Both the position numbers and the translations under genes were made by a program. Positions 1 to 38,067 of a DNA stretch of 38,067 nt are shown piece after piece (within the stretch, counting starts at the first letter, position 1; every line of letters starts with the position of its first letter). The DNA comes from Deltaproteobacteria bacterium (lineage in GTDB: Bacteria; Desulfobacterota; Dissulfuribacteria; Dissulfuribacterales; Dissulfuribacteraceae). Under the pieces are notes generated by a model. The model made no database searches and was not told the DNA's origin. It saw only the letters and a list, made by a program, of their open reading frames with translations. The stretch lies in contig WGBU01000109.1 in assembly GCA_015494155.1 (NCBI GenBank), forward strand, positions 1 through 38,067, given 5' to 3'.

Positions 1-182
1 CCATGTTAAAAAGGGTGGGGATAGAGGGGGAGGTAGCATTCTGTGGTGGAGTTGCCAGAAACAGGGCAATAGTAGAAGGGCTTTCAAGGGTGCTTAACTG
101 TTCAATAATCGTCCCGGAGAACCCTGAATTTACAGGTGCCCTTGGTGCTGCCCTGTTGGCCCAGTGCTCCAATCCTTCTTAG
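1..182 (+). CDS. C-terminal fragment of a BadF/BadG/HgdC-type CoA-dehydratase activase (partial)
   Basis: An open frame enters from the left edge and ends at TAG (180-182), leaving about 59 visible residues. The visible part contains FCGGVARNR, then a stretch ending IIVPENPEFTGALGAALLAQ. This is the typical C-terminal ATP-binding segment of the BadF/BadG/BcrA/BcrD ATPase family, which activates 2-hydroxyacyl-CoA dehydratases or benzoyl-CoA reductases by ATP-driven electron transfer. The N-terminal half, including the Cys residues that bridge the 4Fe-4S cluster, lies outside the window, so the exact subfamily is unknown. It points towards the convergent multiheme operon on the other strand and is separated from it by a repeat and a terminator. 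Confidence 0.8.
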   Translation, partial: MLKRVGIEGEVAFCGGVARNRAIVEGLSRVLNCSIIVPENPEFTGALGAALLAQCSNPS

Positions 183-189
183 ACAGGCA

Positions 190-296
190 CCTAAATCCTG
201 CAGTTGGCGAGTTTGCCCTTTTATATCGAGGCGCGAGGGGTGAAGGCATATTTTTAGGTATTCCGATTTGCCCCCTTTTGCCGTGCAGGATTTAGG
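190..296. repeat. Intergenic repeat, copy 1 (13-bp terminal inverted repeats)
   Basis: The left end CCTAAATCCTGCA (190-202) is the exact reverse complement of the right end TGCAGGATTTAGG (284-296). Inside are GGCGAGTTTGCCC near the left end and TTTGCCCCCTTTTGCCG near the right end, both also found in the copy at 13754-13975. The middle (GCGAGGGGTGAAGGCATA) is shared with the degenerate copy at 18510-18612. No transposase is present. It fills most of the space between the activase stop and the terminator of the multiheme operon. Confidence 0.75.
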
Positions 297-313
297 AGGC
301 ATTTTAAAGGCAT

Positions 314-346
314 AAAAAAAGCAGCGCCCTTTTTAGGGGGCGCTGC
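314..346 (-). terminator. Rho-independent terminator of the leftward respiratory operon
   Basis: On the minus strand a 9-bp GC stem (GCAGCGCCC paired with GGGCGCTGC) is followed directly by a run of seven T. It lies about 40 bases after the stop codon of the octaheme cytochrome gene and closes the operon. Confidence 0.9.
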
Positions 347-386
347 CCAGGAGCAATTAGCCTGGAGGTCTACCAGGACGAAAACC

Positions 387-3300
387 CTACTTCATAAAGG
401 CCCTCCAAAGCTCACCGGTGATACCAGGGCCTCCTGTAACACCGCTTTCAACGGCTGCGTATTCACCGCCTTCGTATACCTTGACCAGGACATATGCACC
501 CATATGACCTACTACCTGGGCTTCTTCACAAGGCCTAAAGGCCGTCTCGCCCTCTTTTTTCCTGAGTATCTCAGCCTCGGCGCCTGAGAAGGGAAGACGT
601 ATGAACAAGGCCTCGTGGGATTCGCCTTCGATCCCCAGTTTTAGCACATAACTAGAGAGGAATCCTGCCCCCTCCACGTTTATTACCTGTTCCTGGGGCA
701 CAAAGCCCATCTCTGTAATCTCTGGCCTAAGCCCCTCTGGCACATAAAAGTAGAGCTTATCTGACCAGGGGCCGTTTACTACCTGCTTTAGATAATATGT
801 CTCCTTCTCTTCCTGGGTGAGAAATTGCGGGTCAATGCCTTCAAGCTCTTCTCCTCTAACACGACCCTCTGAGGTCATATAGAAGAGTTCTTCTGCATGG
901 TGTCTGCTGAGTTCAAGGACATCACTTGCCTTGGCACCTAGGAAACGCATTCCATTGGCCTCCACAGGCTCGATGTAGTCCACCTCACCGTCCACCACCA
1001 GGAAGCCATTGGGGTTCTGGACCTCCATCTTTCCAGTCTCCCTGTTGTAGCGAAGGAGCCTGTTTTCATCCTTGAACCAGGGTGGGGCCCAGGGGGCGTA
1101 TGCCACGATCTTGTCTGTTGCCCTGTGGGCACCCGGGTCCTTTGTGTAGTCGCCGTGACAGTCATAGCAAGACTGGGCGCCAAGGGCCTTTTCAGCAGGC
1201 TGTACCCCGTGGGTATCAGAAAAGTAATGGGCTGCTACAAATATTACTGGGTTCGGGTCTGTCTCACCCTCTGCCTTTAATACCTTTATAAGCGCCTCTT
1301 GCATGGCCCTTACGTCTTCGTCCCACCATAGATCCGGGAACCCATCGCCCGTGTGGTCAAACATCACATATCCACTGTCCTTAAGGACTATCTTTGCCAC
1401 ATTTGGATTCTTTGCCCATTCGGGGTCGTTGGGCGGGATGTTCACAAGGTCCATCGGGCTCAATGCAGTGGCAGAGACCCTGGGGAGAAAGTCCTGAATG
1501 GCTGCATTCATCTCCCTTATGTATAGGACCTTTGCGCCTCCATAGGCAAGGTCGCTCATGTCATGGTCTGGCTGTGGGTTTGTATCCACCCAGGTCATGA
1601 TGGTAATGGGGTTTCCTATTACGATCTGAGGATAGCCATTCATGCCATTTGCCCAGTATAGGGGTGGCTCGCTTTCAAGGTCATGGGCTGGGTCATAGCT
1701 TATGGGGATTCCCATCTGCTGCATCATGTTAAGGCTCATCTGGTAGAAATACTTCATGAAATCGAAGTTTGGATTGGTGGGCATACCATTTACGATGAGC
1801 CCCGGGTCAGCAGACTTGTTCATCTCGAAATAGCCTGCCATCTGGGATACAAAGTCCATGGGCACAATCCCGTTTCCGTCTGCATCTATGTGCTGGGTGA
1901 GCATATTTAGCTGACCAAGGCCATAGCCAGGGCTAGTCCCATAGACTGGAGGTATCCGGTATGGTCCAGGAAATGCCATGGCCTTTCCATCCCCGCCTGG
2001 GAGCACATTGTATCCAAAGCCATTGTCGAAGTTAAGATAATAGCCAAAAAGGTCATTGAAGGTCCTGAACCTCCACGTCCTCCTGTAGGGGATGTGGCAT
2101 GTCTGACAGGCGATCTCTGCAATGTGCCTCTCTGTATTCTCGCCGAACTTTTCTTCATGGGCACTTGCAGGGTTTGGCGCATCCGGGTCAAGCCCCATGA
2201 GGTGACAGCCCTCACAGCTCTTTGGCTTTGGATTGTTGTCAAGGTCGTTTCTCACCATATGGGCAGTGTCAGTACCCTTGAGTATATTGTGGAGGTCTTC
2301 AAGGTCTCCCTGCTCCCTAAAGTGACAGGTGCCGCAGCCGTGTTCCTTGCTCGACATATGGACATCAAAGCCCGAGGCCTCTTCGTCTTCTGTAAAGTTG
2401 ATGAAGGCCCCATTCTTCACCCAGTCTGCTGGCATACCAAGCCCAAATGGCCTCACATAATCCCAGTTGCTATTGCCTTCATCCCTGTACATCACATGGC
2501 ACTGGCCGCATACCCGCACCCACTTCCAGGAGTCACGGTCCTTGTATCCGCCGAACATATCCATGTGAAGTGCGCCGTCTCCGAGGTCCTGGACATTGTA
2601 GTATGCCCTGGGGGTCCACTCGTCACCCTCCTTCACTATCTTCACATAGGTTATGGGAGAGCCGTCCTGATCAAAATCAAGGCCCATGAGCTGTGCAGTG
2701 GGCATCATGTAGAAGAAATAGGGAAGTGCCTCGTGGAGCGCAGGCTGAATGCTCGATGGATCGATCTTCCCTGCCTGCAAGTCACTAAGGACCTTTGCAG
2801 TATCTATGGCGCCTGTAGCCTCATCCATGTAGGTCATGTCTCCCTGCATGGCAAGCCCCATGCCATACATGGTGGCACCCCATGCCATCCCCACCATCCC
2901 TGTATAGGGGATGCCCTGCCCTTCTACAAAGGGGGCGCGCATGTAATCCCTGGTGGAGGCCTGGGGATTGTCCCAGTCTGTATAGAATTTTCCGGTCTCA
3001 TAGGCCCTGAGTGGATATGGAATGGGAAGTAGATGACCGGTTTGGTCCTTTATGGCATAGCCATAGTTAAAGTCATTAAAGAACATGGCCATCATGTCTT
3101 CCATGGTGGCCTCCTCGGGAAGTATCCCCTTTCCCTTGAGGTAATTGAGAAAGCCTACGAAGAGCTCCTTAAGCGCATCGTTTGAGGCCATTAGCCTTTG
3201 CATCTCATCCTGTGGCCCATTGGGATTCGGCGTGTATTCTGCCCTTATCATGCCGTTTTCATCCCAGATCTTCTGTACATTTTGCCCATAGATGGCATAG

Positions 3301-4373
3301 GGGAGATTCACGCCCTGGGCCTCCATGCCCTTTAGGGCATCTGTCCACATCTTCATCATCTCGCCCACGATATCGCTTGGAAGCCTCATGAGGGGTATGA
3401 GAGAAGTGGGGCGTGTCATCCTCTGGGGTGAGCTCGTGTACTCCAGGGCAGTCTCTGCCTTGAGACCATTTTCAATGGGCATTCCAAGGGATATCTCTTC
3501 CACCTTGTGCCCTGCATCCCTTTTGGCAAATATCAAGAGCCTTGGTCTGAATGGCTGGGCCTTCAAGCCATCTGCGGTCTTAAGGGCATAGGGGCTTTCA
3601 GGATCGATATGACAGAGGAGACAGTCTGCTTCCATGACCCCTGACTTTGTCCAGTCGTGGCGCTTTGGCGCCCCGATCTCTGCCACAGTCTCCTCTATGG
3701 ACTTGTGGCTGATCAGTGCCTGGGTCGTGGCTGTGGGCGGATAGTCATAAAAGTCCCTGTCATAGGTGTGGACTGGCTCAAGGCTGGGGTCTGTATAGGG
3801 GATGACTGTTCCGTCACTTTGGACTATGCCTTCAGCAGGGCCTCCGCCTGGATGGCAGGAGTAGCACACTGCTGCCTCATCTGCCACACCCACGTCAAAA
3901 AAGTATGGTTTGCCCTCGCTTGTAAACGGGTCCTTAAGGCTCCCCCTCTCGCTCTTGGCCGCCAACTGGCGGTAGGAGGGGGGTCACCATGCACCAAACT
4001 GGCCCGGGCTAAGGAGATGCCCGTAGGCATTGGCCAAATACTTATAAAGCGTCCCGTCGTTGTGTTCGTCACTCCAGTGGTCACTCAAATTCTCACCATT
4101 TGGGCCTGCGCCCTCCCTGAAGTGAAAGGCCTTGGTGATCTCGTTGTAGTCATGGCATGCTCCACAGGTCTTCTTGGGACTATAGGCAGGACCGCGCATA
4201 TAGACCGTACCACTCGCAGTGGTGATGGTGTCTGTGGGGTCTAGTTGGTCCTTTATGGGGGTGCCGTTTTGGTCCAACAAGGTTACTGGTGGGTGCCCGA
4301 ATGAAATAGCGGGCAAGGAAATTGCGAAAAAGGCGAACCACAACACAGCGGACAGAGTCCGTTTCCTCTTCAT
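387..4373 (-). CDS. Octaheme c-type cytochrome, predicted selenoprotein (ExtKL-like), read through an in-frame TGA
   Basis: Read as one gene of 1328 residues: ATG at 4373, in-frame TGA at 3984-3986 (codon 130), continuing in the same frame to TAG at 387. A signal peptide (about residues 1-26) indicates periplasmic or outer-envelope location. Eight CxxCH motifs are visible: one before the TGA (residue 70, CGACH) and seven after it (CYSCH, CLLCH, CGQCH, CGTCH, CEGCH, CQTCH, CYDCH). The TGA follows SPGQFGAW and precedes PPSYRQLAAK; the paralogue at 32509-34938 has a TGA at the equivalent place. A SECIS-like hairpin follows the TGA. The centre is rich in Met, and unlike the paralogue there is no C-terminal membrane domain. 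Good ribosome site (AGGAGG). Last gene of the operon. Closest named family is ExtKL (from memory). If Sec is not inserted, only a 129-residue monoheme fragment would be made. The catalytic role is unknown. Confidence 0.85.
3942..3982 (-). promoter_or_regulatory. Bacterial SECIS-like stem-loop of the 1328-residue cytochrome gene
   Basis: On the coding (minus) strand, immediately after the TGA, an outer stem CCCCCTC (3976-3982) pairs with GAGGGGG (3942-3948). An inner stem CCGCC (3968-3972) pairs with GGCGG (3959-3963) around the tetraloop AGTT (3964-3967). The loop GU lies 17 bases after the TGA, close to the spacing in the E. coli fdhF SECIS. The inner stem-loop matches those of the two other TGA-containing genes in this window. 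By analogy it would recruit SelB and Sec-tRNA. Confidence 0.8.
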
Positions 4374-4405
4374 AATATATCCTCCTGGCGTCTTTAAATT
4401 TAAAA

Positions 4406-4440
4406 GCCAGAGAAAAAGTGCTCCTGTTATATACTCTGGC
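4406..4440. repeat. Leader inverted repeat upstream of the octaheme cytochrome gene
   Basis: GCCAGAG (4406-4412) and CTCTGGC (4434-4440) form a 7-bp stem with a 21-base loop. It lies 33 to 67 bases before the start codon, so it would sit in the 5' leader of a transcript starting in the gap 4374-4560. No T-run follows, so it is not a classical terminator. Its role is unknown. Confidence 0.4.
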
Positions 4441-4495
4441 TCATTTACAAAACCAGTTTAGTAAAATCCTTCTCAAGATTTTTCATAGGACTTTT

Positions 4496-4522
4496 GTCAT
4501 AGCCTCATGTGACCAAAGTCAA
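4496..4522 (-). promoter_or_regulatory. Candidate FNR/Crp-type operator upstream of the octaheme selenoprotein gene
   Basis: The minus strand has TTGACTTTGGTCAC (4509-4522), an imperfect match to TTGAT-N4-ATCAA. It overlaps GTCACATGAGGCTATGAC (4496-4513), a palindrome of the form GTCACA-N6-TRTGAC. Almost the same sequence (TTGATTTTGATCAC) occurs at 29727-29740 before the ExtI-like gene, and GTCACA-N6-TGTGAC recurs at 29795-29812. The site is about 125 bp before the start codon. Both Crp/Fnr proteins in the window carry the E-x-x-S-R helix that reads TTGAT-type half-sites. Confidence 0.55.
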
Positions 4523-4560
4523 AAAAGTGCCAGAAGAGTACATCTTACCTGAGGATAACA

Positions 4561-6066
4561 TCAAAATTCTGCCTGAAGCCTAGAAAAGAATGCAAGTTTG
4601 TCTCTGAGTTCACCTTTTCTGGAAGTAAAGCTATTTCCTCCATATACCCCCTGATAATAGCCACTTATGCCATCCCTTAGCCTGGCATATGAAAGACCGG
4701 TATCCAGGGCGAAAAATTTATTGAATCTGTAAGTGAGCATCCCCATTAAATCCACTCCAAGCTGGCTGCTTCTGCCTTCAGGCACACTGGTATTTCCATA
4801 CCAGCCTGCGGCGAGATGATAGCTCATCCTGGATGAGAGATGGCCTTCATACCTTATTTGAAGAGTGGTAAGTCCGTGGCCATTGTTTGAGATATTTACC
4901 GCATCTGAATCAAAGCCAGTATCAGTTGGCCCCTGAACTGTCAAAAGACCGGTGTATCCCCAGTATCCATAGGTCCTGGAAAGGGCCATTACTGGCAAAA
5001 ATCCACTGCCATCTTCCTCGCCAGATGCATAACTTGCAAGTATCCCGAGGTCCCCTGAAAAGACGTGTCCGTTTATCTCAAGGAAGGTGGCTATCCCCAT
5101 CCCATCACCCCTTGACCCTAGGAGCTGATTGTCTGTAAAAGAACCAAGCAAGAAACCATTTAGGCCCCACTCATCATTTATGGCATATTCTACTCCGAGC
5201 CCGTAGTTAAAATGTGGGCGAGTATGGCCACCTACCGGGGCCGCAACCTCAAGATATGCCCCACCAATCTTTATCTTAAGGTCTTTTCCTGGACTGAAGA
5301 TGTAGTCCAGTCCATAATGGGTAAAATCGTCGTGTGCCAGGGGTTCGTCGCCTTCATCCAGCTCGCCCCCAAATGCCCTGAATTCTCCAGGGCCAAGGTG
5401 GGCTGAAAGGCTCATGGCAAGTGGATTGTAATCCCAGTCAGACGAAAAGAGGGTGTCATGGAATATGTCGCTAAGGGGCAGGATGCCTGCATCAAACCGC
5501 GTGTTCTCTGTAAACTTATAGCCCATCACTGCATGCCTAACCTTTATATCGTTCCTGGTGGTCCCGATGTTTCCTGTGGTGTGTCCGAGCTCGAGCTGTA
5601 GGTGTGTAGAAAATGCCTCATCAAACCTAAAATCAATGTTTTGCCTTACGCGCAATCTGCTTGCAGCAATGTGTTCACCTCCCACTGAATCGTGGACCGT
5701 ATAGCTGTTTATCCTGTATTGACCACCAAAATCCACTTGGAAGCCAGGGCCTCCCCCTTGCTCACCCTGGGCTTCTTTATCTATTGGGCCTCGCTCCCTA
5801 TCCTTATAGGCTGACATAAAAAGCTCGATTTCCCGGTCCCTTTGCCTAAGCGCACGCCTTAAGGCCTCCTGCTCCTCATGGAGCCTTTTTATCTCCCGTT
5901 CCTTTTCGGCCATTTGGGCCTTAAGCATTTTTAGCTCTTTTATTACATATTGAATCTCTTGGCGACTTTCATCTTCTGCAAGCGAGTAGGAAGAAACAGC
6001 AAAACATATGAAAATTGAAGCCATGATGGCGCACCCTGCAGTCTTAAAAAAACCTATCCTGGACAC
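4561..6066 (-). CDS. Outer-membrane beta-barrel porin with N-terminal coiled coil
   Basis: 501 residues from GTG (6064-6066), which is preceded by AAGGAGG at 8 bases; the stop is TGA. A signal peptide (about residues 1-30) is followed by a highly charged heptad-rich coiled coil (about 32-92), probably a periplasmic or peptidoglycan-facing trimer stalk. A Gly/aromatic-rich barrel with alternating hydrophobic strands fills the rest. The protein ends in Phe (LQAEF), the usual signal for BAM-dependent insertion. No heme motif and no Cys after the signal peptide. It lies between the other porin and the octaheme cytochrome, which suggests the pore through which the cytochrome or its substrate reaches the outer face. 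Exact porin family not identified; the cargo is unknown. Confidence 0.8.
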   Translation of the reverse strand: MSRIGFFKTAGCAIMASIFICFAVSSYSLAEDESRQEIQYVIKELKMLKAQMAEKEREIKRLHEEQEALRRALRQRDREIELFMSAYKDRERGPIDKEAQGEQGGGPGFQVDFGGQYRINSYTVHDSVGGEHIAASRLRVRQNIDFRFDEAFSTHLQLELGHTTGNIGTTRNDIKVRHAVMGYKFTENTRFDAGILPLSDIFHDTLFSSDWDYNPLAMSLSAHLGPGEFRAFGGELDEGDEPLAHDDFTHYGLDYIFSPGKDLKIKIGGAYLEVAAPVGGHTRPHFNYGLGVEYAINDEWGLNGFLLGSFTDNQLLGSRGDGMGIATFLEINGHVFSGDLGILASYASGEEDGSGFLPVMALSRTYGYWGYTGLLTVQGPTDTGFDSDAVNISNNGHGLTTLQIRYEGHLSSRMSYHLAAGWYGNTSVPEGRSSQLGVDLMGMLTYRFNKFFALDTGLSYARLRDGISGYYQGVYGGNSFTSRKGELRDKLAFFSRLQAEF

Positions 6067-6095
6067 CTTTCGTACCTCCTTGTCTTCTCATCTTT

Positions 6096-6131
6096 AAAAA
6101 AAGGGGCAGGCCCCGGTTTAGAGGCCTGCCC
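6096..6131 (-). terminator. Internal terminator or attenuator between the two porin genes
   Basis: On the minus strand GGGCAGGCC (6123-6131) pairs perfectly with GGCCTGCCC (6104-6112) and is followed by a run of T (6096-6102). It lies about 60 bases after the stop of the porin at 6192 and only about 30 bases before the start of the next porin. The space between terminator and start codon is too short for a full promoter plus leader, so partial read-through (lower expression of the distal porin and cytochrome) is the likely effect. Confidence 0.85.
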
Positions 6132-6191
6132 GTCTCTGGTTATTCCACTCATGAAAGGAGGGGAATGAGGGAGAGAGTGGATTTGAGGGAG

Positions 6192-7532
6192 TTAGAATTT
6201 TAGCTGATAGACCAATTGAAACTGATAGTCATCCCCTAGATTGTTGTTGGGTGAAGGGAGTTTGTGGAGCTTTCCTGCGTCTTCATCGTAGTCAACGGTC
6301 TGGAATACGGCCATTAGCATATTCCCCTTGTAGATGTCATAGGAAAGCCCTCCTATGAAGAGATCATAGCTTGTGTCTTCTGCAATATCGTCGTCTTTGT
6401 CCTGATCAAAGTGATCGTAGCGGGCAAGCACTGCAAGTTTTGGCATGAAGGGCATCCTTACACGGCCAAAGAATGAATACCCTTCGGTCTCAAGTTCATC
6501 CTTAATGGATCCATCAGGATTGGTAGCCACCCAGGACCCTCCTGCATTTCCAGTGGTCCTGAAGTACTGGGCCGTAAATATGTACATTGGATTTTCAAGG
6601 CTGATGTATCCAAGATTTACCATGTAGTCAGGCTTTTCACCTTTGTAGTCCTTATTGCCTTCACCAAACATACCCAGATAGCTGATCTGAAGGCCTGGAA
6701 TCACATTTGGAAGTGGACGGAACGTAAGGCGTGCCTCTACTGCCTTATTGTTGTTGGCCTCGTCTGCATGGTATCCAGAGCCATTGTAAACACCTATATG
6801 CCAGCTACCGTAAAGGCCATCGTAGTGGTGATTTCCAGTCTTGGCCTTGGCATCCGCCAGTTTCCCGCCAAAGTTACCCCTGAGGCTCAGTCCAAGGTCT
6901 GCAGAATTGAAGACACCCGCCCTCTCGATGGCCATGGTCCCCTGGGCACGGTATGGATTTACGTGCTCCTGGAAATCCAGCCACGGGTTGTGCCCCTGGC
7001 CTAGCTCTATCTTCATGTTGGTAAAAATGCCTACATCATGGGGCTTAAATTCTGCATACAGATACTTTAGGCGGTACTCCCAGTCCCCATCGGCCTTTCG
7101 GGTAATATCACTGGTGATCCTTGCAGCGAGCCAGTCGTTGATCTGTTTTTTCACAGTAAGATAGCCCCTTCCAAGGGTAAAGCGATTGAAGCTATCTTCC
7201 CGGTCTCCACTCTCTGGTTTTACACCTATGTCGTAGTGTATATAGCCAAGCCCAGAGATCTTAAGCCCTTTTAATGCCTTTGGGAGTGGACCTGACTTCT
7301 TTGCAACCTCCTCAACCACTTCTTTTCGTTCCTTGGCCTTCATCTGTTCCACCTCTGCCCTGACCTGAGCGGCCTCCTCTGGTGTGAGGATGCCCTTTTT
7401 TATGAGGACTCTTAGTAGCGGATCGTCTGCATCTGCCCTGGCCTTTTGTGGAACAGCCACAAAAAATGCGCCCCAAAAGGCAAGTGCCAAGAAGAACACC
7501 CCTAGTTTCCCTAATGCTTTAGAACACTTCAT
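6192..7532 (-). CDS. Outer-membrane porin, phosphate-selective porin O/P-like (ExtI-type position)
   Basis: 446 residues. The ATG at 7532 is chosen over an upstream start because AAAGGAGG lies 8 bases before it and a normal signal peptide follows (MKCSKALGKLG... to about residue 33, ending ARA). Next comes a short helical segment, ILTPEEAAQVRAEVEQMK, typical of these porins. A barrel with repeated aromatic-girdle strands ends in Phe (YQLKF). Weakly collinear with the ExtI-like Sec porin at 29906-31291, but with an ordinary residue in place of Sec. It starts 31 bases after the rhodanese lipoprotein, the same H-then-I order as in the Geobacter ext locus (from memory). Transcription appears to be partly ended by the hairpin at 6096-6131. 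Substrate unknown; an oxyanion is plausible. Confidence 0.8.
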   Translation of the reverse strand: MKCSKALGKLGVFFLALAFWGAFFVAVPQKARADADDPLLRVLIKKGILTPEEAAQVRAEVEQMKAKERKEVVEEVAKKSGPLPKALKGLKISGLGYIHYDIGVKPESGDREDSFNRFTLGRGYLTVKKQINDWLAARITSDITRKADGDWEYRLKYLYAEFKPHDVGIFTNMKIELGQGHNPWLDFQEHVNPYRAQGTMAIERAGVFNSADLGLSLRGNFGGKLADAKAKTGNHHYDGLYGSWHIGVYNGSGYHADEANNNKAVEARLTFRPLPNVIPGLQISYLGMFGEGNKDYKGEKPDYMVNLGYISLENPMYIFTAQYFRTTGNAGGSWVATNPDGSIKDELETEGYSFFGRVRMPFMPKLAVLARYDHFDQDKDDDIAEDTSYDLFIGGLSYDIYKGNMLMAVFQTVDYDEDAGKLHKLPSPNNNLGDDYQFQLVYQLKF

Positions 7533-7563
7533 GAATAAGACCTCCTTTAAAGATATTTTTTGG

Positions 7564-8373
7564 TTAACACCCAAAATCCTCTTCATCGTCATCATCTCCC
7601 GCCGATGCAGGAGTTGAATCTCCAGTCTCAGGACTTTTTAAAGCCTTTCTATTGACGCCTTCTTGAGCCCCTTTTTTTGGCGGCATTTTATGCACGGTAA
7701 CGTCTCCACCTGTCCGTGAGAGCCATTCCCGATAGGCCCTGTAGCCCCCTGCAAGGTTGAGAACGTTCTTAAAGCCCAAAAGCCTCAAGGCCTCCATTAC
7801 ATAGTTGGACCGGTGCTGCGACCTACAGACTATAAGGATCGTAGTTGTGGCATTGTCTGGCAGAAGATCCAGGTGCTTTAACACACTTCGAAAGGGGACA
7901 TTTATGGCACCTTTAAGGTGGCCTTTATCGAACTCCTCTGGTTCTCTCACATCCAGTATGAAGAAACGCCTTCCGCTTCGCCTGGCCTTTAAGAAGTCCC
8001 AGGGCATGAGCTTGTACCTGTCTTCTGGGATATGCGAGAGAAAGTTATCCACCTCAAAGGCAATGACCGCTTTCCTGTAATATTCCCAGGCAAGCCTGTT
8101 TTGGGGGTCCACAGTAAGAAGCCTTTTAAGGCCCTCCACTGCTTCCTCATAGCGGGCCTTTTTAAAATCCTCTCTGGCAGCCGCCATGAGGGCATTTACA
8201 TCAACTGCATAATTGATCCCATCCGTTCCATCTGGCCCCCTCCTGTCTCCAGGGAGGGCCTCAGAGGTGGTGGAAAGGACGGTTCTTTCATCCTTCCCAC
8301 CATCTGAGCAACCCAGGAGCGTAATGGAGGCAAAAAACACCACTAATAGGGCCAAAAACAGGAGTCGTCTCAT
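7564..8373 (-). CDS. Rhodanese-domain lipoprotein (ExtH-like)
   Basis: 269 residues. The signal peptide ends in the lipobox LLGC with the lipidated Cys at position 22, placing it in the periplasm on a membrane. Residues about 60-105 form a TPR-like helical pair (ARYEEAVEGLKRLLTVDP). Residues about 125-225 are a single rhodanese domain with the active-site loop CRSQHRS, catalytic Cys183, and the preceding LDVREPEEFDKGHLKGAINVP signature. Such domains carry persulfide or perselenide on the Cys. The C-terminus is acidic and ends DDEEDFGC, leaving a terminal Cys. It lies between the molybdoenzyme and a porin. A rhodanese beside a porin matches ExtH-ExtI of Geobacter, and rhodanese proteins also accompany some respiratory selenite reductases (from memory). 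Confidence 0.88.
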   Translation of the reverse strand: MRRLLFLALLVVFFASITLLGCSDGGKDERTVLSTTSEALPGDRRGPDGTDGINYAVDVNALMAAAREDFKKARYEEAVEGLKRLLTVDPQNRLAWEYYRKAVIAFEVDNFLSHIPEDRYKLMPWDFLKARRSGRRFFILDVREPEEFDKGHLKGAINVPFRSVLKHLDLLPDNATTTILIVCRSQHRSNYVMEALRLLGFKNVLNLAGGYRAYREWLSRTGGDVTVHKMPPKKGAQEGVNRKALKSPETGDSTPASAGDDDDEEDFGC

Positions 8374-8393
8374 TAGAACCTACCTATACGGGT

Positions 8394-11300
8394 TTAGACC
8401 TTCTCCAGGCGGACCTTTGAGTCGTAAAAAGAGCAGCTTCCACCTATAGGGTCAGTTAGACACATGTTTTTGACGGCTGGATCCACCATCATGGAGGCAT
8501 TGGGACAGATGCCTGTAAGGCGCCTTCTGTCTCCCTTTATCAATTTGTTGTCCACCACAACATCGCGCCCGCCATAGGCCCAGTGGCCAAAGCTCCAGCT
8601 AGCCACAACTGTGCCAGGCCTCACCCCTTCTTCCACACGGACAGTGCCTACAACAGGTTTTTCCTCGCCAGGAAGTATTGGTATTGTGCCCTTGGGATTT
8701 GTGGGGCCAACAATGCGGACCCTGTCACCGTCTTTGAGACCAAGGCGCCTTGCATCCAGGGTATTTATCTGCACATAGTTTTCGCCAAGCTCGCTTACCA
8801 TGGTCCAGTAATTGCTGATGGTCCTGGACTGGCCACCCAGGATGTGTTTGTAAGTGAAGAGCTGAAACTCGTATCTCTCAGGAAATACCACTGGTCTTCC
8901 CGCTGCATCTTTGACAGGCTCGTAAATGGGAATCCCTGAGAAATTCTCACCTGTAAATGAGTTCTTGCCCAGGGCAACATGTTCAACAAAGAGATTGAAC
9001 TGGCTCTTGAATTGATGCCTTACCTTATCACCAACATATGCCCTGCTTGCATCCTCGAATCGGCCTCCGCGATTTAGCACATAGACCACCCGCCGCCAGA
9101 GATCTTCGTCTTCACCAATGGCCCTCTTCCAGCGCGCCTCATCAAAGGTGGCCTTCGTAAGGTGTCTCCTTGCAGCCTTGAAGATGGAGAGTTCTTCCCT
9201 GTCTGCCAGGGGGACTTTATCCTTTCCGCCATGGTCACCAAAGGCGATATTTGCCACTGCCTTGAGGTAAAATTCGTCCCTGTGGGTAAAATCAAGGTTA
9301 GGGGCAAAGCCGTCTTTGCCATAGCCTGGAAGCCCCATCTTCTCTGCTATGGCCAGCATGACCGCCTCCATGGATATGTGCTGCTCCACGCCAAAGACCT
9401 TGCATGTCTCCACCAGCGACTCCACAGCAGGCTGACGCACCTTGCTCCCTGCTGTGGGGCATGCGGGGGTAAGGTGAGGGGTCCCCCAGCGCTCCCATAT
9501 GGCAGTATCAGGGAAGATGTAATCTGCATACATGGTGGTCTCACCAATGACGATATCGTCTGCTATTATAAGGGGTATCTCTTTGGGATCCCTCAGTATC
9601 TCAATGGTGGAGTTGGCCCCTGGCACAGACAGAGCCGGGGTACCCTTGTGGAGCCATAGGAATTTTATCCTGTAGGGGTAACCATCAGCAGCGCTTGGAA
9701 TGACCTCTTGATATACATTGCCCGTATATGGATACCACGTCCTCTTTGCAGGATAGCCATCCTTTTGAAACAGGGTTGTGTCCTCATAGCGCCACTTCTC
9801 ACGGGTAAGGGTGATGCCGTAGGAGCCGATCTTGCCTGGATGGAGCCCCTTCTTGAGGTTGAAGGGCTGGCCCTTCTTGCTCCCATCCTCGTGCCAGTGG
9901 CCGCCTCCCTTCATCATTCCGCCCTTCCAGTCACAATTACCCACAAGGAGATTGAGGGTTATGATGGCAGTGCCGTTGTAATAGCCATTGGTGTGCTGGA
10001 CAGGGCCACGGTACATATCTGCCACCGCCTTGCGCCCGTGGCTTGTGAACTCTCTTGCAAGCTCAATGAGCTGCCTTACTGGAACACCTGCCTCTTTTGC
10101 CCATTCCTCAAGGCTCTTTTCCATTACAACATCGCGAAGGAGGGCGAATGCGGTCTTGTACTTGACCCCGTTAATCTCTCCCTCTGCAAAGATATCTCCC
10201 ACCACAGGCTCACCGCCCTTGGCATATGGGTCAAAGGTCACCACCTTTCCGTCTGATACAGCCATAAAGAGGTGCTGATCGCAGACATTACACTCATCAC
10301 CCCTCAAGAGCTTTACCCCACGCTTTCCATCGTCTGAAAGCCTTACGAGATGGGTGGCATTGGTCCAGGTGGTATCGCCATTTAAGCTGGCAGCAGCCCT
10401 GTTGGCTGCCCTTAAGTACGCCTCGTTGTAGCGCTTATTCTCAATGATCCAGCGGATCATCCCCAGGGCCAGAGGTGCATCGCCTCCTGGTTTTACAGGG
10501 ACCCAGTAGTTTGCCCTTGCTGCGGTCTTGTTGAGCCTTGGGTCCACTACGGCAAACTTGAAATTCTTTTTGGCCTGGGCGTTGGTTATGTAGGAAACCC
10601 AGTGTGTTGGTCCAAAATTGGCCTCAAATGGGCTGGTCCCAAACCATATTACAAACTCAGCATTGGGGACATCGGGCTTTAGATGGTGTTTTCCTCCGCC
10701 ATAATCCTCAAAATACTCCTTGAGCATTGGATGCCATCTGCCGCCCTTGTATTTGGCTGTCATCTCGTTGAAGGCTATGTGGTGCGACTGTTCACAGACT
10801 GTGGTGTGTTCGTACCAGTTCACAGAGCCAAAGGCGTTTTTCACAAAGCGCTTGGCAAATTCCTTTCTCCCGTGCTCGATTCGGCCTGCAAGGAATACAA
10901 ACTGGTTATTGATGGGGCCGAGATCAGGGTGATTGGGATCAATGAGCTTGTTGAGGTGCTGTGAGTGCTTGGCCTTAAATTGCTCCACACTCATCTTGCC
11001 CATTTGAACCTTCTTGGCATCCTTTTTAAGGGCCTTCATGAGCTTTCCATCCCTTACTGCCCATATATCCTTAAGGCCCGGCACATTCCCCTCTCCAAAG
11101 AGATTGCCACCCTCCACGATCTCCTGGATGGCCTTGTCAAAGTCTATGGTTACCCACTTGTTCTCACCGCGTTTTGTTCCGGGTTTCCTCTTTAGTACCT
11201 TTCTAATCCTGTAGGGATCGTAGAGGGTCTGGACCCCTGCCTGCCCCTTGGGACAAAGCCTTCCATCGTAGAGGACAGCCTCTTTTGGATCGGTGTCATA

Positions 11301-11627
11301 GGAAAGATGCGGGTTCAAATTCATGGGGCTATATGGGTTGCCATCCACCTTTACCATGATCCCGTCCAGAATCTTTGCCTTGATGGTACAGGCTGTGTGG
11401 CACTGGAGGCAGCAGGTATAGATGACGTTTTCAGGTTTATCAAAAGGATATGCGTTCTGGCCTAAAAGGGTGCCTGCACTGGCGAGTTTGTCCACAAGCC
11501 CCATGCCCGGGACCTGGCTCAATGCAGCTATTCCACCAAAGAAGGCAGCACTCTTAAGGAAACATCTCCTGGTCATCTTTATCTTCTCACCGTCGATTTC
11601 CACTGTCTTCTTCCTTATATCTTTCAT
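8394..11627 (-). CDS. Tat-exported molybdopterin oxidoreductase catalytic subunit (TtrA/PsrA/SrrA-like)
   Basis: 1077 residues from ATG 11627, chosen because GGGAGG precedes it and the twin-arginine motif TRRCFLKS (residues 19-26) then sits correctly at the N-terminus. A 4Fe-4S site follows: C73-x2-C76-x3-C80 and C125 (LCPKG). Cys278 in TTVCEQSHH is at the position of the molybdenum ligand. The C-terminal molydop-binding domain is intact. The long form (over 1000 residues) and the ADYIFPDTAIWERW motif resemble the tetrathionate/selenate/arsenate reductase side of the DMSO reductase family. It partners with the NrfD subunit, whose stop is 2 bases upstream, and the 4Fe-4S subunit, forming a quinone-linked periplasmic reductase or oxidase. 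Substrate not determinable; tetrathionate, polysulfide, selenite or selenate are candidates. Confidence 0.9.
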   Translation of the reverse strand: MKDIRKKTVEIDGEKIKMTRRCFLKSAAFFGGIAALSQVPGMGLVDKLASAGTLLGQNAYPFDKPENVIYTCCLQCHTACTIKAKILDGIMVKVDGNPYSPMNLNPHLSYDTDPKEAVLYDGRLCPKGQAGVQTLYDPYRIRKVLKRKPGTKRGENKWVTIDFDKAIQEIVEGGNLFGEGNVPGLKDIWAVRDGKLMKALKKDAKKVQMGKMSVEQFKAKHSQHLNKLIDPNHPDLGPINNQFVFLAGRIEHGRKEFAKRFVKNAFGSVNWYEHTTVCEQSHHIAFNEMTAKYKGGRWHPMLKEYFEDYGGGKHHLKPDVPNAEFVIWFGTSPFEANFGPTHWVSYITNAQAKKNFKFAVVDPRLNKTAARANYWVPVKPGGDAPLALGMIRWIIENKRYNEAYLRAANRAAASLNGDTTWTNATHLVRLSDDGKRGVKLLRGDECNVCDQHLFMAVSDGKVVTFDPYAKGGEPVVGDIFAEGEINGVKYKTAFALLRDVVMEKSLEEWAKEAGVPVRQLIELAREFTSHGRKAVADMYRGPVQHTNGYYNGTAIITLNLLVGNCDWKGGMMKGGGHWHEDGSKKGQPFNLKKGLHPGKIGSYGITLTREKWRYEDTTLFQKDGYPAKRTWYPYTGNVYQEVIPSAADGYPYRIKFLWLHKGTPALSVPGANSTIEILRDPKEIPLIIADDIVIGETTMYADYIFPDTAIWERWGTPHLTPACPTAGSKVRQPAVESLVETCKVFGVEQHISMEAVMLAIAEKMGLPGYGKDGFAPNLDFTHRDEFYLKAVANIAFGDHGGKDKVPLADREELSIFKAARRHLTKATFDEARWKRAIGEDEDLWRRVVYVLNRGGRFEDASRAYVGDKVRHQFKSQFNLFVEHVALGKNSFTGENFSGIPIYEPVKDAAGRPVVFPERYEFQLFTYKHILGGQSRTISNYWTMVSELGENYVQINTLDARRLGLKDGDRVRIVGPTNPKGTIPILPGEEKPVVGTVRVEEGVRPGTVVASWSFGHWAYGGRDVVVDNKLIKGDRRRLTGICPNASMMVDPAVKNMCLTDPIGGSCSFYDSKVRLEKV

Positions 11628-11629
11628 GG

Positions 11630-12877
11630 TTATGCAACCTCCCTGTCTTCTTCGTTTACTATTGGCAACAGCGTGTAACCTATGAGAAAGAGGAGTGCGC
11701 CGAGGGATGACACCCAGATAGTGACCAGCCACTCCATCATGGTGGGCATATAGTGGTATTCCAGGCCTGGCCCGGTAAATGCATACTGGAGCCCCTCTAT
11801 CTCAGGACTGACCTGGGCAGGGATGACGATGTTGAGCCTTACGGCCATGAAGGTGACTGCAATGAGGAGTCCTGCAAAGGCAATGGCGGCCGCACCATTT
11901 TTTACCTTTTGAGATACTGCGTTTTTAAACAAGAGGACTGACGGGACAAAGACCCCAAAGAATACGTGCACTATCCAGAACACATACCAGTATTTTCCAA
12001 AGAGTACGGCCTTGATGGGCTCTGCCTCGTCTGGAATACCGGGATACATCCCCACAAAGTATTCTGCTATCTCAAGGAGAAAGTCTATAAGGACGAGGGC
12101 AAGGACCACCTTTCCAAGGTATTTCATCATCTCTCTAAATTGTTCCCTGTCCCTGTCCGGACCCCAGACATACACAATGGCAGTAAGCAAGGCACCACCA
12201 GAGGCCAGGGCGCCTACCAGAAAGGCAATGGGCGTTAGCCCGCTGTGCCAGTAGGTTCGGGCACCCACCACACCAAAGAGCGCACCCACACCTCCGTGGA
12301 AGGCAATGGCCAAGGGGACCCCTATGGTGCCAAGGACCTTTAATACCTTGCGGTCCCTTTGAATGGATTTGGGTGATGTGTCAGTGCTTCCAAAGGAAAG
12401 TATACTACAGATGCCAGAGCCCTCCCTGGCCTTTTTAATGAGGTCCACCCTCATGGCAAACCAGAGCTCCACCAAGATCACCAGAAAGTAGGAAGAATAG
12501 AGTATCCCCATCCAGGTCATCATGGACCTAAGATTCCCGTGGAGCACTACCCTATAGACACGGCCCATGTGGCCTAGATCCATCCATATTGAGAGAAGGG
12601 CAGCTATTAGACAGCCAAATGCCGTAAAGAGTGCGAGTTTCCCGATCTTTTCAAGCTTTTCCACCCGTACCACATAGACCAGGGTGGACAGCAAAAAAGA
12701 ACCTGCTGAAAGACCGATAAAATAGATATATGCTGCAACCCATAGGCCCCATGGTATGTATGAACCATAGTCTGTATGGATGTGGCCTGTGGTAATACGC
12801 TGGTAGAGCCCATAGAACCCCACCACAAAGCCCACAATGGCTATGAGCCAAACCAGTCCGCTGATTGTCTTCTTCAT
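11630..12877 (-). CDS. NrfD/PsrC-like quinone-interacting membrane subunit
   Basis: 415 residues with about ten predicted membrane helices (roughly 5-28, 43-70, 77-102, 119-142, 180-207, 213-240, 250-280, 298-320, 330-357, 379-405). Acidic and His residues lie inside helices, for example in the segment WMDLGH. It belongs to the NrfD/PsrC/TtrC type of b-heme-free quinol-oxidising anchors. It sits between the 4Fe-4S and catalytic genes, as in many Psr/Ttr operons. ATG at 12877 with AAGGAGGG before it. Expected role: exchange of electrons between menaquinone and the 4Fe-4S subunit at the periplasmic face. Confidence 0.9.
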   Translation of the reverse strand: MKKTISGLVWLIAIVGFVVGFYGLYQRITTGHIHTDYGSYIPWGLWVAAYIYFIGLSAGSFLLSTLVYVVRVEKLEKIGKLALFTAFGCLIAALLSIWMDLGHMGRVYRVVLHGNLRSMMTWMGILYSSYFLVILVELWFAMRVDLIKKAREGSGICSILSFGSTDTSPKSIQRDRKVLKVLGTIGVPLAIAFHGGVGALFGVVGARTYWHSGLTPIAFLVGALASGGALLTAIVYVWGPDRDREQFREMMKYLGKVVLALVLIDFLLEIAEYFVGMYPGIPDEAEPIKAVLFGKYWYVFWIVHVFFGVFVPSVLLFKNAVSQKVKNGAAAIAFAGLLIAVTFMAVRLNIVIPAQVSPEIEGLQYAFTGPGLEYHYMPTMMEWLVTIWVSSLGALLFLIGYTLLPIVNEEDREVA

Positions 12878-12889
12878 CTCTGTCCCTCC

Positions 12890-13615
12890 TTACACCAGGT
12901 ACGTTGTGGCCGGCTTAGTGCCAAAGCCTTCTTTTAGCCTCATTACCCTCGGAGACCCCAGGAGCTCTGCCACAAGGCTTTCAGGGTCATTGGCATCACC
13001 AAAGTAGGTGGCATCTCCAAGGCAGGTTGTAACACAGGCGGGCAGCATCCCCTTATCGAGCCTGTGGACACAGTAGGTGCACTTTCTGGCGTTGCCCACA
13101 GGTGAATCCTCCCGATTGTTCCTCGGCCAGACCTTGCCATATTCAAAGGCCGGCTTCTTCTCGTATTCAGGGATATACGGGGTACCATCACTGTAGTAGT
13201 AGCCCTTGTCAAAGGTACGTGCAGAATAGGGGCAGGCATTTATGCAATAGCGGCACCCTATACACTTTTCGTAGTCGATCTCTACGATGCCATCAGGTCT
13301 CTTCCACGTGGCACTGGCAGGGCAGACCTTTACACATGGGGGGTTCTCACACTGCATGCAGGGCCTGGGAAGAAAATTTTTCCTGACATTCGGGTATCTG
13401 CCTATCTCCTTTTCGATCACAGGCCGGTACACCACCCCTGGGGGAAGGTGATTTTCAGCAACACACGCAGTGGTACAGGCAGTACAGCCCACACACTTTT
13501 GAAGATCTATAACCATGGCCCAACGCCTCTTTTCCATGGGCCTTTTAAGGGCACGTCTGAGGTCTTCCATCATACGCTGGCGGACCTCACCGGGACTCAT
13601 GTCGATTATGGCCAT
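12890..13615 (-). CDS. Four-cluster 4Fe-4S electron-transfer subunit (TtrB/PsrB-like)
   Basis: 241 residues with the four Cys groups of the DmsB/PsrB family: [11 protein letters not shown] near residue 41, [26 protein letters not shown], and [20 protein letters not shown]. This gives four 4Fe-4S clusters wiring the NrfD subunit to the molybdoenzyme. No signal peptide is visible, so export would be with the Tat-carrying partner. An insertion of about 30 residues (around residues 135-165) rich in Tyr and Pro lies before the last Cys group. First gene of the operon: ATG 13615 with AGGAGG 6 bases upstream, and a candidate regulator box at 13731-13746. Confidence 0.92.
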
Positions 13616-13753
13616 AGGACGCCTCCTCTTTAGTTTTTTGTTATGTACAAGCTTAGAATGGAGGAAAAAGGGATGTAAGCAGGGAAACTTAGACTCTTTG
13701 TACGGGATTTATGGTGATTTTTTCAGTGCATGTAGGGGAAAATTTGACTTATA
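13616..13753 (-). promoter_or_regulatory. Promoter region of the leftward respiratory operon with TTTCCCCTACA box
   Basis: This non-coding stretch holds the start of the operon. On the minus strand, CAAATTTTCCCCTACA (13731-13746) lies about 115 bases before the start codon. Closely similar boxes, TTTTCCCTACAAAA (17114-17127) and ATTTCCCCCTACAAAT (21677-21692), precede the signalling unit at 17133 and the second respiratory operon, in the same orientation towards their genes. A NarL-type regulator site is the natural reading, but no -10/-35 pair is convincing. Confidence 0.45.
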
Positions 13754-13975
13754 CCTAAATCCTGCAATTGGCGAGTTTGCCCAAGATTCGAGCCCCGAGC
13801 AACAAAGAAGATTGGGCAAACTCGCCAATCCCGAAGGGCGGCAAAAGGGGGCAAAAGAAACTGAAACCTGTATTCACTAAAAAAGTGAATTTCACAGACA
13901 GCTTTTATATTACCTAATGCCCTATTTATTCGTTTAAAATTCATTTTTGCCCCCTTTTGCCGTGCAGGATTTAGG
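13754..13975. repeat. Intergenic repeat, copy 2, with cloverleaf-like nested inverted repeats
   Basis: The ends are the perfect 13-bp inverted repeats CCTAAATCCTGCA (13754-13766) and TGCAGGATTTAGG (13963-13975). Inside are two perfect 18-bp hairpins: ATTGGCGAGTTTGCCCAA (13767-13784) with its complement at 13812-13829, and CGGCAAAAGGGGGCAAAA (13839-13856) with its complement at 13945-13962. The element abuts the TAA stop (13976-13978) of the response-regulator gene. No coding potential is apparent. Together with the promoter region it fills the 360-base gap 13616-13975. Confidence 0.85.
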
Positions 13976-14647
13976 TTATAGGAGCCCCAGCTTCTTTACT
14001 AGCTTTACAATGGAGGCCCTGTTCTTTACACCGAGCTTTGCCATTGCCCTTGACCTGTAGGTTGAGACCGTCTTTTCACTGAGATAGCACCTTTCTGCTA
14101 TCTCCTTGCTGGTGTAGCCCTTTGCTACTGCCTCAATTACCTCTCTTTCCCTTGGGCTCAGACTGTTCCAGAGGATATCTTCCTTTGTAGGATTGGCCTC
14201 CTTGGCGTCATCTTTCTCAGATGCCATCTGCTTGAATACGCCCTTTAACATGCGCGGATGGATATAACACTCCCCTCGCATCACTGCCCTTATGGCATAT
14301 ATAAGGTCTGAATCCATGGCACGCTTTAAGACGAATCCAGCAGCCCCATGGTCCATAGCCTTTTGGAGATAGCTCTGATCCTCGTGCATTGTGAGCATGA
14401 GGATCCTGGTGGAAGGGCTCTTTTCAATAATCTGGCCTATAATTTCAAGCCCGCTTCTATCAGGAAGAGAAATGTCAAGGAGAACGCAGTCGGGCCTCCT
14501 CTCCTCCACCAAGCTAAGAGCGCTCTGGGCATCTTCAGCCTCTCCCACCACCTCCATATCCTCTTCCTGCTCAAGTAACATCTTAAGCCCTGACGCCAGG
14601 ATACGGTGATCATCAACGATTACGATGGAAATTTTATTTTGCGTCAT
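13976..14647 (-). CDS. NarL/FixJ-family response regulator (signalling unit 1)
   Basis: 223 residues: receiver domain (about 1-125) with phospho-acceptor Asp58 in LLDISLP and the acidic pair in VDDH, then a LuxR-type helix-turn-helix (about 155-220) with LSPREREVIEAVAKGYTSKEIAE. Start ATG 14647 overlaps the end of the kinase gene by 14 bases, so the two are translationally coupled. The closest relative in the window is the regulator at 21016-21675. It lies directly upstream of, and on the same strand as, the first respiratory operon, its most likely target. The stop codon touches the end of the repeat at 13754-13975. Confidence 0.93.
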   Translation of the reverse strand: MTQNKISIVIVDDHRILASGLKMLLEQEEDMEVVGEAEDAQSALSLVEERRPDCVLLDISLPDRSGLEIIGQIIEKSPSTRILMLTMHEDQSYLQKAMDHGAAGFVLKRAMDSDLIYAIRAVMRGECYIHPRMLKGVFKQMASEKDDAKEANPTKEDILWNSLSPREREVIEAVAKGYTSKEIAERCYLSEKTVSTYRSRAMAKLGVKNRASIVKLVKKLGLL

Positions 14648-16088
14648 CTCTCACTCCCGTGTCACCTGATACGGGTATGACAAAATCAATCATGGTCCCA
14701 TGGCCTGGTGAAGAACGGATGTTTAAGCGCCCTCTTAAGAGCCTGGCCCTCTCCTTCATGCCATAGAGCCCCATACTCTTTCTGTTAATGGCCTTTTTGT
14801 CAAATCCTATCCCGTCATCCTCTACAACGGCCCTTATCTCCTGGTCTCTGGCCTCTAAGATTATGGTAACTTTCTTTGCCTTTGAATGTCTAACTATGTT
14901 TGTAAGGGCCTCCTGGATGATCCTGTAGACACTTGTCTCAGTAAGGGGGTCAAGTCTTCTCTTGTCAAGCCCAATTGGCACAAAATCCACCTTGATGCCA
15001 GATCGGGAGACATAGTCTGAGATATAACGCTCTATAGCAGGAACAAGCCCCATATCATCCAGCACACTTGGCCTGAGATACAAGACCAGGTCGTGAATGG
15101 CGTCCAATTCCTGTGTAATGGTGTTACGGAGTCTGTCTATGCGTTCGAGCATGATATCCTTGCTGGAGGCACTTTCTATTAATGTTAGATCCAGGCGTAA
15201 TGAAGCAAGTGTCTGCCCGAGCTGATCATGTAATTCCCGTGCAATCCTCTGGCGCTCTTCTTCCTGGGCCAGGATGGTGCGCCTCAAATACTCCTGTCTT
15301 AGACTTTCCCGTTCTTTTCTGAGCCTCTCCACCTCACCAAGCCGGTTTAACATGTCGTTAAAAGCCTCTACAAGTTCACCTATCTCATCCTTGGAACTGC
15401 CCTTTACCCTTATGGAATAATCTCCCTGGCGTACTGCTCTCGTGGCATGTAGCAGGGCGTTTATAGGACGGGTGAGCAGCCAGGTTAAAAAGGCTGAAAA
15501 GAACAGGCCGAAGATGGCTACCGCCGTCACAGTCATTAGCATTGAATTCAAAAGGGCATGGATCACATGCATTGCTCTTTTGGTTGAAACACCTACCCGC
15601 ACCACCCCCAATGTACCTTCCAGTATCGGGGCTGCACAGTCCCACACTACCCCTTCATTGGTATTGAGCATGAGTGGAGACCCGTTTGATTTGTTCATAG
15701 GGTAATTTCTCACGTTAAGCAGGTCTTCGGGGAACCCCCCGTGAAAGGTATGGGCTATGACCTCGTTTTTTGAAGAGACAATGAATGCATATCTCAGATC
15801 CCGCCGGTTTTTAACAGCAGACCTCATCATCCTTGTTACGCCAAACAAATCATTGACAAGTATATAGTCAGGGGCACGGGATGCCAGCTCCCTTGCCACA
15901 GAACAACTTACGTCCTGAAGCTGTCTCATGGTCTCCTGCATCATTACCCGCTTAACCTGTAATGTAGTAAACAGGGCTATTGCTAGGGCCGTCCCTATCA
16001 CCATTCCCATTATCTTAAAGCGCAAGGGCACGGCATTTGCGATGTACCACAGGGCGTCTAATATTTTTTTTACTACAGTGGGTTTCAT
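14634..16088 (-). CDS. HisKA_3-type sensor histidine kinase with small extracytoplasmic domain (signalling unit 1)
   Basis: 484 residues: a first membrane helix (about 25-45); an extracytoplasmic sensor (about 47-180) with Cys62 and Cys151 (VVWDCAAPI), both conserved in the paralogue at 19599; a second membrane helix (about 183-206); HAMP (about 207-260); a dimerisation helix with phospho-acceptor His287 in RIARELHDQLGQ; and a HATPase domain with VEDDGIGF and GLYGMKERA. This is the NarX/DegS-like class that pairs with NarL regulators. It starts 7 bases after the stop of the PhnD-like lipoprotein, which probably acts as its ligand-binding partner: a split version of TtrS, where binding domain and kinase are one protein. 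Confidence 0.92.
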   Translation of the reverse strand: MKPTVVKKILDALWYIANAVPLRFKIMGMVIGTALAIALFTTLQVKRVMMQETMRQLQDVSCSVARELASRAPDYILVNDLFGVTRMMRSAVKNRRDLRYAFIVSSKNEVIAHTFHGGFPEDLLNVRNYPMNKSNGSPLMLNTNEGVVWDCAAPILEGTLGVVRVGVSTKRAMHVIHALLNSMLMTVTAVAIFGLFFSAFLTWLLTRPINALLHATRAVRQGDYSIRVKGSSKDEIGELVEAFNDMLNRLGEVERLRKERESLRQEYLRRTILAQEEERQRIARELHDQLGQTLASLRLDLTLIESASSKDIMLERIDRLRNTITQELDAIHDLVLYLRPSVLDDMGLVPAIERYISDYVSRSGIKVDFVPIGLDKRRLDPLTETSVYRIIQEALTNIVRHSKAKKVTIILEARDQEIRAVVEDDGIGFDKKAINRKSMGLYGMKERARLLRGRLNIRSSPGHGTMIDFVIPVSGDTGVRDDAK

Positions 16089-16095
16089 GGGCTCA

Positions 16096-17019
16096 CTATT
16101 TGGAGCATGGCTGGTCTTTATATTTTAGACACGGGGCGCTATAGAGCTCCATGGTGGGTCTTACGAATCTGTCAATGCCCAGGTGCTTGAGCGCTGCTCT
16201 TCCGTCCGGGTCTTCGTGCATATGAAGGAATATAGATTCTAGCTTTTTGCGCTTGATGGACGAGATATTCGCGGGAACTACTACGGGTGGCATCCCAAAA
16301 TCTTCTGACTTCATGATAACCTTCAACTTTTCCTTAAGGCGCGGATCTTTTCTGAGGGCATTTTTGAAGACTATGCTGTCAACGGATGCACCGTCTGCCA
16401 CCCCGTCCACCACAGCCATTATTGAGCGGTCATGGCTGTAGGTGAAGATGGTCTTACGAAAGAACCCGTCTGGGGTTGAACACCGCTCAGAAAGGAGGTG
16501 TAGTGGATACAGATACCCTGTGTTTGAAAGGGGATCAGTAAAGGCAAACACCTTTCCCCTGAGATCGTCAAAGCTTCGAATATTACTCTTTGCGGACACA
16601 ATTATCACTGCATTGTAGGTCACCTTTCCATCTATCTCAGGCACGACCAATATGGACATGGGGTGCATTTTCTCTTGCTGGATATATGCCCCTGTACAGA
16701 TGAAGGCCAAATCCACCCTGTTTTTGGCAATCATATCATTTACTTCCCAGTAGGTCCTTCTCTGTATGAGCTGGGTTTTTCTGTTGAGCTTTTCACCAAG
16801 ATATGCCAAAAGGGGCCTGTATGATTCCACAGTGCCTTCTGGGGAGACAATGGCTGCCACTGCCACCCTGAGCGGGATACTGGAGGTTTCTGGCCTGGCA
16901 GCCGCAAGTGGCTTGAGCTTATCCAGTCTGATGACTGGGGCCTTTTGTTCCTCTTTTTTAGTATCACACCCCGGGAGCAACAGGCATAATATGAGTAAAA
17001 ACACCCACGGGAAGCTCAT
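16096..17019 (-). CDS. PhnD/TtrS-like periplasmic binding lipoprotein (signalling unit 1)
   Basis: 307 residues from ATG 17019, chosen because a clean lipoprotein signal follows (MSFPWVFLLILCLLLPGC). In-frame ATGs at 17070 and 17133 would give longer N-termini, and no strong ribosome site decides between them. The mature part is a PhnD-like (phosphonate-binding-like) solute-binding fold with IVSPEGTVESYRPLLAYL, QRRTYWEVNDMI, DLAFICTGAY, FTDPLSNTGYLYP and GVADGASVDSIVF. Such domains form the sensor part of TtrS (tetrathionate). A Cys in the FICTGAY segment is conserved in the paralogue at 18695. No permease genes are nearby, so a sensory rather than uptake role is favoured. Confidence 0.85.
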   Translation of the reverse strand: MSFPWVFLLILCLLLPGCDTKKEEQKAPVIRLDKLKPLAAARPETSSIPLRVAVAAIVSPEGTVESYRPLLAYLGEKLNRKTQLIQRRTYWEVNDMIAKNRVDLAFICTGAYIQQEKMHPMSILVVPEIDGKVTYNAVIIVSAKSNIRSFDDLRGKVFAFTDPLSNTGYLYPLHLLSERCSTPDGFFRKTIFTYSHDRSIMAVVDGVADGASVDSIVFKNALRKDPRLKEKLKVIMKSEDFGMPPVVVPANISSIKRKKLESIFLHMHEDPDGRAALKHLGIDRFVRPTMELYSAPCLKYKDQPCSK

Positions 17020-17113
17020 TCCATCAGGACGGATACAGGACCAACAGTGTCTAAATAAAAATCGCCTCATAAGATCTAATGTAATATAGATATTGAATCC
17101 TTTAAAAGGGTTA

Positions 17114-17127
17114 TTTTGTAGGGAAAA
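17114..17127 (-). promoter_or_regulatory. TTTTCCCTACAAAA box upstream of signalling unit 1
   Basis: The minus strand carries TTTTCCCTACAAAA shortly before the possible start codons of the binding lipoprotein. It matches the boxes before both respiratory operons (13731-13746 and 21677-21692). It may be an autoregulatory site for one of the NarL-type regulators. This rests on sequence similarity only. Confidence 0.4.
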
Positions 17128-17191
17128 GTTCAACTGTTTGTAAATGTTTTGCTCTCATGACTGGGGGCTTAAAACAGATATTGCAATATGC

Positions 17192-17218
17192 CATATTGGA
17201 AGGTAATCTTCCAATATG
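17192..17218. promoter_or_regulatory. Perfect 11-bp palindrome overlapping the start codon of the ATPase gene
   Basis: CATATTGGAAG (17192-17202) and CTTCCAATATG (17208-17218) are exact inverted repeats around GTAAT. The last three bases are the ATG of the downstream gene. It could be an autoregulatory operator or an mRNA hairpin that hides the start codon. Confidence 0.65.
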
Positions 17219-18379
17219 CAAGGTTATATCCAGAGATATCTTACCGATCATATCTTAAAGCGGCTCAGATACTATCCTGCCGTGGCGCTTCTTGGTCCAA
17301 GACAATGCGGTAAAACCACCCTTGCAAAACACATCATCTCAAAGATAAAGAATGCAGTTTACCTGGACCTTGAGCGTCCAGTGGATGCCAACAAACTCAG
17401 GGACCCTGAGGTCTTCTTTGAACTTAACCGTGAAAAACTCATTTGCCTTGATGAGATCCAGGTATTGCCGGATATTTTTACTGCACTAAGACCCATCCTT
17501 GATGAAGAGGGGCGAAATGGAAGGGTCTTCATTTTGGGCTCTGCGTCCCGTGAACTGGTTCACCAGAGTAGCGAGAGCCTTGCTGGCCGAATCAGTTATC
17601 TTGAGCTCACGCCATTTACCCTGGATGAAGTAGGTGAAAATGCACTCTACACCCTATGGTTGCGTGGAGGTTTTCCAAGGAGCTTTCTTGCGCCTGATGA
17701 TAGGGTGAGCTTTGAGTGGAGGGAGGATTTCATAAGAACATTCCTTGAAAGGGACATTCCACAACTTGGCTTCAGGATTCCAGCCGCCTCCATAAGAAGG
17801 CTATGGCAAATGTGCGCGCACATGCACGGCCAGCTACTGAATGCATCGCTAATAGGCGAGGCCATTGGAAAGAGCCATCACACAGTAAAGTCTTATATGG
17901 ACATCCTATCTGAGACCTTTATCTTGCGCCTCCTCCCACCGTTTCATTCAAATATCAGAAAAAGACTCTTCAAATCGCCCAAGATATTCATAAGGGATAC
18001 TGGGTTGCTCCACTGCCTCCTTGGAATAGAGGACCATAATGATCTTCTAGGTCATCCCGTTTTCGGGGCATCCTGGGAAGGACTTGTCATCGAATCCATC
18101 GTCTCAAGGACTCCGGACTGGCAACACTATTTTTACAGGACTAGAACAGGTGTGGAAATTGACTTGATACTCAAAAAGGGGCGGCGCATGATTGCCATTG
18201 AATGCAAGGCAACCAGTTCTCCCAGTCCTACTAAAGGTTTCTGGCAGGCCCTTAAAGAACTCGAGATCAAGGACGCCTACATAGTTGCCCCTGTATCTGA
18301 AAGCTACCCCATAGAGAAGGGGGTAAAGGTGGTCTCATTACATGATGCTATAAAATTGTTCTCAAGTGAAAAGGCATAG
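17216..18379 (+). CDS. AAA ATPase with DUF4143 C-terminal domain
   Basis: 387 residues. Walker A is LLGPRQCGKTTLA (about residues 25-38), Walker B is LICLDEIQ, followed by a GSASRELV sensor-1 segment. A winged-helix-like linker (LIGEAIGKSHHTVKSYMDIL) leads into the DUF4143 domain with a nuclease-like core: IFIRDTGLLH, ASWEGLVIESIV, YFYRTRTGVEIDLIL and IAIECKA, reminiscent of the PD-(D/E)XK fold. Members are common, scattered between genomes and functionally unresolved. It stands alone between the two signalling units and is flanked by small repeats, so it looks like an inserted module. No Shine-Dalgarno is obvious; the start lies within a palindrome. A MITE-like element begins at the last base of its stop codon. 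Confidence 0.88.
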   Translation: MQGYIQRYLTDHILKRLRYYPAVALLGPRQCGKTTLAKHIISKIKNAVYLDLERPVDANKLRDPEVFFELNREKLICLDEIQVLPDIFTALRPILDEEGRNGRVFILGSASRELVHQSSESLAGRISYLELTPFTLDEVGENALYTLWLRGGFPRSFLAPDDRVSFEWREDFIRTFLERDIPQLGFRIPAASIRRLWQMCAHMHGQLLNASLIGEAIGKSHHTVKSYMDILSETFILRLLPPFHSNIRKRLFKSPKIFIRDTGLLHCLLGIEDHNDLLGHPVFGASWEGLVIESIVSRTPDWQHYFYRTRTGVEIDLILKKGRRMIAIECKATSSPSPTKGFWQALKELEIKDAYIVAPVSESYPIEKGVKVVSLHDAIKLFSSEKA

Positions 18380-18497
18380 AGTCTGTCTCGCAAACATGAA
18401 TTTTTGACTTGGTGCCACTAAATATTGAACGAATAGCAATATCGTCCTACTATATACTGTATATAATTTCGTCCAAATAAGTTTGCGGGACAAACTC
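18379..18497. mobile_element. MITE-like element with 17-bp imperfect terminal inverted repeats
   Basis: Left end GAGTCTGTCTCGCAAAC and the right end (read inward) GAGTTTGTCCCGCAAAC match at 15 of 17 positions. The 119-bp element is flanked by the 4-bp direct repeat CATA (18375-18378 and 18498-18501), a possible target duplication. No protein is encoded. Its insertion point overlaps the TAG of the ATPase gene. No transposase with matching ends is in the window. Confidence 0.6.
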
Positions 18498-18509
18498 CAT
18501 AGTCTTTTA

Positions 18510-18612
18510 CTTAAATCATGCAACTGGTGAGTTTGCTCAAGATTCGAGGCGCTTTCCTGTATAATACCTATACAGAGCGAGGGGTGAAGGCATACAGCCG
18601 CGCAGGATTTAG
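18510..18612. repeat. Intergenic repeat, copy 3 (degenerate)
   Basis: Begins CTTAAATCATGCA and ends CGCAGGATTTAG, diverged versions of the ends at 190-296 and 13754-13975. It shares GATTCGAG with copy 2 and GCGAGGGGTGAAGGCATA with copy 1, with about 25 extra bases between them. With the MITE-like element it fills the 315-base gap 18380-18694; the remaining 80 bases before the next gene show nothing distinctive. Confidence 0.65.
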
Positions 18613-18694
18613 TTAGCAGTTTACTAATTAGTTTAATTGGCTTACACTGAATTCAAGTCAGGTTCAAAACGAACATTTGAAGACGGCTGATAGC

Positions 18695-19591
18695 ATGAGA
18701 TTGATCCCCGCCATACTTTTATGCCTTATGGCCATGTTTTTAAACTCTTGTTCAGGCGAGAAGGGCAGGGACGAACAGGTAATCCGGTTAGACAAACTTG
18801 AAAAGATATCAGAAGAGGTCCCCATTTCAAAGACTTACAACAAGGGATTCGTGGTGGCGATTGCCGCAATCATCTCACCAGAAGGCACTGCCTCCTCCTA
18901 TGACCTGCTTCTGGAATATATCTCCCATAAGACCGGGCAACCGGTAAAACTGGTGCAAAGGCGCACATACTCTGAGATAAACAAGCTCATTGCCACCGGG
19001 TCTGTGGATCTCGCCTTCGTGTGCACAGGTGCATACATAAACAGCAAGGGAGGTACCATGAACATCCTGGCGGTCCCGGTGGTAAACGGGAAGACCACCT
19101 ATAAGGCCCTTGTAATCACCAGCAGGGATTCGGGGATATCCAGTTTTAAAGACCTCAGGGGAAAGACTTTTGCCTTTACAGACCCCCTGTCAAATACCGG
19201 ATATTTCTATCCAATTTCCCTCATTAGAGGGCTTGGCGAGACCCCCAATAACTTCTTTAAAGACACTTTTTTTACCTACAGCCATGACAAAGCCATCGTA
19301 GCGGTGGCACAGGGGATAGCTGATGGGGCGAGCGTTGACAACATAGTCTTTCAGAACCTCATAAAGAGGAAACCAGACATGGCCCGTCAATTAAAGATAA
19401 TACATGAGTCAAAGGAGTTTCCAATGCCCCCTGTGGTTGTGCCCAAAGACCTTCCAGTCCCTGAGCAGCTCATACTCAAAAAGCTTTTCTTGAAGATGCA
19501 CAGAGACCCCCTTGGCCAGGAGGCACTGAAGAAGATCGGGGTGGAGAGGTTCGTTCAGCCAGACATGAGCTTGTATTCCAGGGCAATTTAG
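18695..19591 (+). CDS. PhnD/TtrS-like periplasmic binding lipoprotein (signalling unit 2)
   Basis: 298 residues from ATG 18695; a TTG six codons upstream is possible but gives a poorer signal peptide. The lipobox FLNSC lies near residue 19, so it is membrane-anchored in the periplasm. The body repeats the motifs of the paralogue at 16096: IISPEGTASSYDLLLEYI, QRRTYSEINKLI, DLAFVCTGAY, FTDPLSNTGYFYP and GIADGASVDNIVF. The kinase gene follows after 7 bases. As in unit 1, no transport genes accompany it, which supports a ligand-sensing role feeding the kinase. The two proteins differ mainly in the N-terminal linker, so related but perhaps not identical ligands are expected. Confidence 0.87.
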   Translation: MRLIPAILLCLMAMFLNSCSGEKGRDEQVIRLDKLEKISEEVPISKTYNKGFVVAIAAIISPEGTASSYDLLLEYISHKTGQPVKLVQRRTYSEINKLIATGSVDLAFVCTGAYINSKGGTMNILAVPVVNGKTTYKALVITSRDSGISSFKDLRGKTFAFTDPLSNTGYFYPISLIRGLGETPNNFFKDTFFTYSHDKAIVAVAQGIADGASVDNIVFQNLIKRKPDMARQLKIIHESKEFPMPPVVVPKDLPVPEQLILKKLFLKMHRDPLGQEALKKIGVERFVQPDMSLYSRAI

Positions 19592-19598
19592 CTCAACC

Positions 19599-21026
19599 AT
19601 GAAAAGAGCTATAGAGACAGCCTGGAGATGGGCAGAGGCCGTACCATTAAGGATCAAGATCATAGGAATGGTTATAGGGATATCCTGTTTCATTGGCGCC
19701 ATCTCCGTGTATCTGGTGAAAATAGGAATAAGTGAGGAGTTGTCGCGGCAATTGAGGGAGAGGAGTTGCTCAGCCGCAAGGGAGCTGGCCTCAAGGGCCA
19801 CCGAATATATTCTCCTAAATGACAGATACAATCTCACAAGGCTCTTAAAGGACGCCGTCAAGAACAGGCCAGATCTTAGATATGCCTTCGTTCTTACCCT
19901 TGATGGCAAGGTCCTTGCCCACTCCTTTGAAGGCGGTTTCCCCACCGATCTCCTCAAGATTAAGTACAGGAAATTTCAGGATAAAGAGTCCCCCAGGGCG
20001 CTGCATACCAACGAAGGCCCCGTGTGGGAGTGCATGGCGCCTATCATGAATGGAGACCTTGGCGTCGTAAAGGCAGGGGTCTCAACAACGAGGGCCGGGC
20101 AGGCGCTAAAAGGCCTTGTGGTAAACATTGCCCTTACCACCATCTTGACTGCAGTACTTGGCATACTTGGCGCCTCTTTTTTGACATTCTTGATAGTAAA
20201 TCCAGTAAAAAAACTCCTGGAGGGGACCAAGAGGATAGAGTCCGGCGACTATTCTGTCCGGCTACCCAGCGGACCGGGCGATGAGATTGGGAAACTGGTC
20301 ACTGCATTCAACACCATGGCCACCAAGCTTGAAGAGGCAAGACGCGACAGGATGGACCGTGAGGCCATGAGGAAGAGGTTTCTCCAGGCGGTCATAAGGG
20401 CCCAGGAGGAGGAGAGGAGCCGTTTTTCAAGGGAGTTACACGACCAGGTGGGCCAGTTTCTGGCGTCCATAAAGATTGATCTAAAGCTTATAGAAAAGGC
20501 CAGGGACAAAAAGGAGCTCTACCAGCGCATAGAAAGGCTTAGATCAACACTTTCAACTGAGATCGAGGCAATCCGTGCACTTTCCCTGGAGCTAAGGCCC
20601 CGCATCCTTGATGACATGGGACTTAAAGAGGCCCTGGAAAACTATGCCAGGGCCTTTTCCAAGCGCCATGGCATAGATGTGGATTTGATCTTTTTGGGCT
20701 TTGACGGGAAAAGGCCGCCCCCCGAGTATGAGACATGTCTTTACAGGATATGCCAGGAGGCATTGAGCAATGTTGCAAGACATGCCCGGGCACGCTCAGT
20801 CACCATAATCCTCGAGAAGGTGGGCAAGGAGATAAGGGCGGTTATAGATGATGACGGGATAGGCTTTGATAAAAGTTCTGTGGAGCCTCACAAATTGGGA
20901 CTCTATGGCATGTCTGAAAGGGTTGCCTTAAGGGGCGGCAAGTTCCATATAGAATCAAAAAGGGGACGGGGCACCACTATTTCCTTTTCCATGCCATTAG
21001 GAGAGCAAAAGGGCCATGAAGCATAA
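19599..21026 (+). CDS. HisKA_3-type sensor histidine kinase (signalling unit 2)
   Basis: 475 residues. Membrane helices at about 19-42 and 173-200 enclose an extracytoplasmic sensor with Cys57 (SCSAARELASRA) and Cys145 (PVWECMAPI), at the same places as in the kinase of unit 1. HAMP follows (about 201-255), then phospho-acceptor His281 in RFSRELHDQVGQ and a HATPase domain with IDDDGIGF and GLYGMSERV. The regulator gene overlaps its last 11 bases. Domain order and conserved sequence show that units 1 and 2 came from one duplication, now in opposite orientations. Confidence 0.92.
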   Translation: MKRAIETAWRWAEAVPLRIKIIGMVIGISCFIGAISVYLVKIGISEELSRQLRERSCSAARELASRATEYILLNDRYNLTRLLKDAVKNRPDLRYAFVLTLDGKVLAHSFEGGFPTDLLKIKYRKFQDKESPRALHTNEGPVWECMAPIMNGDLGVVKAGVSTTRAGQALKGLVVNIALTTILTAVLGILGASFLTFLIVNPVKKLLEGTKRIESGDYSVRLPSGPGDEIGKLVTAFNTMATKLEEARRDRMDREAMRKRFLQAVIRAQEEERSRFSRELHDQVGQFLASIKIDLKLIEKARDKKELYQRIERLRSTLSTEIEAIRALSLELRPRILDDMGLKEALENYARAFSKRHGIDVDLIFLGFDGKRPPPEYETCLYRICQEALSNVARHARARSVTIILEKVGKEIRAVIDDDGIGFDKSSVEPHKLGLYGMSERVALRGGKFHIESKRGRGTTISFSMPLGEQKGHEA

Positions 21027-21675
21027 GAGACACACTGTTGTAATAGTAGACGATCACTCAGTGCTTGTGGCAGGTCTAAAGATGCTCCTTGAGTCTGAGG
21101 AAGACATAGAGGTGGTGGGGACTGCATCCAATGCTCAGGAGGCCCTGGATGTCACCCGCCAGAAGAGGCCCCACTGCATTCTCCTGGACATCTCCCTTCC
21201 AGGGGAAAGCGGCCTTGATATCATTCAAGAATTAAAACACCTCTCTCCTCAAAGCCGCATCCTCATTCTTACCATGCACGAGGAACAGGGCTATCTTTCC
21301 AGGGCCTTGAGCCATGGGGCAAATGGATTCGTCTTAAAAAAGGCCATGGACGTGGATTTGATCTATGCAATCAGGGCGGTATTGAGGGGAGAGACATATG
21401 TGGATCCCCGCATGATCAAAGAGATCATCCATGAACGGGACATGAGGTATAGAGATAAGACCTGGGAAGAATTGAGCCCCAGGGAGAAGCAGGTGCTCAT
21501 CGGGGTGGCCAGGGGATATTCCAACAAAGAGATGGCCGACCTCTATCATCTAAGCGAAAAGACCATTGCAACATACAGGGCCAGGGCATGTTTTAAGCTG
21601 GGGATATCCAAGCGTTCAGAGATAGTAAGGATGGTAATGGAGAAGGGGCTTTTAAAGACCCAGGATTTCATGTAG
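21016..21675 (+). CDS. NarL/FixJ-family response regulator (signalling unit 2)
   Basis: 219 residues with receiver Asp58 (LLDISLP), VDDH acidic pair, and a C-terminal LuxR helix-turn-helix (LSPREKQVLIGVARGYSNKEMAD). ATG 21016 overlaps the kinase gene. It is directly upstream of the second respiratory operon on the same strand, and the box ATTTCCCCCTACAAAT begins two bases after its stop codon. Relation to the regulator at 13976 is close through the receiver and the helix-turn-helix, with a shorter linker, so cross-talk at shared DNA sites is possible. Confidence 0.93.
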   Translation: MKHKRHTVVIVDDHSVLVAGLKMLLESEEDIEVVGTASNAQEALDVTRQKRPHCILLDISLPGESGLDIIQELKHLSPQSRILILTMHEEQGYLSRALSHGANGFVLKKAMDVDLIYAIRAVLRGETYVDPRMIKEIIHERDMRYRDKTWEELSPREKQVLIGVARGYSNKEMADLYHLSEKTIATYRARACFKLGISKRSEIVRMVMEKGLLKTQDFM

Positions 21676-21887
21676 GATTTCCCCCTACAAATCATCTAAC
21701 TTTCTCCTCTATTCCCCAAACCCCACTTCTTTAGAATCAGCTTTAGTAAGCAATTAATAGCTATAATACAAATAAAAAGGAGGAAAAACATGACGTAACA
21801 GGCAAAGACTGAACTTTTGGGTTGGGGCAAAGGCATTGTTCTCCCTTATGGGATCAGAACAAATGGTTTGGCAAAAGAGGAGGTAAA
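21671..21887 (+). promoter_or_regulatory. Upstream region of the second respiratory operon
   Basis: The start holds TGTAGG-N7-CCTACA (21671-21689), an inverted repeat containing the shared TTTCCCCCTACA box. Further on a TATAAT (21762-21767) lies in AT-rich sequence without a convincing -35. A strong AAGGAGG then precedes ATG-ACG-TAA (21790-21798), a two-codon start-stop reading frame about 90 bases before the decaheme gene. Confidence 0.4.
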
Positions 21888-22775
21888 ATGAAGGACATAT
21901 TTATAAGACGGGCAAGGCTTCCTTCCATCATCATGGGCACACTTCTTTTTTTTGTGTGTCCATTTTTTTTGTGGAAGGGATCGGTTCTGGCAAAGAGTCC
22001 TTGTTCTGAGTGTCATTCAGAGCAGGTAGAGGCCCTCATGAAAGGGCCACACAGGGGGGTTGTGGCAGAAGGCGCTTCATTTTGTGAGGCGTGTCACGGC
22101 GATGCCGCAAGGCACCTCGAGTCCAATGAGGCCCAGGACATCCGGGGGGGCGCAGCCCTTTCAAAAACACCACTGGACGCCAGGGATAAAATGTGCCTCA
22201 ACTGCCACGCCTCTGATTTCCAGCACGAAGAACTATCGCCACACTCAGGCAAAGTCTCGTGCTGGGACTGTCACAGGGACGCAGCCCTGCACTTTGAGGT
22301 GGAGACACACCGCACGAAAACGGCAAAAGACCACACCACATGGAGGCTTTGTACCGAGTGCCACAAGACGGTCTCAGCCCAGTTCAGGCTCCAGTACAGG
22401 CACCCTGTGGAAGAGGGGATAATGGACTGTACAGACTGCCACGACATACACGGAAAAGGAGGCGGAGAAGACGCCATGAGGGCCGCGTGCATAAAGTGTC
22501 ATCCAGAGCAGCGTGGGCCGTATCTGTTTGAACATCCCCCGGCAGCCAAGGGATGCACCACCTGTCACAGGCCCCACGGTTCATGGAACAGGACACTCCT
22601 TGCGAGCAATGGAAACGGCATGTGCCTTACCTGCCATCTCCAGTCCAATTTCCCTGGCGTTGGGAGGATCCCCCACAATTTCAAGCTGAACGCCGGGGCC
22701 AGGTGCTGGGATTGCCATTCACAGGTGCATGGCTCCAACACCACGCCTGATTTCAATCCAAGAGGGAGGAGGTAG
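21888..22775 (+). CDS. Decaheme c-type cytochrome, MtrA/DmsE-like
   Basis: 295 residues from ATG 21888, preferred over an upstream frame start because GAGGAGG lies just before it and a signal peptide follows (about residues 1-35). Ten CxxCH motifs are evenly distributed (CSECH, CEACH, CLNCH, CWDCH, CTECH, CTDCH, CIKCH, CTTCH, CLTCH, CWDCH). The size and heme number match MtrA/DmsE cytochromes, which run as a wire through an MtrB-type barrel. The next gene, 2 bases downstream, is such a barrel. Expected role: carry electrons across the outer membrane to or from the molybdoenzyme encoded three genes on, as in DmsEFAB of Shewanella. Confidence 0.92.
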   Translation: MKDIFIRRARLPSIIMGTLLFFVCPFFLWKGSVLAKSPCSECHSEQVEALMKGPHRGVVAEGASFCEACHGDAARHLESNEAQDIRGGAALSKTPLDARDKMCLNCHASDFQHEELSPHSGKVSCWDCHRDAALHFEVETHRTKTAKDHTTWRLCTECHKTVSAQFRLQYRHPVEEGIMDCTDCHDIHGKGGGEDAMRAACIKCHPEQRGPYLFEHPPAAKGCTTCHRPHGSWNRTLLASNGNGMCLTCHLQSNFPGVGRIPHNFKLNAGARCWDCHSQVHGSNTTPDFNPRGRR

Positions 22776-22777
22776 CC

Positions 22778-24727
22778 ATGAAGAAAATCCTAATAGTCTT
22801 TGTTATTGTGTGTATGGCCCTCGCCCCCCACCTGACATGGTCTTCAGAAGAGACTGAAGGAAATACCATCGCAGTGGGAGTCCAGGGGATTTTCCCAGAC
22901 GATGACAGCAATAAATTCCAGGAAGACAATCAGGCCGGCCGTCCAGGCGTCTTTCTGGAAGAACTGGAGTTTCAAAGGGCTGGCCAAAAAGTCAATGTCG
23001 GTCTCACAGGAAGGTTTACCACTGGAAGATCGGGGTGGCTGGACCTAAAAGTGCAAGGGGACAAATGGGCCACCGGGATCATCACAAGGGTCTTCAACAC
23101 CTGGTACGACACGTCCTTTGCCCCGGACATCCTTCCCTCTGGCACCCGTGTGGACGAACTCTATCCGGAGGATACCGGGCTTGATGATGCAATTGGGGAG
23201 TCTGAGCCTAGATTCGAACGCAAGATGGCAGAGCTCTTTCTTACATACCGATTTTCACTGGCCAACAGGATTACCCTAAGGGCTGGGGTATATGATGGTT
23301 ATGGGGAAAGGGTCCCGAGCATAGGTGGATTTTCCATCTCAGATGTGGGGTCTCCTGCTTTCTATACAGCAGGCCTTGAAAAGATAGAATCTCAGTCCAC
23401 ATGGATTTCCGTGGATGGAAAGTTTAAGACGGCCAAACACCTAAACATCAATATCTACGGTGAGCTAAGAGACGACGACACTGAAAACCAGTTCTTCATG
23501 CCCGCCTTTGGGACGGCTTCCCTCCTAGACATCAATTACTGGAAGGATGCCCAGGAGACCACAAGCGGACTTCTGGCCGTAAATACCAGTTGGGATACAG
23601 ATGGTTACAGTATAAAAGGCGGCGCATCGTTTTCAAAGGCCGGCACAGACCCAGACAATTCCGACTCAAGGGTGGATGAGACAGGTGCCCTTCTCCAGCA
23701 GGGACTGGCCACCCGGGGAGGGGACATAGATTCCGAGTCCTTCGGAGGGGCACTTGGAGGCATCCTCAGGATAAGGCCATGGCTCACTGCCTCTCTTTCC
23801 TTTGATCTCATGAACCTGGATCAGAACGGGGATTTGGGCCTCTTTAATGGGAATACAGTGGTCCCTGAAAAGAGCAATGTGGATACCAACCGCGTGGGAG
23901 GGACTGGTGAGATCAGGATCATAAGGGGTGTGTTCTGGTCAAGGCTCCAGTTAAGGGTCGTCCATGAACAGACCGACAGGGATGAATCCCTGGACACCTT
24001 TCTTCAGAAGACCACAGAGACCGACGACAGGGTCTCAGTGAGGCTCGATGCCTCCTACAGGGCCACTAGGAGGGGAGAGGTGGCCGGCTGGATCGGGTAT
24101 GAGAACAGGACCTTTGAAGTGGATGTGGATGAACTGGTTAATGGCTATGCCCTGGACGAGTGGCAATCAGACACGTTTCATGGAGGCCTATCCTACCTTT
24201 ATACCAGGGATGCCATAAGGGCAGGGCTCAATGCGAACTTCAAGGCCACAAGCTTTGATGCTGAACCACCTGTGGCATATCCACTCTTTGACCCTTCCAT
24301 CTCACTGGACTCCGAAGACTATGACGTAAACCTCTTAAGGATTGCAGGCACCCTGATCTGGGCCTTTGAAAGGGGGAGCATCTGTGCGGAACTGGGGTGG
24401 CTGCGGGATGACTTCAGTATGCCCACCCCTGATGACTCCGACGGATACGCCCTTACAGATGAGACCATAGACGGGGTGGTGTTCGCCTTCGACGGCCAAC
24501 TGGGGCTCTGGCAAGGGGCAGAGGCCACGGGTCACTTTGAAATAGTAAACGACAGTTCAGATCTCGATAACACCCTTATAAGGACGTATCTCGAGCTTCA
24601 ACAACTCATCCGAAAGGACCTCACCCTTTTCGGCCGCCTCTCATACTGGGACTACAATGACGATCAGGCCGGGGCCGACGAATACAGCACCACGGCCATT
24701 TCAATAGGGATAAAGATAAAATTTTAG
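22778..24727 (+). CDS. MtrB/DmsF-like outer-membrane beta-barrel
   Basis: 649 residues with signal peptide (about 1-23), then a long run of amphipathic beta strands ending IGIKIKF (terminal Phe). Length and position right after an MtrA/DmsE-type decaheme cytochrome identify it as the sheath of a porin-cytochrome conduit (MtrB/PioB family). No N-terminal CxxC pair like that of Shewanella MtrB is seen, so it resembles the simpler forms. AGGAGG 5 bases before ATG. It would hold the decaheme cytochrome in the outer membrane so that electrons can reach the cell surface. Confidence 0.87.
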   Translation: MKKILIVFVIVCMALAPHLTWSSEETEGNTIAVGVQGIFPDDDSNKFQEDNQAGRPGVFLEELEFQRAGQKVNVGLTGRFTTGRSGWLDLKVQGDKWATGIITRVFNTWYDTSFAPDILPSGTRVDELYPEDTGLDDAIGESEPRFERKMAELFLTYRFSLANRITLRAGVYDGYGERVPSIGGFSISDVGSPAFYTAGLEKIESQSTWISVDGKFKTAKHLNINIYGELRDDDTENQFFMPAFGTASLLDINYWKDAQETTSGLLAVNTSWDTDGYSIKGGASFSKAGTDPDNSDSRVDETGALLQQGLATRGGDIDSESFGGALGGILRIRPWLTASLSFDLMNLDQNGDLGLFNGNTVVPEKSNVDTNRVGGTGEIRIIRGVFWSRLQLRVVHEQTDRDESLDTFLQKTTETDDRVSVRLDASYRATRRGEVAGWIGYENRTFEVDVDELVNGYALDEWQSDTFHGGLSYLYTRDAIRAGLNANFKATSFDAEPPVAYPLFDPSISLDSEDYDVNLLRIAGTLIWAFERGSICAELGWLRDDFSMPTPDDSDGYALTDETIDGVVFAFDGQLGLWQGAEATGHFEIVNDSSDLDNTLIRTYLELQQLIRKDLTLFGRLSYWDYNDDQAGADEYSTTAISIGIKIKF

Positions 24728-24741
24728 ATAAGGAGGAAACC

Positions 24742-25143
24742 ATGATTCCATCAAGACATTCAAGGCTAAAAAGTGGGGTGCTGGCCGCTGTGATAGGCCT
24801 TTCGGTCCTTTTTTCATGCGGCCTTTTACGGGCAGAGAATCTCCTTTCAGTCCACGATCCAACGAGTGTGGGCTATGACGGGGATTGTTTGAAATGCCAT
24901 TCAGAGGTCCTTCAAGAAAAGACCAAGGACCCAAGGATCCCGTCATTTCACCAGGCGATGCTGCCGTTCACTCCAGGGTATAACCCCACCGTTGGGGCAA
25001 CAAACAATACGTGTATAGCATGTCATCAATACATAGACATCGATATGGATTCAGGCGGGGCCTTGAGAAAGCACGTTGACCCCATGCTCTGTGCCCTTTG
25101 CCATGGGCCAGCCGGTCCTGCACCAGTCTACTACACCAGGTAA
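24742..25143 (+). CDS. Small triheme c-type cytochrome
   Basis: 133 residues with a signal peptide (about 1-32; a Cys in the hydrophobic part, FSCG, could even be lipidated) and three CxxCH sites (CLKCH, CIACH, CALCH). One CxxCH lies near the N-terminus and the other two towards the C-terminal half, separated by a non-heme stretch (GYNPTVGATNN). It lies between the MtrB-like barrel and the molybdoenzyme and probably relays electrons between the decaheme wire and the 4Fe-4S subunit. Good ribosome site (AGGAGG). No close named family recognised. Confidence 0.85.
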   Translation: MIPSRHSRLKSGVLAAVIGLSVLFSCGLLRAENLLSVHDPTSVGYDGDCLKCHSEVLQEKTKDPRIPSFHQAMLPFTPGYNPTVGATNNTCIACHQYIDIDMDSGGALRKHVDPMLCALCHGPAGPAPVYYTR

Positions 25144-25158
25144 GGGAGGTGAGATATC

Positions 25159-28080
25159 ATGAAAGATTCGACATTCAATCCAAAGGTCACGAGAAGGGGG
25201 TTTTTGAAGGCAGCGGCCATGGCAGGGGCGATTTGCGCCTTCACCCCAAAGAGCCTGCTCTCCCAGACAGTGACTCAGGCGGTTTATGGTAATCCTGATG
25301 TCCTTGACACGGATCCTAGCGTTTCCTTTGTCCGCTCTGTATGCCTCATGTGCCATTCAGGCTGCGGTATTCAGGCCAAGGTGGTAAATGGTGTGGTGGA
25401 AAAGATAGATGGGAATCCATATCATCCCAACTGCTTTTTGCCAGAAGAGCGGATCCCCTACACCACCCCTGTGGAAGAGGCAAATCTCATAAGGGGCAAA
25501 AACTGTGTGAAGTCCCAGGCGGCCATGCAGACCATGTATGACCCGTATAGGCTGAAAAACCCCCTAAAGAGGGTGGGGCCAAGGGGCTCTGGCCAGTGGC
25601 AGGAGATTAGCTGGAAGCAGGCCCTGGATGAGATAGCAGAACGGCTTAGAGAATACTATAAACCAGGGACCCCCATTGACCCCAATTTCCCTGAGTTTGG
25701 AGACATTCCCAACAAGGTGGCGTTCTCTGCAGGAAGGATCGAGCACGGGCAGAAGGAATTCACAGACAGGATATGGAAAAACGGTTTTGGTACCGCCAAC
25801 TACAGGCATGACCATACGAGTATTTGCGAGGTGTCGCACCACACAGGGTGGAATCTGGTTACAGAGTTCAAAAAGAACCACTTCAAACCCGACATATTGA
25901 ACGCAAAGGTCCTGGTCTGGTTCGGGACAAGGCCCCTTGAGGCGAACTTCCCCATGCAGACCCTCTCCAGGATGATCGCCAAATTCCTCTCAAACGGCGG
26001 AAAGATGATCACCATAGACCCTGTATTTTCCAACACAGCGGCCCGCTCCCACAAATGGGTGCCCATAAAGCCCGGGACCGATGCGGCCTTTGCCCTTGGC
26101 ATGGCCAGGTGGATGATTGATGAGGGGCGCTATGACGAGAACTTTTTGACCAACACCAAGGCAGGGGTAAATGGAGAATCATCTTACTCAGACGCCACAT
26201 TCCTGGTGAGGACAGACACGGGAGAATTCCTGAGAGACAGCGATGGAAATATCCTGGTCTGGAACAATGGCCAGGCCTACCCTGCGGAAAGTGCTCCCAA
26301 TTCCAAGGGGGAACTCCTTCCCAATGTAGATGGGACAGTCACCGTGGATGGTGTCCAGGCAAGGACGGTCTGGAGCCTCTTTCTAGACAGGGTGAAGGAA
26401 AAGACTGTTGAGGAATATGCAGCCATCTGCGGTGTTGACGCTCAGACCATAATAGACGTGGCCCGCGATTTTGCAGATGCAGGAAAGAGGGCCATGGCGG
26501 ACTTCTATAGAGGGCCTGTCCAACACACCAACGGTGCCTTAAATGCCATGGCCATAGCCTACCTCAATATCTTAAACGGCAATTTCGACTGGATAGGAGG
26601 CGCCACGGGCGGCGGCTCCCACTGGCATGAGACAGGCGGAAAGGTGGAAGGTCAGGTCTCTCTAAAGACAGTGCCCAACGGTAACTCCGCCAAAGGTGTC
26701 CCCATCTCAAGGCACCATGTAGTCTATGAAAAGGATGCCCCAAATCTCTTTGCAAGGGACGGTTATCCTGCCAAGAGGCCGTGGTTTCCGTTCAACAAGG
26801 ACTGGGCCTACCACGAGCTTTTGCCATCCATAAAGGACGGGTATCCATACCAGGTGGAAGTGCTGATAACATACTGGAACAACGTGTTGTACGCATGTCC
26901 AGCAGCCAAGGAAGTGGGTGAACAGATACTGGCTGATGAAAACAAGATAAAGCTATTGATCTCGTTTGATATATTGATCGGTGAGACATCCAAGTGGGCG
27001 GACTACATCCTCCCGGACACCACCTGGCTTGAACGCTGGTCCACCCCACACGTGGCCCCTGCGGTCCAGACCAAGTGTTCAGGGCTGAGACAGCCCCTTG
27101 CAGGGTCTTTCATAGAACAAGAAATAGACGGGAAGGTCCGTAGATTCTATGTGTCACCGCTTTCTAAAGGGAATGTTGCCCATGATTTCTGGAACGGGAC
27201 TGAAGAGGCCCAGGGTCCACAGCTCATGGAGGATATAATGATAGCCCTTGGAGGAAGGCTTGGGATACCTGGGGTGGGGAAAAACGCCTTTGACACCTCC
27301 AATGCCGCCCCTGGCTATGACTGGAGATCAGGCCTTTATTCTGCATGGGACTGGTATCTAAATATCATAAATAACTTGGCCCTGGAATCAGGGGCTTCAC
27401 CTGAGGAGATAATAGCAAAAGGTGGTGTGTTTGAGCCGGTAAGCGGCAATCCAGGGGATTCAAACGTGCTTTATGACGGTAATTTTGTGGCCCACAAGTT
27501 CAAAAAGATTCTCCACTTCTATGTGGAGGACCTTGCAACCACAAATGACGCCATGACAGGGCAGCCCTTTGACCCAATAGCCAAATACGAACCCACCAAG
27601 GACGTGCTGGACCGCCCGGTGACCTTCCCAGATGGCTTTGATTTCCACCTCATCACATATCGTTATGTACACCAGGCACAGGCCCGCACAGTGGCAAATC
27701 CATGGCTGAGACTCATAAGGCCTGAGAATTTCATCGAGATGAACGCTGATGATGGAAGGGCACTTGGAGTGAACACAGGAGACCAGGTTAGGGTCGTTGG
27801 TCCAAACGGGGTTGTTGCCCAGGGTATGGTGAGGCTTACTGAAGGAATGCGGCCTGGAGTAGTAGGCGTGCCACATTCCTATGGCCACTGGGAGATGGGG
27901 TCTAACCCCAACAATACCATAAACGGGCAAAGGGTGGCCACAGACCCCTCAAGGGGAGTAGGGGTTGCCATAAACCCGGTTATGATGCTGGATCCGCATC
28001 TAAGTGATGTCCCATTACAGGACAAGATAGGGGGCTCTGCCTCGTTCTACGATACCAAGGTGCGGATAGAAAGGGTTTAA
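25159..28080 (+). CDS. Tat-exported molybdopterin oxidoreductase, MtrAB-linked
   Basis: 973 residues with twin-arginine signal TRRGFLKAA (residues 11-19). 4Fe-4S ligands are C62-x2-C65-x3-C69 and C116. Cys223 in SICEVSHH is at the molybdenum-ligand position. The C-terminal molydop-binding domain ends ASFYDTKVRIERV, nearly the same as the end of the other molybdoenzyme (CSFYDSKVRLEKV), so the two are paralogues of one TtrA/PsrA-like clade. Unlike operon 1 there is no NrfD anchor; instead a decaheme/barrel conduit precedes it and a TorD chaperone follows. This is the layout of extracellular or outer-envelope DMSO-type reductases (DmsEFAB). Direction and substrate are open: it could reduce an external acceptor or oxidise a sulfur compound with extracellular electron disposal. 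Confidence 0.9.
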   Translation: MKDSTFNPKVTRRGFLKAAAMAGAICAFTPKSLLSQTVTQAVYGNPDVLDTDPSVSFVRSVCLMCHSGCGIQAKVVNGVVEKIDGNPYHPNCFLPEERIPYTTPVEEANLIRGKNCVKSQAAMQTMYDPYRLKNPLKRVGPRGSGQWQEISWKQALDEIAERLREYYKPGTPIDPNFPEFGDIPNKVAFSAGRIEHGQKEFTDRIWKNGFGTANYRHDHTSICEVSHHTGWNLVTEFKKNHFKPDILNAKVLVWFGTRPLEANFPMQTLSRMIAKFLSNGGKMITIDPVFSNTAARSHKWVPIKPGTDAAFALGMARWMIDEGRYDENFLTNTKAGVNGESSYSDATFLVRTDTGEFLRDSDGNILVWNNGQAYPAESAPNSKGELLPNVDGTVTVDGVQARTVWSLFLDRVKEKTVEEYAAICGVDAQTIIDVARDFADAGKRAMADFYRGPVQHTNGALNAMAIAYLNILNGNFDWIGGATGGGSHWHETGGKVEGQVSLKTVPNGNSAKGVPISRHHVVYEKDAPNLFARDGYPAKRPWFPFNKDWAYHELLPSIKDGYPYQVEVLITYWNNVLYACPAAKEVGEQILADENKIKLLISFDILIGETSKWADYILPDTTWLERWSTPHVAPAVQTKCSGLRQPLAGSFIEQEIDGKVRRFYVSPLSKGNVAHDFWNGTEEAQGPQLMEDIMIALGGRLGIPGVGKNAFDTSNAAPGYDWRSGLYSAWDWYLNIINNLALESGASPEEIIAKGGVFEPVSGNPGDSNVLYDGNFVAHKFKKILHFYVEDLATTNDAMTGQPFDPIAKYEPTKDVLDRPVTFPDGFDFHLITYRYVHQAQARTVANPWLRLIRPENFIEMNADDGRALGVNTGDQVRVVGPNGVVAQGMVRLTEGMRPGVVGVPHSYGHWEMGSNPNNTINGQRVATDPSRGVGVAINPVMMLDPHLSDVPLQDKIGGSASFYDTKVRIERV

Positions 28081-28110
28081 CAGACCATTGCTTAGAAAGG
28101 AGAAATAATC

Positions 28111-28686
28111 ATGGCTCAAATAGGTTGGATACTTGATCTTACAAAGTGTACCGGGTGCCATACGTGCGAGGTTGCCTGTAAGGCCGAAAACAATACCTTT
28201 CCGCAGACGGCGCCTGTGGAGCTCAAATCCCCATTTTCGGCTGTAACCGTCAATTACAGGAGGGTGATAGAGATCGAAAAGGGAAAATACCCAAACCCCA
28301 GGCGGGTGTTTTTATCTGTGGCGTGTAACCACTGCAAGGAACCTGCCTGTATGAAGGCCTGTCCTGTGGATGCCATTACAAAGAGGGAAGAAGACGGCAT
28401 CGTGCTCATAGACCAGGCAAAGTGCATAGGCTGCAAGTATTGCGCCACGGCATGTCCGTACGGGGCACCCCAGTTCAATGAGCACACAGGGGTGATGGAA
28501 AAGTGCACCTTCTGCATCCACAGGATCGAGGCTGGTCTAAAACCGGCATGCGTTGATGCCTGCGTGGGCGGCGCCCTGGACTTCACCTATGACCCAGACG
28601 CCCCAGGCGATTATCCTGACGAATTCGCAAATCCCAGACTTACCAAACCGTCCATTGAATGGAAGAGGGATAAGGTGAACGGATGA
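28111..28686 (+). CDS. Four-cluster 4Fe-4S subunit (DmsB/PsrB-like)
   Basis: 191 residues with four Cys groups: CTGCHTCEVAC, CNHCKEPACMKACP, CIGCKYCATACP, and CTFCIHRIEAGLKPACVDAC. It lacks the Tyr-rich insertion seen in the paralogue at 12890 and is closer to DmsB in length. No signal sequence, so export on the Tat carrier of the catalytic subunit is expected. ATG 28111 follows AAAGGAG. Its stop codon overlaps the start of the chaperone gene (ATGA). Confidence 0.93.
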   Translation: MAQIGWILDLTKCTGCHTCEVACKAENNTFPQTAPVELKSPFSAVTVNYRRVIEIEKGKYPNPRRVFLSVACNHCKEPACMKACPVDAITKREEDGIVLIDQAKCIGCKYCATACPYGAPQFNEHTGVMEKCTFCIHRIEAGLKPACVDACVGGALDFTYDPDAPGDYPDEFANPRLTKPSIEWKRDKVNG

Positions 28687-29315
28687 GCCGTACCCAGATA
28701 GAGGGCAGGGCCGAGCGTTTGCTCGGCCTTGCCAGTATCCTCCAGTTTGTTGCCTCATTTTTTTTCAATGGCCCTAGCCCTGAGCTGGACAGACTTTTAA
28801 GCGACGATGAGTGGCTAAAAAGCCTCCTTGAGGCGGGCCTTGTGGGAAAAGAGGCAGCGGAAAATATGGAAATCTTGACTCCAGAGGCGCACGCAAATGC
28901 CTTCTTCCATCTCTTTCGGGTACCCCGAAAAGGGGAGTCCCTTCCGCCATATGAACAGACGTATCTTAAGGAGCGGGTCACGGACCCGAGGGCCACCCCT
29001 GCTGTTGCCTGTAAGCTTATCTATGAGCAGGCAGGATATGACATGTCCCCTTATGAGAACATTCCAGCAGACTTTTTAGGCCATCAGGCGCGTTTTCTCT
29101 CAGAGGTGCTAAAAAAGGAGGCCGATGCCATTTCCAAGGGAGACCATGAGGGTGCAGATAACGCAAAGTCATGGAGAGTGGGCTTTTTGAGTGAACACTG
29201 CCTTTGGTGGGAACGATTTTCAAGTGATATAAAGGAAAAACAAAATGCCAGGCAATTTCTCATAATTTCAGACCTCATAAGGTCACTGGTGAGATTGCTT
29301 GAAAATGAACTGTAG
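28683..29315 (+). CDS. TorD/DmsD-family molybdoenzyme chaperone
   Basis: 210 residues, all-helical, cytoplasmic. Recognisable TorD features are LPPYEQTYL and PYENIPADFLGHQARFLSEVL (the E-x-PDHLG-like segment that contacts cofactor-free enzyme). ATG 28683 overlaps the 4Fe-4S gene. It would bind the Tat signal of the molybdoenzyme at 25159 and hold it until cofactor and partner are in place; operon 1 has no such gene in the window and may share it. A GC hairpin at 29329-29359 follows. Confidence 0.88.
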   Translation: MSRTQIEGRAERLLGLASILQFVASFFFNGPSPELDRLLSDDEWLKSLLEAGLVGKEAAENMEILTPEAHANAFFHLFRVPRKGESLPPYEQTYLKERVTDPRATPAVACKLIYEQAGYDMSPYENIPADFLGHQARFLSEVLKKEADAISKGDHEGADNAKSWRVGFLSEHCLWWERFSSDIKEKQNARQFLIISDLIRSLVRLLENEL

Positions 29316-29328
29316 TCTCATTTAAGAT

Positions 29329-29359
29329 GCGGTAGCCCCTGGTGGGCAAGGGCTACCGC
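29329..29359 (+). terminator. Hairpin after the second respiratory operon
   Basis: GCGGTAGCCC (29329-29338) pairs perfectly with GGGCTACCGC (29350-29359) 13 bases after the chaperone stop codon. No T-run follows, so it may be a weak terminator or a 3' stabilising hairpin. Confidence 0.6.
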
Positions 29360-29405
29360 TATTCGAAGGAGTTCACCAGAAAAAAAGAAATTTAAAGTTA
29401 TCTTA

Positions 29406-29618
29406 TTAACAACCTTCTATTCTCTTCATCTTGGATTTACCCTTAATTTTTACCTTATCACCAGGTTTCAGTTTACACTTTCCATCCAGGATAATAACGA
29501 GTGTCTCCCCCTCCTTCTTTACCACTTCACCCTTGCATTTGATGCCTGAATAACCAGGAGATGAAAATCCCACAACCATGAAAAAACAAATGCTTGCCAT
29601 TAAAATGAAAAGTCTCAT
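29406..29618 (-). CDS. Small secreted basic protein with C-terminal Cys (ExtJ-like)
   Basis: 70 residues from ATG 29618, chosen because AAGGAGG sits just before it; an upstream in-frame start would place the signal peptide internally. The signal peptide ends near SSPGYSG. The mature part of about 46 residues is Lys-rich and looks like a small beta barrel: GIKCKGEVVKKEGETLVIILDGKCKLKPGDKVKIKG is predominantly beta with KPGDKV turns. Three Cys, the last being the C-terminal residue (IEGC). It is divergent from the ExtI-like porin across a shared regulatory region, fitting ExtJ of the Geobacter ext locus by size and position, but sequence identity to ExtJ is not verified. Confidence 0.7.
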   Translation of the reverse strand: MRLFILMASICFFMVVGFSSPGYSGIKCKGEVVKKEGETLVIILDGKCKLKPGDKVKIKGKSKMKRIEGC

Positions 29619-29711
29619 ACTCGCCTCCTTTTTTCGATTTTTGCATACCAATTTAAGTGTGCTGCCAATTACCGGAAGTCTATGTGGGTATGAAATAACA
29701 GTCCATGATAA

Positions 29712-29812
29712 TGATCACTTTCACGTGTGATCAAAATCAAAATTTATATTTGATTCATATTTATTATAACAATGTTTACTTATGTTTTACATTAGTCACA
29801 TAATATTGTGAC
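29712..29812. promoter_or_regulatory. Two Crp/Fnr-type operator candidates between ExtJ-like and ExtI-like genes
   Basis: Site A is TGATCAC-N8-GTGATCA (29712-29733), overlapping the FNR-like GTGATCAAAATCAA (29727-29740). Site B is GTCACATAATATTGTGAC (29795-29812), a perfect-armed palindrome. Site A is nearly the same as the site at 4496-4522 upstream of the octaheme selenoprotein. The 287-base intergenic region is otherwise AT-rich, with no further element recognised. Confidence 0.6.
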
Positions 29813-29905
29813 ATCAATCATTGTTTTTACTACTTATCCCACCTATACCAAGCTAAGACCGAATCTTTTTGGGTCTAATCCAAATCACAAAAAGGAGGGT
29901 GTTTT

Positions 29906-31291
29906 ATGGAAAGGGTTAGGTTCAGACAAATGGCCTTGATTTTCTCTTTGGTACTCTTGGGGTTGATCATTCTTCCCAAGGCATTAAAGGCAGGTCCGCT
30001 CATGGAATTTGGAGACGAGGGCTACATCCAGCTCGACTTTAAACTTCAGGGCATCGCCGATTATGCTGATTTTGGTTCTGGGCTAAAAGGGGACGATGAT
30101 AGGTGGGACTTAAATCTAAGGCGCACCAGGATTAGCTTAACGGGCTTTTTGAATGATACCTGGGGCGCCAAGTTTCAGACCTGAGGCGGGACCAGTGTGG
30201 ACCGCCAGTTCGGCGGCACTGGTTTCTCCCTGGCAAACACCAACGACAAGGCCAACAGCCGGATGAGGGTTGTGGATGCATATCTCATAGGGCTCTTTGC
30301 AGATTGGCTGAACATCAAGGTGGGTATGACCAAGATCCCCCTTACTAGGGCGAATCTCGATGAGTGTTTTGCACCCCTTACCACCGAAAGGTCAAGGTTC
30401 GTCTATACCCCCTTTGGCCTGGATGCCACCAAGAGCAGCAGGGATATGGGGATAGTGGCATCTGGAAATTTCTTTGACGATCATCTCAAGTACTGGGCAG
30501 CCATCATGGAAGGGCGTGATGGCACAGCCAAATTTCCCAATCCCTTTATCGACAAAACCTTTTACACAAGCCCAGAGCCGGAGAGCAATTTAGAGTATGT
30601 ACTCAGGATCCACTATTCCTTCCTTGATCCCGAAAACAGCCCAACCTCCATGGGATACAAGGGGACCTATCTTGGGAAAAAGGGGAAAATATTTACCATC
30701 GGTATTGCAGGGGCATACGAGGCCGATGCTGCATTTAAGCACACCGCACCAGTGGGGCCACCGGGTACCCCAGGTTTCTTTAACGCCAAGGTCCTAGACG
30801 ACGACAGTGTGGACTACTGGGCCTTTACCACAGACTTCTTCCTTGAAGTCCCTGTGGTGGGTGAAGACGTGCTCACACTCACTGGCCTTTATCTCAAGGT
30901 AGATTTTGACGATGCATACAAGACTGCAAGGGCCGTTGGTGACATAAATACCATAGTAGGCGGCCTGGTGGGTCAGAGAGAGGGTTGGTATGTGAAAGGC
31001 GGCTATGTACTGCCTTTTAGGGTACTGGATGACGGGATGATTCAGCCATTCGCCCGGTACGAGCACTGGGACTATGCCAACCTCTATGGGGTGGACGATC
31101 AGACCATAGAGGAATATGGAGTTGGATTCAACTTCTTCCCGTTAGGGGACTTGAATCTCAGATTCTCCTTTGAATACCAGCACATGGAATATGACAAGCC
31201 CACCAAATTCGGTGATTACATGAGCCAGACAAACAATATATTTTATGATGATGCAGATGTCTTGACCTTTGAGTTTATGGTGACCATCTAA
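29906..31291 (+). CDS. extI: ExtI-like outer-membrane porin, predicted selenoprotein, read through an in-frame TGA
   Basis: Read as 461 residues: ATG 29906 (AAAGGAGGG upstream), in-frame TGA at 30182-30184 (codon 93), same frame to TAA at 31291. Signal peptide about 1-29; the rest is a phosphate-selective-porin-like barrel. The TGA lies in LNDTWGAKFQT-[TGA]-GGTS, in the early strand region where the porin at 6192 reads INDWLAARITSDITRK, so the sequence on both sides of the TGA is porin and a truncated first part would be useless. A strong SECIS-like hairpin follows. One further Cys occurs downstream (LDECFAP), a possible selenenylsulfide partner. From memory, ExtI is a selenite-related porin of Geobacter. 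FNR-like sites precede the gene. The symbol is given by resemblance, not by a database match. Confidence 0.82.
30191..30223 (+). promoter_or_regulatory. Bacterial SECIS-like stem-loop of the ExtI-like porin gene
   Basis: ACCAGTG (30191-30197) pairs perfectly with CACTGGT (30217-30223). An inner CCGCC (30202-30206) pairs with GGCGG (30212-30216) around AGTTC (30207-30211), and a 4-base bulge (TGGA) lies on the 5' side. The loop GU lies 23 bases after the TGA. This is the strongest of the three SECIS candidates. Confidence 0.85.
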
Positions 31292-31321
31292 CAAGCAAAT
31301 CGGACAAAAAGCAAAAATATT

Positions 31322-31347
31322 ACTGGCCTCCTTCATAGGGGGCCAGT
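31322..31347 (+). terminator. Hairpin after the ExtI-like gene
   Basis: ACTGGCC (31322-31328) pairs with GGCCAGT (31341-31347). No T-run follows; it may act as a partial terminator or mRNA boundary between the porin and the small periplasmic protein gene. Confidence 0.5.
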
Positions 31348-31374
31348 GAAATCGTTCATAGGAGGGTTAATACC

Positions 31375-31698
31375 TTGAAAAAGATTACATTTTTTCTCAT
31401 CTTCTTGGCCCTGGTCTTGATCTCTAAAACTTCTCAAGCAAAAGAACTCATAATCCATCTAAAATCTGGCAATTCAATCCATGTGAAATATGAGGGAGTA
31501 ATCCAGGGAGTGACATTGCAAGGAGAAGGGGACGCCATCTCTGGCATTTCTATGCCCCAGGCCACCATCCAACCTGCGGTTCACCAGAGCAGAACGTCCG
31601 AATCCGCTAGCGGTGAATCATCTAAGGATGACAAAGAGAAAAAGAAAAAAGGCGGCTTTTTCAGGCTAAAATGGGCAAAACCTATTGATGATTATTAA
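31375..31698 (+). CDS. Small secreted protein of unknown function
   Basis: 107 residues from a TTG codon preceded by AGGAGGG at 8 bases. Signal peptide about 1-22 (ending SQA), then a short beta-like segment ELIIHLKSGNSIHVKYEGVIQGVTL (as in small beta-meander proteins). A disordered Ser/Gln-rich linker follows, and then a strongly basic tail (KDDKEKKKKGGFFRLKWAKPIDDY). No Cys, no heme site, no family recognised. It is on the same strand as the ExtI-like porin, 83 bases downstream, so it is probably a periplasmic accessory of that porin. Its stop codon overlaps, convergently, the stop codon of the Crp/Fnr gene. Confidence 0.7.
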   Translation: MKKITFFLIFLALVLISKTSQAKELIIHLKSGNSIHVKYEGVIQGVTLQGEGDAISGISMPQATIQPAVHQSRTSESASGESSKDDKEKKKKGGFFRLKWAKPIDDY

Positions 31699-32450
31699 AA
31701 CACACCCTCTTCCACATCCCCTGTGGCAAGGCCCATGAGTCTCTCTTCATCCAATATCCTTATGTGCCGCGCCTTTCCCACTGGAATGAGCTCAATTATG
31801 CCCTGCTCACTCAATCTCTTTAAGGCACGTGAGACCACCTCCCTTTTGGTTCCAAGTAGTGAGGCTACCTCGGACTGGGTGAGCCGACACATAGAATCTC
31901 CCTTGCAGTCAACATTGGCCTGTCGAATGAGAAAAGAGGCAAGACGCTCTGGAACGCTCTTAAAGGTGAGATCATCTACTAGGTTTAAATATAAAGAAAG
32001 TCTCCTTGAAACGCACCCGATGAAGCGCTGTACAAGTCCTTGTTCCCTGGAAAGGATGTCAAGAAAGTCCTCTTTCTCAATGGCATATAAGAGGCTCTCC
32101 CCGATAGAGACAGCATTTGCAAAGGCACTTTCTACGAAAAGATTTCCAAGGCAAAAGAGATCCCCTGGTCCGAGGTGCCACAAGGTCAACTTCTTTCCAG
32201 TGGAACTTTGTTTAAACACCTCAATACGTCCCATCTCCACTATAAAGAGCTCATCAACGGGGCTTCCTTGACAAAAAATAAATTCATTAGATGAATATCG
32301 TCGCTTTTTTAATCTTGAGAGTATATTGAGAATTACCTCATCTCGTAACTCCTTAAAGGGCTCGAGCCCCTTTAAATAATCAAAAAGTGGACCATAAGAA
32401 CGGGTGGTATTCACTTTGTCCAAACCTTTTACAGAAATATTGCCTATCAT
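31695..32450 (-). CDS. Crp/Fnr-family transcription regulator
   Basis: 251 residues: cyclic-nucleotide-binding-like beta roll (about 30-150) followed by a dimer helix and winged helix-turn-helix (about 190-230). The recognition helix reads KREVVSRALKRL, keeping the E-x-x-S-R pattern that reads TTGAT half-sites in FNR. No N-terminal Cys cluster of the FNR type is seen; Cys residues are scattered (FIFCQGS, LFCLGN, RFIGCV), so oxygen sensing through 4Fe-4S is not supported. It lies just downstream of the ExtKL-like gene on the same strand, separated by 58 bases, and probably controls the Ext genes through sites such as 29727-29740 and 4509-4522. Confidence 0.9.
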   Translation of the reverse strand: MIGNISVKGLDKVNTTRSYGPLFDYLKGLEPFKELRDEVILNILSRLKKRRYSSNEFIFCQGSPVDELFIVEMGRIEVFKQSSTGKKLTLWHLGPGDLFCLGNLFVESAFANAVSIGESLLYAIEKEDFLDILSREQGLVQRFIGCVSRRLSLYLNLVDDLTFKSVPERLASFLIRQANVDCKGDSMCRLTQSEVASLLGTKREVVSRALKRLSEQGIIELIPVGKARHIRILDEERLMGLATGDVEEGVF

Positions 32451-32508
32451 CTCATACGCCCCCTAGGTAAAAGATAATAAGTTTCTTTTTGCTAGTTAAA
32501 ATAAGCTA

Positions 32509-34938
32509 CTATTTCGTTTTTCCTACCTCCTTCACTATAAAAAGTCCCACTACTAGTAGGGCGAGCATTGCCCCTGTGTCATGAATGGTGAAGAGGATCT
32601 GTCTGGTATTAGGCTCATTTAAAAGGATGAGCATTAGACCTGTTATGGCCTGAAAGACAAGAATAAAGGCTCCGCTAAGGGCAATAAGGTTCCACTTGCC
32701 TCTACCCTTTAAGGAAAATGTCAGGGCAACCAGTGCAATTGGCCCCAGGAGCTTGTGAAAGACACCTAGCCCTCTTAATGCCTCCACAGAGAGGAATTTC
32801 CCTCCCAGGACCGTGATGGCCGGGCCAAAAAGTGCCACTGTAAGGATTATGACAGCAATCCTCCCATCTGTTCCAAGGGAGCCAAATGAAGGCAGCCCCA
32901 CAATAGAAATATAAATCCCCAGAAAAGAGAGAAAGACAAGGAGCGACCAGTAGAATATGGGTGAGAGGTATTGTTGTCGAATGGCACCTGAAAGGACAAA
33001 GGCATAGCTGTAGCCCAGGGTCTTATAGTTTGGCACAAAGCCAAGCCTTCCGTCCTTGTCCCAGAGGCTTACCAATACAGGACGGAAAAGGAACTCCGAA
33101 TCCAGGCTGTGGCAATCCTGGCATCCCCCGCTTCCAAGCGCTGAGGATGCAGGGAGAATATCGTGTGAATACTTGAACACAGAGGCATAGGGGCTTGCCT
33201 CAAATGGCATCTTTTCGAGTTTCGTCCAGGTATGGCCATCTCGTGTATATTCATCGTCTTTTACCAATACAAGATATGCACCCTTCTTTAATGGCCGTCT
33301 TGAAATCAGAAAATTGGCAGTTTCATGGAGTAAGGCCCTTATTTCATGAGGGGTGTTGACCTCGAGAAATCCATCTCTATTGTCATCCTTTATGGTTGAA
33401 AGCCCTGGGAAGTTCCTCTCTGGGTCCTTCTCATGGAGCTTCCACATGGTGAAAAAATCCTTCATGAAGACCATGCCCAGCCCCTTTTTGCCAGGGGTCA
33501 CAATGCCAACCCACTGGCTATGGACCCTATTGAGGGGCCAGATCTTTCCCTTATACCAGCCGCGCTCAGGCACATACCAGGCATTTCTCTGAAATCTTGC
33601 GCCCTCCTTATGTACCTCGCCATAGTAATTCCAGGGACGGCCATCCGGTCCATAAAAAGACCATATCCGCTTAGGTGGTGGCCAGATACCAGGGGATAGA
33701 TTGAATACCGTTGCGTCTTGAATGAGTGCCGCCTTTGCCCGTCTAAAGGGAATATGGCATGTTACGCAGGCGATCTTTTCGAGATGCCTTGGTGGAAACT
33801 CCTTGTGGAACATTTTAGGGGCACCGAACTTTCCACTCTGGTGACAGTCCCTGCATGTCCTGACCGTATTATCGAGGTCATCTCTTACGTGTCCGCCTGG
33901 ATCGTCACCCTTTCCTATTTCATGAAGCTCCTGGCCCTGGATCTTTTTAGCACCAGCGCTTGAACCTGCCCAGTGACAATCTACGCACCTAAGCCTCGTC
34001 ATCCTTACAGGGTGGCCAACGCCCCCTGCATCATATGATGCGCCACGTTTTTTAAAGTCACTCTCTCTATGACAATTAAGGCAGTTTTCTGATGGCACCT
34101 CTCTTACAACCTTTATCTTCACATGGCCATTTTCATCAAATCTTTTGAGGTCATAAACCACCCTGGGAGACGCCCCTTTCTTGATCTCGCCCTGGACCTC
34201 ACCAAACCCTGCTCCAACAGTGGCTGCAAACCTGAAGTTAAGGGCCTTTAACTCCTTGTTTCGTGCTTCAAATCTATAACCAGGCATATGGCAGATCAGG
34301 CAATCTGCCTCAACGACCCCCGTCTTTGACCAGAGTGCCTTGTAATAGTCTCCGTCAAGCCCATTTTCACCACCTGGGACAAGGCCCTTTTTCTCCATAA
34401 AGACGTCATAACGATTCCCTCTTCTATCGAACTCTAGAGGGCCTCCGCCCGGGTGACAGACCCCGCACATGAGGACGAATGAGAATGAAGTCATGTCTAT
34501 TTCACTGGGGGATGTATTTTGTTTTTCCGCCAACTGCGGAAAGAGAGGTGCAGGGGTTCACCACCTGCCTCCATATTGCCCAGGAGAGCTCACCCACTGG
34601 TATCGATCTTTCTGCCACTTTTGGGCATCTTCACCCCGACCTTGCTGAAAATGAAAGGCACTGGTTATCCGCTCGTAGTCATGGCAGGCCCCGCATGTGG
34701 CACGCGGGCTATAGGGCTCATTCTCATTCTTCCCATGCACTGGATCGATTATTGCGCCGCTCTCATCTCTCAAGAAAAAGGGAAGGCACACAGAAAAGGC
34801 CGCCCTCAAGGCCCTTTCGTCAGGGCTCCTTTTTTCAACTTCAGGCGTAAACGTAAGGGCCGAAGATTGCACTGAGGCCATAATTATAAAGAGAAAACCC
34901 CCGAAAAAGGATGATAGGATTAATTGCCTTGCCCTCAT
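32509..34938 (-). CDS. extKL: ExtKL-like octaheme cytochrome with C-terminal membrane domain, predicted selenoprotein
   Basis: Read as 809 residues: ATG 34938 (AAAGGAGGG upstream), in-frame TGA at 34558-34560 (codon 127), same frame to TAA at 32509. Signal peptide about 1-27. Hemes: CGACH (residue 82) before the TGA; CGVCH, CLICH, CLNCH, CVDCH, CRDCH, CVTCH and CQDCH after it. The TGA stands in SSPGQYGGRW-[TGA]-TPAPLFPQLAEK, matching GQFGAW-[TGA]-PPSYRQLAAK of the gene at 387-4373. About five membrane helices close the protein, with His in FHKLLG and TIHDTGA that could bind b-type heme. So hemes face the periplasm and the tail may reach the quinone pool (inference). The short and long halves correspond to what is annotated as separate ExtK and ExtL in Geobacter (from memory). 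Confidence 0.86.
34524..34542 (-). promoter_or_regulatory. Bacterial SECIS-like stem-loop of the ExtKL-like gene
   Basis: On the coding (minus) strand TTTCCGC (34536-34542) pairs perfectly with GCGGAAA (34524-34530) around AGTTG. The loop GU lies 23 bases after the TGA. The apical part (CCGC, AGTT, GCGG) is shared with the two other TGA-containing genes. Confidence 0.78.
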
Positions 34939-34992
34939 TTTTAACCCTCCTTTATTGATTCCCCGTCTATACCCCTGGTCTTAGATCGGGGT

Positions 34993-35733
34993 CTAAAATA
35001 ACGTATATATCTTGTATGCGGTCATGATCACAATGAGTATGCCAAAGAGTTGCTTTAATCTTGCACTTGGTATGAAAAGGCTTGTAATCCTCGCACCCAG
35101 AAAGGCACCTATTGAACCCACCAGGATGAGTGTGATGGTAAGGTGTGGGTCCCACACTGCTGTATGGAGGTGGGGGATGAGGGCAGAGAAAGATGGTGGT
35201 GTGACCGCAAGGGCATTTATTCCAGCAGCTATCTTTGGTTCATAGCCAAGCAGTATGAGTGTGGGCATAAGTAGAAAACCTGGGCCAATCCCCAGAAAAC
35301 CTGCCAGAATTGATATGGGGATAGCGAAAACGATGGCGAGCTTTAGCATGTTATCCCTTCTCGCCCCGCTTTCTTTTACGGGTCTAAAAAGGCTATATGC
35401 AAGATATGTGACAACGATAAAATAGACATATAGTATATACACCTGACTTATATAACGCGTTAAAAAGGCCCCAATGGGGGCGGCAAGGGTGGTAATAATA
35501 GAGAGCAGGATGGCGTCTTTCCAGATTATATTGCCGCTTCTTGCAAATCCAAACGTGGCAAAGAGGGCTGTCATGCCGTTTAATATGAGGGTAAGGGGTT
35601 GCACCTGATTCACAAGATCTGGCAAAAAGAGAGACAGAAATGGCACGGCCGAAAAGGCCACCCCAAGGCCCAGCATACCAGAGATCACGGCCAGCACTCC
35701 AAGGCCGACTGTCATAATTAATGTGGCTCCCAT
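34993..35733 (-). CDS. TauE/SafE-family permease (sulfite exporter-like)
   Basis: 246 residues, about eight membrane helices, with the two repeated family segments: GMLGLGVAFSAVPFLSLF near the N-terminus and GFLGIGPGFLLMPTLIL in the second half. Family members move sulfite, sulfoacetate or other organosulfonates across the inner membrane. It lies 54 bases upstream of the ExtKL-like gene on the same strand, likely co-transcribed, so it may export a product such as sulfite or selenite. AAGGAGG before ATG 35733. Substrate is inference only. Confidence 0.88.
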   Translation of the reverse strand: MGATLIMTVGLGVLAVISGMLGLGVAFSAVPFLSLFLPDLVNQVQPLTLILNGMTALFATFGFARSGNIIWKDAILLSIITTLAAPIGAFLTRYISQVYILYVYFIVVTYLAYSLFRPVKESGARRDNMLKLAIVFAIPISILAGFLGIGPGFLLMPTLILLGYEPKIAAGINALAVTPPSFSALIPHLHTAVWDPHLTITLILVGSIGAFLGARITSLFIPSARLKQLFGILIVIMTAYKIYTLF

Positions 35734-35814
35734 GACTTGCCTCCTTTTTTGTCCTTTTTAAGGCCTTTATAACCGTTCACAGGATCTAAGGTTTTGTTAT
35801 TTTATTCCCCACTG

Positions 35815-35925
35815 TGTAAGCGCTCGCATGGTGCCGCAGATGCAAGGCGGCGGGTGCGCAGTCGTACTCCCTGTACTTCAAGCACCCGCCAACACAGCAG
35901 ATGCGGTGCCATGCGAGCGCTTACA
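35815..35925. repeat. Long imperfect hairpin (24-base arms) overlapping a Crp/Fnr stop codon
   Basis: Arms 35815-35838 and 35902-35925 are complementary except at two adjacent positions. They begin TGTAAGCGCTCGCATGG and end CCATGCGAGCGCTTACA. An inner stem GGCGGGTGC (35849-35857) pairs with GCACCCGCC (35882-35890). It is GC-rich in an AT-richer setting and includes the TAA of the Crp/Fnr gene. It may be a mobile intergenic repeat that also ends transcription. Confidence 0.75.
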
Positions 35926-36571
35926 GGCCCTCTGGGTCCAAAATTACAATAGCCCTTCCCTTCCTCTCTATGAGGCCCCGCTCCTTCAACCTCTTGAGTG
36001 CCCTTGAGACCACCTCTTTGCATGTTCCAAGGCGCGATGAAAGCTCATCAAGGGTGATCCTGATCTCCCGTGAGCCACTGGATTCTGCCAGCACCTTGAG
36101 GTGCCCTGCAAGCCTTGAAGTGAGGTCCTTAAATGCGATCTCATCCACCATCACTGAAAAACAGGCGAGCTTGCCTGAAAGACACCTCAAAAGATTTGTT
36201 CCAACGGGCGGACAGAGGTTTATCACCTGGTCAACGACTCTGGACTCAAAGGAAATGAGAGTGGAGTCTTCTATCGCCACTGCATTGGCAAAGGCACTTT
36301 CTACATAGAGGCTTGCAAGACAAAAGACATCCCCGGGGGCATAGTTGAAGAGAGTAAGCTTCTTACCCTCAGGGTCGTCTTTATATACCTCGACAACACC
36401 TTTCATCACTACAAAAAGCCGCTCCACCCTGTCCCCTGCCCAGAAGATCGCCTCATCTTTTGTATAGCGCCTCTTTGTACCGGTCCTTTTGAATAGACTG
36501 AGGGCCTCTTCACATGCAGGGGCCAGTACCGGGACCTTTTTCAGGAACTCTATGTCATCTTTCGTGAGCAT
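35921..36571 (-). CDS. Crp/Fnr-family transcription regulator
   Basis: 216 residues: N-terminal beta-roll effector domain (about 15-125) and C-terminal winged helix (about 165-210) with recognition helix CKEVVSRALKRLKERG, again with E-x-x-S-R. It shares with the regulator at 31695 the sequence LYVESAFANAVAI (LFVESAFANAVSI there) and KKLTL, so the two are paralogues. Cys residues (ACEEA, VFCLAS, NLCPP, LACFS) are not arranged as an FNR cluster. It is upstream of TauE/SafE and ExtKL on the same strand. The last codons lie inside a long hairpin. Likely controls the Ext-type genes together with its paralogue. Confidence 0.9.
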   Translation of the reverse strand: MLTKDDIEFLKKVPVLAPACEEALSLFKRTGTKRRYTKDEAIFWAGDRVERLFVVMKGVVEVYKDDPEGKKLTLFNYAPGDVFCLASLYVESAFANAVAIEDSTLISFESRVVDQVINLCPPVGTNLLRCLSGKLACFSVMVDEIAFKDLTSRLAGHLKVLAESSGSREIRITLDELSSRLGTCKEVVSRALKRLKERGLIERKGRAIVILDPEGL

Positions 36572-36675
36572 TTAGCCCTCCCTGGGGCGATGTCTCCGGA
36601 AAAGGAGTCTTTTAACTCAAAATAGCACGGCAAAATAGACCAAAATATACGTTCACTTCAAAAAAATTTTTCAGC

Positions 36676-37032
36676 TTATTGTTTTTCTTTTTTGTTACTT
36701 CTATACATTTTAACATTTGCCCGCTCCACAGTTATAAGGCCCTCTTTAATCACACCTTCAACATTCGAAAGGAAGTTTTCTATTTTGTCTTTAGTATCGA
36801 CTAGTTCAATAATAATGGGCAAATCAAGAGAAAGACGCAATATACTTGAAGTGTGAATATGGCTGTTGGCACCAAATCCCATTATTCCCCTAATCACAGT
36901 GGCACCAGCTAATCCATATTCCTTTGCTTTTATTACAATCCATTCATAAAGTGGTTTCCCCTCATGCTTATCACTTTCTCCTATAAAGATTCTGAGCAGT
37001 TGGCCTTCAGACGAAAGTTTTGCTCTATTCAT
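36676..37032 (-). CDS. DUF190-family protein of the fluoride module
   Basis: 118 residues, cytoplasmic. Family features visible are LRIFIGESDKHEGKPLYEWIV, the GLAGATVIRGIMGFG loop, and DLPIIIELVDTKDKIENFL. DUF190 proteins resemble PII-like folds and are often encoded next to CrcB; the biochemical role is not established. The start lies 4 bases after the stop of the channel gene. AT-rich, A-ending codons compared with neighbours, suggesting that this gene and the channel were acquired together. Confidence 0.9.
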   Translation of the reverse strand: MNRAKLSSEGQLLRIFIGESDKHEGKPLYEWIVIKAKEYGLAGATVIRGIMGFGANSHIHTSSILRLSLDLPIIIELVDTKDKIENFLSNVEGVIKEGLITVERANVKMYRSNKKEKQ

Positions 37033-37036
37033 ATTC

Positions 37037-37417
37037 TTATCTCCAGAGTAAAGAAGCGATCATTTGCCCAATAAATACTGCAGATAAACCAAGCAAAATA
37101 TGTGCATTAATATTTATTAAAGCTATCAATATTCTTTTATTTTCTAATAAATTCATTGTTTCGTTGGCAAAGGTTGAATAGGTAGTGAAAGAGCCTAACA
37201 GTCCAATTATAATCAACAATCGAAACTCAATCCCAATGCCAATCCTCTCAATAATATGTGAAAATAGTCCAATCATCAGACAGCCCAGTATATTAACTCC
37301 CAAAGTACCATATGGAAATGAAATGCTGTTAGATAAATTTTGAATATAACCACTTATTAAGTATCTTAGAACTGCACCAATAAAACCACCTACGCCTATA
37401 CAAATAGCTTTATACAT
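37037..37417 (-). CDS. crcB: CrcB/Fluc fluoride ion channel
   Basis: 126 residues, four membrane helices. Signature segments are GGFIGAVLRYLIS (N-terminal), FPYGTLGVNILGCLMIG, and GLLGSFTTYSTFANE (the TTYSTF motif lining the pore). ATG 37417 is chosen because an upstream GTG (37429) is itself part of the GTGGAGG ribosome site. It functions as a dual-topology dimer that lets cytoplasmic fluoride leave. A fluoride riboswitch precedes it. Confidence 0.93.
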   Translation of the reverse strand: MYKAICIGVGGFIGAVLRYLISGYIQNLSNSISFPYGTLGVNILGCLMIGLFSHIIERIGIGIEFRLLIIIGLLGSFTTYSTFANETMNLLENKRILIALININAHILLGLSAVFIGQMIASLLWR

Positions 37418-37440
37418 AATAACCTCCACTTTTTTTTAAA

Positions 37441-37490
37441 AAGCAGAGGTCATCAGCATAATGCGGTTAAAGGCGGACCTCATCGCCATT
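37441..37490 (-). ncRNA. Fluoride riboswitch (crcB motif)
   Basis: On the minus strand GGCGATGAGGTCCGCC begins the aptamer, followed by TTTAACCGC, and it closes with GCTGATGACCTCTGC, the characteristic crcB-motif core (GGCGAUG...CGCC...CUGAUGRC). A T-run follows directly, and AGGTC/GACCT pairing gives a terminator-like expression platform. It lies just before the crcB ribosome site. Fluoride binding would permit expression of the channel and DUF190 genes. Confidence 0.88.
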
Positions 37491-37527
37491 GTATATTAGT
37501 TTTCGCTAAACTCTCTATTCATTGGTA

Positions 37528-37555
37528 ATTCATTTTTGTCCTCTTTTGCAGTGCA
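37528..37555. repeat. Fragment of the intergenic repeat family (right end)
   Basis: ATTCATTTTTGTCCTCTTTTGCAGTGCA resembles, with three differences, the right part of the copy at 13754-13975 (13942-13966 region). It stops at the stop codon of the RND gene. No left end is found, so it is a remnant. Confidence 0.5.
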
Positions 37556-38067
37556 TCATCTGGATGAAGGGCTTGGAACACCCTCCGAAGCCGCCCGTCG
37601 CCTTGCCTCAAGCCACCTTATGCCCCTTTGCCTCACCCCATCAAAGAGATCGTAGAATATGGGGATGTAAAGAAGGGTCAAAAAGGTGGCAACCATGAGC
37701 CCCCCTATGGCCACCACTGCAAGTGGAGAGAGCCTCTCAAGCCCAAGGGCCCTCTGGGCCGCTATGGGGAGCATCCCGACAATGGTGCCTGAGGCGGTCA
37801 TGAGGATGGGGCGCGTCCTCACCCTCACGGCCTGCTCTATGGCGTCTTTTAACTCTACACCCTTGGCCCTTGCCTTTTCAATAAAGTCAATGAGGAGTAT
37901 CGAGTTGTTCACTACGATTCCCGCAAGGAGTATCATGCCCATGTTGGCTGGCATACATCCGTGTCTTCCCACCAGCACAAGCCCCCATGCAGCCCCTATC
38001 ATGGCAAGGGGGATGGCCATCATGATGGTCACAGGGTTAATCCAGGACCTAAAGGTTGGGGCGAGGG
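37556..38067 (-). CDS. RND efflux transporter, C-terminal fragment (partial)
   Basis: The frame is open to the right edge, giving about 169 visible residues ending at TGA (37556-37558). Visible motifs are FRSWINPVTIMMAIPLAMIGAAWGL, MGMILLAGIVVNNSILLIDFIEKAR, RVRTRPILMTASGTIVGMLP and GGLMVATFLTLLYIPIFYDLF: the last membrane helices (TM10-12) of AcrB/CusA-type pumps. Substrate (drugs, HAE-1, or metals, CusA) cannot be told from this part. A GTG at 38032 is internal, since sequence before it matches the family. Partner genes lie outside the window. Confidence 0.9.
   Translation of the reverse strand, partial: LAPTFRSWINPVTIMMAIPLAMIGAAWGLVLVGRHGCMPANMGMILLAGIVVNNSILLIDFIEKARAKGVELKDAIEQAVRVRTRPILMTASGTIVGMLPIAAQRALGLERLSPLAVVAIGGLMVATFLTLLYIPIFYDLFDGVRQRGIRWLEARRRAASEGVPSPSSR

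Follow-up and report, generated by a model that had tools for sequence, protein, structure and literature searches.

The octaheme tetrathionate reductases (OTR), represented by the enzyme of Shewanella oneidensis (PDB 1SP3), are periplasmic proteins of approximately 450–550 residues with eight CXXCH motifs. The 2004 structure paper reportedly locates catalysis at heme 2, which is Lys-ligated, and we take Cys64, Asp150 and Lys153 of 1SP3 to be the active-site residues surrounding this heme. The combination of heme with selenocysteine (Sec) is only briefly documented in the literature searched, namely for ExtKL and, in a selenoproteome table of 2026 (PMC13188914), under "tetrathionate reductase family octaheme c-type cytochrome, GenBank annotated". 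ExtKL of Geobacter sulfurreducens (GSU2937-2936), a member of the ext cluster, is described as a pentaheme ExtK followed by a TGA and ExtL (PMC6148476; PMC5877670). The other described systems used for comparison are the MtrC/MtrF-like outer-membrane cytochromes, of decaheme architecture, and the TtrABC / PhsA-Psr molybdenum (Mo) reductases.

The window analyzed here is the whole 38,067-nucleotide stretch of contig WGBU01000109.1 from a member of the Desulfobacterota (assembly GCA_015494155.1). It carries on its minus strand a gene for a long octaheme c-type cytochrome (387–4373), referred to below as Sec-octaheme. The front open reading frame (4373–3984) starts with an ATG at 4373, comprises 129 codons that encode a signal peptide of the Sec (export) type and a single CXXCH (CGACH, residues 70–74, at 4152–4166), and ends in TGA, codon 130 (3984–3986). 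After this TGA the same frame continues with Pro-Pro-Ser-Tyr-Arg-Gln and then, from a TTG, remains open to a TAG at 387; this rear part of 1192 codons is free of stops and contains seven CXXCH motifs, which start at residues 170, 251, 622, 680, 720, 756 and 1069. Read through, the gene encodes 1328 residues including Sec130, with eight CXXCH motifs, and the calculated mass of the mature protein is approximately 145 kDa, or approximately 19 kDa per heme. The reading of the open frames and the motif count thus confirm the first-pass annotation, which had proposed a 1328-residue octaheme cytochrome made of a one-heme front part with signal peptide and a seven-heme rear part, separated in one frame by the TGA and six sense codons. 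Since the computed probability of a 1192-codon stop-free frame after the TGA is approximately 1e-25, a chance open run is negligible. The window also contains a short paralogue (32509–34938, minus strand) of 809 residues with a C-terminal membrane tail, which aligns with the long form (E=6e-50) and has its own in-frame TGA (Sec127, 34558–34560) in the context GQYGGRW[U]TPAP. A second long copy, 65% identical and with one TGA, was found on another contig of the same genome using the read-through protein as query.

The TGA of the long form, in the context GQFGAW[U]PPSYRQLAAK, recurs at the same column in approximately 40 distinct homologous genes, including the two paralogues of the same genome. 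A search across 60 related genomes recovered the long form repeatedly with exactly one TGA; in approximately 24 long forms of the order this single TGA occupies the identical column, and the surrounding context GxW[U]PPSYRQ(L/V)A is constant. Nine other homologues have Cys, Leu or Tyr in its place: Cys is found in long (L095/L096) and in short forms (L044/L045/L047), Leu in L092/L098 and also in L066, and Tyr in L130/L133. The Cys counterparts read GSW[C]PVSFRQLAAK and GRY[C]TVAPNFRQLARK, the latter beside a Sec form GRY[U]SAAPNYRQLARK. In the tree the long forms with Cys or Leu and the short forms with Cys nest inside Sec-bearing groups, indicating that Sec was replaced more than once, and the Leu or Tyr of some relatives shows that parts of the family can do without this residue. 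All homologues continue through codon 130, and none ends there as a stand-alone monoheme protein. The carriers are Desulfobacterota (Desulfobulbaceae and others), Calditrichota and Deferrisomatales, with more distant forms in Gammaproteobacteria, Acidobacteria and Zixibacteria; they are metagenome-assembled genomes from hydrothermal vents, sulfidic caves and sediments, these habitats being approximate as they were taken from isolate names.

Within the coding sequence and directly after the TGA lies a SECIS-type hairpin (3942–3983, minus strand), a nested stem with a predicted folding energy of -23.1 kcal/mol and the apical stem-loop CCGCC-AGUU-GGCGG (3959–3972, minus strand). Bacterial SECIS elements are recognized as hairpins immediately 3' of the UGA whose short apical loop includes G/U, and the hairpin found here agrees with this. 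In the RNA the hairpin core reads GCCAGUUGGC, with AGUU in the loop; all 38 Sec-type sites share CAGUUGGC without change, and 37 of them have GCCAGUUGGC. The hairpin is unremarkable against dinucleotide shuffles (z = -1.1), a null that is uninformative alone and was replaced by synonymous recoding, in which the protein is kept and the codons are changed; against this second null z = -3.8 was obtained (0/200). The 38 distinct Sec-type sites have a mean z of -2.2 versus synonymous recoding and the nine Cys/Leu/Tyr sites average near 0, the Sec-type sites being related by descent so that their counts are not independent. Some of them are individually non-significant, and the short forms and those of Calditrichota fold more weakly. 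Moreover, TTG encodes the loop Leu at 38/38 Sec sites versus 4/9 non-Sec sites. The hairpin with an AGUU apical loop that had been noted after the TGA is therefore present and conserved in relatives.

The genome encodes the complete machinery for Sec incorporation, as profile searches retrieved selA (581 bits), selB (356 bits) and selD (371 bits), the last of which itself contains one TGA, together with the tRNA-Sec gene selC (75 bits; classified by ARAGORN as SeC, with anticodon TCA). Absence of selB or selC had been named as a finding that would speak against Sec, and all four genes were found. Of the 29 genomes with homologues, 28 have a selB that passes its cut-off, Cys-only ones among them, so its presence does not separate Sec from Cys genomes. 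Taken together, the TGA shared by homologous genes, the Cys found in the same column, the SECIS-type hairpin and the full sel set support the proposal of Sec at codon 130, and on this sequence evidence we consider it practically certain that UGA-130 is decoded as Sec and that the gene encodes a selenoprotein.

Comparison with curated families yielded a single informative match, to the OTR family TIGR04315 (E=5e-10, 39.1 bits for P0001; 26.6 bits for P0002). Neither score reaches the curated cut-off of 375 bits, so the Sec-octaheme family does not belong to the canonical OTRs. Profile–profile alignment (hhalign) with the canonical OTR profile gave E=2.4e-16 for the short form and E=1.2e-10 for the long form, over a span from heme 3 or 4 to heme 7 that includes the DVHM motif. 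Canonical OTRs match 1SP3 at 1.6e-183 and, counting along this alignment, their NNFC corresponds to Cys64 and their GGGGDAVKHG to Asp150/Lys153. The DxVK motif of OTR aligns with Asp650-Trp-Val-Lys653 of the long form (2415–2426, minus strand), of which Asp650 and Lys653 are invariant in 19 long forms. Among the canonical OTRs read from the phylum, about half have a TGA in the Cys64 column (NNF[U/C]), in agreement with the octaheme entry of the selenoproteome table (PMC13188914); Sec-OTRs are thus likely to be common among Desulfobacterota. In both families the Sec or Cys thus lies between hemes 1 and 2. The Sec column, in the heme 1–heme 2 segment, could not be aligned reliably with OTR by profile, so that its equivalence with Cys64 is based on both residues lying between the same pair of hemes. 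The AlphaFold model of the short form was unusable (overall pLDDT 47.6); that of the long form, built without hemes, reached an overall pLDDT of 70.5, much of the heme core being below 50, and its top Foldseek match was 1SP3, at a weak E=0.66. Searches of the family against the PDB with phmmer and hmmsearch returned nothing relevant, the short or biased matches obtained (e.g., gp41) being spurious. As the segment is unaligned by sequence and the models are too weak in this region, the spatial equivalence of Sec130 and Cys64 is inferred, as are catalysis and substrate.

The likeness to OTR thus comprises eight CXXCH motifs in the same order with the last one far downstream, a periplasmic location, homologous hemes 3–7, the DVHM and Asp-x-Val-Lys motifs, and a Sec or Cys between hemes 1 and 2. 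On the other hand, the long Sec-octaheme is far larger (1328 residues), has large insertions between hemes 3–4 and 7–8 and a long C-terminal part, has GxW[U]PPSYRQLA rather than NNF[U] around its Sec, and has different gene neighbors. On these alignments it is best filed as a distant relative of OTR, a Sec-bearing and greatly enlarged branch, and an OTR-type active site in the Sec-octaheme appears probable.

The resemblance to ExtKL is limited to a multiheme c-type cytochrome with Sec, to porin genes nearby and to a rhodanese, found in our window as it is with ExtKL. The ExtKL model NF040886 matches none of P0001–P0003 at E<=1 and gave no match above cut-off in the whole genome. In the true ExtKLs of the phylum, Sec comes after all five hemes, in the unrelated context IPDG[U]PTPNR, which agrees with the pentaheme ExtK, TGA and ExtL of the published accounts (PMC6148476; PMC5877670). 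ExtKL membership was rejected on these grounds, and the description of the protein as an ExtKL-type cytochrome in the first-pass annotation has to be abandoned. A weak Pfam match to MtrC/MtrF domain II/IV (PF22113) covers hemes 4–7 and is probably generic to multiheme packing; the Sec-octaheme has neither the decaheme architecture nor the lipoprotein signal of the MtrC/MtrF-like cytochromes.

Analysis of the gene neighborhood places the Sec-octaheme gene in one transcription unit with porinB (4561–6066, minus strand), a putative outer-membrane β-barrel of 501 residues for which the family search gave no match. Between the two genes there is no terminator-like site with a T tail, and the unit is closed by a terminator-like hairpin 3' of the Sec-octaheme gene (319–348, minus strand). 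A strong intrinsic terminator-like hairpin of 11 pairs with a T7 tail (6104–6131, minus strand) separates this unit from a Mo operon (6192–13615, minus strand) encoding a TtrB/DsrO-like Fe-S protein, NrfD, a TtrA-family Mo enzyme, a rhodanese lipoprotein and porinA. This operon is conserved in two other genomes (G005 and G006) with no octaheme gene attached, and it adjoins the Sec-octaheme in this locus only, among the roughly 45 long-form loci examined. Genes for an RND pump and two Crp regulators precede the nearest orthologue (74%) whose upstream region is available. In approximately 25 other loci, including that of the genome's own paralogue, the gene order is outer-membrane barrel, multiheme cytochrome, Sec-octaheme, although barrel and cytochrome partners vary between loci; the barrels of the window show no significant similarity to the barrel of the paralogue. 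The TtrABC / PhsA-Psr reductases, to which the neighboring operon corresponds, possibly act on related sulfur substrates, but their operon is a separate transcription unit whose linkage to the Sec-octaheme is not conserved. The proposal that the cytochrome is the terminal gene of the molybdoenzyme operon was consequently rejected.

Three other explanations of the locus have to be weighed against a Sec-containing reductase. In the first there is no Sec, and the TGA would be a genuine stop, the result of an assembly error or a codon of reassigned meaning, leaving two proteins or a pseudogene. This would agree with the way in which gene callers would split the gene, into 129 and 1192 codons, but deserves almost no credence: approximately 40 distinct genes, assembled independently, share the TGA, Cys occupies its column in other homologues, the sel machinery is complete and the hairpin is constrained at the codon level. 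Code reassignment was rejected, since TGA is the ordinary stop of three other genes of the window and occurs in frame in only two of its 27 genes, both of them octaheme genes; a pseudogene was likewise rejected given the conservation of the TGA column in homologues. Scarcely more plausible is a single new system joining an ExtKL-type selenocytochrome to the adjacent molybdoenzyme and rhodanese. The genes do lie side by side on one strand, and the order rhodanese lipoprotein, porin, Sec-cytochrome superficially resembles extHIJKL, but the ExtKL model does not match, Sec follows five hemes in ExtKL, the terminator at 6131–6104 intervenes, the other long-form loci have no adjacent Mo operon, and this operon is conserved without the octaheme gene, the two being approximately 490 kb apart in the single-contig genome G006.

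A more serious competitor, which we nevertheless regard as unlikely, is that the Sec-octaheme serves as an electron conduit across the outer membrane together with its barrel and multiheme partner, as in porin–cytochrome systems, Sec being a heme ligand or a structural residue. The conserved order of barrel, multiheme cytochrome and Sec-octaheme would be expected of such a conduit, and the PF22113 match over hemes 4–7 points in the same direction. Against it, the partners are not the same from locus to locus, and the variation between Sec and Cys together with the conserved OTR active-site Asp and Lys favors catalysis. Moreover, large α/β insertions and approximately 19 kDa per heme are atypical of wires, the latter value being that of the catalytic "peptide-replete" class of cytochromes (PMC7096707) and thus fitting a catalytic cytochrome.

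The product of 387–4373 is probably a secreted periplasmic selenoprotein and a large octaheme c-type cytochrome and, by analogy with OTR, the balance of the evidence favors a Sec/heme reductase that works in the periplasm on sulfur oxyanions or comparable acceptors. SelB and tRNA-Sec almost certainly decode UGA-130 at the hairpin just downstream. In such a reductase the remaining hemes would supply electrons to a catalytic heme, which is heme 2 in OTR, with the conserved Lys653 as its ligand and Asp650 next to it. Sec130, at the place of OTR Cys64, may then act as a nucleophile or redox partner toward the chalcogen of the substrate, attacking a chalcogen–chalcogen or chalcogen–oxygen bond beside the Lys-ligated heme. 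Compared with Cys, Sec is the stronger nucleophile and cycles more readily. Candidate substrates, again by analogy, are tetrathionate or other polythionates, thiosulfate, polysulfide and Se/Te oxyanions, any one class being at best quite possible. Substrate or electrons would cross the outer membrane at the barrel-associated enzyme, which is probable since the barrel is co-encoded and, in most relatives, a multiheme cytochrome as well.

The long Sec-octaheme family is widespread and so far undescribed: no description was found in the literature searched and no curated family claims it. Because the Sec TGA makes automatic annotation split these genes, a large family of periplasmic enzymes is probably invisible in the databases. 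Tentatively, these proteins may constitute an undescribed family of giant Sec/heme reductases, with Sec directly at a catalytic c-heme and tied to outer-membrane barrel–cytochrome modules. Uncultured Desulfobacterota, Calditrichota and other lineages from hydrothermal and sulfidic sites would use them at the cell envelope for the reduction of sulfur, polysulfide or Se/Te oxyanions. If this reading holds, heme and Sec catalysis would be joined in one active site, and it becomes testable why OTR-type enzymes need a Cys or Sec beside the catalytic heme.

Besides the long octaheme gene, the window carries a second Sec-octaheme gene (32509–34938, minus strand), with its in-frame TGA at 34558–34560 on the same strand; its product of 809 residues with a membrane tail is a diverged short paralogue of the 1328-residue protein, and occurs in other genomes in Sec as well as Cys versions. 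In about half of the canonical octaheme tetrathionate reductases (OTRs) read from Desulfobacterota (loci L138–L167), the codon at precisely the position of the active-site Cys64 is an in-frame TGA (NNF[U]), and in most of these a GGUGCAGGUGCACC hairpin then follows the TGA. The selD gene of the source genome (L171, G000:C161:12881–13804) also contains an in-frame TGA, and SelD is likely itself a selenoprotein.

A second respiratory cluster (window 18677–31291, plus strand) encodes an MtrA/DmsE-like multiheme cytochrome, a 649-residue MtrB-like barrel and a small cytochrome, together with a Tat-type, Ttr/Phs/Dms-like Mo reductase, an Fe-S subunit, a chaperone-like protein and a porin. Each of the window's two Mo clusters is adjoined by one of two paralogous three-component sets, which face away from each other (13976–17133, minus strand; 18677–21675, plus strand) and consist of a PhnD-like periplasmic binding protein, a histidine kinase and a NarL/LuxR-type regulator; these are possibly oxyanion sensors. 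At 37037–37496 (minus strand), a crcB-like gene for a fluoride channel is immediately preceded by a fluoride riboswitch (52.4 bits).

In the structural model of the long Sec-octaheme, the segment between hemes 3 and 4 (residues ~326–586, window 2616–3398) is confidently predicted as an alpha/beta insertion; a Foldseek search of the PDB with the whole model as query gave no significant match. In the related loci L092 and L098 (L066, L067), eleven extra N-terminal CXXCH motifs are fused ahead of the long octaheme unit, and Leu replaces Sec. The long family has conserved partners, encoded at L005:7014–9348 (minus strand): a barrel of 468 residues and a multiheme c-type lipoprotein that matches QrcA weakly. 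These genes may constitute a new porin-cytochrome module.

Follow-up and report, generated by a model that had tools for sequence, protein, structure and literature searches.

MccA is an octaheme sulfite reductase, a cytochrome of the sulfur cycle, and as an octaheme protein it has a likeness to the protein described here. One MccA heme is bound through a CX15CH motif (PMC7096707), whereas all eight motifs of the present protein are CxxCH. The octaheme tetrathionate reductase (OTR) family, a group associated with tetrathionate, nitrite or hydroxylamine reduction and represented by the Shewanella structure 1SP3 and the model TIGR04315, shares with it a common predicted fold, eight collinear hemes, a lysine that aligns with the one of the OTR active heme and a Cys or selenocysteine (Sec) between hemes 1 and 2. 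The active heme of OTR is ligated by a lysine outside a CXXCK motif (PMC12285233), and a Sec form of the family is listed as GenBank-annotated in a 2026 review (PMC13188914). ExtKL is likewise a Sec multiheme cytochrome with a TGA-interrupted gene (PMC5877670, PMC6148476). Sec multiheme cytochromes are known already as ExtKL and Sec OTR; the present proteins form an OTR-like family apart from these, distinguished by a membrane anchor, a site motif of its own and an arsenic-resistance (ars) gene context. In the open-licence papers searched, neither a Sec octaheme cytochrome in ars clusters nor a Sec cytochrome beyond ExtKL and the OTR line of the 2026 review was found.

The window analysed, a stretch of 38,067 nucleotides from a Deltaproteobacteria bacterium (contig WGBU01000109.1), carries two paralogous genes of this kind. 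The gene at 34938-32509 (-) has a single in-frame TGA and, translated with TGA as Sec, encodes a signal-peptide-like start and eight CxxCH motifs. A strong ribosome binding site lies 5' of its ATG. The Sec context is SPGQYGGRW-U-TPAPLFPQLAEK in this protein and SPGQFGAW-U-PPSYRQLAAK in the paralogue, and the coordinates and the in-frame TGA at a matching W-U site in both paralogues (U127 and U130), as given in the original prediction, were confirmed. The site motif differs from that of OTR (GGRW-U vs NNF-C/U), and the membrane tail and the ars context of the family also set these enzymes apart from OTR. The features are as follows.

32509..34938 (-): coding sequence of the membrane-tailed Sec octaheme cytochrome; 809 aa with TGA as Sec; orthologues share the frame across the TGA
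34558..34560 (-): in-frame TGA, codon 127, SPGQYGGRW-U, read as selenocysteine; site of Sec/Cys exchange
34524..34542 (-): SECIS-like hairpin TTTCCGC-AGTTG-GCGGAAA, starting 15 nt after the TGA
34945..34952 (-): ribosome binding site AAGGAGGG, read directly, upstream of the ATG at 34938
33019..34851 (-): octaheme head, putatively catalytic, residues ~30-640, OTR fold from predicted structure with fold and profile matches
34048..34059 (-): D294-F-K-K297, counterpart of OTR D150-A-V-K153; K297 is invariant and aligned with K153
32515..33006 (-): five-helix tail, residues 645-808, b561-like fold with H728 and H786, from structure model and conservation
34993..35733 (-): TauE/SafE family permease, same strand, 54 bp upstream of the Sec octaheme gene
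37556..38065 (-): RND pump gene, C-terminal end; several orthologues have RND genes directly ahead of them
387..4373 (-): paralogue of the Sec octaheme cytochrome with 1328 aa and eight CxxCH, in a TtrA-like/rhodanese/porin operon
3984..3986 (-): in-frame TGA, codon 130 of the paralogue, SPGQFGAW-U, matching residue to U127
3959..3972 (-): core of the SECIS-like hairpin of the paralogue, CCGCC-AGTT-GGCGG

The only element named in the window by Rfam at its gathering thresholds was a fluoride riboswitch (37437-37496, (-)), ahead of a crcB-like gene (37037-37429).

Predicted octaheme head and membrane tail

An AlphaFold2 model of the window protein (50 sequences) has a mean pLDDT of 84.8. The head of the full model matches the Shewanella octaheme 1SP3 with Z 11.7 and rmsd 4.7 over 355 residues. 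When folded alone, the head had 1SP3 as its only structural match (VIA Z 11.2, rmsd 4.8, 338 residues; Foldseek E 3.3e-8). HAO, NrfA and MccA structures were not among the fold matches returned, though a likeness to these may exist. Searches of PDB sequences, whether by the window protein or by profiles, gave weak or chance matches only, and the OTR link rests on the fold search and on profile comparison. The latter, with members of TIGR04315, gave E 4.6e-16 with eight hemes collinear and K297 placed on OTR K153 (OTR residues counted on the 1SP3 chain). The window proteins themselves score 26.6 and 39.1 bits with TIGR04315, far under its cut-off of 375, and are therefore OTR-like rather than members.

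Seven His outside the CxxCH motifs are conserved in at least 49/50 sequences. K297 is present in 50/50, as well as in 16/16 of a set spanning three subfamilies. These eight residues would exactly complete the ligation of seven bis-His hemes and one Lys heme. Sec127 and the Cys64 or Sec of OTR both lie between hemes 1 and 2, where the profile alignment is gapped, so the two are equivalent by inter-heme position only. Cys64 is located at the OTR active-heme site. Within TIGR04315 itself, TGA occupies the NNF-C/U position, which corresponds to residue 64 of 1SP3, in many members from the phylum of the window genome (L156-L185).

The model has five C-terminal helices (645-680, 690-712, 718-744, 751-772 and 776-808), in agreement with the original prediction of about five. 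Fold matches of this tail include 5OC0, superoxide oxidase (Z 10.0 over 123 residues), and FdnI, the gamma subunit of formate dehydrogenase-N (1KQF_C, Z 8.2), values to be taken with caution since many unrelated helical bundles lie near Z 8. The tail may have the four-helix fold of cytochrome b561, which it resembles along with formate dehydrogenase N gamma and superoxide oxidase; in contrast to these it has no Pfam match, including to PF01292, and one invariant His. H728 is found in 45/45 tailed sequences and H786 in 13, so that of the possible b-heme His foreseen earlier one is well conserved. Three orthologues (L089, L123 and L065) have true PF01292 cytochrome b561 tails, which makes quinone coupling likely at the level of the family. 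For the window copy, coupling through a b-heme is plausible: the invariant H728 and the orthologue tails partly bear out this part of the original prediction, whereas the lack of a Pfam match in the window tail, with no more than one invariant His, counts against it.

Gene context and substrate class

The conserved neighbours of the subfamily are an ArsP-type permease, ArsG, ArsF, ArsR, ACR3, ArsC and ArsM. At least one of ACR3, ArsG, ArsF, ArsM or ArsC is present at 43/58 subfamily loci vs 1/24 OTR loci (Fisher p 2e-9), counting loci of at least 9 kb and with an OTR control set less diverse in phyla than the subfamily set; the same genes are found at 0/8 loci of the paralogue type. TauE genes recur beside orthologues. 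In a relative with a complete genome the ORF order is ACR3, outer membrane factor, fusion protein, RND pump, Sec octaheme, TauE and FmdE-like. No ars genes are present near the Sec octaheme gene in the window, where the TauE gene and the end of an RND gene are found instead. In L211 (6689-11000, (+)), a Sec octaheme-b561 gene immediately precedes a true Sec ExtKL gene, which is followed by thioredoxin and ArsG; an ArsP permease and ACR3 lie upstream. This ars operon thus combines two distinct multiheme cytochromes with Sec.

Two sets of genes for a PhnD-like binding protein, a histidine kinase and a response regulator are present in the window (13976-17133, (-), and 18677-21675, (+)). Both adjoin TtrA-like operons and resemble TtrSR. 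The window's own genome has a third Sec octaheme gene (L195, 2809-6921, (-)), which adjoins a multiheme lipoprotein-like gene and a porin gene. A third Sec octaheme subfamily, with the motif GH[FV]GKW-U-PPSARQ(L/M/W)A, is represented by L029, L030, L031, L038 and L040. In one relative of the paralogue (L032, 1402-1971, (-)) the site is CTG (Leu), the hairpin is broken and the protein has 13 heme motifs.

The window protein is rather probably a quinone-linked periplasmic oxidoreductase that has a Sec or Cys close to a Lys-ligated heme and takes arsenic or sulfur compounds as substrates. The gene product would be one exported, membrane-anchored selenoprotein, the periplasmic head of which would be an OTR-fold octaheme c with seven bis-His hemes and one active-site heme that has K297 as its putative ligand. 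The downstream hairpin would direct the reading of UGA codon 127 as selenocysteine. Sec127, which is Cys in most relatives, is probably a substrate-binding selenolate, presumably close to the active-site heme. Through the b561-like tail, the heme chain is probably joined to the quinone pool. Electrons would then be exchanged among the quinone, the tail, the heme chain and the Lys-ligated heme, with Sec/Cys127 holding a soft substrate, which we infer is likely to be a periplasmic arsenic or sulfur species.

As to the class of substrate, the family context favours arsenic, and the fold and the paralogue favour sulfur. It is somewhat unlikely that the Sec octaheme enzyme acts on a sulfur oxyanion (tetrathionate, thiosulfate or sulfite) rather than on arsenic. 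The OTR fold, the TauE/SafE permease that adjoins the window gene, and the TtrA-like operon and TtrSR-like regulators that accompany the paralogue are all consistent with sulfur; against this, relatives in the subfamily are found in ars clusters far more often than OTR genes.

Residue 127 is placed between two hemes, and TsdA is a precedent for active hemes with His/Cys ligation (PMC5146829), as would fit a Sec127/Cys that is an axial heme ligand or structural, in a protein that is an electron conduit and no catalyst. The seven extra His and K297 already give each of the eight hemes one distal ligand, which makes such a conduit quite improbable. Sec is otherwise typical of catalytic positions, and this also speaks against a conduit.

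Evidence for selenocysteine at residue 127

Whole genomes and a species collection gave 139 homologous sites, of which 75 have Cys, 62 have TGA, 1 has Ser and 1 has Leu; two further fragments do not cover the site. A motif-only scan, which is independent of reading through stops, found 85 sites, with TGA in 47, TGT/TGC in 37 and CTG in 1. TAA and TAG were absent from these 85 sites; stand-alone proteins ending in TAA or TAG at this position, which would speak against read-through, were sought among the homologues and in the scan and none was found. A tree of 79 heads, computed with this residue masked, requires no fewer than three changes between Sec and Cys. By record titles, the Sec and Cys forms are spread over many phyla. 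The original prediction took two independent genes to exclude random mutation. The two window genes are paralogues and not strictly independent, so it is the exchange of Sec and Cys over many genomes that serves as the independent evidence.

A Cys clade (L020, L021 and L023) is nested among Sec genes and retains the full hairpin. This intact leftover hairpin is the apparent mark of a recent Sec-to-Cys conversion. Loss of the Sec machinery as the cause of this change was considered and rejected, as SelB is still present in those genomes. The window genome encodes SelA, SelB, SelD and a tRNA-Sec with anticodon UCA, and its SelD gene has a TGA of its own. SelB was found in 23/23 of the relatives tested.

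The sequence CAG TTG GCG is inside the hairpin after the TGA in both the window gene and the paralogue, and the QLA codons therefore lie in the hairpin, as had been predicted. In a single-sequence fold the window gene hairpin alone is weak (z -1.14). Across the family, 94% of the 48 distinct TGA sites have a stem of at least 4 bp at the codon-fixed place; among the 69 sites without Sec (67 Cys, 1 Leu and 1 Ser) the share is 9%. Downstream folding is stronger in TGA genes, with a mean z of -1.63 vs -0.16 in Cys genes (p 4e-7). The fifth, outer pair covaries among 31 distinct Sec genes (C-G in 17, T-A in 10 and G-C in 3), and it is formed in 97% (30/31) of these vs 22% of Cys genes with RQ. The stem has two registers, CGC-CAG-TTG-GCG with the loop AGTT and, in window-like genes, CCG-CAG-TTG-GCG with the loop AGTTG; the stem thus shifts one base where Pro replaces Arg. 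From these sequence comparisons it is near certain that UGA codon 127 inserts selenocysteine.

The original prediction gave the protein an ExtK/ExtL label, and this did not hold. Membership of the Geobacter ExtKL selenoprotein family would be consistent with the presence of Sec in both multiheme cytochromes, with the rhodanese and porin genes of the paralogue operon, which are like extHI, and with the adjacency of Sec octaheme and Sec ExtKL genes in one relative. Neither window protein is matched by the ExtKL model NF040886 (cut-off 250 bits), and the matches of this model in the window's own genome are to other genes and under the cut-off. The true ExtKL proteins of the phylum have five hemes and carry Sec in NKAGHxIPDGU near the C-terminus, after the last heme, whereas the window protein has eight hemes and its Sec lies between hemes 1 and 2. 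Membership was rejected on the lack of a model match and on the differing heme count and Sec position, and its chance is regarded as minimal. It is scarcely credible, too, that the TGA is a true stop with two separate halves (ExtK and ExtL), or marks a pseudogene or sequencing error: table 11 annotation does yield two ORFs, but at 75 homologous sites the frame runs on through a Cys in place of the TGA, no stop other than TGA occurs at this position, the downstream half has seven heme motifs needing export yet no signal peptide, and its first listed start is a TTG inside the hairpin.

Significance of the family

It is suggested, tentatively, that this quinone-linked Sec/Cys octaheme family catalyses, in the periplasm, the missing redox step for arsenic (or arsenic-sulfur) of ars islands in many phyla, in which Sec and Cys have been exchanged repeatedly. 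A widespread selenoprotein family would be added, the genes of which are split by gene callers and which is named by no model searched. The natural Sec/Cys pairs, including the recent conversion with its leftover hairpin, could be used to probe the role of selenium beside a heme. Given the ars gene context, an arsenic reaction in the periplasm with a link to quinone lends itself to direct testing.
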